This document shows positions 1 through 43,296 of a stretch of DNA of 43,296 bases, piece after piece. Under the pieces are notes generated by a model. That model ran no database searches. It was not told where the DNA came from and saw only the letters and a list, made by a program, of their open reading frames with translations. The position numbers were made by a program, and so were the translations under genes. This DNA comes from a virus. The stretch is from IMG/VR virus record IMGVR_UViG_3300033064_000830, positions 1 through 43,296 of that record. One strand, given 5' to 3'. Numbering within the stretch: the stretch's first letter is position 1; each line of letters starts with the position of its first letter.

Positions 1-141
1 AACTATTGCAGTTGGTACGGTTAGTGCAGGAACGGCCGCAGTAACAAATGTTGGATCATCAAGTGCGGCTGTTTTTGATTTTGTTTTACAAACCGGTGCT
101 ACTGGTGCTACAGGATCTACAGGAGCTACGGGAGCTACGGG
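1..141. repeat. Left copy of 141-bp exact terminal overlap
   Basis: These 141 bases are identical to 43156-43296. The repeat sits inside the coding sequence of the tail fibre and keeps its frame, so it is best read as the overlap of a circular (or circularly permuted) assembly, not a biological terminal repeat. The length equals a commonly used maximum assembly k-mer (141), which fits that view. Confidence 0.9.
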
Positions 142-1246
142 GGCTATGGGTCCTATAGGTCCTACGGGTCCTGCTTTTTCTGGTCCACTTAATGATCTTT
201 CTGATGTTGTTATTACAACTCCTGTTACAACACAATATGTAAGATATGACGGAACTAACTTTGTAAACGCAACCATTAGTGCAGGAGATGTCCCTACACT
301 TAATCAAAATACAACTGGTTCGGCGGCTACATGGACAACAGCACGAACAATTACTCTTGGTGGAGACCTAACTGGAAACGTATCAATTGATGGTTCTGCA
401 AATGCAACTTTAACTGCAACAATTGCTGCCGATTCCGTTGTTCTTGGTACTGATACTACAGGCAACTATATGTCAGGTGTTACTGCTGGTACTGGTATTG
501 CTGTAACACATACACCTTCTGAAGGTTCATCTGCAACTATTGCTGTTGATACTACATACCAATACTTTGTTCCTACTGGTGTTATTAATATGTGGGGCAC
601 TACTACCGCACCAACTAACTGGTTGTTATGTGATGGTACTGCTATCAGTCGTACTACTTATGCGGCTTTGTTTGCTGTTATTAGCACTACTTATGGTGTC
701 GGTAATGGTTCTACAACTTTTAATGTTCCTAACCTTAAAGGTAAAGTTCCTGTTGGCCGTGATTCTGCTGATACTTCGTTTGACGTTATGGGTGAGTTGG
801 GTGGTGCTAAAACCCATACTTTGAGCAGTGCAGAATCAGGCGTACCAGCTCACGGACATGCTAATACGGCAACATTTAATGGTACTGCCGCAAGCCACAA
901 CCATCCACAAAACAGTCACACACATACCACCGACACTCAAGGTTATCACGGGCACGGTGGTTCTGTTGGTACTGGCGAATTCCTATACCGTGACGGTGCA
1001 TACAACACAGGGTATAACTCTTGGGTTGGTGGTGTTTATCTTGCTATTACCTGGAACGGTGCAACAGCATATGCTGGTTCACACGCCCACAACGTTAATG
1101 GACAAACAGCGACCAACCAAAGCACATCCATTACTCCTGTGGGAACAATATCAATGAATAACACCAATAATACTCCTGCTTACGCTTTATCAGCCCACAA
1201 CATCCTTCAGCCGTATATAGTTCTTAACTACATTATCAAAACATAA
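1..1246 (+). CDS. Collagen-like tail fibre with collar domain (C-terminal part of the gene that crosses the contig ends)
   Basis: The frame is open from the first base and continues the gene starting at 42725; joined through the 141-bp overlap the product is 558 residues. This part encodes the second copy of a TAATIAVG...SSSAAVFDF module, collagen-like GXY repeats (GATGATGSTGATGATG), a spacer of fibre-type beta sequence, then a phage tail collar domain at about residues 333-422 of the full protein (FVPTGVINMWG, NWLLCDGTAISRTTY, FNVPNLKGKVPVGRD). A His-rich stretch follows at about 427-463 with several H-x-H motifs, as in metal-coordinating T4-type fibre tips. It ends LQPYIVLNYIIKT, typical of collar proteins. 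The likely role is host recognition at the tail tip. An ATG at 146 is internal and not the real start. The next gene is a fibre assembly chaperone. Confidence 0.9.
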   Translation, partial: TIAVGTVSAGTAAVTNVGSSSAAVFDFVLQTGATGATGSTGATGATGAMGPIGPTGPAFSGPLNDLSDVVITTPVTTQYVRYDGTNFVNATISAGDVPTLNQNTTGSAATWTTARTITLGGDLTGNVSIDGSANATLTATIAADSVVLGTDTTGNYMSGVTAGTGIAVTHTPSEGSSATIAVDTTYQYFVPTGVINMWGTTTAPTNWLLCDGTAISRTTYAALFAVISTTYGVGNGSTTFNVPNLKGKVPVGRDSADTSFDVMGELGGAKTHTLSSAESGVPAHGHANTATFNGTAASHNHPQNSHTHTTDTQGYHGHGGSVGTGEFLYRDGAYNTGYNSWVGGVYLAITWNGATAYAGSHAHNVNGQTATNQSTSITPVGTISMNNTNNTPAYALSAHNILQPYIVLNYIIKT

Positions 1247-1257
1247 GAGGGAAAAGA

Positions 1258-1506
1258 ATGACGCGAATTATTGAAATTGCCGAACATCCGTTGTATGACG
1301 ATTTTTGCAATAAGTTCACAGAAGAACAAAGAGTGTCTTTTGTTCGTGAACGCAGAGATGCTTTACTGGTCGCATCAGATTTTAGTCAACTTTCTGATGT
1401 TATAGTAGACAAAGAAGCATGGGCTACATACCGACAAGAACTCAGAGATTATATGGTTACATATGATCCATCTGATTTAACTCCGACATTCCCACAAAAG
1501 CCTTAG
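1258..1506 (+). CDS. Tail fibre assembly chaperone-like protein
   Basis: Eighty-two residues starting at ATG after an AGAGGGAAAAG ribosome site. The central part RRDALLVASDFSQL...DKEAWATYRQELRDY has the R-x2-LL-x2-SD(W/F)-x2-L and W-x2-YRQ-x-LRD pattern of small phage tail assembly chaperones (the Phage_tail_APC type), and the C-terminus is Pro-rich (DLTPTFPQKP). Its place directly behind the collagen-like fibre is the usual one for a protein that helps fibres fold or trimerise. It is likely transcribed with the fibre gene. Confidence 0.75.
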   Translation: MTRIIEIAEHPLYDDFCNKFTEEQRVSFVRERRDALLVASDFSQLSDVIVDKEAWATYRQELRDYMVTYDPSDLTPTFPQKP

Positions 1507-1515
1507 GAGGGCACA

Positions 1516-1680
1516 ATGAATAACCAGATTGACTTTAACAAAGTTATCGAAAACCTGTCAACACAAATTGCTATGCAAGCACAGCAGATCGCAATCTTGC
1601 AGACAGTTCTACAGCAGTTAGTACCAGCGGAGGAAACCGCCAATACTGACGTAGTGGAAAATATTGAAACACCTGAATGA
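1516..1680 (+). CDS. Small Gln-rich coiled-coil protein
   Basis: A 54-residue gene with a perfect AGGAGG (1505-1510) five bases before its ATG. The product starts MNNQIDFNKVIENLSTQIAM and has a heptad-like Ile/Leu/Gln helix to about residue 36, then an acidic tail ending VENIETPE. It overlaps the start of the terminase gene by 17 nt. It occupies the slot where a small terminase might sit, but I see no helix-turn-helix in it. A fibre-associated or terminase-associated oligomerisation peptide is possible; the function is unknown. Confidence 0.65.
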   Translation: MNNQIDFNKVIENLSTQIAMQAQQIAILQTVLQQLVPAEETANTDVVENIETPE

Positions 1681-3421
1681 ACCAACTATAAAAAAAGCTT
1701 TAGCCGCTAACGCACATCACTCTCGTGCAGTACAGCGACAGCAACAATTCTTGCAATTAACGCAAGCAAACGTACCGTTACAAGAAGCTTTAAAAATAGT
1801 TGGGGTCGGATACGAAGCATACCGCCAGTGGCGCAAACGAGATAAGAAGTTTGCTGCCGAAGTAGACCGTATCCGTGCAAACGAGGCACAAGAAGAAGGT
1901 GAGTACAACGGTACTCACGCTTCTTTTGCCAAAGAATACTTTGATATGGAATATGCGTGGTTCCAACTCGTATTCCTACAAGAACTAGAGAATTTACCAC
2001 CAGGTAATATTCTTATGGCACTCTGGCCACCGGAACATGGTAAAACGACCACATATGAGAACTATGTGTCCGAAATGGTTGCGTTACATCCCAACCGTAG
2101 GCAGACAGTTGCATCAGAAAACCAATCAATTGCCCGCAAAATCATTGGTCGTATCAAGAACCGTATGGAACCAGGCGGTCCGTTCCCTAAATATGTGGAA
2201 CGATGGGGTCCTTTCCGTCCACCAGTAGGTTTAGGGCAAGGCAAAGTGGCTCAACCATGGGGCGCAGACCACTTTAACGTCTACAAAAAGTCACATCATG
2301 ACGAGCGTGACTATACGATGATGGCTCTCGGTGTTGGATCATCAATTGTTTCAACCCGTACCGACCATCTTCATGTTGACGACATTCAATCCGTCAAAAC
2401 ATATACGCAAACCAACAAGATTGAAGAATGGTTTCGACAGGACGCACTCACACGCCCAGGTGAACACGGTATTACCACCATCGCTGGCACTCGTGTGGGT
2501 GAAGATGACATTTATAGTCGCCTAGCCGACGACACAGACCTACAAGGAATCCTCAAAGTCATCAAGTTTAAAGCAATCATCACCGATTTTGAGAGCGGTG
2601 AACAGAAACCACTATGGCCAGAACGGTACACACTAGACATGTTGGACCGTCAGCGACGCAAAGTAGGTCAAGAAGCTTGGGATCGCAACTATATGCAATC
2701 CCCAGGGTCATCAAACAGTAACCGAACCTTCACAGATGAAATGGTTGACGAATGTTTAAACCCTCTGATCTCTTTAAAGCACGAAATACCTACCGACAAC
2801 ATTGTTTATGTAGGCTTAGACCCTGCACTTGGGTCACAAAACTGTGTGATCGCCTGCGAAGTATCCCCTGAAGGCAAACTTATTGTTCGTCGTATCCGTG
2901 AAGATGTAGGATTCCGACGCAACGAACAGATTATGCAAGCATTAGATAGCGTCATCCAGTCCTGCAACCTAACAGGACGAGTAACAGACGTAGTAATCGA
3001 AACTAAAAACTTCCAAGCCGGCCTAGCAAGAGATGAAAGATTGCTAGAAATGCAACAACACTACGGGTTCGCAATGCGAGAACATATTACTGGCTGGAAC
3101 AAATATGATGAGTCAGTAGGTGTAGCATCTATGTGCGAATCATTCATGCGACAAGAAATTGTGTTACCATGGGCAGGAGATGACTATACTAGAACCGAAA
3201 TCGGGGAACTATGTAGGCAACTAAAGGCATGGAGGCCAGGTGCTAGAGGCAGTAAACTTAGGCAAGACAGAGTAATGGCACTATGGTTTGTTTGGATTCT
3301 TTGGCGACAAAGATGGAAACAACCCATAGAAACCAATACGAGTGAAACGTGGAGAGTCAAAGGAATACCCTGGTCAGGTACCAGAACAGGGTTAGTAATT
3401 CCACTAGGAGCAAAAGTTTGA
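1664..3421 (+). CDS. terL: Terminase large subunit
   Basis: A 585-residue DNA-packaging motor. From TTG 1664 the N-terminus holds a helix-turn-helix-like stretch (about 37-70, VPLQEALKIVGVGYEAYRQW) before the ATPase. Walker A is PPEHGKTT (122-129), Walker B HLHVDD (235-240), and the coupling motif TTIAGTR (271-277). The RNase-H-like nuclease follows with VYVGLDPALG (D386), DVVIETKN (E446) and a late acidic site near DRVMALW. No ATG lies near the start: TTG 1664 or CTG 1673 are the choices, translationally coupled to the small gene before. The portal follows with a 4-nt overlap. No separate small terminase is recognisable. Confidence 0.92.
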   Translation: MKHLNEPTIKKALAANAHHSRAVQRQQQFLQLTQANVPLQEALKIVGVGYEAYRQWRKRDKKFAAEVDRIRANEAQEEGEYNGTHASFAKEYFDMEYAWFQLVFLQELENLPPGNILMALWPPEHGKTTTYENYVSEMVALHPNRRQTVASENQSIARKIIGRIKNRMEPGGPFPKYVERWGPFRPPVGLGQGKVAQPWGADHFNVYKKSHHDERDYTMMALGVGSSIVSTRTDHLHVDDIQSVKTYTQTNKIEEWFRQDALTRPGEHGITTIAGTRVGEDDIYSRLADDTDLQGILKVIKFKAIITDFESGEQKPLWPERYTLDMLDRQRRKVGQEAWDRNYMQSPGSSNSNRTFTDEMVDECLNPLISLKHEIPTDNIVYVGLDPALGSQNCVIACEVSPEGKLIVRRIREDVGFRRNEQIMQALDSVIQSCNLTGRVTDVVIETKNFQAGLARDERLLEMQQHYGFAMREHITGWNKYDESVGVASMCESFMRQEIVLPWAGDDYTRTEIGELCRQLKAWRPGARGSKLRQDRVMALWFVWILWRQRWKQPIETNTSETWRVKGIPWSGTRTGLVIPLGAKV

Positions 3422-5265
3422 GAACATTCGATGAAATAACACGCATAGTAAAGGACTTGCAAACAATGCAAGGTCCAGTACTTAACCGTATGAAAGATAT
3501 TCTTGATCGTTATGACGGCGACTGGATTCTTCCTATGCCCGACATTGACAAAGAACCAAACCTCCCACCCCTTACACCAGCACTAATTGCTGAAGCCGTA
3601 GACAATATGGCTATGCGAGCCGCCTCAGTACGCCCAAACAACATCTTTCCTGCAATTGACCCCATGAAAGATAACGGTCGCAGGTCCCGTGAATATGCTG
3701 ACAAACGACGCAAGATCGTAGCAGCAACCTACTCAAACTCTAAATGGAACCTAGGACGACGACGTTACTACCGTCAACTAGCCGCCTACCACACCTGTAG
3801 CCTTGTCGTTATCCCTGACTTTAATGCAGGACTGCCCCGCATTGAAATCCGTGACCCACTCGGCACCTACATTGAGCCGACAGCCAACGAAGAACTACGA
3901 CAACCCGAATATGTAGCCTTCGTGACCCGCCACTCAGCCGAATTCTTGCGCCGTGTCTACCCACAATCACGCCAAGAAGTAGGCGGACCAATCCACAAAG
4001 ACGACTACCGTGACCTTTGGGAATGCGTTGAATGGTATGACCTAGACCAAACCGTATTCGGTATCGTCGGACCAGTATTTGATGACCGTCGCATGTCAAG
4101 CGAACGCCCATGGATTACCCCATGGCAACAGTTATCACCAAGTTATCCAAACCGTATCGGCATGATGCCAGCCGTAGTGCCCCACAACGTGAGCCTCGGA
4201 CGCATTGCAAGCCGTATCGGATCAATGCTTGGCAACGTAGACCTACAAGCAAGACTTATGGCATTAGACATTCTTGCCCAAGAAAAAGCTATTTGGCCCG
4301 ACATGTACGCCATTGGGCGTTCGGGTGGTATGCCTCGTATTATTGGTGGACAATGGAAAGATGGTCGTGAAGGTGAAATCAACTTGCTACAGGACGTTGA
4401 GTCCATCGGACAGATTCGATCCACGCCAGACATTAGGACCACGCAAACCATTGACCGTCTTGAACGCAACTTCCGCACGTCAACAGGTTTGGTTCCACAG
4501 TTTGGTGGTGAGACTTACGGTGCTCTGCGTACTGGTCGTGGTATGGACGCTATGGCCGGTATGGCTGTTGATCCGCGCATTCAAGAACTCCACGAAATCA
4601 GTGAAGCGTGGCTACCACATCTTAACTCAGCAATTCTTTCTACCTATAAAGCGTATTGGCCTGACAAGAAGTATTCAATGTACTCTGGATGGGCTGGAGA
4701 TAAAGGTATTGTCACATTTACGCCGCAGGAACACATAGAAATCTTAGATAACACGGTTTCGTATAACCTTCCTGGTGCTGATGTTATGCAACAGACACAG
4801 ATCCTTGGATCGTTGCGTGGCGCTAAAGCTATTTCGGGTCGTACTTTTAGGGCTATGCACCCTTACATTGATGATCATGAGGCTGAAGAGCGTCTTGTGC
4901 AGGATGAGGACTTTGATGATGCTTTGCGTCAGAGTGTTCTCCAAAAGCTTTTGACTGGCGAGTTGCCGTTGATTGCTTCTACGATGATTAAGAAGTATTT
5001 GTCTGCTGGTAAAGATATTTTTGATGCTGTTGCTATGGCTGATGATGAGATGCGTAAGCGTCAAGCATCAGAAGCACCGCCAGCTCCTGAAGGAATGGTT
5101 GCTCCACCCGAGGCTATGCCTGGTATGGCTGGACCTCCAGAGCAGATGATGGCTATGCAACAGGCTCAGGCTCAGGCTCCACCTCCACAGGCTGGACCTC
5201 CTCAAGACCCTCGTGCAAATGTTCAACAGTTGTTGGCGGCTATGCAAGGAGGACAAGGTGCCTAG
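3418..5265 (+). CDS. Portal protein
   Basis: I place the start at TTG 3418, seven bases after AGGAG (3406-3410) and overlapping the terminase stop; an in-frame ATG at 3349 lies deep in terminase and has no such site. The 615-residue product has the features of actinophage portals of the SPP1 gp6 class: LPPLTPALIAEAVDNMAMRAASVRP near the N-terminus, EYVAFVTRHSAEFLRRVYP, a central region around DVESIGQIRSTPDIRTTQTI, and a Met/Pro/Gln/Ala-rich tail (about 570-615). It forms the dodecameric vertex through which DNA enters and leaves. Coding-strand composition shifts from A/C-rich to G/T-rich within the gene, at about 4300-4800. Confidence 0.9.
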   Translation: MRTFDEITRIVKDLQTMQGPVLNRMKDILDRYDGDWILPMPDIDKEPNLPPLTPALIAEAVDNMAMRAASVRPNNIFPAIDPMKDNGRRSREYADKRRKIVAATYSNSKWNLGRRRYYRQLAAYHTCSLVVIPDFNAGLPRIEIRDPLGTYIEPTANEELRQPEYVAFVTRHSAEFLRRVYPQSRQEVGGPIHKDDYRDLWECVEWYDLDQTVFGIVGPVFDDRRMSSERPWITPWQQLSPSYPNRIGMMPAVVPHNVSLGRIASRIGSMLGNVDLQARLMALDILAQEKAIWPDMYAIGRSGGMPRIIGGQWKDGREGEINLLQDVESIGQIRSTPDIRTTQTIDRLERNFRTSTGLVPQFGGETYGALRTGRGMDAMAGMAVDPRIQELHEISEAWLPHLNSAILSTYKAYWPDKKYSMYSGWAGDKGIVTFTPQEHIEILDNTVSYNLPGADVMQQTQILGSLRGAKAISGRTFRAMHPYIDDHEAEERLVQDEDFDDALRQSVLQKLLTGELPLIASTMIKKYLSAGKDIFDAVAMADDEMRKRQASEAPPAPEGMVAPPEAMPGMAGPPEQMMAMQQAQAQAPPPQAGPPQDPRANVQQLLAAMQGGQGA

Positions 5266-5701
5266 AGCTAAAAAAACTTTGGCTGGTGGTCAAGGCCAGC
5301 CAGTTCAATCTATTAGTGGTCAAACATATGGTGAGGGTGTGCAACAGGAACAGTTGCAAAAGACAATGCCTGCACCTCAATTGGCTACCCCCCAGGCTCA
5401 ACCAACAGCACCAAGTCCTCAACAGCAAGAAGCCCCTGCTCCCAATGCTGCTATGCAAGAACAACCTAAAATGTCTTTAGATGACATGAAAGGTATGTTA
5501 AGCAATGTTGGAGGACAGTTGTATCAGCCTGACGATCAACCAAGCGTCCCGTTTAATACAGGATTAGCGACTGGGCCCTCCCCATCATTAAACGCATATG
5601 GAACAAGTCCATCTTTCAAACAAGGTGAGTTTATGCGTCGTTTATCACGCGAAACAGGTAACCCTATTTTTTCTGAGTTAGCTATGAAGGCTGGTATTTA
5701 A
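5258..5701 (+). CDS. Pro/Gln-rich protein downstream of portal, unknown
   Basis: GTG 5258 is chosen because AAGGAGG (5246-5252) lies five bases upstream; the frame is also open further into the portal gene. The product (147 residues) begins MPRAKKTLAGGQGQPVQ. It is dominated by Gln, Pro and Ala to about residue 75, then has a more ordered segment (MSLDDMKGMLSNVGGQLY) and a C-terminus FMRRLSRETGNPIFSELAMKAGI that looks like a folded or docking helix. Overlaps the portal by 8 nt and the giant gene by 1 nt (TAATG). A portal- or ejection-protein-associated structural protein is likely. I do not recognise a family. Confidence 0.7.
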   Translation: MPRAKKTLAGGQGQPVQSISGQTYGEGVQQEQLQKTMPAPQLATPQAQPTAPSPQQQEAPAPNAAMQEQPKMSLDDMKGMLSNVGGQLYQPDDQPSVPFNTGLATGPSPSLNAYGTSPSFKQGEFMRRLSRETGNPIFSELAMKAGI

Positions 5702-8700
5702 TGTCAACTGCGTATACACAGGATGATGTTGACGACATTGAAAATAATCTTCTTGAAGCAGAAGCAAATCTTCAAAGTTATGTAGATAGTTCTGTCCAAA
5801 CATTCCGAACTAATGCAATTTATCGCATGAATCCATGGATGGGCAGTACTCCAGAAACTGTTATGCAAATGGCAGCAATGGATATTGATAACAACACTCT
5901 TATCAACAATGCTGCTATGGCTTGGGGGATGCAACGATCTTCTACTTTGGCAGATGATCTTCGAAATAAATTACCTTCAACTCAACGAGCAATCTTTGCA
6001 AGTTTAAGTCCTTCACAACAAGCTAACTTACAAAAAATGGGTTACCAAGCACCAAAAGGTAATGACACAACTAAAAGCTGGTACGACGGTCCTCTTGGAA
6101 CAGCGACTGCACCTTTCCGATGGTCAGTAAGCGATGTATTACTTCCTCGTGGTGCAGATTTATTAAATGGTTTAACTTATGCTCAAGATCAACTTATTGG
6201 TCGTCCAATTAGAACACTTTCTGATTTAAGTACACCAACCAAAATTGCTGCTGGTGCTGGTGGTCTTGCAGCAGGCTATGTTGGTTTTGCTGCTGCTTCC
6301 GCAATGGCATTAAATCCATACATGGCAATTGGTTTGGCTGGGTTTAGTGCTCTTGCTGGTGCTACTGCATCAGCATTTTTGGTTGAAACAATTCAAGGTA
6401 ACCCTTCTCGGTTTATTAATTCCTGGCAACAGGCAGGCGAAGGCGAAAAGTTTTTTACTCGTGAATCAGTAAATAAAGCAACAGAACTTTTGGGTGATGA
6501 AGGTCTTATTACTCTTGCTGAAACTTTTGCTCAACAACTTGGAAATCAAACAGATCTTGTTGCGCTAGTTAGAGAAATGGCCGGACAACGAGATGCTACG
6601 TTGCCAGAAAAACAATTTGATCAGATTTTAAAAATTGCTGAAACTATTGCAGAACCAAACACTGATGCTTATTTCCAAACTGTTGCTGCTTTAGAAACTA
6701 TTATTCAAGAACCAATTTTTCAAGAAGCAATTGTTACTTTGCAACAAGGAAAAGTAAGTCTTGGCCGTATTGCTGCTAGAGGACTCGGATTAAATCCAAA
6801 TAGCGGTGCATATAACTTTATTTCTGGCATGGTTGATGCAACAACCATGATTGCAATGGATCCGACATTATTATTGGGTGCCGGAGTTAAGGCATTTAAA
6901 GTTGTTAGATATGGTATGGAATTTGCTGATGGTGCTGTTATGGCAAACAAATTCCAAGAAATGTATTCAAGTAAAAAAGCTGTTCAACGAGTATTCGATG
7001 TTGTTGCAAAAGGTGTAGTTAACGGAGATTCAAGAGTTATTGCAAGATACACTCCACAATGGTTGCCTCTTTACGATCAATTAAGAACTTATTACAATGC
7101 TGTTAAAAAAATGCCGGACTTTGACAGTTTTAGTGGACAACAAGTAGTTGATTTTATTACAGATGGCCAACGATTCTCGTCAATTATGCAAGGCATTGGC
7201 ATCACTCAAGGTACTACGCGCCAAACATTAAAAACTCTTGGCGTAGGAAATTATCTTTTGCGTTCGTCTGGTGGAGTTGTAGGTGACTTTTTACGTGGTG
7301 CTGGCGATGCAAGCATCTATAGCGTTATTGAAAAAATTAGTAAGAACCCTGATTATCAAAAAGATTTAATTAATTTTATTCCATTAGGATTACGTGAAGA
7401 TTTCCTTCAACTTATTAACAATACAGAAATGTCAAATGCATACAAAGCTGGTGTTAAACTAGCCGAAGCCCCAGGTATTGGCGCCGTGTTGCGCCCAATA
7501 GGAGCATTTAAAGAAGGTTTAATTACACCGGCTTTAACAAAACAAGCAATTACTCTTATTGATAGACCCGAGGCAGTAAAAGATATTACTGATCTTGTTC
7601 GTAGTTTTAATCAAATTGGTTTATCGTCCTTTATGCAAGACATTTGGATTAAAACAATTATTGACAATCCAAACTTTCAAGGACGTGTAGACGCTATAGC
7701 GGCAATGATTGACTCATTGGCAACAGCAGGCAACCTACGTCAAACACGCCAAGGATCAGATTTCCTTGATGAAATTTTAACTCACTTTAAACAACATTAT
7801 GCTTTTGGTAAAGCGGGTTCAATGTCCACAAAAACTGGGTATTGGAAGATGGATAAAGTTGGTGCATTACCAATTCGTGACGCTCAATCAATTATGATTG
7901 CTTTGCCAGATATGCGACTTCTTCGTGAAGCTACCGCTAATGCAACATGGTTTAGAACTTTATTAAACATCCCCGAAAATCAATACATTCAAACTTTCCA
8001 AAACAAAATTTGGAAACCTGCTGTTCTTTTTAAATATGGATTTGCTTTAAGAAACTCAGGTGAAGATCTTTTAGCAATGATTGCTAGAGCAGGTTCTGGT
8101 TATTTTATGCAAGAACTTGCTGGCCGAAGCATCGGTAATTATGATGCGCGTTTAGAAGCAAAACTTGTTCTTGATGAATTTATGAAAACTGGCCCCAATG
8201 TTCGTAAGGGTGCACGATTAACTGAACGTCAAAAATGGTTGCTTTATAAACAATACGATGTACCAACACATATCAGACCTTTAGTGCGAGCAATGTCTCG
8301 TCTTGGTTCTGGAAAAGACCCCAAATACGTTATTGGAAAAAATTATGGTAAGTGGCTTGCAACATTCTTGCGAGGCAACAAACGACAAGATACTGCTCTT
8401 GTTGATTTAATGAGATACTTCCGTGGTGGCTCTCAGTCTGCTGCTGACCGTACATTTTTAGAAAACCTTTCTTTAAGTCCAAGTATTATTAAAGATAATT
8501 TCCGTGCTATGGGCGACATGCTTATTTATGGAAATGAGTATTCGTGGCGTCGAATGCTTGTTGGTGGTGTTGATCAACGTAAAGTTATTGCAGGAAAACT
8601 GTGGGCTGAAGAAAACATTGTTGCATTAATGGATCGTCTTGGTACTGGTGCTGGTTTACCATTTGATTTAGATATACCTACACTTGCTAATCAACGTGAG

Positions 8701-11700
8701 TTTGGTGGAAAAACACAAGTTCGGTTGAGTAATGGTGAGCGTGGCGTTGTGCGTCATGGTGAACAAAACCGATTGCTTGAAGATTTTCATGTATCTGTGC
8801 ATGAGCGCACAAGTGAACTTTCTGATGATCCTTTAGTTTCTCAAGTCAAACAAAACTTGCTTAAAGTTTATAGCCCTGATCTTCAAGAAATTGTTCCGCC
8901 AAATGATTTTAAAAGTATTATTAATGATTGGAAATATTTCTTAGAATCAAGTACAGACGAACTTGGTTCTGTTGATGCACTTCAAGTACAGATGTGGTTT
9001 ATTCTTAACGAACCGCTAGAACATCCCGAGCGTGTTCGTCGTTATCAGGCTATTGTAAATCAAATTAAAGGTTCACCTTTACATAAAGAACTTGTTTCTC
9101 GTTATGGTGGTTTAAAAGTTCCTACACCGCAAGAATATTTAAGACTTTTGAGTGATCAAATAAATGTTGATCCAAGTGCTATATCACGACTTAGTGATGT
9201 AAACTACTTAGTACAAGACATTCCCGAACCAGCTAAAACTTGGGTTATGGCAAATCTTTATCAAGATTGGGCTACAGATGGTCAACATTTTGGACCAGAA
9301 TTTACACAATGGAATGGGCAGTCCGTTGGTCGTAGTAAAGGACAACCAATTTATCGTGCAATGCAACGACCTGGTGAACAGTATGTTATTAACCCTGATG
9401 GTTCTATAACATTATTTTTTCAAGATCAATCTCATTGGGAAGATGCTGAAGCTTTATCAATGTCTTTGTCTTATGAACAAACATTAAAATATCTAGGCGG
9501 AATTTTTACTCGTGGTCTACCTGTTGGCCGAGATGTTATTTTTACATCTACTGTGGACGATGTTTTTAGTTCGCATGGTATTACTAAAAATGACATTATT
9601 TGGCGTGATTATCAACGTACTGATTTTGGTTGGGATAATGAAAGAAATAGGCCAATAAGATTTCCTGAAAGAGGTGCAGCATTTGTTCAAGGACCAGAAG
9701 GCCCTTATCAAATTACTCAAGCTGAACAGTGGATTTATAATGCTCAATCTGGTCGTCGTGAATTGGCTTTGCATGCAGAAATTAAACGTCAACAAAATCC
9801 TGTGCCAGCAGTACTTGATAGACGAAATTCATTACAAGAGCAAGTAGATGAGTTAAATGATTACTTAGCTAGTGATGAATTTATGAATGACACTTTTGAT
9901 TTACAAATGACGTATGATGATTATGATAGCGAAGAAGCAAATAGTCAAGCAATGGATGCAATTTATCAAAAAATTAGCGATCAAATTGATCCATTGGCTG
10001 AGGAAATAGCAAACTTAAACGTTACTCTTAGAGAAAATGGTTTAGACCCAGAAGGTTATGATTTACCTAGAGGTGAACGAAATTCAATTACTATTCCGGC
10101 TGGTAGTTATACATTGTCTTATCCAAGTGATGTAGATAATTTTATTGAAACTTCTCCTGAAGATTTATTAAATTTAATTGATAGGACGACCGAAGATTTA
10201 AATTTGAAAGTTAAAGATTTAGTTAATCGTCCTGAAATTGTAGATGAACTTGATCATTATTTTAAAGTAGCAGCAAATTTAGGTTTTGGTAATAACCAAT
10301 TAAGCTCAGAAATTTCTACGCTTCGAAAAATTAGATTTGACAGCACTGGGCCATTTGATGATGAAGTTATATTACAGTTTTCTGGTGGCGTTTGGACAGA
10401 AGAAATTCCTTATGATATTAATGAACTATATCGAGTTGATCCAGAAACTGGATTTGTTTATGCAACTGGATCTCAAAGAAATTTTAATGATCCAGATTTT
10501 CTTGATTCTCCATTGCATTTGGGCCAACCAACAAATAATAGTCGTGAAGTAAGATTGTCTGTTGATGCATTTTCAAAATTATTGGATGATGTAGACGATA
10601 ATATTAAAAAATATGTTGACTCTGGTTTAAATACTGAATGGGGAATTAATTTTAATGTATTAAATAATGCTTCAAATTTAAATAAAGATTTAAATAATCT
10701 TAATTCGTTAAGAAATACTCGTGCTTATTTAAATAATGAATATGATCCCGTAGGCCCAATGAGTTCACGTATTGCTCATTTGTTGTCTGACGAACAAGTT
10801 CAAGATATTAATTTAATTATAGAGGATCTTGATGATCAACTTTTATATGCGCGTGGACCAAGTTTTGAAAATGGATTGCCTGCTTCGGATGAATTAATTA
10901 ATGTTCTTGAAGAACAACGTGGGTTATTACAACTTGAACTTCAAATGCATCAGAATATTTTAGATGGCAAAATTAAACCTGGTGAAATATTTGCTGATTA
11001 TTCTACGAGTCCTTTTTATAGTTCATTTGATGAAATTGAATCATCACTTGATATGGAGTTGGCTCGTATTATTGAATCTGGTGAATTTGATGATGCTCTT
11101 AACTTAAACCGTCGTGTAGTTGATACTGGCCCTACACAAGAAGTTTTTGTTATTGATGTTTCTAATTTGCCACCATATCTTTCTGAAGGGGCTGCACAAA
11201 AATTATTTGATTATGATATATATAAAGTTGCTTCAAAAACTCCTGGAGTAGAGGGTGATATTGATAGCGCAGAAACTTTTTTTTACGGTAATTTTATTAA
11301 AGAAACACCCATTGCGTTAGATGATGGAAGTTACGATTTTGTTCCTAAAAATATACGTGAATTAATGTATCAAGCAATTGAAACTCGTAGTCCATTGGTT
11401 TTTTCAACTCAAGAGTCAGCTAATTTTTATTTGAAACAAATGAATGAAATGTTAGAAGGCTTAATGCCTTATAAGCCTAAAGGTTCAGTTGCTCGAAATT
11501 TAGAACAAACATATTTTATTCCTGAAGTTAAGCCAATGTATTTGCCTGTCAGGGAGCCAGAGGCAATAGTGGATCCTCATTCTGTTTCTGGTCCTATAGA
11601 AGAACAATTGTGGTCAGCAACAGATGAAACTCAATTGTTTGGTGGTTCCTCACAAACAACTAGTATTCCTTTTGCTCGTAAACGATATTCAACACCATCA

Positions 11701-14679
11701 CGTTCTAGGGTTCAACGAATTATTAAAGATCCAAACTTTACTGATACACCAGTAGAAGCTTTTGATGTTATTGGTTGGCCGGTAGATAACTATCCTGTTG
11801 TGTCAGATTATTTATATGATGCTGCTACACAAGGATCACAGCCACAAATTATTGAAGCTGCACGTGAAACTATTAAACAGCGTGTTAAAGCTGGTCGTCG
11901 TATTGATTACACAGCAAAACGTGATGGTTCTTTGTGGATTTTGAATGAAGGCCGTCCAATGGAATTAAAAGCGGGCGATGTTCTTCCATCTACTAAAGTG
12001 TTTAGCGATCCTCGTATGGCTGAAGAAGATCTTGTAAACCTTGGAGATATGAGGTTTATGGATGAGTCAGAAATTAAGTATGGTGGAGATGCCGACATTA
12101 ACTGGCATACAATTGCGCCGTTGCTTTACGATGATGCAGAAAAACTTTCTGGTCGTAAACTTTATGAAGGAACTCAAAGTGCTTCAATTGACGGCAAAGA
12201 AGTTTATTTAGATAATCTTCCTGTTACACGATTTAGTTTGCATGACGTTCAAAATAGTCCCGCTGGTAATCTTCCTAATCTTGAAATTGCTTCCGTCTAT
12301 GAAGATATTCTATCTGGCTCGTTGGGTTTTGACAAAGTTGTTCAATTTGGATTTGGCAAAATTCTTGGGCCAATTATGGATGCTATTTCTCGTAAGCCGA
12401 TGGCGTTCCATACTTTTAGTATTGCTCTTGAACGCAACTTAAAAAACATTGACTGGATGCTTTACGAAACTCCAGAAGAGTTGGCGTTAAATGCTTTAGC
12501 AGATGTGTTTCATTCTAAAAATATTTTTGGACCCCAATCATCAAAAACTCTTGAAAGATGGTCAGATGTTGGTCGTCAAGTAGGTTTATCACATGGTATT
12601 CCTGAAGCAGAATATTGGTCAAATGGAGAAGCAATTTCATATATTCGAGGCTTTAATGGTGAAGAATTTGATTTAGCTCTTGATGTTCTTAAAAACACTT
12701 CTGTTGATAGTCAAGTTAATGCTTTACTTAATTTTGCTAGAAAAAATAAAGGTAATGTAATTACTGGCGATCGCAGTATTGGTGGCTCTTGGGATTTCCT
12801 TGACTATATGACTTCACAATTAACAGCAGATGTCATTACGTCTGGTGGCGCTGATTGGGCTATTAGAGCATTAATAAAACAAACAACAGAACCACGAGTA
12901 AGATCTATTCTTGACGAATTGCAACCTGAAGATTTTCAGACTTTAAAGTCTGCTTGGAATACTCGTGAAAAAGCTTTTGAAAATGCAAAGTTTTACGCTC
13001 AAGAAGCAACCATCCGTGACATGATGCCATTTATTGATACTCATGAAATCCGATCACAATTTGCTGATCATGCACGTGGATTTATGCCATTCTTTTATGC
13101 TGAAGAAAATTTCTTAAAGCGTTGGGCACGAATTGCATCAATAGATAGTGGCATGAATGGTATTGCTGCATTACGTAAATTCCAATTGCAATACACCGGT
13201 TTACGAGAAATGGGTGTTATTCGTCAAAGCGAAACAGGCGATGACTACTTTGTTATGCCAGGAACAGATTTATTTATTGAAGGTTTAGCAAATATAACTG
13301 GTTTGGAACTTGGCTTAACCAGCATGTTGACACAACCAGTTAACAAAATGCTTCCTGGTATTGGACAAAAATTTGGTGCACCATCTTTTTCGCCTCTTGT
13401 AATTATGCCTATTAGTTTTATTGCTGGAAGGTTTTCAGACTTTGAACCTTTGCAGGATTTAGAACGTAACATTATTGGTGAAGATAATGCCTTAAATCGT
13501 AACTGGTACTCACATTTTTTGCCTTCAACAATGGTAAATACTATTAAAGCTATTAAACTTGCTAGTTCAGGTCAAAATGAATTACGTCAAGATGAAAAGC
13601 TTTCTAGTAATCTTAATGCCGCTATGGCTCATTTAATGGCTCAAGGCAAAGGTCCCAAGCCAAATGCTACCGCTGCCGAACAAGAGGAATTTTTACGTGA
13701 TGCGACTAACTATGCTCGAATTATTGAGATTACTCGTTTGCTTGGTGGGTGGATTAGTATGGCTCCAGCAGGTACTGAGGTTAATGTAGGTCAAGATAGT
13801 AGTATTAGTTGGTTGACGGGTGGTCAAATTACTAATCCTTCAGATTTGTTACGTTCTGAATATTATGACAGAATTCGTGAATTGGGTATTGATGATGGCA
13901 CCGTTGCTTACATTAATACTTATATTGATTCTGGTAAGCGTTTTGGTATTGAAGATATTTTTAATCCATTAGCATATACTGTTTCGGATAGTACAAGTAC
14001 ATCTGGTGCTGTTATTCCAACTACCAAAGATGCTATTCAGTTTTATCTTGACAACAAAAAAGTTTTTAGCGAATACAAACTTGGTGGAGCGTGGATGTTG
14101 CCAGGTGATCCACAATCAAATAATGATTTTTCTCAATGGGCATGGAACCAAAGTGTTGTTGAAGGTTTGCGTCGCCGTAATACTCCTCAAGAAGTTTTAA
14201 ATGAACTTATGTTCCGTGAAGGTGCAACAGTTTATTTTGCTAAAAAAGATGAGTACGAAACTAATGCCATGAATGCTGAAGCTTCTGGCGATGGTGCTAT
14301 GGCTAAAGTTTGGAAAGAAAAATGGGATCGGTTTGCTCTTGGCTGGAAAGTCTCTCATCCTGTTTTTAATGATATTTTAGGCAGTAACAATCGTGCAGTT
14401 AATCGCAAAAATATTATTGACGAGATTCAAATTATTGTTAAAGATCCAGAGTTTCCTAAGACTGACCATTCTGACTCAATGCAAGTTTTAATGCAGGGTT
14501 GGAATGCTTATATGACTACTGTTGGCGAGTTAAGTTTAAATAAAACTACTGCTGGCCGTAGTCGTGTTGCTGAAGAACGTTTAATGTTCCAGACTTGGGC
14601 TGAAAGTTTTATTAAAGAAGTTCCTCAACTAAAAGCTTTTTGGTTGAGTGTTCTAAAACCAGAATCGGGGCTTGACTAA
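5701..14679 (+). CDS. Giant internal virion / DNA-ejection protein (2,992 aa)
   Basis: By far the largest gene, about a fifth of the genome, start and stop both in TAATG overlaps with neighbours. Seen: a strongly hydrophobic Gly/Ala segment at about residues 178-230 (KIAAGAGGLAAGYVGFAAAS), a second GMVDATTMIAMDPTLLLGAG stretch, long helical regions, an acidic coiled-coil-like segment around 1375-1450, and FADHARGFMPFFYAEENFLK near residue 2460, a kind of motif I associate with large podophage inner proteins. Residues about 1216-1290 (PIYRAMQRPGE...EALSMSLSYE) resemble an ADP-ribosyltransferase core, weakly. I do not see RNA-polymerase motifs of the N4 type. Its position between portal and scaffold, with three companions, suggests a protein packaged in the head and ejected with DNA. 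The stretch 10200-11400 is more AT-rich than its flanks. Confidence 0.7.
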   Translation: MSTAYTQDDVDDIENNLLEAEANLQSYVDSSVQTFRTNAIYRMNPWMGSTPETVMQMAAMDIDNNTLINNAAMAWGMQRSSTLADDLRNKLPSTQRAIFASLSPSQQANLQKMGYQAPKGNDTTKSWYDGPLGTATAPFRWSVSDVLLPRGADLLNGLTYAQDQLIGRPIRTLSDLSTPTKIAAGAGGLAAGYVGFAAASAMALNPYMAIGLAGFSALAGATASAFLVETIQGNPSRFINSWQQAGEGEKFFTRESVNKATELLGDEGLITLAETFAQQLGNQTDLVALVREMAGQRDATLPEKQFDQILKIAETIAEPNTDAYFQTVAALETIIQEPIFQEAIVTLQQGKVSLGRIAARGLGLNPNSGAYNFISGMVDATTMIAMDPTLLLGAGVKAFKVVRYGMEFADGAVMANKFQEMYSSKKAVQRVFDVVAKGVVNGDSRVIARYTPQWLPLYDQLRTYYNAVKKMPDFDSFSGQQVVDFITDGQRFSSIMQGIGITQGTTRQTLKTLGVGNYLLRSSGGVVGDFLRGAGDASIYSVIEKISKNPDYQKDLINFIPLGLREDFLQLINNTEMSNAYKAGVKLAEAPGIGAVLRPIGAFKEGLITPALTKQAITLIDRPEAVKDITDLVRSFNQIGLSSFMQDIWIKTIIDNPNFQGRVDAIAAMIDSLATAGNLRQTRQGSDFLDEILTHFKQHYAFGKAGSMSTKTGYWKMDKVGALPIRDAQSIMIALPDMRLLREATANATWFRTLLNIPENQYIQTFQNKIWKPAVLFKYGFALRNSGEDLLAMIARAGSGYFMQELAGRSIGNYDARLEAKLVLDEFMKTGPNVRKGARLTERQKWLLYKQYDVPTHIRPLVRAMSRLGSGKDPKYVIGKNYGKWLATFLRGNKRQDTALVDLMRYFRGGSQSAADRTFLENLSLSPSIIKDNFRAMGDMLIYGNEYSWRRMLVGGVDQRKVIAGKLWAEENIVALMDRLGTGAGLPFDLDIPTLANQREFGGKTQVRLSNGERGVVRHGEQNRLLEDFHVSVHERTSELSDDPLVSQVKQNLLKVYSPDLQEIVPPNDFKSIINDWKYFLESSTDELGSVDALQVQMWFILNEPLEHPERVRRYQAIVNQIKGSPLHKELVSRYGGLKVPTPQEYLRLLSDQINVDPSAISRLSDVNYLVQDIPEPAKTWVMANLYQDWATDGQHFGPEFTQWNGQSVGRSKGQPIYRAMQRPGEQYVINPDGSITLFFQDQSHWEDAEALSMSLSYEQTLKYLGGIFTRGLPVGRDVIFTSTVDDVFSSHGITKNDIIWRDYQRTDFGWDNERNRPIRFPERGAAFVQGPEGPYQITQAEQWIYNAQSGRRELALHAEIKRQQNPVPAVLDRRNSLQEQVDELNDYLASDEFMNDTFDLQMTYDDYDSEEANSQAMDAIYQKISDQIDPLAEEIANLNVTLRENGLDPEGYDLPRGERNSITIPAGSYTLSYPSDVDNFIETSPEDLLNLIDRTTEDLNLKVKDLVNRPEIVDELDHYFKVAANLGFGNNQLSSEISTLRKIRFDSTGPFDDEVILQFSGGVWTEEIPYDINELYRVDPETGFVYATGSQRNFNDPDFLDSPLHLGQPTNNSREVRLSVDAFSKLLDDVDDNIKKYVDSGLNTEWGINFNVLNNASNLNKDLNNLNSLRNTRAYLNNEYDPVGPMSSRIAHLLSDEQVQDINLIIEDLDDQLLYARGPSFENGLPASDELINVLEEQRGLLQLELQMHQNILDGKIKPGEIFADYSTSPFYSSFDEIESSLDMELARIIESGEFDDALNLNRRVVDTGPTQEVFVIDVSNLPPYLSEGAAQKLFDYDIYKVASKTPGVEGDIDSAETFFYGNFIKETPIALDDGSYDFVPKNIRELMYQAIETRSPLVFSTQESANFYLKQMNEMLEGLMPYKPKGSVARNLEQTYFIPEVKPMYLPVREPEAIVDPHSVSGPIEEQLWSATDETQLFGGSSQTTSIPFARKRYSTPSRSRVQRIIKDPNFTDTPVEAFDVIGWPVDNYPVVSDYLYDAATQGSQPQIIEAARETIKQRVKAGRRIDYTAKRDGSLWILNEGRPMELKAGDVLPSTKVFSDPRMAEEDLVNLGDMRFMDESEIKYGGDADINWHTIAPLLYDDAEKLSGRKLYEGTQSASIDGKEVYLDNLPVTRFSLHDVQNSPAGNLPNLEIASVYEDILSGSLGFDKVVQFGFGKILGPIMDAISRKPMAFHTFSIALERNLKNIDWMLYETPEELALNALADVFHSKNIFGPQSSKTLERWSDVGRQVGLSHGIPEAEYWSNGEAISYIRGFNGEEFDLALDVLKNTSVDSQVNALLNFARKNKGNVITGDRSIGGSWDFLDYMTSQLTADVITSGGADWAIRALIKQTTEPRVRSILDELQPEDFQTLKSAWNTREKAFENAKFYAQEATIRDMMPFIDTHEIRSQFADHARGFMPFFYAEENFLKRWARIASIDSGMNGIAALRKFQLQYTGLREMGVIRQSETGDDYFVMPGTDLFIEGLANITGLELGLTSMLTQPVNKMLPGIGQKFGAPSFSPLVIMPISFIAGRFSDFEPLQDLERNIIGEDNALNRNWYSHFLPSTMVNTIKAIKLASSGQNELRQDEKLSSNLNAAMAHLMAQGKGPKPNATAAEQEEFLRDATNYARIIEITRLLGGWISMAPAGTEVNVGQDSSISWLTGGQITNPSDLLRSEYYDRIRELGIDDGTVAYINTYIDSGKRFGIEDIFNPLAYTVSDSTSTSGAVIPTTKDAIQFYLDNKKVFSEYKLGGAWMLPGDPQSNNDFSQWAWNQSVVEGLRRRNTPQEVLNELMFREGATVYFAKKDEYETNAMNAEASGDGAMAKVWKEKWDRFALGWKVSHPVFNDILGSNNRAVNRKNIIDEIQIIVKDPEFPKTDHSDSMQVLMQGWNAYMTTVGELSLNKTTAGRSRVAEERLMFQTWAESFIKEVPQLKAFWLSVLKPESGLD

Positions 14680-16145
14680 TGGCTGATCCAATTATTTCTT
14701 TAGATGAGTTTATTGGCGGTATTACTGATGCTAATCAATTAGTAGTAGACGAATCATTTATTAAACCTAAAGATATTATTTTGTTTAGTGAAGAATTAAT
14801 ATCATTTTTAGGTATTCAAAAAAGTGAATATAAATCTGCTTCGGGGATGGGTGGTAATTGGAGTCGTGGAATTAAAGGAGATGAACTTCAAAAAGTTCTT
14901 AAATTAATTCCTGAAGAATTGCGTAACTCAAATACTATTTCAATTGTTAACTGGGATTTGTTTTTAAAATCTGCTGAAGCTTCAGGTAATAAAATTCCAG
15001 ATAATGTTAAAGAGTATTTGCCTGAATCATATTTAGTTAAACATAATCAAATTGTTGATTCTTTTGCTGCAAGCAATGTTGAGGGTGCCAAAGGTAGCAC
15101 GGCAGATTTAAATGCTACTAAAGCAGCTTTAAATGCTGTTTGGTTAAATGAGCCATTTAATGGCAATGTGTTTGCTGGTCAATCTATTACAGATATGAGT
15201 AATGTTGACACGCCCTTTGGTGCATATATGGCTAATGTAAACCAAAAAGTACGTGATTATGTTCAAACACAAACATCAACTGAAACTCCGGTGACTACTA
15301 CAACTATGCCTACTTCTACAGAAACAACAACACCACCATCAACAACTATGCCTAGCAGTAGTAGTCAACCACCAAGTACATACACTTCTAGTACAGGAAA
15401 TACTGGAGCTTCTGGTGAAGTTATTATTACTGGTCCAGGAGGAGTTGAAAGTGCTACAGAAACAGCAGGTTTATCATATCAACAATGGATGTTCCAAAAT
15501 CCCAATTCTACATACATAGATTTAATGAACACATACGGCACAAAAATAGTTACCGGTGCTACTTCGTTTGGTAAACGATATGGATATTTTGCTGGGACTG
15601 AAGGCGAATGGAATATTAAATCATTTTATGATTTTCCACTTCAACTTAAAAGTGAAAACGATATTAGCAAACTTCAAAACGATCTTCGCAAAGCAGGATT
15701 TTTTAACTTTGAAGGCGGTCAACTTCCAATTCGTGGGGTTATAGATTCTGCTACTACTGGTGCATGGTCATATTTTTTGAAATCTGCTGCTTTATCGGGT
15801 ATGGAGCCTGCAAAGTATTTGGTTAAAAGAATTCAAGAAGTTGGTCAATTGCAGTGGGATCAGCAAGTTATTGGTAGAGACCCTCAAACAATTCAATCTC
15901 GTGCTAATGATTTAGGTTCTGCTATTTTGGGCCGAGGATTAAATTCTATGGAAATTAAAACTTTGCAAGATGTTGTTAAGGGATGGGAAAAGCAAGCAGT
16001 TCTTCAAGGCAATTTTGCTGACAAACCTATGGATATTGATTTAAATGCACGTATTGAAGGATATTTACGAACTTCTTATAAAGATGAAGCAGTGTGGACA
16101 AACTATGCTAATAGCCGTGCAGCAGCACAGAGTTTTTGGAGTTAA
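14679..16145 (+). CDS. Probable ejection/internal virion protein with Thr/Pro linker
   Basis: A 488-residue protein starting at ATG overlapping the giant gene's stop. Residues about 1-205 form a helical domain, then a long Thr/Ser/Pro linker (about 207-250, TSTETPVTTTTMPTSTETTT), then a C-terminal domain. The segment DISKLQNDLRKAGFFNFEGG...GVIDSATTGAWSYFLKSA (about 326-370) has the shape of a peptidoglycan-binding-1-like repeat. The C-terminus (RANDLGSAILGRGLNSMEIK) is helical. Together with its neighbours it probably leaves the capsid during infection and could touch the cell wall. The linker style resembles secreted actinobacterial proteins. Family assignment is inferred from position and motif. 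Confidence 0.6.
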   Translation: MADPIISLDEFIGGITDANQLVVDESFIKPKDIILFSEELISFLGIQKSEYKSASGMGGNWSRGIKGDELQKVLKLIPEELRNSNTISIVNWDLFLKSAEASGNKIPDNVKEYLPESYLVKHNQIVDSFAASNVEGAKGSTADLNATKAALNAVWLNEPFNGNVFAGQSITDMSNVDTPFGAYMANVNQKVRDYVQTQTSTETPVTTTTMPTSTETTTPPSTTMPSSSSQPPSTYTSSTGNTGASGEVIITGPGGVESATETAGLSYQQWMFQNPNSTYIDLMNTYGTKIVTGATSFGKRYGYFAGTEGEWNIKSFYDFPLQLKSENDISKLQNDLRKAGFFNFEGGQLPIRGVIDSATTGAWSYFLKSAALSGMEPAKYLVKRIQEVGQLQWDQQVIGRDPQTIQSRANDLGSAILGRGLNSMEIKTLQDVVKGWEKQAVLQGNFADKPMDIDLNARIEGYLRTSYKDEAVWTNYANSRAAAQSFWS

Positions 16146-16147
16146 TT

Positions 16148-17128
16148 ATGAGTGAAACTAATTCAAATCCATTTATTGAATTACAAAGTGGAAATTATCG
16201 TCCTATAACATCAGCACAATCTGGAGATCAAATTGTAACTGACAAAGATGTTTTTGGTAAAACAAAAACAAAACCAGCTATTTGGTTTGCAATACAAAAA
16301 CAATCATCTTTAGATTATCCTAAAATGTTAGATTATGAAAATCTTTTAAATGAATATTCAGATAAAATGATGAATGGTGAAGTTGGAATTGGCCAACAAT
16401 TTCTTCTGGCTGCCAAATATAAAGTAGATCAATCTATTTTTACATTATCTAGTCGTAGTGGCGGAGGAATTTCTGCTGAGGATCGACGTAATAAAGTTCA
16501 AAGTTTAAGTGCACGTATTCAAAATGATAGTGCAAAACTTGGTATCAAATTAAGCAATGAAGAAATTGCTTATATGGCGACTGCTGCCGAAAAACTTAAT
16601 TTTAGTGAAGATCAATTGACAGATATGATTGTTAATCAGATTGATTGGAATGAAGTTGAACAGGGAACTCTTACTGCTACTCGTGATCAAGTTAAAACAA
16701 TGGGTAAAAAGTATTTAATGAATTTAAGTGATACTACTGCTCAAGAATATTCTCGTCGTATTGCTGCTGGTGAATTAGATCCAAATGCTTTAACAAGTAT
16801 TTTAGCCAGCCAAGCACGTACTTCAATGCCTTGGATTGCACAATATTTAGATCAAGGTTTAACGCCTGAAGATGTTCTTACTCCTTCTCGTGATGCTATT
16901 GCTCAAGGTCTTGAGTTAAGCCCTGGTGATATTGATATTACTAACGACAAGTATCTTAAGATGATGACCGTGCAAGACGAAAAAATTGGTACTCGTTTGG
17001 CTACTCAATCTGAAGTACAAAAAAATGTTCGTACTGATTCTCGATGGGGTCAAACCAAACAGGCTAAACAATTGGGTTCATCAATGGCAACAACTATTGC
17101 CCAAATATTTGGAAAGAGTGCGTTCTAA
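16148..17128 (+). CDS. Probable internal virion protein
   Basis: ATG 16148 follows GGAG at suitable spacing; an in-frame TTG at 16136 is less likely. The product (326 residues) has a disordered N-terminus (MSETNSNPFIELQSGNYRPI) and helical repeats. Segments such as KLGIKLSNEEIAYMATAAEK and MPWIAQYLDQGLTPEDVLTP are followed by ELSPGDIDITNDKYLKMMTV, and the end SRWGQTKQAKQLGSSM...IFGKSAF resembles inner-virion proteins encoded by actinophages next to large ejection proteins. No enzymatic motif is seen. One-nt TAATG overlap with the next gene implies coupled translation. I class it as structural by context. Confidence 0.6.
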   Translation: MSETNSNPFIELQSGNYRPITSAQSGDQIVTDKDVFGKTKTKPAIWFAIQKQSSLDYPKMLDYENLLNEYSDKMMNGEVGIGQQFLLAAKYKVDQSIFTLSSRSGGGISAEDRRNKVQSLSARIQNDSAKLGIKLSNEEIAYMATAAEKLNFSEDQLTDMIVNQIDWNEVEQGTLTATRDQVKTMGKKYLMNLSDTTAQEYSRRIAAGELDPNALTSILASQARTSMPWIAQYLDQGLTPEDVLTPSRDAIAQGLELSPGDIDITNDKYLKMMTVQDEKIGTRLATQSEVQKNVRTDSRWGQTKQAKQLGSSMATTIAQIFGKSAF

Positions 17129-17997
17129 TGGCTGAATCTTTTAAAAGTCTTGCATCTTATTTAACATCATTGGGATTAGCCGATTTGTTTACTATTGACG
17201 CAAATGGTAACCCTGGTGGATTTTTGTATGATCAAATGGTTAATGGTGTTGAAACTCCCGGAGAGTTACAGATTGCTTTAGAATCTAATGATGTTTTTAA
17301 AAAGCGATACAAAATTATTTTTGATATGCGTGAACGAGCCAATAAAGGTGAAACGGTTGAAGTACCAACTGTAAATCAAGTTCGTGATTATGAAATAAAT
17401 TATGCACGTACTATGTCTCAGTTTGGTGTTCCGGCGTCTTTTTACGACAGTTTTGAAGATGCACATAAAGCTATTGCAACTAATTTGACTGTTCAACAAA
17501 TTACTAATCGTATAGATAATTCATATAAGATTGTTCAATCTATGCCACAAGAAATAAAAGATGTTTTTAATGAGTATTATGGTGATATGGCTGGTGAACA
17601 AGGTTTGTTGATGGCTATTTTAGATCCAACTAAAGCTAATGATGTTCTTGAAAAATCTACTAAAGCCGCAGTTTTTGGTGGTTTTGGTAAAAAACAAAAC
17701 ATTATTTTTAGCAAAACTCAATCTGAACAGTATGCGCAACAAGGTAGAGATGTTAGTTATGCTGCTGGAGATGCCGCTAAAGTTGCTCAATTAACTGGTT
17801 TGCAAAGTTCTACTTTTGGTGAATCTAGTAATATTATTTCTGAAGATGCTGCTTTTAAGGCCGGCGCGTTGAGTGATACGGATGCTGCTCAGCAACTTGA
17901 GGATCGTTTGATGGGTCGTCAGTTGAGGCAACGTGATACTACTGGTGGGGCTTATGTGTCTACTTCTGGTACTTTAGGGCTAGGAGGGCAACGCTAA
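17128..17997 (+). CDS. Probable internal virion protein
   Basis: A 289-residue protein beginning MAESFKSLASYLTSLGLADL, a pattern of small virion proteins that act beside ejection proteins. A helical body carries FKKRYKIIFDMRERANKG and VNQVRDYEINYARTMSQFGVP. The C-terminal third is Gly/Ala/Gln-rich and probably flexible (GLQSSTFGESSN...YVSTSGTLGLGGQR). It overlaps the preceding and following genes by single TAATG junctions, so the four genes from 5701 form one translational chain. No enzyme domain recognised. Confidence 0.6.
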   Translation: MAESFKSLASYLTSLGLADLFTIDANGNPGGFLYDQMVNGVETPGELQIALESNDVFKKRYKIIFDMRERANKGETVEVPTVNQVRDYEINYARTMSQFGVPASFYDSFEDAHKAIATNLTVQQITNRIDNSYKIVQSMPQEIKDVFNEYYGDMAGEQGLLMAILDPTKANDVLEKSTKAAVFGGFGKKQNIIFSKTQSEQYAQQGRDVSYAAGDAAKVAQLTGLQSSTFGESSNIISEDAAFKAGALSDTDAAQQLEDRLMGRQLRQRDTTGGAYVSTSGTLGLGGQR

Positions 17998-18260
17998 TGG
18001 CTCCTAAACCTGTTGCCAACCCTCGCAAAACTGCCAGGTTCTATCAGGCCAACCCTGATGCTCGTAAAGTTAAAGCTAAAACTGATACTGCTTTTAATGC
18101 TAAAGCAGAACAAATGGCTAAGCGTAGGGAACTTGCTAAGGCTCGTCGTGCTAAAGGTATGATGGGTAACGGGGGTCTTGACTTGTCACATACTAAAGAT
18201 GGTAAGTTAGTTAAAGAAAGTGTTTCGAGCAATCGGGCACGTAACCGTGGAAAGAAGTAA
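17997..18260 (+). CDS. Small basic protein with SHTKDG...NRARNRGKK tail
   Basis: Eighty-seven residues, very rich in Lys, Arg and Ala (NPRKTARFYQANPDARKVKA), with the C-terminal pattern DLSHTKDGKLVKESVSSNRA followed by RNRGKK. Similar small basic proteins with this tail occur in aquatic cyanophages and pelagiphages (from memory). The charge suggests contact with packaged DNA or RNA. Starts in TAATG overlap with the internal virion protein and precedes three other tiny Lys/Arg-rich genes, suggesting a set of head-internal DNA-binding proteins. Confidence 0.65.
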   Translation: MAPKPVANPRKTARFYQANPDARKVKAKTDTAFNAKAEQMAKRRELAKARRAKGMMGNGGLDLSHTKDGKLVKESVSSNRARNRGKK

Positions 18261-18262
18261 TT

Positions 18263-18418
18263 ATGGCTAAGCATATGCACAAAATGCCTGATGGTTCTAT
18301 GATGTTTGGTAAGGAACATGGAGCTAAGAAGGCTGTTAAATCTGCTAGTAAAAAAATGGTAGCTAAAAAATCTGCTGTAAAGGCTAAGGCTAAGAAAAAG
18401 ATGGGTGGTATGTACTAA
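18263..18418 (+). CDS. Tiny Lys/Met-rich protein (51 aa)
   Basis: A real-looking short gene starting at ATG two bases after the preceding stop and ending in TAATG with the next gene. The product begins MAKHMHKMPDGSMMFGKEHG and then is almost entirely Lys/Ala/Ser (KKAVKSASKKMVAKKSAVKA), ending KKKMGGMY. The second half resembles histone H1 or nucleoid-protein tails. A role in condensing packaged DNA is plausible, inferred only from composition and from the neighbours on both sides being basic too. Confidence 0.65.
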   Translation: MAKHMHKMPDGSMMFGKEHGAKKAVKSASKKMVAKKSAVKAKAKKKMGGMY

Positions 18419-18912
18419 TGGCTACTAAAAAGCGTGTTCCTCCTCGTCCTATTCCTAAGCCACCGCCGAAGCCTACTGGTCCTCGTAAGGATGGTAGAGC
18501 AACACCTAAGCCTGGTAGTGGTGGTTTTGGTCGGGCAGAAGATCAACTTATAAAGGCTGCTTCTGCTTATATTAATACTGCTGGTAGCGGTGTTAGGGCT
18601 GTTGCTGGTGCTGCTAGTGGTCTTGCTGGTCTTGCTGGCAAGATTGTTGGTTCTGTAACTAGTGGTGGCGGTGCTCCTGCGGGATCTTTTGCTAGTTCAA
18701 AACCTGCACCTAAGAAAAATCCTGGCTCACCGCAGGCAGCAGCAGAACGTGCTAGAGGTGGAAAATTGGCTAAGGTTGAATCTAAGCGTGACCCCAGAGA
18801 AGCTACGCAACCTCGGAGTGGCAAACGAAAGCCACCAACAAAACCTGCTCCGGAACGTGGTCGTGGTAGTCGTGGCGCAACACCACCGCCTAAACTTCCT
18901 CGATCAATGTAA
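18418..18912 (+). CDS. Basic Pro-rich protein with Gly/Ala amphipathic core
   Basis: A 164-residue protein with two basic Pro-rich arms (KKRVPPRPIPKPPPKPTGPR at the start and KRKPPTKPAPERGRGSRG near the end) around a Gly/Ala/Val segment (about 50-85, INTAGSGVRAVAGAASGLAG) that could form a short membrane-active helix. It is predicted mostly disordered. Its place between ejection proteins and scaffold suggests an internal virion component. No family recognised. A G-rich opposite-strand reading exists but looks like a composition shadow. Confidence 0.6.
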   Translation: MATKKRVPPRPIPKPPPKPTGPRKDGRATPKPGSGGFGRAEDQLIKAASAYINTAGSGVRAVAGAASGLAGLAGKIVGSVTSGGGAPAGSFASSKPAPKKNPGSPQAAAERARGGKLAKVESKRDPREATQPRSGKRKPPTKPAPERGRGSRGATPPPKLPRSM

Positions 18913-18956
18913 AACAACTAAAGAAAAATAGGTAAAACTGCTAGGAGTAAAAAGTA

Positions 18957-19244
18957 ATGGCTGCAAAAAAGGATTCTAGACTGTCTCGTGCAGGTGTTTC
19001 GGGCTTTAACCAGCCTAAACGGACTCCTGACCATCCTAAAAAGTCTCATGTTGTTGTTGCCAAACAAGGTGAACAAGTTAAAACTATTCGGTTTGGTCAA
19101 CAAGGAGTAAGTGGTTCACCTAAAAAAGATGGTGAATCTGCTTCATATGCTGCACGTCGCAAGTCATTTAAAGCACGACATGCTTCTAATATTTCTAAAG
19201 GTAAAATGTCAGCCGCATATTGGGCTGACAAAGTTAAATGGTAG
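18957..19244 (+). CDS. DUF6321-like basic protein
   Basis: Ninety-five residues. The core SRLSRAGVSGFNQPKRTPDH...PKKSHVVVAKQGEQVKTIRF, then QGVSGSPKKDGESASYAARR and FKARHASNISKGKMSAAYWA with a final DKVKW, matches from memory a short protein family (DUF6321) common in marine and freshwater phages. It is strongly basic; its function is not established. It is the last gene before the promoter and leader of the scaffold/capsid genes. AGGAGT upstream of the ATG serves as ribosome site. Confidence 0.7.
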   Translation: MAAKKDSRLSRAGVSGFNQPKRTPDHPKKSHVVVAKQGEQVKTIRFGQQGVSGSPKKDGESASYAARRKSFKARHASNISKGKMSAAYWADKVKW

Positions 19245-19276
19245 GGTACTTGACAGTACCAACTATATGATATACT
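19245..19276 (+). promoter_or_regulatory. Candidate promoter with inverted repeat over the -35 box, upstream of scaffold and capsid
   Basis: TTGACA (19250-19255) is a perfect -35 hexamer. TATACT (19271-19276) is a good -10 with 15-bp spacing, and TACTTT gives 17. The -35 box is embedded in an inverted repeat GGTACT-TGAC-AGTACC (19245-19260), which could be an operator. The expected start lies near 19283, just before two hairpins. This is the only good sigma70-like promoter seen inside the structural arm, and it lies where extra capsid and scaffold transcription would be needed. Confidence 0.6.
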
Positions 19277-19284
19277 TTTATACG

Positions 19285-19340
19285 TATAGGTGAGCTACGC
19301 AAGTGGCCCTATAGATGTGTGCTACTTAAGTGGCCGTCAT
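19285..19340 (+). ncRNA. Structured leader with two tandem hairpins sharing a GCUAC/GUGGC stem
   Basis: Hairpin 1: TATAGG (19285-19290) pairs CCTATA (19308-19313), enclosing GCTAC (19294-19298), loop GCAA, GTGGC (19303-19307). Hairpin 2: ATG (19315-19317) pairs CAT (19338-19340), with a 3x3 internal loop around GCTAC (19321-19325), loop TTAA, GTGGC (19330-19334). The two 5-bp stems are identical, including a U-G wobble that works only on the plus strand, while the loops differ. It begins within a few bases of the predicted transcript start. About 80 nt more leader follows (19341-19419), with a possible GCCG/CGGC stem, before the scaffold ATG. It could be a cis-regulatory RNA or a protective 5' structure. 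Confidence 0.55.
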
Positions 19341-19419
19341 AATTAATCCTCACAAAGTCGCCGCAATGTGGGTGTAAGTCGAGTCGGCTGTTGACAAAAA
19401 CCATTGAAGGGAAACACAA

Positions 19420-19953
19420 ATGTCACAAGATATTGAAAACACTGAAGAACAACACGATATTAAGTCGTTGCGTAAGGCAGCCGAAGCAGGAAAGCAAGCT
19501 CAGAACGAGTTGGCTGAAATGAAGCGGGAACTGTTGTTTGCAAAGGCTGGTATTGATACAGGTAGCAAAATTGGTAAATTGTTGTTTAAGACTTGGGATG
19601 GTGAAGATCTTGATTCGCTCAAGACTGAAGCCTCTGATCTCGGAATTGGTGCCGTAGAAACGTCACGTAATAACGAGGTTGAATCTGAAGAACGAGGACA
19701 ACAGGATTTTCGCCAAACCTTTGCTAAAGGGAATGTTGGTACACCTTCGGAAATTCCAGAGCGTGACCCGTTTGACGAAGCTTATGATCTTTTTCATGAG
19801 GCTCGGAAGCGTGGCACGACAATGGATGATGCCGGACTTGCAGCAATTGACCGTGTTCTAGTGGCAGCAGCATCTGGTGACAAGCGTGCAATCTTTGACC
19901 CGAATGATTGGGCTAACCAAGCTCGTTCAGTCGGACACCGCTTTGATCGGTAG
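19420..19953 (+). CDS. Probable capsid scaffolding protein
   Basis: A 177-residue acidic protein directly before the capsid gene. The segment KAAEAGKQAQNELAEMKREL followed by LFAKAGIDTGSKIGKLLFKTWDGE has the pattern of actinophage scaffolds (coiled coil, then AGI...GKLLFKT.DG). A charged, probably disordered middle follows, and a C-terminal helix set (DPFDEAYDLFHEARKRGTTM) that may bind the capsid. Ribosome site AAGGGA eight bases before ATG. Expressed from the promoter near 19250 with its structured leader. Confidence 0.75.
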   Translation: MSQDIENTEEQHDIKSLRKAAEAGKQAQNELAEMKRELLFAKAGIDTGSKIGKLLFKTWDGEDLDSLKTEASDLGIGAVETSRNNEVESEERGQQDFRQTFAKGNVGTPSEIPERDPFDEAYDLFHEARKRGTTMDDAGLAAIDRVLVAAASGDKRAIFDPNDWANQARSVGHRFDR

Positions 19954-19955
19954 TT

Positions 19956-20246
19956 ATGGCTCTTTGTGAAATACTGAACTGCGAGGAACACTATGGGTGT
20001 CGCCTCAAAAGTAAGGGATTACAAGTGTCGCCATCGGCTACTCCAAGTCGGCATAATGGGCGTCGCAAGCAAGTAGAACCGCCTTCATGGAATAAAGGAA
20101 TCGCTTATGATACGCGAGCAGATGGATCTAAAATGCCCATCATGAACGCCGACATGACTCCTGTACGCATGAAGCAGGCTAGTGAGCAACGCCACAAAAT
20201 CAACGACCACTTGCGAGCTTCTCGCATTACAACTACAAAGGATTAA
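19956..20246 (+). CDS. Small virion-region protein, unknown
   Basis: Ninety-six residues between scaffold and capsid, starting two bases after the scaffold stop. It begins MALCEILNCEEHYGCRLKSK with three Cys, followed by GLQVSPSATPSRHNGRRKQV and EPPSWNKGIAYDTRADGSKM, and ends basic (HLRASRITTTKD). The pattern CE..GCR.K.KG.Q.SP...P.R recalls short proteins beside capsid genes in aquatic phages (from memory). A metal-binding Cys cluster is possible. Function unknown. Confidence 0.6.
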   Translation: MALCEILNCEEHYGCRLKSKGLQVSPSATPSRHNGRRKQVEPPSWNKGIAYDTRADGSKMPIMNADMTPVRMKQASEQRHKINDHLRASRITTTKD

Positions 20247-20251
20247 TTACT

Positions 20252-21424
20252 ATGGCACAAGAACTTGTTGGCCCAAACTTTTATTCATATGACCTCCAGG
20301 TCGAAACTAAGATCAATATTGATGAATTGATCTATATCCTTACTCCCGAAGATCTTCCGTTGCTTTCAGGCATCGGTTCAGATGGTCTTGGTGTAATCGG
20401 TAAGGCTCCAGTTGACAACACCATCTTCTACTGGCTTGAAGAAGATGTGCCGTTGCCACGCTCAACCGTTGCTACCGCTATTTCTTCTAACGCAACAACC
20501 GCTTTGGTTCTTCCCGCCGAAGGTGCAGTTAAGTTTGCTGTTGGTGACGCTATTCGTGTAAACAACGAAATCATGTTGGTTACCGCAGTAAACACCTCAA
20601 CAGAAACACTTACTGTTACTCGTGGCGCTTTGGGAACAACCGCTGCTGCTTCACATCTTGTTGCTGCAGAAGTTATTGGTGTTGGAACCGTGTTGCCTGA
20701 AGGTGACATTGGAACAGCAAACTTCCAAGGACGAGACAAGTACTCTAACTACACACAGATCTTCTCAAAGAAGCTCACCGTGTCACGTACTGAGCAGAGC
20801 ATCCCGAAGTATGGTGTGCCAAACGAATTGAACAAGCAGATGCGCAACGCTATGCTTCACTGCAACGTCGGTATTGAGCAGTCTGCTCTTTACGGTGTTG
20901 GCTTTGAAGATTCGGCTACCCGCGTTCGTTCAACCGCCGGTTTGAACTCGTTCATTACCAGCAACGTTAACTCAACGTCAGATTGGATTACTGTTGAGGC
21001 TATTGAAGCTCTTCAGCAAACCGCTTACGACAACGGTGGTATGTTTGACTTCATTACCGCTCGTCCAGCCGCTTTCCGTGCACTTAACAACACTGTTGGC
21101 AACCAGCGAATCCAGACCGTAACGGTTGAAGATGCTCGCCGTGGCCGTCGCCGTGCACAGACCGTCATGACCGAATTCGGTGAAGTTACTTTGGTCCGTA
21201 ACCGTTACGTCCGTAAGACCGACGCATTCTGTTACAGCCGTGACAACTTCATCCAGCGTGTATTCCAGCCTCTAGTGGCTCAGAAGTTGGCTAAGACCAA
21301 CGACACGGATTCATACATGATGGTTGGAGAATGCGGATTCCAGGTTAAGGGACAAGACCATATGGCCAAGTTCTCTGCCTTGAACCTTCTTGCTTCATTC
21401 CCCGTAAGCAGTGCATTAGTCTAA
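20252..21424 (+). CDS. Major capsid protein, SU10/DUF5309 type
   Basis: A 390-residue protein with the features of the SU10 major capsid family: an N-terminal NIDELIYILTPEDLPLLSGI, an inserted beta domain (about 85-150) with NEIMLVTAVNTSTETLTVTR and GALGTTAAASH, then the HK97-fold core with QIFSKKLTVSRTEQSIPKYG, MRNAMLHCNVGIEQSALYGV and the C-terminal FCYSRDNFIQRVFQPLVAQK. It assembles the icosahedral shell. Codon choice is markedly different from its neighbours (many AAC, ACC, GTT, AAG codons), as expected for a very highly expressed gene. Start ATG with AAAGGA upstream. Confidence 0.92.
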   Translation: MAQELVGPNFYSYDLQVETKINIDELIYILTPEDLPLLSGIGSDGLGVIGKAPVDNTIFYWLEEDVPLPRSTVATAISSNATTALVLPAEGAVKFAVGDAIRVNNEIMLVTAVNTSTETLTVTRGALGTTAAASHLVAAEVIGVGTVLPEGDIGTANFQGRDKYSNYTQIFSKKLTVSRTEQSIPKYGVPNELNKQMRNAMLHCNVGIEQSALYGVGFEDSATRVRSTAGLNSFITSNVNSTSDWITVEAIEALQQTAYDNGGMFDFITARPAAFRALNNTVGNQRIQTVTVEDARRGRRRAQTVMTEFGEVTLVRNRYVRKTDAFCYSRDNFIQRVFQPLVAQKLAKTNDTDSYMMVGECGFQVKGQDHMAKFSALNLLASFPVSSALV

Positions 21425-21438
21425 CCATAACGATGTAG

Positions 21439-21476
21439 TGAGCGGGGGCTGTATCCCCTCCAGCAGTCCCCGCTCA
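21439..21476 (+). terminator. Strong hairpin behind the capsid gene (attenuator or processing site)
   Basis: TGAGCGGGG (21439-21447) pairs CCCCGCTCA (21468-21476), continued inside by GCTG (21448-21451) with CAGC (21461-21464). It lies between the capsid stop and the next gene. It is followed by TTGC, not a T-run, so it is a poor intrinsic terminator. It could instead protect capsid mRNA ends or reduce read-through, giving less adaptor than capsid. Confidence 0.5.
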
Positions 21477-21498
21477 TTGCTTAACGAAAGGAACGCTG

Positions 21499-22407
21499 TT
21501 GTCGCGCACACTTGTAAGCGCAGCGGTCCAGCGAGTCAAGCGTCAGCTTGCTTCGTCGTTCCGTTATGAGGTAAACACGCTTGCCTCCGATGTTGACTTG
21601 ACGGATACGTCAGTAACATTGACCTACGAACTCCCTGCATCACTTACATCTGGTGCAATTTTATCTATTGCTAATGAAGAAATGCGTGTCATGTCAGTTG
21701 ACCGTGTAGCCAAAACTGCAACAGTTCTTCGAGGCTGGAACGGTTCGGAAGCTTTAACGCATGACGCTAACGATGAGGCTTACATTAACCCTCGTTTTAG
21801 TGGGCTACACATTTATGAAACCCTGATTGATGAACTTACATCTTGGGGTCCTGATTTATATCGCACTATGGCTCGTGTTGAGGCTGTTGTTGACGGTTCA
21901 CAAACAGTCTATTTGCCTGTTGCTTGGCGTAACATTTTTGGTTTAGTTGATGTTCGTGTTAATTGCAACCATACTTATCAAGATCAAACATCGTGGCCTC
22001 GTCAAGCGGGTCGTCTGCAACGTGGTGTGCCTGGTACTTGGACTAATGGTCCTGCTAGTGGCGTGCTGTTTCGTATGTTTCCACCGGTTTATACGGGTTC
22101 ATTATATCTTGTTGCTGCTGCTCCTCTTGATGTGGAATCTATTTCTTGGTCATCTGATCTTGTTGATGATGTTGGTATGAAGCCTTCTATGCTTGATGTG
22201 CTTGATCTTGGTATTAAGTGGCGTCTGTTGGGCGACTCTGAGGCTGGTAGGTCGGCTCGTGTTGCTCAAGACACTCCTCGTCGTGCCGAGGAAGTTCCTC
22301 CTCGTACTGCATCTGATGAAGCTAACCGTTTGTATCCGCTGTATGTGCGTCGAAAGGCTGAGGAAATAGATCGTCTGCGTTGGCAGTACCCGTTGAGGTT
22401 TACATGA
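21499..22407 (+). CDS. Probable head-tail adaptor/connector protein
   Basis: A 302-residue protein starting at TTG 21499 after AAAGGAACG. The N-terminus (MSRTLVSAAVQRVKRQLASS) is helical. A beta domain at about 30-95 (YELPASLTSGAILSIANEEM, VLRGWNGSEALTHDANDEAY) resembles the DUF5309-type inserted domain, and a helix-beta body with ELTSWGPDLYRTMARVEAVV follows. The order capsid, this gene, propeller protein matches the adaptor-nozzle order of short-tailed phages. Its last codons overlap the nozzle gene (ATGA). Assignment rests mainly on synteny. Confidence 0.6.
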   Translation: MSRTLVSAAVQRVKRQLASSFRYEVNTLASDVDLTDTSVTLTYELPASLTSGAILSIANEEMRVMSVDRVAKTATVLRGWNGSEALTHDANDEAYINPRFSGLHIYETLIDELTSWGPDLYRTMARVEAVVDGSQTVYLPVAWRNIFGLVDVRVNCNHTYQDQTSWPRQAGRLQRGVPGTWTNGPASGVLFRMFPPVYTGSLYLVAAAPLDVESISWSSDLVDDVGMKPSMLDVLDLGIKWRLLGDSEAGRSARVAQDTPRRAEEVPPRTASDEANRLYPLYVRRKAEEIDRLRWQYPLRFT

Positions 22408-24212
22408 GTTTTAGTCCTCTTCTTGGTTTGGGGTCTTACCCTTTTTATATTGGTGAATCTACTGCTGATGTTGCTGTCCCGTTTACTATTAAGATTGATG
22501 GGCGCACATATCCGATTGATGTAAAGAATTACAAGCGGTCGTCGCTTGCTTCGTTGCGTGATTCTGTTGTTTCTACTGGTCAGGCTGATGATTCGTTGTT
22601 TAATACTGATGGTGCTTGGTGGCGTTACCGTTATAACTGGTGGAGTGGTGCTGGCCAATATATTATGGATCTTGGTGATGATAGGAATGTGAGTCGGTTT
22701 GACTCAAGTGTTGGTATTAATGTGTGGGATGAAGGCGAGTTGTCGCTTCTTCGGTCTACTTCTTTTTCTAATCCGACACCTGGTACTTTGACTGGTTCTA
22801 TCAGTTTGTTGTGTCCTACTGATAGTTTTCTTTATGCTTCGGATGGCATTACTGTTAAACGGACTTCTGATTTTATTACATGGACTAATTTTCCTACTGT
22901 TGCTGGAACTATCAATGATATTGCTACTGATGGTATTACTGTTTATGTAGCTACTTCTACAAATTTATATACAATTAATGCGGCTGGTACTGTTACTTCT
23001 GTTGTTGCATCTGCTCACAGTCGTGTGTGGTTTGCTGCTGGACGACTATTTGTATCGGTTGCAAATGTTCTTAAAACATATGATTCTGCTTATACGGCAA
23101 CTACAGTAGACACACACTTTCAAGCATCATTTATTTACACAACAGTATTTGCTGTAGGAAGCAAGATTTATGTAGGCGGATATGCGGGCTCACGCTCAGA
23201 AATCTTTGGATTTAGTATTGGCTCAACAGGCGCATTGGTCAAAGGTGCAGAAGTCGTATCCTTATCAATCAATGAACTAATACAACACGTCACCAGCCAC
23301 GCTGGCGTAGTCATATTTTGTACCAACAAAGGTATCCGAATGGCTACAGTAGGCGCAGACGGAAGTCTCACATACGGCCCACTTATTGACACACCAGGCT
23401 CAGTTACCTCAGCGCAAGCCGAAGGACAATTTGTGTGGTTTAACTGGCGCTCAATCGACACAAACAAGTCAGGAGCTGGTCGTCTTGATCTTTCTAACAC
23501 TCCTCGTCCTATGCAGCCTGCCTTTGCAACAGATGTGTATGCCGATACCGCAAGTACGTGTACTACTGTTGCTCGTTTTAATGCTCGCACAGTATTGGGT
23601 ATCCCTACTGTTGGTGTGTATGTTGAATCAACTACAGGGTATGTGACAAGTGGATACATTGATTCTGGCCAAATTTATTACGGTACCGTAGAACGCAAAT
23701 CGGTAACGGAACTTAATGCAACATTCCAGCCGTTGGCTGTAAACGAGTCTGCCACAGTAAAAATATATGATGATCAAGCAGCACTTCTTAATAGTGCAGG
23801 TAGTTCAATAGAAAACAGTACTGTCATTGGTGTTCAGTTAGATGGTGAACAAGGCGACTGGTTTAAAGTCCGTGTGCAACTTGGTGGTCTTGGTACATCT
23901 ACTCCACAATTTGAACGCTGGAGATTGCGATCATTTCCGATTGCTCCACCAGTAGAACAATATGTAATCCCTATACTTCTATATGGTAAAACAGTTGTTA
24001 ACGATGCACAGGGACAAATGCTCTCATTAGACACAGACAAAGAACTATTATTTCTCAAAGAAATATGGGAAACAAAACGACCAGTTAGTTACCTTGAAGG
24101 AAAAACAACTCGTCGTGTACGATTAGAAGCATACGAATACTCACCAGACGACTGGTCAGACAACCAAACAGGCTTTGAAGGCACAATGGTTGTAAGACTT
24201 GTGACACTATAG
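22404..24212 (+). CDS. Probable tail nozzle (tubular protein B-like) beta-propeller
   Basis: ATG 22404 is preferred over an in-frame TTG at 22380 because GAGG (22395-22398) sits five bases upstream and ATG overlaps the previous TGA. The 602-residue product has repeated beta-propeller blades of the type DGITVYVATSTNLYTINAAG, GRLFVSVANVLKTYD, GSKIYVGGYAGSRSEIFGFS, plus a C-terminal platform (EQGDWFKVRVQLGGLGTSTP). Nozzles of podophages close the tail channel. Coding-strand composition changes sharply inside the gene: G/T-rich to about 23070, A/C-rich to about 23470, G/T-rich again, then A/C-rich to the end. Confidence 0.62.
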   Translation: MSFSPLLGLGSYPFYIGESTADVAVPFTIKIDGRTYPIDVKNYKRSSLASLRDSVVSTGQADDSLFNTDGAWWRYRYNWWSGAGQYIMDLGDDRNVSRFDSSVGINVWDEGELSLLRSTSFSNPTPGTLTGSISLLCPTDSFLYASDGITVKRTSDFITWTNFPTVAGTINDIATDGITVYVATSTNLYTINAAGTVTSVVASAHSRVWFAAGRLFVSVANVLKTYDSAYTATTVDTHFQASFIYTTVFAVGSKIYVGGYAGSRSEIFGFSIGSTGALVKGAEVVSLSINELIQHVTSHAGVVIFCTNKGIRMATVGADGSLTYGPLIDTPGSVTSAQAEGQFVWFNWRSIDTNKSGAGRLDLSNTPRPMQPAFATDVYADTASTCTTVARFNARTVLGIPTVGVYVESTTGYVTSGYIDSGQIYYGTVERKSVTELNATFQPLAVNESATVKIYDDQAALLNSAGSSIENSTVIGVQLDGEQGDWFKVRVQLGGLGTSTPQFERWRLRSFPIAPPVEQYVIPILLYGKTVVNDAQGQMLSLDTDKELLFLKEIWETKRPVSYLEGKTTRRVRLEAYEYSPDDWSDNQTGFEGTMVVRLVTL

Positions 24213-24221
24213 GAGACCAAA

Positions 24222-25181
24222 ATGGCAAACGAATACATTCTTAAAAGCTTTGATGGAGGTGCACAGACAACTACGTTAACTTCAGGATTTACTATTGGTG
24301 GAGGAACATTAACTGTTGCTAACGGAACATCTTTCCCTGACGGTTCGGCCGGCAAATTTGTTGTTGTAGTTGATCGAGGATTAGCAAATGAAGAAAAGTT
24401 TTTGATTACTAGTACTTCTGGTGTCAGTAATATTACTTTTACTATTTCTAACGCTGGATATGATAATACTAGTACTGTTAACCATAGTATTGGTGCAACT
24501 GTAGATCATTGCTTAGATGCATTTACTGTTGAGCAAGATAACCGTTATGTAAATCTTCAGGCTACTAAAGGCTCTTTGGTTACTCATACTGGAACTACAA
24601 CTGCTGCTATTACTGCTTCTGCAACAAACAACTTGACATTACTTACTGATAGTACTGTTCTTAATGGTATTAAATGGGCGCAATTACCTACTGCTGGTAT
24701 TGCTGATGGTTCTGTTACTAACGCTAAATTGAGTTTAACCGAAGTCAAATTGCGTCGAGCTGCAGCACAAACAATTACTTTAAGTGGGGCTTATCAAAAT
24801 CCGCTTATATCTTGGGATACTGAAGATGCTGATGTAAGCGGTTTTATCACCACACCATCGAACACGTTAACTGTTCCAGTAGGTGCTTCTGGTTTGTATT
24901 TATGGAGTTTAAGACTTACGGCTGATCATACTTCAGGCCCTGATTCTTTTATAGTAATGCTTCGATATGTTCTTCTTAATTCTCTCAATACATATGCTTC
25001 TGCGTCATTTAGTGCAATATCAACTAGCACTCCTGTGACTACACAAGAATCAAGTTCGGTGTATTTAACAGCGGGAGATACTCTCGAATTTAATATGAGG
25101 GTTGGAGCAGGGTCTTTTGGAACAGGCACTGCAACAGGCGACATGACAGCAACATTGTGGTTGACCAGGATCATGGACTAA
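24222..25181 (+). CDS. Tail fibre/spike-like protein with C1q/TNF-like C-terminus
   Basis: A 319-residue protein with ribosome site AGGAG. The N-terminal part has short beta repeats (TLTSGFTIGGGTLTVANGTS, GLANEEKFLITSTSG); the middle is NAKLSLTEVKLRRAAAQTIT. The C-terminal domain from about 190 (LISWDTEDADVSGFITTPSN, LTVPVGASGLYLWSLRLTAD, YLTAGDTLEFNMRVGAG) has the pattern of C1q/TNF-like jelly rolls found at phage fibre tips. It is a second candidate receptor-binding protein besides the collagen-like fibre. Domain assignment is by eye. Confidence 0.6.
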   Translation: MANEYILKSFDGGAQTTTLTSGFTIGGGTLTVANGTSFPDGSAGKFVVVVDRGLANEEKFLITSTSGVSNITFTISNAGYDNTSTVNHSIGATVDHCLDAFTVEQDNRYVNLQATKGSLVTHTGTTTAAITASATNNLTLLTDSTVLNGIKWAQLPTAGIADGSVTNAKLSLTEVKLRRAAAQTITLSGAYQNPLISWDTEDADVSGFITTPSNTLTVPVGASGLYLWSLRLTADHTSGPDSFIVMLRYVLLNSLNTYASASFSAISTSTPVTTQESSSVYLTAGDTLEFNMRVGAGSFGTGTATGDMTATLWLTRIMD

Positions 25182-25201
25182 CCCTCACAGAAAGAAACAT
25201 A

Positions 25202-25777
25202 ATGACCACATACACCGTACTCCCCATCATCATGCCTACTGATCTTGCAGGTCAAAAAAACGGCGAACTAAACCCAGCATTATTACGAGATGTTAAAGCT
25301 CCTGCTGGAAAGATGCATCGTCTTGCAGCAACCGCATGGAACGCTATGCAACTACAAGCATATTTTGACGGGATTGAACTCAAGCATGTAGGCGCATACC
25401 GTCCATTAGATCGTCAAGTAGCACTGTTTAATGAGCGTTACTCAGCAACAAAAACACCTCGAAAGCCTGAAGTTACTCGCAAATATCAAGGCAAAACATG
25501 GTATCTCAAAAAAGGTATGGCGCCGGCTGGTACCCCAGGGACCAGTAATCATGGCATTGGACTCGCTATTGATGTTGCCAACTGCTCAGGTAAGCGTCTT
25601 GAATGGCTACTAGGCGACGGATTCTGGACCTCCAACGCCCTCAAATACGGGTTCTCCTGGGAGGTCAAAGACGGGGCAAATGCCGAAGCATGGCATATCC
25701 GTTACATTGCTGGCGACACACTGCCACAGGCCGTTCTAGAGGCCATAGCGGCCTTCCCAACACTAGACGTACGATAG
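25202..25777 (+). CDS. Endolysin: M15 family D-Ala-D-Ala peptidase (VanY/L-Ala-D-Glu type)
   Basis: ATG 25202 starts a 191-residue protein; an in-frame GTG at 25157 overlaps the fibre gene and lacks a better site. The zinc motif SNHGIGLAIDVA (S115, H117, D124) and the catalytic/zinc motif EAWH (E162, H165) define the M15 peptidase fold; GAYRPLDRQ upstream also fits. It cuts peptide cross-links of cell-wall peptidoglycan at lysis. No signal peptide is seen, so it needs the holin-like proteins encoded just downstream (25989, 26220). Confidence 0.9.
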   Translation: MTTYTVLPIIMPTDLAGQKNGELNPALLRDVKAPAGKMHRLAATAWNAMQLQAYFDGIELKHVGAYRPLDRQVALFNERYSATKTPRKPEVTRKYQGKTWYLKKGMAPAGTPGTSNHGIGLAIDVANCSGKRLEWLLGDGFWTSNALKYGFSWEVKDGANAEAWHIRYIAGDTLPQAVLEAIAAFPTLDVR

Positions 25778-25781
25778 CAAA

Positions 25782-25973
25782 ATGGCACCAACAAACAGCA
25801 CTTTTGATGATGACCCAAGCAGAGATGCCTACGACAACTACAAACGTGCCTTTCCAGAGACACTAGCAGACGAAGAAGATTACAAATATTACGACAAACT
25901 ATTTGGTTCTTATTATGATGGGGAATACGATCTAACAAAAAAATATCCTACTAAACCCCACTACGATAACTAA
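25782..25973 (+). CDS. Small acidic Tyr-rich protein, unknown
   Basis: Sixty-three residues starting four bases after the endolysin stop. Very rich in Asp, Tyr and Lys (FDDDPSRDAYDNYKRAFPET, YKYYDKLFGSYYDGEYDLTK). No hydrophobic segment. Lies inside the lysis cassette between endolysin and holin-like gene. It may regulate lysis or be structural; there is no family I recognise. Confidence 0.6.
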   Translation: MAPTNSTFDDDPSRDAYDNYKRAFPETLADEEDYKYYDKLFGSYYDGEYDLTKKYPTKPHYDN

Positions 25974-25988
25974 TTAAGGACAACAAAT

Positions 25989-26216
25989 ATGAAAGTATTT
26001 ATACGAATTGGCGCCGTTTTTGCATACTCATCCATGTCCATAATCGGAGGCGCATCAATCCTCGGCGGAATCCCAGTATGGAAAGCAGCTTTCCTAGCAG
26101 GTATTGCAGCTTGTGCGCAGGTAGTAGAGAAATTGGCACGTGCATATGCTGACGACGGAAAAGTAAGTAAAGAAGAACTCAACTCCGCTTTTAACCTTTC
26201 GGCAGACGAAGAGTAA
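25989..26216 (+). CDS. Holin-like membrane protein
   Basis: Seventy-five residues with one long or two short membrane segments (about 5-45: FIRIGAVFAYSSMSIIGGAS, ILGGIPVWKAAFLAGIAACA), followed by a charged tail (VVEKLARAYADDGKVSKEEL). Actinophage lysis cassettes often encode proteins of this layout, with the DGK(V/L)(S/T)..E(L/I) tail, right after the endolysin. Probably makes membrane holes for endolysin escape. The identification rests on topology and position. Confidence 0.7.
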   Translation: MKVFIRIGAVFAYSSMSIIGGASILGGIPVWKAAFLAGIAACAQVVEKLARAYADDGKVSKEELNSAFNLSADEE

Positions 26217-26219
26217 ACC

Positions 26220-26411
26220 ATGGAAGTCATATGGGTACCAGTACTAGTCGCCCTAATAGGCGGACCACTCATGTGGCTACTAACAAGATTTGACAAACGG
26301 AACACACAACAACACGGTGCAAATATGGAAGTATTACAACGCATCGAACAAAAAATAGGTACAGTAGATGACAGGCTATACGAACACGTAAAAGACCATC
26401 CGACAAAATAG
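26220..26411 (+). CDS. Second holin-like protein: one membrane segment plus coiled coil
   Basis: Sixty-three residues: an N-terminal membrane helix (MEVIWVPVLVALIGGPLMWL) followed by a basic stop (RFDKRN) and a coiled coil (NMEVLQRIEQKIGTVDDRLY). This resembles the DUF2746-like or type-II-like small membrane proteins paired with holins in actinophages. It starts four bases after the previous gene and may be a holin partner or antiholin. Confidence 0.65.
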   Translation: MEVIWVPVLVALIGGPLMWLLTRFDKRNTQQHGANMEVLQRIEQKIGTVDDRLYEHVKDHPTK

Positions 26412-26441
26412 GACTCTTTTACCCGACACAATGAGGTAAAT

Positions 26442-27497
26442 ATGGACAACAATGAGGGGTCAGACGAGACACGACTACAAGCAGAACTAATCAAACTACG
26501 CCGACAACGTGACTCATCCAACAACCAAAACGCACACCTACTAGAAACAGTAGACGAACTCCAACGAACCATAGACCTCTTGGAATTAGTGCGTGATAGT
26601 GAATGTGTTATTCCGAAGTGGATTACTTCTGTTCCTAGTGGTCGCCGTAAACATGCGACGTTGGCGTTGTTGTTGTCGGATATGCATTTTGATGAGGTTG
26701 TTCAGCCCGAGGAGGTCGGTGGTCTCAATAAGTATGATCGCCGTATAGCGGAGATGCGTTTGCAGGCTTGGTGTGAGAACGCTATTAAACTTGCCCGCAA
26801 TTATTTATCGGGTGTTACTTATGATGGCGTAATACTCATGCTGGGCGGGGACACTTTTAGTGGTGACATACATGAGGAATTGGCTCAGACTAATGCGGAT
26901 ACGATTTTGGGTTCTGTGTTGCATTGGACGGAGCAGTTGAGCGCAAGTATTAATGTGCTTGCGGGTGAGTTTGGGAAAGTGCATGTTGTGGCGGTGCCTG
27001 GTAATCATGGGCGGTTGTCTCGTAAGCCTCGTATGAAGTTGCGGGCTAAGACGAACATGGACTGGTTGCTTGCGAAGATGGTTGAGCGCACGTTTGTGAA
27101 CGATAAGCGTGTGACTTTTCAGGTGGGCGAGAATGCTGACGCTTTGATCAACATATACGGTAAAGGTCATTTGTTGACTCACGGTGACCAGGTGAATGGT
27201 GGTAGTGGTGCTGGAGGTATTTTCCCTGCTGTGAGTCGTCTGCGGGCTCGTAAGGCTCAGAGGGCTTTGGATATTGGTCAGCCGTTTCAAACTATTTGGA
27301 TGGGCCATTGGCACCAACTGATTCAGACCCCTGGGTTGATTGTGAACGGAAGTTTGAAGGGGCTTGATGAGTATGCGTGGATCAATAACTTTGGGCATGA
27401 GGTGCCTCAGCAGGCGCTCGCCATTATTACTCCTGAACATGGTGTAACTATTCAGGCGCCAGTGTTTTGTATGGACCGTAAAAAGGAGAAATGGTGA
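26442..27497 (+). CDS. Calcineurin-like metallophosphoesterase
   Basis: A 351-residue protein. Residues about 8-50 are a coiled coil (TRLQAELIKLRRQRDSSNNQ); the phosphoesterase core follows with all metal-site motifs: SDMHFD (D80, H82), GGDTFSGD (D137), PGNHGR (N188, H189), THGD (H247) and GHWH (H289, H291). Such enzymes act on nucleic-acid ends or nucleotides; the substrate here cannot be told. Located in the late arm after the lysis genes, as in many actinophages. The first ~140 bp are A/C-rich and the rest G/T-rich, with an abrupt change near 26581, i.e. at the coiled-coil/domain border (residue ~47). The domain may have been joined by recombination. Confidence 0.85.
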   Translation: MDNNEGSDETRLQAELIKLRRQRDSSNNQNAHLLETVDELQRTIDLLELVRDSECVIPKWITSVPSGRRKHATLALLLSDMHFDEVVQPEEVGGLNKYDRRIAEMRLQAWCENAIKLARNYLSGVTYDGVILMLGGDTFSGDIHEELAQTNADTILGSVLHWTEQLSASINVLAGEFGKVHVVAVPGNHGRLSRKPRMKLRAKTNMDWLLAKMVERTFVNDKRVTFQVGENADALINIYGKGHLLTHGDQVNGGSGAGGIFPAVSRLRARKAQRALDIGQPFQTIWMGHWHQLIQTPGLIVNGSLKGLDEYAWINNFGHEVPQQALAIITPEHGVTIQAPVFCMDRKKEKW

Positions 27498-27826
27498 ACC
27501 CTGTTCTTGTTATTTGGCATGATGCTCACGCTGGCTCTGGTACATGGGAGCATCTCCGTGACCTTGAGGATGACGGCAATTATGTGGTCCGGTCTATCGG
27601 CTATCTTATTGACGTAAAAAAGCATGGAAAAAAGAAACATATTTCGATTGCACAATCACTCAGTGAAGCTGATTGTGTAGACTCGGTTCTCCACATTCCT
27701 GTTGCTATGGTGCAGCAGGTTATTAATCTTGTTGAAGAAACCGTTAAAGAGGAACAATGCATCTCAATTCCAGTCAGGCAGATACCGCCGTCTACTTCTT
27801 GGAGCGGGTCGCGCCCCGAAGTATGA
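27491..27826 (+). CDS. Conserved-type actinophage hypothetical protein
   Basis: ATG 27491 overlaps the phosphoesterase stop and follows AAGGAGA. The 111-residue product begins MVNPVLVIWHDAHAGSGTWE; with RDLEDDGNYVVRSIGYLIDV, KKHISIAQSLSEADCVDSVL and HIPVAMVQQVINL this matches the layout of a short protein I recall from many actinophages (WHDAHSG..HW...EDDG.YVVRSVGWL...HVSIAQS). Compact alpha/beta; function not known. Confidence 0.75.
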   Translation: MVNPVLVIWHDAHAGSGTWEHLRDLEDDGNYVVRSIGYLIDVKKHGKKKHISIAQSLSEADCVDSVLHIPVAMVQQVINLVEETVKEEQCISIPVRQIPPSTSWSGSRPEV

Positions 27827-27915
27827 AAGATCAAGAGTTACTGATCGCAATTATTAATGTGCTAAAGAAAGGATTTCGTCATGACGTTTCTAGTGATGTA
27901 CCTTCGGAGCACTAA
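27757..27915 (+). CDS. Small late protein (52 aa), unknown
   Basis: ATG 27757 is preceded by AGAGG at suitable distance; the reading frame overlaps the previous gene by 70 nt. The product MHLNSSQADTAVYFLERVAP continues RSMKDQELLIAIINVLKKGF and looks folded (helical, amphipathic). A later ATG at 27823 overlaps the previous TGA and would give 30 residues only. It is the last rightward gene; the leftward arm ends 13 bp further on. Function unknown. Confidence 0.5.
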   Translation: MHLNSSQADTAVYFLERVAPRSMKDQELLIAIINVLKKGFRHDVSSDVPSEH

Positions 27916-27928
27916 AATAGTACGAATG

Positions 27929-28438
27929 TTAACTAGAGCATTCAAATGACCAGGGTTTCCAGCCACACAAACCTTTTTCTTCCCGTGCCGACCAAAGTTT
28001 GTATGCGAAGTAAAGGTTGTTGGCTGGAATAAATAAATCAGTAGGGAATGTCATTCCCATTTCTAATGCCCAATCAGTATGGACCCGATTAATTTGGGCC
28101 AAACCCGCATCGGAACCATTCCATGCAGAAGGAGTACATCGTGACTCACGATAAAGAACATGTCCAAGACGAGGCCATTCAGAAGCAGGCCAACCAACTT
28201 TTAGAGCGAGGTCGTGCCATTCTCCGCATTTTCCCCAAATTGCCCGCCCCAGTTCAACAGTTTGTTCGTAAGTTAACTGCACGGGTGGAAGCGTCGTCGG
28301 CGGCGCAACCGTTGTTGTCGTGGTTGAAGTGGTTGATACTGCCGATAATTCTATGGGCGGTAATGATTCTTTCGATGGTCCGCTAATAGCAGGACTGCAA
28401 GCAGATAACACAAATAGAGCTAAAATAATTCTTTTCAT
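27929..28438 (-). CDS. Lipoprotein lytic transglycosylase-like protein
   Basis: A 169-residue protein with a lipoprotein signal (MKRIILALFVLSAC, lipobox LSAC, C14), a Ser/Thr/Pro linker (about 35-52, STTSTTTTTVAPPTTLPP) and an SLT/lysozyme-like domain: GHVLYRESRCTPSAWNGSDA with catalytic-type E98 and AGLAQIN (111-117), then W-rich C-terminus with paired Cys (CGWKPWSFEC). It would be exported, lipid-anchored and cut or bind peptidoglycan from outside. Encoded opposite to the lysis cassette, at the far end of the early arm. Roles could be superinfection control or wall remodelling. The linker style is that of secreted actinobacterial proteins, so host origin is possible. Confidence 0.8.
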   Translation of the reverse strand: MKRIILALFVLSACSPAISGPSKESLPPIELSAVSTTSTTTTTVAPPTTLPPVQLTYEQTVELGRAIWGKCGEWHDLALKVGWPASEWPRLGHVLYRESRCTPSAWNGSDAGLAQINRVHTDWALEMGMTFPTDLFIPANNLYFAYKLWSAREEKGLCGWKPWSFECSS

Positions 28439-28449
28439 CGTATTGCCTT

Positions 28450-28611
28450 TCAGTTAGGTATGGTACGGACAAGATTCATTTCTCGTCCTCCACGCACATG
28501 CTTTATGCAACGCGGGGGTTCATTAAGAACCACATTGGTAATTATACCATTGTCACAAGCAGGACACTGCCATACTTGTGATCCTTTGGGATACTCCCTT
28601 TGTTTACTCAT
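28450..28611 (-). CDS. Small zinc-ribbon-like protein (53 aa)
   Basis: ATG at 28611 overlaps the RusA stop (ATGA) and follows AGAGGAAC. The product reads MSKQREYPKGSQVWQCPACD then NGIITNVVLNEPPRCIKHVR and ends REMNLVRTIPN. A CPAC pair plus a later Cys/His pair (C-IKH) suggests a single zinc-binding knuckle. Common style of tiny phage early proteins. Function unknown. Confidence 0.65.
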   Translation of the reverse strand: MSKQREYPKGSQVWQCPACDNGIITNVVLNEPPRCIKHVRGGREMNLVRTIPN

Positions 28612-29027
28612 TGTTCCTCTATAATGATGTAGACTGATTCACATTTTCCGAACACTGGCTCGCGCGTTTCCACATACTGGGGTGTGTCATCCGGCCAGAG
28701 GTTGGCATCTGTGAGACCGTCGATGATTGGTTTAATGGTCGGGTAGTAATTGTGTGGGTCTCGTCGTCTATTAGATGTAACTGGAAAGATGAAACGGATG
28801 ACTGCTTTGTGGTTGAGTCTCCGCGCATCAAAGTCCATACGCCACGCACACGCCGCATAAAACGCTGCATCACGCCAAGCTCTTTTCGTTTTTGCATTCC
28901 AAGTCCAATGCTTTCGTTGATTCATTGTCATATACGGTGCTGGTTGTTCTAACGGGATTAAGATCCCATTCTTCTTGAGACCTAATTGCCCTGCGTTCAC
29001 GAGGAGATTTTCCACCAAAGAATCCAT
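28608..29027 (-). CDS. rusA: RusA-like Holliday junction resolvase
   Basis: 139 residues with the RusA signature RRRDPHNYYPTIKPIIDGLT (D90, N93, K99, D103) followed by DANLWPDDTPQYVE (D113, D114). The upstream segment LEQPAPYMTMNQRKHWTWNA also fits the family. RusA dimers cleave Holliday junctions made in recombination or replication before packaging. The start is uncertain: ATG 29027 gives a 158-nt overlap with the WhiB gene, and a GTG ten codons later is possible; the conserved part begins near residue 20. Stop overlaps the next start. Confidence 0.85.
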   Translation of the reverse strand: MDSLVENLLVNAGQLGLKKNGILIPLEQPAPYMTMNQRKHWTWNAKTKRAWRDAAFYAACAWRMDFDARRLNHKAVIRFIFPVTSNRRRDPHNYYPTIKPIIDGLTDANLWPDDTPQYVETREPVFGKCESVYIIIEEQ

Positions 29028-29217
29028 GTAAGTCCATATCTGAGTAGAGTGCTGACTCTAGACACTCTACTTTGACTGAACAACTTTCGCATATGGCACG
29101 TATTAGTTTGATTTGAGTTATTTTTACACCAACATCAGGGAAAAAGAAGTTAACATCCATTCCTCGGCAGGCTGCTTTTATACGCCACTCTTCATTTTTG
29201 TGATGATATAACCTCAT
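28870..29217 (-). CDS. whiB: WhiB-family iron-sulfur transcription regulator
   Basis: 115 residues. The four cluster Cys are C17 (AACRG), C43 and C46 (AICESC), C52 (VECL), and the G(V/I)WGG-type turn is present as GFFGG (65-69) followed by KSPRERRAIR, the basic helix that contacts DNA. WhiB proteins are found almost only in Actinobacteria and their phages, where they bind the sigma factor and redirect host transcription. ATG overlaps the stop of the RDF-like gene (ATGA). The C-terminal 35 residues overlap RusA coding sequence. This is the best single host indicator in the window. Confidence 0.92.
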   Translation of the reverse strand: MRLYHHKNEEWRIKAACRGMDVNFFFPDVGVKITQIKLIRAICESCSVKVECLESALYSDMDLHGFFGGKSPRERRAIRSQEEWDLNPVRTTSTVYDNESTKALDLECKNEKSLA

Positions 29218-30227
29218 ACGGTTTTCCAGATTGGAACACCATCAGGGCTAATACCCATAGGAATAATGGTGCCAGCAACCATACGATCATGCGCCGACTG
29301 CAACCTCATATAGTTATCGTCAGTCAAAGCAAACTCTTTACCCTTAATCTGACGAACAATAGCCGACCACAATTGCAACCCATTCAAGTCAAAGAACTCT
29401 GCATCTTTAATAATAAGATCACGCAAAGCAATCTCACGAGGATCTTCGTCAACCAGCTCCGCTTCAATCACATCGTCATCTGACGCAACTACCGATGTGC
29501 TACGAGGCAACGCAACTTGTGTTGTCGTCATACCAATACCAGCAATCTGTGCATGACCAGCAAGAATCTGATTAGGCGAATCTAACATAGTTAAAGTAGG
29601 GCAAACAAAGTTACGCTTACCAGAAGGACGCATCTGCGAACGCTTCTCAATACCAAGAGCAACACGAACCATACTACCTGACTCATTTAACTGACCAATC
29701 AGATCAGCCATACCAGGCAACTCTTTCAAAGCATTCCAACCTTTAGTTTCTAAACGCCACACGCCTCGAAACGGCACGTTAGGTAGTAACACTTTGAGTC
29801 GTGTATGTGGTGAGCATTCCATATTGTTTTTACCTACACAAATACATGGTGTTTCAACAGGTTCCCATTGACCAGGACCGGTCTGTTGAGGAACCTGACA
29901 TTTTTCACCGTCACAACGACGCAACAATCCACTACCCGCATACATCTCATACCAAGTAGACACAGGGTTAGGTGGCAAGAACACTTCAATACTGTTGGCT
30001 TGCGTAACAACTTCCCATTGGTTATTAGGTGAAGCTTTAGGGTCATTCCAAGGTTGTACTGTGCCACCATACTGTTCGGCTAATGCCTCAATGCAATCTT
30101 TAAACGGTGAAGTAAACCTGAAAGTATCAAGGGACTTCATAGCCTTACCTGTGCGTATACCTAGGCGGATACGACCAGCCTCGGGTGCACGAGTCTCAAT
30201 ATCAGCTAACGGTTGTATTGGTCTCAT
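29214..30227 (-). CDS. phiC31 Gp3-like (recombination directionality factor family) protein
   Basis: 337 residues. The beginning MRPIQPLADIETRAPEAGRI (with RLGIRTGKAMKSLDTFRFTS next), LAEQYGGTVQPWNDPKASPN, a Cys cluster (RRCDGEKC, PCICVG, MECSPHTRL) and FRGVWRLETKGWNALKELPG match the Gp3-like RDF family as I know it from actinophages. In phiC31 this protein turns the serine integrase to excision. No integrase is visible here, so it may have another role in DNA metabolism or serve a host-encoded enzyme. The C-terminal third is helical. It overlaps both neighbours slightly. Confidence 0.75.
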   Translation of the reverse strand: MRPIQPLADIETRAPEAGRIRLGIRTGKAMKSLDTFRFTSPFKDCIEALAEQYGGTVQPWNDPKASPNNQWEVVTQANSIEVFLPPNPVSTWYEMYAGSGLLRRCDGEKCQVPQQTGPGQWEPVETPCICVGKNNMECSPHTRLKVLLPNVPFRGVWRLETKGWNALKELPGMADLIGQLNESGSMVRVALGIEKRSQMRPSGKRNFVCPTLTMLDSPNQILAGHAQIAGIGMTTTQVALPRSTSVVASDDDVIEAELVDEDPREIALRDLIIKDAEFFDLNGLQLWSAIVRQIKGKEFALTDDNYMRLQSAHDRMVAGTIIPMGISPDGVPIWKTV

Positions 30228-30741
30228 AAGTTTGTTTTGCCTCCAAGGTCAGACGATCCATCTCTTTGAGATAAGCATCGTTAGATGCGTCGTAGAACGC
30301 ATCTTCGTCATCTTCATTATAGTCAGGTAGGTTAACTTCACCAATTCCTTCGTCAAACAAAATTTCACCGTTGCGCACAACGGTTACACCTAAGAATTCC
30401 ATACCTCGTTCTTCGTACTGCATTAAGAATGTGAGCGTAGGAAACGGTTCTGAAATTTTTTGCAAGAAATTTGTTGAATATGGACCCCACGCTGTTTGGT
30501 AATGAAAGATTGCTTCATCAACAACTTCTTTAAACAACCGTGTATCGTAGTCGCCCCACTTAGTACCCCAATTATCGCAACACCACGCATACCAACCATC
30601 ACCCTTGAACTCATCAGGGATAGGCATGTGCTGAGCAATCACATAAGGTTCTTTATCGTCGCATTTAGTAATGTGAATAAAGCGACGGATATCTACATCC
30701 GGTCCAGTAATTACTAGCGTATTATCACAATGATTAGGCAT
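30202..30741 (-). CDS. Api92-like ferredoxin-fold protein (DUF1281 type)
   Basis: I choose ATG 30741 (TGATG overlap with the previous stop, product starting MPNHCDNTLVITGP); an ATG three codons earlier lies directly on the ribosome site. The N-terminal MPNxCxNTL.ITGP, AQHMPIPDEFKGDGWYAWCC and DNWGTKWGDYDTRLF are the conserved blocks of this family, widespread in phages and plasmids. 179 residues, acidic C-terminus. Biological role not established. Translationally coupled to both neighbours. Confidence 0.75.
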   Translation of the reverse strand: MPNHCDNTLVITGPDVDIRRFIHITKCDDKEPYVIAQHMPIPDEFKGDGWYAWCCDNWGTKWGDYDTRLFKEVVDEAIFHYQTAWGPYSTNFLQKISEPFPTLTFLMQYEERGMEFLGVTVVRNGEILFDEGIGEVNLPDYNEDDEDAFYDASNDAYLKEMDRLTLEAKQTYETNTTVS

Positions 30742-31019
30742 CAGCCCCATCCTCTCGTACGGTATTCTCTATCTTCAGGCGGATCAGGCGGCTCATTAAG
30801 CATCCTTAAATAATTTTCAACAGACTCTGTGTAATCACCAGTGCCATGCCAAACTTCAGTACTGCAATGAACACCATCTTTAAACAACGGCATAGCCCAC
30901 TGTTCATAATGTTCCCAATATGTATCGGTATTAAAAAAAGCTTCAGCAGCAGAGTCATAATCATCTCGTGCTTCACACTCATCTTGATACGGTTCTTCTA
31001 ACCAAGCATCATAATCCAT
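30741..31019 (-). CDS. Small acidic Tyr/Trp-rich protein, unknown
   Basis: Start taken at ATG 31019 (MDYDAWLEEPYQDECEARDD); a longer frame with a hydrophobic N-terminus upstream overlaps the next gene and seems artificial. The 92-residue product is strongly acidic (YDSAAEAFFNTDTYWEHYEQ) and ends in a Pro/Glu/Arg tail. DNA-mimic or regulatory roles are possible from the charge, but nothing specific is seen. AAAGGGA lies upstream. Confidence 0.6.
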   Translation of the reverse strand: MDYDAWLEEPYQDECEARDDYDSAAEAFFNTDTYWEHYEQWAMPLFKDGVHCSTEVWHGTGDYTESVENYLRMLNEPPDPPEDREYRTRGWG

Positions 31020-31026
31020 AATAATT

Positions 31027-31470
31027 TTAATCCCTTTCGATAGGAACATAACGAACACGGTCAGTGCTAGGTACACGCTGAACATAACCATTCTCCTCTA
31101 ACACTCCACGCACTTTTGCAAGCACATTACGTTGTTGACGGACACCACTAATACGCTCTGCACGCTCTAACAAATCATCATCAGACACAGGCTGATTACC
31201 ATTAACAGCATACGCATCACGAATAGCCTGATAAGCCAACTTTGCTAAGCCCTTGTCAGTACGTATCCGCCGTACAGCCTTATGACTGGACGGCGGATCA
31301 AACGTACGAGCATCAACACGCATTAAATTAGAGTCACTGTTATGAAACAAACATTTTTCAGCATCAACCATTGCATCAATTAAAGTATTAATTTGAATGT
31401 TAATACCAGTTTCAGGTTGTTTTTGTTGTTCTTTAGGACTATATGCCTCTAATGGTAATTCGAATTGCAT
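31027..31470 (-). CDS. Predicted winged-helix DNA-binding protein
   Basis: 147 residues. A divergent N-terminus (MQFELPLEAYSPKEQQKQPE) precedes AVRRIRTDKGLAKLAYQAIR and a winged-helix-like module: SDDDLLERAERISGVRQQRN, VLAKVRGVLEENGYVQRVPS, then a beta wing TDRVRYVP. The arrangement fits a small regulator or replication accessory protein of actinophages. ATG overlaps the preceding stop by one base. Confidence 0.55.
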   Translation of the reverse strand: MQFELPLEAYSPKEQQKQPETGINIQINTLIDAMVDAEKCLFHNSDSNLMRVDARTFDPPSSHKAVRRIRTDKGLAKLAYQAIRDAYAVNGNQPVSDDDLLERAERISGVRQQRNVLAKVRGVLEENGYVQRVPSTDRVRYVPIERD

Positions 31471-31727
31471 CAGAAGCTTTCGGCCTCAACTACAACAGGA
31501 ACATAACGCACATAGATATCAAACAAAGAAGTACCCTTCTCGTTCTTACCCTTAGATACGCTACGAACTTCAAGACCTTCATAAGTCTTACGAAGCACAA
31601 ACGCATTAGATGCATACGTATCTGTACGCCACAATGCCCATGAACCAGGGTTGGTCTTAAGTGCATCAACAAATTCGCTATGTTGCGAATGCTTCTTTGC
31701 TGGTGGATTACTCCAATTGATTTCCAT
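31470..31727 (-). CDS. Small actinophage hypothetical protein
   Basis: 85 residues: MEINWSNPPAKKHSQHSEFV then DALKTNPGSWALWRTDTYAS, NAFVLRKTYEGLEVRSVSKG and a beta-rich end with DIYVRYVPVVVEAESF. The FVDALK.NPG.WA pattern recurs in early regions of actinophages as far as I recall. Looks like a small alpha/beta DNA-metabolism accessory; no catalytic motif. Preceded by AAGGAGAAAT. Confidence 0.65.
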   Translation of the reverse strand: MEINWSNPPAKKHSQHSEFVDALKTNPGSWALWRTDTYASNAFVLRKTYEGLEVRSVSKGKNEKGTSLFDIYVRYVPVVVEAESF

Positions 31728-31736
31728 TATTTCTCC

Positions 31737-33014
31737 TTATTCATTTTCATCTTCGAGATCTTCATCATCCTCATCCTCATCAGGCATATCGGGCATATCT
31801 AACATTGCTGGTGTTTCAAGACCTTGACTTGCAAGCACGGGTTCAATGTCATCATCTAACTCACCGTTGTCATACATACAACACAATAATGCTTGAATAA
31901 CATTCTCAGAACTAGCACTAAGCCATCCATCCCAAACATCTCCACAATCATCAAAATCTAAACCAAGCAATGACTCAACTGAGCTTTGCGCATCATACAT
32001 TTCATTAACAAGCGTACGAATAGCACTACGCAACATAGGTTGGCGAGCAGTATGAGTTTTATCTGTAATCAAACTCTTGACAATTATTTTAGAAGCTAAC
32101 TTATAGTTAGTTAAAGCATCATGATTGATCTTGCGAACACGATCACGCTCATCATGGTAAGCATCCCAAGGATCAACACCATCAATAGACTCAGCAGTAC
32201 GCTCAGCGACAACGATTCCGTTATAACTCTGATACAACACATCAGAATCTGATGGCATATACTTATCAAGTTGATCAGTAGCCATCACAGCAATTACTTC
32301 AACATTAAAGTCTGGCCGACTATCAAGCACTGTATAGCGAGACTTAAACTCATCAACAATCTTCTTATCAAGAGCACGCGCATCAGCACGACGAGCACCA
32401 TCAATATCCCAAGAACTAAACTCAACAGCCTTACCAGGCTCAACCTTTAAAGCTTTCTTAACCAAAGGCTTCAACGATTCCTCACTAATACCAACCATCT
32501 GTGTAGCATCAGACAACTTGATAGCTTTATCAGCAAGCAACGAACGCACATCATCAGGCAACGTCAACAACTGCAACCGCTGAGACACATAACTTTGAGA
32601 CTTACCAATCCGTGCAGCAATATCAGTTTGCGTAATACCACCATCAGCAAGCACTTTGAAAGCCGTAGCTTCATCAAGTGGTGACAGATTTTCACGCTGA
32701 AGATTCTCAACCAACATTACTTGCGTAACGGACTGCTCATTAAGATCATCACGCACCAATACAGGCACAAGCCAATCAAGCGTATGGATACGCTTCAATG
32801 CTTCAAACCGGCGGTGACCTGCCACAATTACGAATGTGCCAGCACTATCCTCACATTCCTGCACAATCAAAGGTGACAGCAAACCAACCTGAGTAATTGA
32901 CTGCAACAAACCTTCAATACCATCTTCGTCCATAAAGCTACGGACATTATTGCTAGAAGGAATAAGATCCTTCAACGCAACATGAATAATCTCATTAGTA
33001 ATAATGTTACTCAC
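31737..33014 (-). CDS. ParB-like protein (ParB/RepB/Spo0J N-terminal domain)
   Basis: 425 residues. The N-terminal domain (about 8-100) has IIHVALKDLIPSSNNVRSFM, the GHRRFEA box and VMLVENLQRENLSPLDEATA; a helix-turn-helix follows (GGITQTDIAARIGKSQSYVS, about 130-155). The middle is less conserved and the C-terminus is extremely acidic (DMPDMPDEDEDDEDLEDENE). ParB proteins clamp on DNA using CTP. In a phage it might serve plasmid-like partition, regulation or DNA condensation. No ParA-like partner is visible. I found no obvious parS repeats by eye. Confidence 0.85.
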   Translation of the reverse strand: MSNIITNEIIHVALKDLIPSSNNVRSFMDEDGIEGLLQSITQVGLLSPLIVQECEDSAGTFVIVAGHRRFEALKRIHTLDWLVPVLVRDDLNEQSVTQVMLVENLQRENLSPLDEATAFKVLADGGITQTDIAARIGKSQSYVSQRLQLLTLPDDVRSLLADKAIKLSDATQMVGISEESLKPLVKKALKVEPGKAVEFSSWDIDGARRADARALDKKIVDEFKSRYTVLDSRPDFNVEVIAVMATDQLDKYMPSDSDVLYQSYNGIVVAERTAESIDGVDPWDAYHDERDRVRKINHDALTNYKLASKIIVKSLITDKTHTARQPMLRSAIRTLVNEMYDAQSSVESLLGLDFDDCGDVWDGWLSASSENVIQALLCCMYDNGELDDDIEPVLASQGLETPAMLDMPDMPDEDEDDEDLEDENE

Positions 33015-33258
33015 AACACTCCTTTATCATTTCATCTAACGCATCTAAATCAAGATCACGATCTAAATAACCAACACCATCAGGCGTAGCTTGCGTAATT
33101 TCTAACAACGAATCGTAAACAAAATCTTGATACGATTTTCCAACACCATTCTCTACCATTAAACGATAAAGACCTTCATCGTTGTTCAACCATAAGACAA
33201 CATTCCAAGTCTCATAGTTTTTCCAACCGTTATACGTTGTATCTGTTTCTATAGCCAT
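33007..33258 (-). CDS. DUF7249-like small protein
   Basis: 83 residues starting MAIETDTTYNGWKNYETWNV, followed by VLWLNNDEGLYRLMVENGVG. The block YNGW.NYETWNV.LW..ND..LY is a short domain seen in many phages (DUF7249 as I remember it). The C-terminus is acidic (DRDLDLDALDEMIKECCE). Overlaps ParB-like start by 8 nt. Function unknown. Confidence 0.72.
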   Translation of the reverse strand: MAIETDTTYNGWKNYETWNVVLWLNNDEGLYRLMVENGVGKSYQDFVYDSLLEITQATPDGVGYLDRDLDLDALDEMIKECCE

Positions 33259-33404
33259 TCTGTTAAATCTCCATCTGCTATTTCGTTATAATCAAGATTG
33301 TTTGCAGCAGCAATTGCTTCCCATACGGAATCTTCTGTTAAAGGTTCATCAGGGTCAAGAAAATCTTGCCAGTTAGAAAACTTAGTTCCTTTATTTGGTG
33401 TCAT
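33249..33404 (-). CDS. Small acidic protein (51 aa)
   Basis: ATG 33404 follows AGGAGAATAAA; the stop overlaps the next start. The product MTPNKGTKFSNWQDFLDPDE continues PLTEDSVWEAIAAANNLDYN and ends EWL. Acidic and helical. A genuine-looking gene by ribosome site, spacing and overlap. Function unknown. Confidence 0.6.
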   Translation of the reverse strand: MTPNKGTKFSNWQDFLDPDEPLTEDSVWEAIAAANNLDYNEIADGDLTEWL

Positions 33405-33413
33405 TTTATTCTC

Positions 33414-34358
33414 CTAAAATGGATCTCTAATAGTTACTGGAACCGCATTATCCTGGACACACTGCTCTTGCCAATCACAATAATCACAGAACCAAACCTT
33501 GCCAGTATCCTCAATGATCGTAGGCTCAAGCGCATTCAAACGAATCCACTGGCCACGACTTGGATCACTAATGAACGCACCATACGGAATAGAATCATCA
33601 TGAATAGCAGTAGGCACAGTAAAGTCCTCAATGCTCATTAACTTAGACACATGTAAGATACGATCAATCTCACGATACGCAAGCGCCTCATACTCATCAC
33701 GTGTGTAATGCCACTCGGCAGCAAACCTGCCAAGATCACCAGGCACATAAGCTTTCATGCTAGGTGACAAATTCTCCATTGCAAGATAAGCAACAACAAC
33801 ACGATCAGCATCAAGAGACAGAGCAGACAAAGCAGCCTGCAACACATGACCAGAACGTGGACCTTGAGCCGGACCTTTGAAGTCTGTAGCCATAGACTTG
33901 AAACCAAAACCATTAACAGTCTTGAACTCAACAACAGCATCAACAGAACCATCATCGTGATAAGTCACAATGTCAGCATGCGCCGAACCCTCAACACCAA
34001 TGTTACGAAGATCAACTTGAACCTCAAACTTGGCTGTCGGAAACGCATTAGCCATAGCATCCTCTAACCCAGCATGTACCAATGTGCCCAACGACATTCG
34101 ATAAGCATCAGCAATGTTGGGGATAGGTCGTGGCGTATTAGCCATACCGTAAGCCAACTGGCGATCACAACGAAACGCAGTAAACGAAGCACGATACGGT
34201 AACCCTGCAACAGCAGTAGCACGCATGTGTTCACCCTTATCTTGATACTGTTGATACCACGATTCGGCAACAGCTTTTACAAAGATTGGGTAACCCGTAG
34301 GCGGCACTCCACCTGTACGGTATGACTCTGCCAACCCTGATAGATCTTTCTTAACCAT
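33414..34358 (-). CDS. Cas4/RecB-like PD-(D/E)XK exonuclease with iron-sulfur cysteines
   Basis: 314 residues. Motifs in order: C64 in FRCDRQLAYGM, LGTLVHAGLED (H95), GSAHADIVTY (D129), VDAVVEFKTV (E144-x-K146), the QA motif in SGHVLQAALSAL (Q174), and C-terminal C291, C294, C300 (CDYCDWQEQC). The four Cys are the Cas4/AddB-type cluster. Such phage enzymes process DNA ends for recombination-dependent replication and would work with the SSB and RusA encoded nearby. AAGAAAGAGAATA lies upstream of ATG. Confidence 0.88.
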   Translation of the reverse strand: MVKKDLSGLAESYRTGGVPPTGYPIFVKAVAESWYQQYQDKGEHMRATAVAGLPYRASFTAFRCDRQLAYGMANTPRPIPNIADAYRMSLGTLVHAGLEDAMANAFPTAKFEVQVDLRNIGVEGSAHADIVTYHDDGSVDAVVEFKTVNGFGFKSMATDFKGPAQGPRSGHVLQAALSALSLDADRVVVAYLAMENLSPSMKAYVPGDLGRFAAEWHYTRDEYEALAYREIDRILHVSKLMSIEDFTVPTAIHDDSIPYGAFISDPSRGQWIRLNALEPTIIEDTGKVWFCDYCDWQEQCVQDNAVPVTIRDPF

Positions 34359-34423
34359 ATTATTCTCTTTCTTGACTCACGGCGTGTCCATTCGCCTTGC
34401 CAATATGTACTGCAATTATACAG

Positions 34424-34798
34424 TTATGCGGTCTTACTTACTACCTCGTCGGAGAAAATGTAATCATCTTCTTTCCAACCTTTAACTATCTCATCAGCAT
34501 CAACCTCATACATCGCATCAAAAATACGGCAATCAATACACTGACACAACGCATGATGCTCAGCAATATCAACATCTTCCGATATTGCATACACATCAAT
34601 TAACTCTTGAACATTCATAAGTAACCCTCCGTTACGAATAAAAATATTGAAATCAACCAAACATCTACGACACAAAGACCAGTAACCCTGCCCTAATATT
34701 GTGTGCGCTTCAATAGTCCCGTGCTCCGATGCATGTGTCATGCATCTAGCGCACTTAACTATGTGACTAGAAATCGGGATCCGATGTATATCCCACAT
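34424..34798 (-). CDS. Two-part Cys-rich protein with a second strong internal start
   Basis: 124 residues as read from ATG 34798: an N-terminal zinc-ribbon-like part with CARC and CRRC, then MNVQELIDVYAISEDVDIAE with CQCIDC. An in-frame ATG at 34618 is preceded by GGAGGG (34625-34630) six bases away, the best ribosome site in this stretch, so a separate 64-residue product is likely. Either two products share a frame, or the upstream part is an untranslated or fused remnant. Function unknown. Confidence 0.55.
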   Translation of the reverse strand: MWDIHRIPISSHIVKCARCMTHASEHGTIEAHTILGQGYWSLCRRCLVDFNIFIRNGGLLMNVQELIDVYAISEDVDIAEHHALCQCIDCRIFDAMYEVDADEIVKGWKEDDYIFSDEVVSKTA

Positions 34799-35030
34799 TT
34801 AAAATGCTAGACAAACAATCACGCAACAAAGTCGCTTGTTCGATATCATAAATAAATAACTCCTTGTATTTAATGCCTGTCTCAATATGATGAATCAATT
34901 CTAAGACTCCGACTTCCGCCGAAGTCTTAGAATTAACATCATTCATAAGAAACACACCAACATCTTTAACAACTAAAGTACTTGGCGAATCCAATACATA
35001 CTTTTGGATATCTGCTTCTGTAATTAACAA
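34767..35030 (-). CDS. Small early protein, unknown
   Basis: 87 residues from TTG 35030, supported by AGGAG five bases upstream. The product starts MLITEADIQKYVLDSPSTLV and has alternating beta/alpha pattern (KDVGVFLMNDVNSKTSAEVG, KELFIYDIEQATLLRDCLSS). It overlaps the next gene by 32 nt. Function unknown. Confidence 0.6.
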   Translation of the reverse strand: MLITEADIQKYVLDSPSTLVVKDVGVFLMNDVNSKTSAEVGVLELIHHIETGIKYKELFIYDIEQATLLRDCLSSILNVGYTSDPDF

Positions 35031-35042
35031 ACTAACTCCTAA

Positions 35043-35477
35043 TCAGAACGGATCTTCTTCAACAACTGACGCATTGAAAGCAGCAGAAGCCGCAACAATA
35101 CTGGGTGAATTAGAACCTGAACCGTTCTTATCGGTCTTAGTCACAACAGTAGTAGCCCAACGCAACGACGGACCGATCTCATCAAGAACAAGATCATAAG
35201 ACGTACGCTTATTACCATCTTTGTCAACCCAATCGTTTTGCTCCATACGGCCAGTAGCAACAACACGCATACCCTTGGTCATACTCGACGCAATATTCTC
35301 AGCAAGTTCACGCCAAGCAGTAAAGTTAAAGAAACTAGTCTGCTCCTGCCACTCACCATTAACCTGATACCGGCGATTAGAAGCAATACTTCCACTCACC
35401 ATTGCAGTACCACTCTGTGTGAACCGTAACTCAGGTTCACCAGTAAGGTTCCCTACAACATTAATGCTATTACTCAT
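35043..35477 (-). CDS. ssb: Single-stranded DNA-binding protein
   Basis: 144 residues with an OB fold: MSNSINVVGNLTGEPELRFT, SIASNRRYQVNGEWQEQTSF, FNFTAWRELAENIASSMTKG, MRVVATGRMEQNDWVDKDGN. The acidic tail ends EEDPF, matching the D/E-rich ...PF tip of bacterial SSBs that recruits partner proteins. Protects ssDNA during replication and recombination; with the nuclease and RusA it forms the only clear DNA-replication set in the genome. ATG overlaps the next frame by 8 nt. Confidence 0.93.
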   Translation of the reverse strand: MSNSINVVGNLTGEPELRFTQSGTAMVSGSIASNRRYQVNGEWQEQTSFFNFTAWRELAENIASSMTKGMRVVATGRMEQNDWVDKDGNKRTSYDLVLDEIGPSLRWATTVVTKTDKNGSGSNSPSIVAASAAFNASVVEEDPF

Positions 35478-35676
35478 GTGCTATCTCCATATCATTGAGC
35501 GGGACATCATATCCCACTTCTGCTTGTGTTAGAAACGCTTCCGCGTTAAACTTTTTGTATTCACTAAACGTATCGGACAGCATGTATGCAACCCGATCTA
35601 TCATTCGTAACTGTGTAACACTAGAGGCATAACCTCTAGAGTCGCGCAATGTGCGAGCAACATCAGAATAAATCAA
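35470..35676 (-). CDS. Small protein upstream of SSB, unknown
   Basis: 68 residues from TTG 35676, with AAGGAA upstream. Starts MIYSDVARTLRDSRGYASSV, helical, continues TQLRMIDRVAYMLSDTFSEY. The stop overlaps the SSB start. It may be translated coupled with SSB. Function unknown. Confidence 0.6.
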   Translation of the reverse strand: MIYSDVARTLRDSRGYASSVTQLRMIDRVAYMLSDTFSEYKKFNAEAFLTQAEVGYDVPLNDMEIAHE

Positions 35677-35678
35677 AC

Positions 35679-36143
35679 TTATGATTCCTTAACTGGCAAG
35701 AAGGTACTTGCTTTACGCATAACCTCATCATAAAGGAACTCATCGTATGTCGATTCATCCCACTCAATAGTTTCTTTAAGGTCCAAGTAACCAAGATGCA
35801 CATTAACTATTGGTGCATCATTAAACATACCGAAACGAATCTCAGCAAGAATACATTCGCCATGTGAATGACGAACAATAAGATCGCCACTAGATAACTC
35901 AGCAATCCTATAATCAAGGATCTGATCCCAATAAGCAAGCAAAGCATTACGTTCATCACTGTCATACGCCCATGATGAAGGTGTTTGCACTTGCAAAGTT
36001 GGACCTGATGCACCGTTATAACTATCAGCAAACATCATTGTTGCTTGCACCCACAATTCAACAGCATCATGTATCTGTTCTGTTACAGCATTGCAAACAA
36101 CTGCTCGCGCAACATTGTTTGGCTTATCATACTTTTTAGTCAT
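35679..36143 (-). CDS. Hypothetical early protein
   Basis: Two ATGs lie side by side; 36143 is five bases from AGGAGG (36149-36154) and preferred, 36146 is only two away. The 154-residue product begins MTKKYDKPNNVARAVVCNAV, with a long helix, then DLIVRHSHGECILAEIRFGM and an acidic end. A beta-alpha layout is likely. No recognised family. Confidence 0.62.
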   Translation of the reverse strand: MTKKYDKPNNVARAVVCNAVTEQIHDAVELWVQATMMFADSYNGASGPTLQVQTPSSWAYDSDERNALLAYWDQILDYRIAELSSGDLIVRHSHGECILAEIRFGMFNDAPIVNVHLGYLDLKETIEWDESTYDEFLYDEVMRKASTFLPVKES

Positions 36144-36152
36144 CATGCCCTC

Positions 36153-36644
36153 CTAGGCTAATTCAACTTCATGATTAGAATACTCAATATCATCGCAACT
36201 ACCACGGACACTTACATCAAACGAACTCAGATCCATATTAGCGGCCTGATCATTAGCATCATCCTTATCAAGAGCACTAATTGTAGTACTCACCGTGATA
36301 ATAAACGTTGCTGTAACTTCATAATCATGTGTTCGTTCTTCTAAAGCAATAGACAACGTGCTATTTAACTTACCAACGAACGCATCATATAGATCACACC
36401 AGTCACGATCATTAGCTTCTTGAATCAAAGCTTCACCAATCATTTTAATATCTGACTGATGATTCTTACGCGAGTTACCAGCATTGGTCTGCCAATAATT
36501 ACGATCAACAGTAGTAGCAATCAAAGCATCCTTCAACTCTTGAACAAACTCGCTATACCAACGAGTCTGATCATTCCAAGTTTCTAATGCATCTGGCAAT
36601 GTGCGGCTAATTAATTCTTCATAATACATCTTGATCTGTCCCAT
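36153..36644 (-). CDS. Hypothetical early protein
   Basis: 163 residues: MGQIKMYYEELISRTLPDAL, a helical N-terminal half with SDIKMIGEALIQEANDRDWC, then a beta-rich half (ERTHDYEVTATFIITVSTTI) and an acidic C-terminus. An alternative ATG five codons in (MYYEELI) is equally possible. This helical-then-beta layout is seen in other phage early proteins that accompany replication genes. Function unknown. Confidence 0.62.
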   Translation of the reverse strand: MGQIKMYYEELISRTLPDALETWNDQTRWYSEFVQELKDALIATTVDRNYWQTNAGNSRKNHQSDIKMIGEALIQEANDRDWCDLYDAFVGKLNSTLSIALEERTHDYEVTATFIITVSTTISALDKDDANDQAANMDLSSFDVSVRGSCDDIEYSNHEVELA

Positions 36645-37077
36645 CTAGTTTACCTTCTGCAAGGCTTTGAATATAAATTAATGCAACCTGATCAATAGCA
36701 TCAGCCAACGCGCCGGCACCAGGCTCATCCATAATCTCAAAATCATCACTGTCTTGCCACAAAATTGCTGTATGACAAACACCAACATTCATTTGAATAT
36801 ACAAACGCATACGACGCCTAGCAGGATGTTCACTAGGCCGACCATCAGTATCGTCTTTTGGTGCAGCCCAACCATGCATAGTCAACATAGACACACCATC
36901 CATACCATGATAAACAAACGGCGCAACAAGGTCATACGGCGAATTACCTTCAGCCGCAACTACCCATGTGCCATTAATACGGGTAAACACAATCGCATTA
37001 TGATCCCAACCGTGCTCATAATCATACACAGGATAAAACTCTGTGAAAATATCTTTGATTGATTCCATAGTTTCCAT
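36619..37077 (-). CDS. Hypothetical early protein
   Basis: ATG 37077 lies three bases after GGAGGG; an upstream ATG at 37098 overlaps the previous stop but has no ribosome site. The 152-residue product METMESIKDIFTEFYPVYDY has NAIVFTRINGTWVVAAEGNS and later RRRMRLYIQMNVGVCHTAIL, a mixed alpha/beta pattern with many aromatic residues, then a helical end. No catalytic motif recognised. Confidence 0.6.
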   Translation of the reverse strand: METMESIKDIFTEFYPVYDYEHGWDHNAIVFTRINGTWVVAAEGNSPYDLVAPFVYHGMDGVSMLTMHGWAAPKDDTDGRPSEHPARRRMRLYIQMNVGVCHTAILWQDSDDFEIMDEPGAGALADAIDQVALIYIQSLAEGKLDGTDQDVL

Positions 37078-37094
37078 AACCCCTCCAGGCTTAC

Positions 37095-37484
37095 TCATTT
37101 GATATAACCAACAACACTCTTATATGTGCCAGCATTAACAGTCTCAACATCACTCATCTCAAGAAGCTTGATAGCGTTCTCAAGTTCAATAACTTCGTAA
37201 CCTCGAACAAATTCAATATCAATAACAACAGGCTTCAAACGGAAATTTATTGGCGTCTTAAAACTAACTTCAATACAAGGCTCACTACGAAAATTCTGCG
37301 TATGCATATAATTAAGTTCAAGCTTGCGACCATAAATTAGTTCAAGAACTTTCTGCTCATACACTTCCATAGAAGATTTGTTCAACTGCATAATGTTGTC
37401 ATTAGCAATCTGCAAATCAACACGCTCCTGCAACGCCACCTTTAAAGCAGCAATCAACTTCATACGATTAACTTTAATATTCAT
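37095..37484 (-). CDS. Hypothetical early protein with coiled-coil start
   Basis: 129 residues. The N-terminal KVNRMKLIAALKVALQERVD is helical and resembles the opening of a common actinophage early protein (MKVNR.KL..AL..AL). The middle SEPCIEVSFKTPINFRLKPV is beta-like, and the end VIELENAIKLLEMSDVETVN helical. Function unknown. AGGAGGACGA precedes the start. Confidence 0.62.
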   Translation of the reverse strand: MNIKVNRMKLIAALKVALQERVDLQIANDNIMQLNKSSMEVYEQKVLELIYGRKLELNYMHTQNFRSEPCIEVSFKTPINFRLKPVVIDIEFVRGYEVIELENAIKLLEMSDVETVNAGTYKSVVGYIK

Positions 37485-37516
37485 TCGTCGTCCTCCTCAG
37501 AACTAAACATTTTTTC

Positions 37517-37735
37517 TCAACAATCTTGGTGATAACCAAGCTTGATCATTTCACGCTGGCCCGCAGATAAATCAGACCAAACATCCTGAATCAAAGACCC
37601 AGAATCCCACAGCCGATACTTCACAGCATCAACAACAACAAAATACATCTCATTACAAATAAGACACAAACGATCTAACGTATAAGTTTCTTTAGCATCA
37701 TTACTAAAATCAAACCAATGATCCAACTTACTCAT
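37517..37735 (-). CDS. Small zinc-binding-type early protein
   Basis: 72 residues: MSKLDHWFDFSNDAKETYTL then DRLCLICNEMYFVVVDAVKY, RLWDSGSLIQDVWSDLSAGQ, REMIKLGYHQDC. The order C-x2-C ... Y..W..G..IQ..W.DLS...RE.I..G...C is a frequent phage protein pattern, likely binding zinc at one end. It overlaps the next gene by 4 nt. Function unknown. Confidence 0.7.
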   Translation of the reverse strand: MSKLDHWFDFSNDAKETYTLDRLCLICNEMYFVVVDAVKYRLWDSGSLIQDVWSDLSAGQREMIKLGYHQDC

Positions 37736-37950
37736 ACCAACTCCAATACTGGATGCACTTCACAACCACAACCATCGCAAATAAGCATGTGCCTAACAGG
37801 AACATCCATCTCATCCCACCCATAAATACCCAAACACTGAGCACTCTCGTTATACAAACTCCAACACGGTGGGCAATACTCAAAGAACTCTTTATCCATA
37901 CTGTCATCTTCGACGTATGAAACAAACGAAACAACATAATTAGATTTCAT
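37732..37950 (-). CDS. Small Cys-rich protein, unknown
   Basis: 72 residues, ATG preceded by AAGGAGTGTT. The product begins MKSNYVVSFVSYVEDDSMDK and has CPPC near the middle and CDGCGC near the end, enough for one zinc site. A second reading in another frame overlaps almost fully and is a shadow. First gene after the 220-bp gap that may hold a leftward promoter. Confidence 0.65.
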   Translation of the reverse strand: MKSNYVVSFVSYVEDDSMDKEFFEYCPPCWSLYNESAQCLGIYGWDEMDVPVRHMLICDGCGCEVHPVLELV

Positions 37951-38173
37951 AACACTCCTTAGATAGTCGGGGGATGAGCAGTTTTACAACATGCTCAGGT
38001 TGTGCATACAGATAACCATGGGGCTCATGCATACAAGATGAGACACAATACGCTGGTCGTTATCAATCCAGACACGTCACTAACGGCACGTGCAACCGCT
38101 TGGCTCGCGGCGCAACCCCTATCTCCCGCATGTAGTTTGCTTATATGTACATACTTCGTGCTATTGCCAAACC
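37951..38173 (-). promoter_or_regulatory. Gap with candidate leftward promoter and structured leader
   Basis: No credible gene. On the minus strand TTGGCA (38170-38165) and ATATAA (38146-38141) form a -35/-10 pair with 18-bp spacing, which would start a leader of about 180 nt before the gene at 37950. The leader contains short inverted repeats (CACGT/ACGTG around 38074-38093). A plus-strand frame at 38002-38223 is not protein-like. Confidence 0.35.
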
Positions 38174-38446
38174 TTAAAAACGATTGTCATCCTCAATCTT
38201 GTCCAACAAAAAGACAGGATTAGGAAACGACTCATCACCATGAAACCGGTAATTTAAAACACCAATCTCACGATTAAGAGCTTCAATCTTACGATACAAA
38301 GCACGCTGCCACTTAGCATTCTTACCAAAAGGATTAAACAAAATTTTGTTATAAGTCAAATCAGAAACATTGTCCAAAACATATTCCAATTGACCAATCT
38401 CAGCATTAATATTTTCTAATTCTTTTAAATACTCTTTGTAATACAT
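38174..38446 (-). CDS. Coiled-coil early protein, unknown
   Basis: ATG 38446 is five bases after GGAGG; an in-frame TTG four codons earlier is the alternative. The 90-residue product MYYKEYLKELENINAEIGQL has a long heptad helix, then LFNPFGKNAKWQRALYRKIE and a second helix. Charged and soluble. Function unknown. Confidence 0.6.
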   Translation of the reverse strand: MYYKEYLKELENINAEIGQLEYVLDNVSDLTYNKILFNPFGKNAKWQRALYRKIEALNREIGVLNYRFHGDESFPNPVFLLDKIEDDNRF

Positions 38447-38551
38447 AATGACCTCCAAGTCACAGCATTTATTTATGTGCTAAACGAAATTGTTTTGGGT
38501 TAGGTAAATGAGTGATAGTGACCGGTATCGACCACCGATGAAAGGTAGAGC

Positions 38552-38605
38552 ACGAGAGGGAACGGCTCGTCGTGTGACGAGGGGTGCGTTCCCCCCTCGT
38601 TGCAC
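38552..38605 (-). other. Structured region with two mutually exclusive foldings
   Basis: Fold A: ACGAGGGG pairs with CCCCTCGT around 38577-38601. Fold B: GGGAACG just upstream pairs with CGTTCCC, which is the loop and first stem base of fold A, extended by ACGAG/CTCGT, with an inner CTCGT/ACGAG hairpin. Either an attenuator-like switch or a pseudoknot. It lies between the terminator of the 360-residue gene and the next leftward gene. Confidence 0.4.
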
Positions 38606-38615
38606 GATACGGGCG

Positions 38616-38665
38616 CAAAAAAAAAAGAGAAGTAGGCTGGTGGTGGCTTTCGCCACCACCAGCCT
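38616..38665 (-). terminator. Intrinsic terminator for the leftward 360-residue gene
   Basis: A perfect 14-bp stem (38634-38647 with 38652-38665), AGGCTGGTGGTGGC / GCCACCACCAGCCT. On the minus strand its loop is GAAA (a GNRA loop), and it is followed after a short spacer by ten T (38626-38617 on that strand). Lies nine bases past the stop of the gene starting at 39756. The GNRA loop and T-run show that it serves leftward transcription. Confidence 0.85.
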
Positions 38666-38673
38666 TTACTGAC

Positions 38674-39756
38674 TCAGAAGTCAGGTAGAGCAGGAACACC
38701 CGCTTTAGCCAACTCCTTGTCCTGCTCATCAGACAGACGAGCCTCACGTTGATCTGCTGATTCCTCTAATCGCTCCGATTCCGTAGCATGACGGTAAAGA
38801 ACTGATAACGCCTTAGCGATCCGTTCCATCTCCGACTTCGCTTCCTCCAAGTAGGCGAAACCTTTGAACCAACTGTCAACATGACCAGCCGAGAACTTGT
38901 CAAAGTCAAGGAAACTTTGACCTTCATACTTAGTTCCCTCAGTCCCAGTTCGGGTAGGCAACGAAACTTTCTGACCATTGAACTTAGTGAACTCTGAACT
39001 GACCCGCATGATCGCGTAGTTCCAACCGTACTTGGCGTTGGTGTAACTGTTGACTGGAACGTCCACACAAACCAAGTAGTCGCAATCTTGAGACATCATG
39101 CCATTGGAACTCAGAGGCAACCAGAACTTTGAGTACGCAACCGACTCAAACTCAACCAAACTGTTTCGTACTGGACGACGCTTTTCAGAACCATCGTCCT
39201 TGATGTCCGTCACCCAATGTGAAATCTGAGCCAGTTGGATCATTGCCGACTTGGCTTTGAACATCTGATTCTTAAGTTGAGTAGGTGTGTAAGTACCACG
39301 CGATGAAAGAATTCTTTCACACAGTGACTCAACCGTAATAACTTGGGTCGTCATTGCTTGATTGAGAATCTCCAGTGCTTCCACCACATTCTCAGTACCA
39401 CGTAGGCGAACTTCTGGCTTTTCCGTCATGTCAATTGCCATGTCACCAGCGTCTCGCTTTTCCTCGCTCGTTCGGCCGTCAACGACTTTGGTAACTTCTT
39501 GAACTTTCTGACTTTCCTTCATGATTTCCTCCATAGGGATATAAGTGATTTCACCGGTTGTGAAATCAACATTGACTTTATGATTGATTGACTTCTTGTC
39601 AACTGTCAATTGACCAGTCGCCAATCCTTGCTTCATTAATGCTTCTGAACGCTCCGGATTCGTTTCTCTAGATTCAACCATCTCGCACATTTCGTCAATG
39701 GTCAACAAGATTTGCTGACGCTTCATATTGGTTTTGTAAAATAGTTGATGATACAT
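38674..39756 (-). CDS. Large early protein (360 aa), unrecognised
   Basis: ATG 39756 has GGAGG about nine bases upstream; a second ATG at 39726 overlaps the previous TGA. The product starts with a helical MKRQQILLTIDEMCEMVESR, carries INHKVNVDFTTGEITYIPME, a highly charged linker, and a core from about 120 with TTQVITVESLCERILSSRGT, AMIQLAQISHWVTDIKDDGS and KFWLPLSSNGMMSQDCDYLV. The last 50 residues are coiled-coil (LEEAKSEMERIAKALSVLYR). Its own terminator and composition (less A/C-skewed than the genes after it) mark it as a separate transcription unit. An abundant early protein is likely. I do not recognise a family. Confidence 0.7.
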   Translation of the reverse strand: MYHQLFYKTNMKRQQILLTIDEMCEMVESRETNPERSEALMKQGLATGQLTVDKKSINHKVNVDFTTGEITYIPMEEIMKESQKVQEVTKVVDGRTSEEKRDAGDMAIDMTEKPEVRLRGTENVVEALEILNQAMTTQVITVESLCERILSSRGTYTPTQLKNQMFKAKSAMIQLAQISHWVTDIKDDGSEKRRPVRNSLVEFESVAYSKFWLPLSSNGMMSQDCDYLVCVDVPVNSYTNAKYGWNYAIMRVSSEFTKFNGQKVSLPTRTGTEGTKYEGQSFLDFDKFSAGHVDSWFKGFAYLEEAKSEMERIAKALSVLYRHATESERLEESADQREARLSDEQDKELAKAGVPALPDF

Positions 39757-40019
39757 AGTGGCTTTCCTCCGTGATTGACTCGAATGGTGATTGTGAGGGG
39801 GATTCCTCGTGTTGTCATACGACTCTCAACGGTCACGACTTGTAGACCGTTAGGAAAAACTTTGATGATGGTTACTGGCACAACCTTTGCTGTGCCAGTA
39901 ACACCTACATCAACTACATCTAACTTATCCATTACAACCTGTTCAGCACTAGGTTCAACTAAACCTAACTGATTCATCTTGTAACCGACATAATCAAAAT
40001 TCGGTAAATTATTATTCAT
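39723..40019 (-). CDS. Hypothetical early protein
   Basis: 98 residues: MNNNLPNFDYVGYKMNQLGL, then beta-rich VDVGVTGTAKVVPVTIIKVF and MTTRGIPLTITIRVNHGGKP. GAGGTTGAA precedes ATG. The end overlaps the 360-residue gene by 34 nt, so the two are coupled. A small beta-barrel-like protein; function unknown. Confidence 0.6.
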   Translation of the reverse strand: MNNNLPNFDYVGYKMNQLGLVEPSAEQVVMDKLDVVDVGVTGTAKVVPVTIIKVFPNGLQVVTVESRMTTRGIPLTITIRVNHGGKPLCIINYFTKPI

Positions 40020-40020
40020 T

Positions 40021-40389
40021 TCAACCTCCGCTCAGCATATGAATCTTGAACCCATAATCCCTACCAACCATCAACATATGGTTAGTACCTTTTCCACCAC
40101 GGACTGCAACAACCTGAACCGCACCACCAAACTCGCTGATTACCGACTTCGCGTAATCAGCCATTTCAAAGTTTCGCTGAAACCCCGCGTTTTTTCCTAA
40201 CCTGTCCCATTCGGCTTTAATAACTATTACTTCAATGCCAGCACGCTCTGCTTCAAACACTGCAATCGTATCTGCACCTCGCGCACCACCAGCAATAACC
40301 AAGTTGCTTTGCGTTTTAGAAAAAAACCTTCTCCAAAACTCGTTTTCATCGTTATCTCTACCTCCGCAAACAATGGTGATCATTTTCAT
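40021..40389 (-). CDS. SLOG-domain (YspA/YAcAr-like) nucleotide-binding protein
   Basis: 122 residues, ribosome site AGAGGAG. The start MKMITIVCGGRDNDENEFWR, the central LVIAGGARGADTIAVFEAER, then EWDRLGKNAGFQRNFEMADY and RGGKGTNHMLMVGRDYG show the GGRD, GGARGAD and GK.AG..RN..M motifs of the SLOG family (Rossmann-like, related to DprA). Related proteins are thought to bind nucleotides or nucleotide signals. First gene of the leftward arm, so expressed first after entry if the promoter is in the adjacent non-coding block; a role against host defence is possible (inference). Confidence 0.78.
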   Translation of the reverse strand: MKMITIVCGGRDNDENEFWRRFFSKTQSNLVIAGGARGADTIAVFEAERAGIEVIVIKAEWDRLGKNAGFQRNFEMADYAKSVISEFGGAVQVVAVRGGKGTNHMLMVGRDYGFKIHMLSGG

Positions 40390-40406
40390 TACTTACTCCT
40401 CTCAAG

Positions 40407-40426
40407 GAGAAGTCGAACGACTTCTC
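40407..40426. other. Hairpin in the leader of the SLOG gene
   Basis: GAGAAGTCG / CGACTTCTC, a 9-bp perfect inverted repeat with a two-base centre, just upstream of the leftward ribosome site (AGAGGAG). Could be a dyad operator or an mRNA hairpin. It is the first of the many inverted repeats in the adjoining block. Confidence 0.5.
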
Positions 40427-40484
40427 GCTCCGCAGGAAGGAGAAAACCCCTCCTGGGAGAAACTGAGGGCGACAACGAACATAG

Positions 40485-40559
40485 AAATTTTTGGGTGATA
40501 GTGAATGGGGTCGTATCCGTCGTTTGTTATGTACGACCCTAAATACCACCCAAAAATTT
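40485..40559. other. Long two-tier hairpin at the edge of the non-coding block
   Basis: Outer stem AAATTTTTGGGTG (40485-40497) pairs CACCCAAAAATTT (40547-40559), 13 bp perfect. Inner stem GGGTCGTA (40508-40515) pairs TACGACCC (40532-40539), 8 bp perfect. Beyond it, AAAAAGG (40573-40579) can pair CCTTTTT (about 40653-40659) around a branched inner part with AAACAG/CTGTTT. It may belong to the large RNA or be a boundary/terminator structure; no gene lies here. Confidence 0.65.
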
Positions 40560-40719
40560 TGTTAGGCGGTCGAAAAAGGTTTTTTGGCATGGCTAAAGAT
40601 CTAGAGTAAACAGCGCCCTCCTGTTTGCCTAGAGCGACGCCGTGGTAAAAAGCCTTTTTTGATCAACGACAGAACCAGTGTAACGCACAGTTTTTCAGGG
40701 GTTTTTGGGAGTGCGGGAC

Positions 40720-41563
40720 GGGTTGCGCCGTAGCGCAACCCACCGATTGATTCGCTGACCGAGGATTTTTTCGCAATCTTTTCCGCGAAAAAATAAATAT
40801 GATAGGTCCTGCAAATGCGAGGAAACTTTGGCGAATCATTACTTTTCCCTGCGGTGCCTTTCCGCTGGGGAAAGGGCGGTGGGCGGAAGCCCGTGGCCCC
40901 GCTACCCATCTTTTTCGAAAGTTTGGTTCTTTCGGAAAAGGGGCGATTTTGGGTGCGCACGGAAATCTACTCTTATGTCCTCAGCGATTTCCCGCGCACC
41001 CACAATCGTGGGGTGCCGAAGTTAGAGTCAGAGGGGGGGTCGGGTGGTATTCCCGACCGTGCGAGGAGCACGCGACGAGCCGTGAAAAATAGTGAGCGAA
41101 GCTCTACCTCCCCAACCCCCGATTCTGGGACTTCTTTCGGAATAAAGACGATCTTGTGGCAATGCCCGTAGGCATTTGGAGGCTTCCGGGGGCGAGTGTG
41201 TTCTATGTTATGTTCGTCCTCGGAAGCCTCCAAACTCGGTTGTCCATGAGCGTCCCGAAAGTTGGGGGTTACCTCCCCACGATTGAGAGAGGGTTACAAA
41301 CGGTCAGGGTAGCGAAGCATCACCGATTGCCCTCTCCGTGGGGCGGGGGGGACCCAATACCCATCGTCCTGCGTCCCTAAATATTCGTGGGCGCCTCGCG
41401 CCCCTGCGTTATAGAACTCGCTTGCGAGAGGTAGTAGCGAGAACGAGCCAAAAGGCGAAGGCGTCGGGTGCGGGTGTCCCGCGTCCTTGACCTTATCCCT
41501 AGCCCTCGTGTTGGAGACCGCCCTCTGGGCTCCAACCGCAGTGTCTGAGACTACGGCTCAGAC
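40720..41563. ncRNA. Candidate giant ornate non-coding RNA (or multi-hairpin DNA element)
   Basis: GC-rich block without credible genes but with many helices. GGGTTGCGC/GCGCAACCC 40720-40741; ATTTTTTCGC/GCGAAAAAAT 40765-40794; GGGC-GGAA-GCCC 40881-40892; CTTTTTCGAAAG/CTTTCGGAAAAG 40910-40940 (12 bp, one wobble). A three-segment stem at 40944-41008 has CGATT/AATCG, GGGTGCGC/GCGCACCC and GGAAAT/ATTTCC. Then GGTCGGG/CCCGACC 41038-41058; TTTGGAGGCTTCCG/CGGAAGCCTCCAAA 41175-41234 (14 bp); a coaxial pair CCCCACG/CGTGGGG and GAGAGGG/CCCTCTC 41275-41343; GTTGGAG/CTCCAAC 41510-41536; GTCTGAG/CTCAGAC 41543-41563. The strand is unresolved: a wobble pair and a GNRA loop favour plus, two C(UACG)G loops favour minus. 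The GOLLD/ROOL-like idea is by analogy only. Confidence 0.6.
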
Positions 41564-42177
41564 CGCCCCCAAAAGACAGGTACAATCACCACACACACTA
41601 GGGGACAGACAACACAACACACACACACAAACACCCTGCACAAACACCACCAACCTCACAGTCATGTACTGCTGGGTGGTGTGACGGTGGTAGTTGACCT
41701 TGCGCCGAAGCCGATGAGGTGGTGTCTGTGTGGTCGGCGCTTGCTTGACGACGTTGTTAGGTCTGGTTGCCACCGATGGGAATCTCATTCACCGATGTGC
41801 CCGCACCCCGTCACATATATAATCGTCCTGTCTATTTTTATGTTTCTGTGACAGTGACATTGTTTCACTATTTAAAGACGGGTGACTCTAGTTGTAGGTT
41901 TATCCCCCCACCGTTTCAACATATCTGTTGTGGTGGCCGGTGTTGCAGGACGGAGAACCAGATTCATTTGTGACGTTTGGACGCTGCTCCCTCGCATCAA
42001 GTGCGAAGGTCTACCCACCTTTCGGTGTGTCATCCTCTGTCCCCGTGCAAGGGGGCGGGTCTGTTAGAAGCCTCTTTTGCTTCTTGTCGTTGATCAGTTG
42101 TGGGCGTAAGCTTGATGGTGCATCTACAAAAAATTTTCTTTATAGACGCTTCCTGTGGGAGATGATAGCATGAAGGT
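41564..42177. other. Remaining non-coding stretch before the rightward arm
   Basis: No gene supported. Contains an AC-rich tract (about 41585-41660, CACACACACA-type) facing a GT-rich tract (41670-41740) that can pair, e.g. ACACCACC 41644-41651 with GGTGGTGT 41675-41682, and GCGCCGA/TCGGCGC 41702-41740. A TATAAT at 41818-41823 and TATAGA at 42141-42146 are possible -10 boxes for the rightward arm but lack good -35 boxes. AGAAGC/GCTTCT (42066-42084) is another small hairpin. The rightward promoter should lie in this stretch. Confidence 0.5.
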
Positions 42178-42381
42178 ATGTCATCTTCTTCTTCTTCTGC
42201 CATCATTTTTGAAGATATATGTTTGGTTGCGTATCTTGAAGGGAGATGGGCTTCGCCTTTTACTTTTAAACGAAGTAAACGTGAACATGACGCTGATGCG
42301 GGTGAGGTTCATGCTAGGTTGATGGATTGTGTTCTTGGTGTGATATATTGTCCGTGGTGTGGGGATCGATTTGAAAGTTAG
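42178..42381 (+). CDS. Small Cys-containing protein at the start of the structural arm
   Basis: 67 residues: MSSSSSSAIIFEDICLVAYL, EGRWASPFTFKRSKREHDAD, AGEVHARLMDCVLGVIYCPW, CGDRFES. The CPWCG knuckle near the end looks like half a zinc site. GAAGG lies just upstream of ATG. Similar short proteins with C-terminal CPWCG occur in actinophages. First gene of the rightward arm; function unknown. Confidence 0.6.
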   Translation: MSSSSSSAIIFEDICLVAYLEGRWASPFTFKRSKREHDADAGEVHARLMDCVLGVIYCPWCGDRFES

Positions 42382-42387
42382 GTAGCT

Positions 42388-42732
42388 ATGGCTCGTGTCC
42401 CGAAAAGAAAGATTCGTATCCGTCGTGGCGATACCTATACACATGCTGTTACCGAATATGATGACGACGGTACTCTTTCTAATCTTGCAGGCAATACGTT
42501 TCTAATTCAGATCCGTGAAGATTCTGAAGCGACCACAGTTGTGGCTACATTTACGACAACTATTATTAATGCTGTTTTAGGTTCCTGGGAGTTTAGTTTG
42601 ACTTCTACTCAGACTGCTGCTCTTGCTGTGGGTGTCTATTTTTATGATGTGCAACGCACATATTCTGATCTTAGTGTCCATACTCGGTTTGAGGGTGAAG
42701 CCGAAGTAGAAGCAGATATTAGTCGTGCATGA
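42388..42732 (+). CDS. BppU-like baseplate/tail protein
   Basis: 114 residues. RKIRIRRGDTYTHAVTEYDD, DGTLSNLAGNTFLIQIREDS, VVATFTTTIINAVLGSWEFS and LAVGVYFYDVQRTYSDLSVH follow the pattern of the phage BppU/IPT-like beta-sandwich (rGDt..., d.dG..., ir......v..ft, G.Y.yDvq), which anchors fibres. It overlaps the fibre gene by 8 nt and probably forms the fibre's attachment site. Assignment is by pattern and position. Confidence 0.68.
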   Translation: MARVPKRKIRIRRGDTYTHAVTEYDDDGTLSNLAGNTFLIQIREDSEATTVVATFTTTIINAVLGSWEFSLTSTQTAALAVGVYFYDVQRTYSDLSVHTRFEGEAEVEADISRA

Positions 42733-43296
42733 TTCGACAGTAGTTAAACCTGTTTCCGGTGACAGCACTATTGTTTATACAATTAGTGATGTTAATGGCA
42801 ACTCGTCTACTGTTATCGGTTCCGATACCACTATTGTTATTGAGCAAGGTTCACGTGGATTAACAGGCATACAGGGTATTCAAGGTATTCAAGGTATCCA
42901 GGGTGTTACTGGGACTGCTGCCACGGTCGCTGTCGGGGCGACGACGACTGGCGCTCCTAGTACAGCGGCAGTAGTGACGAACTCTGGTTCGTCCTCTGCC
43001 GCAATTTTTAACTTTACTGTTCCCGAAGGTGTTGTTGGTGCCACTGGCCTAACTGGTTTAACTGGCGCTACTGGTTTAACTGGCACTACTGGTGCCACTG
43101 GCATTCAAGGCATTCAAGGCATTCAAGGAGCCACTGGTGTTACAGGTACGGCAGCAACTATTGCAGTTGGTACGGTTAGTGCAGGAACGGCCGCAGTAAC
43201 AAATGTTGGATCATCAAGTGCGGCTGTTTTTGATTTTGTTTTACAAACCGGTGCTACTGGTGCTACAGGATCTACAGGAGCTACGGGAGCTACGGG
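42725..43296 (+). CDS. Collagen-like tail fibre, N-terminal part (continues at position 1)
   Basis: GTG at 42725 overlaps the end of the preceding gene by 8 nt. It is the only plausible start, because a TAG lies a few codons upstream in this frame. The product begins VHDSTVVKPVSGDSTIVYT, then has a collagen-like run (GLTGIQGIQGIQGIQGVTG), a module TAATVAVG...SSSAAIFNFTVPEG, a second GXY run (GATGLTGLTGATGLTG) and the start of a second module. The frame stays open to the contig end, where the last 141 bases duplicate 1-141. Residue 144 spans the circular junction. The two modules are homologous, so the fibre shaft grew by internal duplication. The collar/receptor part lies at 1-1246. Confidence 0.87.
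   Translation, partial: MHDSTVVKPVSGDSTIVYTISDVNGNSSTVIGSDTTIVIEQGSRGLTGIQGIQGIQGIQGVTGTAATVAVGATTTGAPSTAAVVTNSGSSSAAIFNFTVPEGVVGATGLTGLTGATGLTGTTGATGIQGIQGIQGATGVTGTAATIAVGTVSAGTAAVTNVGSSSAAVFDFVLQTGATGATGSTGATGAT
43156..43296. repeat. Right copy of 141-bp exact terminal overlap
   Basis: Identical to 1-141. Removing one copy leaves a circle of about 43,155 bp in which the tail-fibre gene is intact. It indicates a complete genome, either circularly permuted by headful packaging or circular in the cell. Confidence 0.9.

Follow-up and report, generated by a model that had tools for sequence, protein, structure and literature searches.

We propose that positions 40407 to ~41443-41563 (plus strand) of a phage genome encode one large multi-domain non-coding RNA of ~1.05-1.15 kb, representing a new family of giant ornate RNAs, a reading to which we give a probability of roughly 0.6 and in which action in trans is suggested by analogy. 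At the level of sequence analysis, we could establish that this region is non-coding, that it folds far better than expected by chance, that pairing in its helices is maintained through compensatory changes in homologues and that it is the plus strand that is folded.

Genomic setting and predicted fold of the region

The window, which is the whole stretch of DNA that was analyzed, is an IMG/VR virus record of 43,296 bp. Its ends form an exact 141-bp direct terminal repeat (1-141 = 43156-43296), which makes it likely that the record covers the complete phage genome; the repeat lies in a collagen-like tail gene. The leftward early arm (genes 27929-40389) encodes ParB-like, Cas4-like and single-strand-binding-like proteins and a SLOG-family protein (40021-40389), the rightward late arm leads from 42178 to tail, terminase and capsid genes, and the structured region lies between these two arms. 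The terminase is only ~26% identical to the best among the matches listed from GenBank phages (unclassified and Streptomyces phages). No tRNA gene was found in the window, and ARAGORN, also run for tmRNA, detected none. Elsewhere in the window, 5701-14679 encodes a 2,992-aa protein with no Pfam match at E up to 0.01, and a long hairpin at 38565-38665 adjoins a minus-strand terminator-like hairpin (14 bp followed by a long T run) that would terminate the leftward operon of the SLOG-like gene.

Folding of 40485-41480 was predicted at -446.9 kcal/mol for the plus strand, compared to -359.6 +/- 6.6 kcal/mol for dinucleotide shuffles (z = -13.3), and at -385.3 kcal/mol (z = -10.0) for the minus strand. 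A preliminary description had called this stretch GC-rich, in agreement with a G+C content of 50-59% compared to roughly 30-53% elsewhere, and had reported at least thirteen helices, which a strand-neutral helix search of 40390-41580 bore out by finding 22 helices scoring at least 7. As evidence, this raw count is weak and was dropped, since equal-sized stretches elsewhere in the genome gave 10-23 such helices and mononucleotide shuffles 9-18. Because helix counts alone are not diagnostic, the case presented here rests on folding energy and on comparison.

The predicted parts of the RNA are collected in Table 1, together with the neighboring element and the equivalent regions of relatives. The coaxial stem of the preliminary description was recovered in domain III, where 40944-40958/40994-41008 stacks on 40961-40967/40986-40992, and the adjacent stems that it placed near 41275-41343 correspond to the stacked helices of domain V. 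Its limits (40485-41563) had to be widened on the left side, where homology to the relative L004 starts from 40385 and a 19-bp helix from 40442. A search of the sequence for a sigma-70-like promoter for the RNA found none, and the sole terminator-like site is internal to the region (1 found vs 2.5 expected in shuffles). Inspection by eye revealed no palindromic kissing loops, and a GNRA loop at 40881-40892 was discarded as a candidate, not being kept in L004.

Table 1. Predicted features of the RNA from 5' to 3', the element downstream and structured regions of relatives (positions are those of the window unless a relative is named)
Feature	Position	Strand	Description
5' hairpins, 40407-40414/40419-40426 and 40428-40459	40407-40465	+	Left edge of conserved unit; z = -5.0 alone
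Domain I	40442-40706	+	Alifold consensus with L004
Domain I closing helix	40442-40451/40697-40706 and 40457-40465/40688-40696	+	19 bp, long-range over ~250 nt
Candidate pseudoknot strand GAGGGCG	40465-40471	+	7-bp perfect inverted match to apical loop 40614-40620 (CGCCCTC)
Domain I inner stems	40485-40500/40544-40559; long stem 40570-40593/40639-40662	+	
Domain II	40748-40838	+	Closing helix 40748-40758/40828-40838
Domain III	40842-41018	+	Hairpins 40842-40854/40862-40874 and 40906-40921/40929-40943; stacked stem 40944-40967/40986-41008
Variable domain	41023-41127	+	Window and L004 poorly alignable, ~49% identity in 41065-41139
Domain IV	41134-41261	+	Helices 41134-41140/41255-41261 and 41147-41163/41239-41254 around 25-bp stem 41175-41199/41210-41234
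Domain V	41276-41342	+	41276-41281/41337-41342 with 41287-41294/41329-41336
Hairpin CTCGC-TT-GCGAG	41411-41431	+	Near 3' end of conserved core
3' module	41465-41563	+	Hairpins 41510-41519/41527-41536 and 41543-41549/41557-41563; common to L009 and L005
Downstream neighbor, outside RNA	41780-42171	+	~390 nt, non-coding, nearly invariant, TATAAT-like box near 41822
Type B structured region	L005 2880-3560; L007 2893-3660		
Type C structured region	L030 1615-2400		Arm junction, above same conserved element

Homologues, compensatory changes and coding potential

Using blastn against loci gathered by their neighboring genes, we identified L004 (IMGVR_UViG_3300032233_000914), the one homologue of nearly full length (81% over 40392-41443), as well as a 3' fragment of the same RNA in L009. 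A scan of IMG/VR with conserved strings of this version of the locus (type A) returned only these two, no additional homologue was detected in the gathered loci with covariance models of domains II and IV, and blastn against 50,697 phages gave no match for the type A region or for the type B region described below. Searching genome contigs with TerL gave one distant match. An additional 3' stretch of L004 that is missing from the window contains, at 3020-3650, recurring CTTGACCTT motifs and small GAGCGAAGCGAG-like hairpins.

The consensus fold of the window and L004 reached -394.1 kcal/mol on the plus strand and -323.7 kcal/mol on the minus strand, compared to -259.3 +/- 8.5 kcal/mol in 60 column shuffles, and contained 20 two-sided compensatory pairs, compared to 7.0 +/- 2.6 in column shuffles. 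Since this consensus was fitted to both sequences, predictions made independently for each sequence were also used: 170 of the 177 shared pairs were unchanged, 3 were compensatory, 4 were one-sided and none was broken, and differences between the two sequences affected 10/354 paired columns vs 28/176 unpaired ones. When the structure was predicted from the window only (pairs with a probability of at least 0.7, poorly aligned stretch excluded), 4 pairs were compensatory in L004 for a null mean of 0.58 (P = 0.0012). As 24/216 of the confident window-only pairs were broken in L004, the structure as drawn is in part incorrect or unconserved; some of these breaks correspond to misaligned hairpins. 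Covariation is based on two sequences only, or three at the 3' end.

Starting from the 5' end, the block 40390-40464 is 85% identical to L004, with small indels. Compensatory pairs between the window and L004 were then found in domain I (40443-40705 AT>CG, 40612-40622 AT>GC and 40613-40621 GC>CG), where L004 has one whole additional hairpin inserted near 40681, in domain III (40962-40991 GC>AT and 40885-41017 GC>AT) and in domain IV (41155-41246 TA>AT), which is the region's best local fold. Judging from this alignment, the stem that closes domain II covaries most clearly, with four compensatory pairs (40748-40838 TA>AT, 40753-40833 CG>TA, 40754-40832 GC>TA and 40755-40831 CG>TA); this stem is absent from the confident window-only pairs. 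Two further compensatory changes were read from the alignment with L009: A41288>C with T41335>G in domain V, and C41417>G with G41428>C in the hairpin at 41411-41431. The alifold helices of the variable domain are uncertain, and an alternative 11-bp long-range match connects 41003-41013 with 41275-41285. The homologous core stops near 41443, and the 3' module is 82% identical to L005 over 41465-41598, the rest of the L005 upstream RNA being different.

The candidate pseudoknot of domain I would be kept in L004 through a G.U pair, the counterpart of the apical loop being CGCCCTT (no statistical test). A search for pseudoknots among unpaired consensus columns gave one 5-bp match vs 0.39 expected, and none was significant; the 7-bp candidate was masked in that search by a weak predicted helix.

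Within the strand-neutral helices, G.U pairs exceeded A.C pairs by 9:1 in the window, 9:1 in L004, 4:0 in L005 and 4:0 in L007, the counts of the window and L004 overlapping in that most of these helices are common to both. Since a transcribed plus strand predicts such an excess and a DNA element does not, this bias points to a plus-strand RNA. Single substitutions in the listed helices had no asymmetry (3 from Watson-Crick to G.U vs 4 from Watson-Crick to A.C); they are few and come partly from the misaligned first hairpin.

The preliminary description also stated that no frame looked like a protein, which needs to be nuanced: ORFs of up to 119 aa are present in the region, and the core ORFs 40601-40960(-), 40815-41171(+), 40799-41092(+), 40973-41233(-) and 41156-41380(+) have in-frame stops or large gaps in L004. 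Neither of two outcomes that it had named as refutations was observed, as no conserved protein frame was found and as stems do not vary without compensation, L004 and L009 showing compensatory changes in several helices. Between the window and L004, most core blocks are 88-95% identical, compared to 80-83% for neighboring coding DNA, which indicates selection on the structured region. Altogether, the folding excess, the compensatory changes and the broken frames support the giant structured non-coding RNA that had been suggested; its production as a single transcript and a GOLLD/ROOL-like action are inferred.

Structured regions at the same site in relatives

The nearly invariant element that follows the RNA, which probably corresponds to a late promoter and leader, is 91-94% identical in close relatives and is found below every version of the locus, including that of the more distant L030. 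Its core pattern is present in 8 IMG/VR records, all within this phage group, and the fold of 41830-42180 is not significant (z = -0.93). At 41870-41905 and equivalent positions, two alternative short versions exist, one in the window, L004 and L008 and the other in L005, L007 and L009; they are not tied to the RNA type, as though independently recombined.

L005 and L006, which are identical to each other, and L007 match the window at 99% in TerL and at 92-93% in this element, and carry upstream of it a different structured region (type B). For type B, z was -5.6 and -7.2 (plus strand) vs -3.0 and -4.6 (minus strand). Two of its parts are kept in both L005 and L007, namely 'dom1', with 2 compensatory pairs and a consensus z of -6.0, and 'hairpin2', with 4 compensatory pairs, a z of -5.3 and -27.1 on the plus strand vs -10.9 on the minus strand. 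Short tandem repeats are also found there, ATCGGTTA-like in L005 and L007 and GGTTTTAA-like in L007. An IMG/VR scan with a type B string returned only L005, L006 and L007. In L030, whose terminase is 86% identical, a third structured region (type C) was detected, with z = -4.6 on both strands (1615-2290); it may have the closing helix TGTCA...AATCG/CGATTTGACA in common with type B, a lead that comes with no test. Neither type A nor type B had a blastn match in four more distant relatives, taken as whole records, and some of these relatives have other well-folded gaps. The contigs of six relatives start inside or just downstream of the locus, as expected if assembly breaks at a hypervariable or strongly folded site.

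It is conceivable, although we hold this idea with less than even confidence, that giant RNAs are interchangeable at a fixed inter-arm locus, with type A in the window, L004 and L009, type B in L005/L006 and L007, and type C in L030. Sequence similarity between the three types is slight or absent; support for types A and B comes from plus-strand covariation, and for type C from folding energy only. Since the RNA is replaced by a different one in close relatives, the phage appears to need some large structured RNA at this site more than it needs the window's sequence. If true, giant structured RNAs would form a rapidly diversifying, allelic phage system, perhaps arising from conflict with hosts or co-infecting phages. 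Close relatives with different RNAs at one spot offer a natural swap experiment between phages differing mainly in that RNA.

Proposed mode of action and relation to known RNAs

In the model that we favor, the region would be transcribed rightward during infection from a promoter of its own located at the left edge (inferred, no promoter having been recognized), giving one ~1.05-1.15 kb transcript that would accumulate during infection and self-fold into five or more domains connected through long-range helices. This RNA would act in trans as an abundant structural particle, possibly a homo-oligomer, and not as a message or a local switch; action in trans and oligomers are proposed only by analogy with GOLLD and ROOL.

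The main rival, which we consider unlikely, is that the region acts in cis as the first part of a long rightward late transcript, modifying RNA polymerase or late-gene expression either by put-like processive antitermination or as a long regulatory 5' UTR. Such a leader would fit with a region that, in each of the three versions of the locus, immediately precedes the late operon in the same orientation, that is always followed by the same conserved element and that has no terminator of its own found between it and the late genes. However, a separate conserved TATAAT-like box is located downstream of the RNA at ~41822, making it the probable start of the late genes; the put-type elements described in phages are also much shorter than this region, and the sequence is swapped wholesale among close relatives.

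An element acting as DNA and not as RNA, its hairpins belonging to a replication origin, a recombination hot spot or a packaging site, was considered improbable. The junction of divergent arms, the hypervariable site, the mosaic modules, the short tandem repeats of L005/L007 and the contigs of several relatives that begin within or just past the region would all suit it, but hairpins in DNA should be strand-neutral, which is at odds with helices containing more G.U than A.C, with an alifold energy 70 kcal/mol better on the plus strand and with the plus-strand preference and compensatory pairs of the type B hairpin. There is very little support for a minus-strand 5' leader of the leftward early operon beginning at 40389: the leftward SLOG-like gene does begin at the left edge, with a promoter that must be located rightward of it, within or past the region, and the minus-strand fold also beats shuffles, but a high minus-strand z is expected from the complement of a plus-strand fold, and for types A and B both the G.U/A.C asymmetry and the consensus energies favor the plus strand. 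Least of all is a divergent GOLLD or ROOL member to be retained, since the comparable size class, phage location and domain style are not accompanied by a tRNA in the window or by any model match, be it at gathering, at E up to 10 or in dedicated searches.

The preliminary description had proposed a comparison with Rfam, naming GOLLD, ROOL, HEARO and OLE, and had left the choice between a new class and a divergent member of a known one. Among 4227 Rfam families, none matched at gathering, and permissive filters with E up to 10 gave only chance matches, mostly to microRNA models; no Rfam model of a group I or group II intron, RNase P or tmRNA matched in the region. Dedicated searches with the GOLLD (RF02032) and ROOL (RF03087) models gave no match, and none in control genomes either; these had no positive control, so the permissive Rfam search is the stronger negative. 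A new class is then the better reading, a divergent GOLLD or ROOL being unsupported by the models. Curated RNA libraries overlook such elements when homologues are few.

To our knowledge, only a handful of giant structured bacterial or phage RNAs have been found, and GOLLD and ROOL are without an established function. The RNA proposed here would add one more family, exceeding most others in size, from a phage genome that is small (43 kb) and probably complete. OLE RNA is also large and ornate and forms a homo-oligomer (PMC12286853), but no Rfam match was found in the window region. In ICP1, a phage without tRNAs, the most abundant transcript is an ~800-nt RNA encoded in a ~1-kb ORF-less gap (PMC7567579); the two RNAs are alike in being large and in lying in a tRNA-less phage, the ICP1 RNA adjoining a lysis cluster (PMC7567579), but blastn of the phage collection with the window region gave no match. 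GOLLD and ROOL both form RNA-only nanocages (PMC12286853). ROOL is similarly large, multi-domain and phage-encoded (PMC12286853) and forms a closed octameric nanocage, but ROOL env-120 is 659 nt long, compared to ~1.05-1.15 kb here, and its model did not match. GOLLD is encoded by phages or prophages, many of its members exceed 800 nt, and it combines conserved and variable regions with an unknown function (PMC12286853); it assembles into a closed 14-mer RNA nanocage and its expression rises at lysis, but it often lies near tRNA islands (frequently, not obligatorily), unlike the region of the tRNA-less window, which its model does not match. As a long non-coding stretch with a multi-domain fold and covariation support, the region meets the definition of a large ornate phage RNA, and we conclude that it belongs to neither GOLLD nor ROOL but represents a new, analogous family of giant ornate phage RNA.
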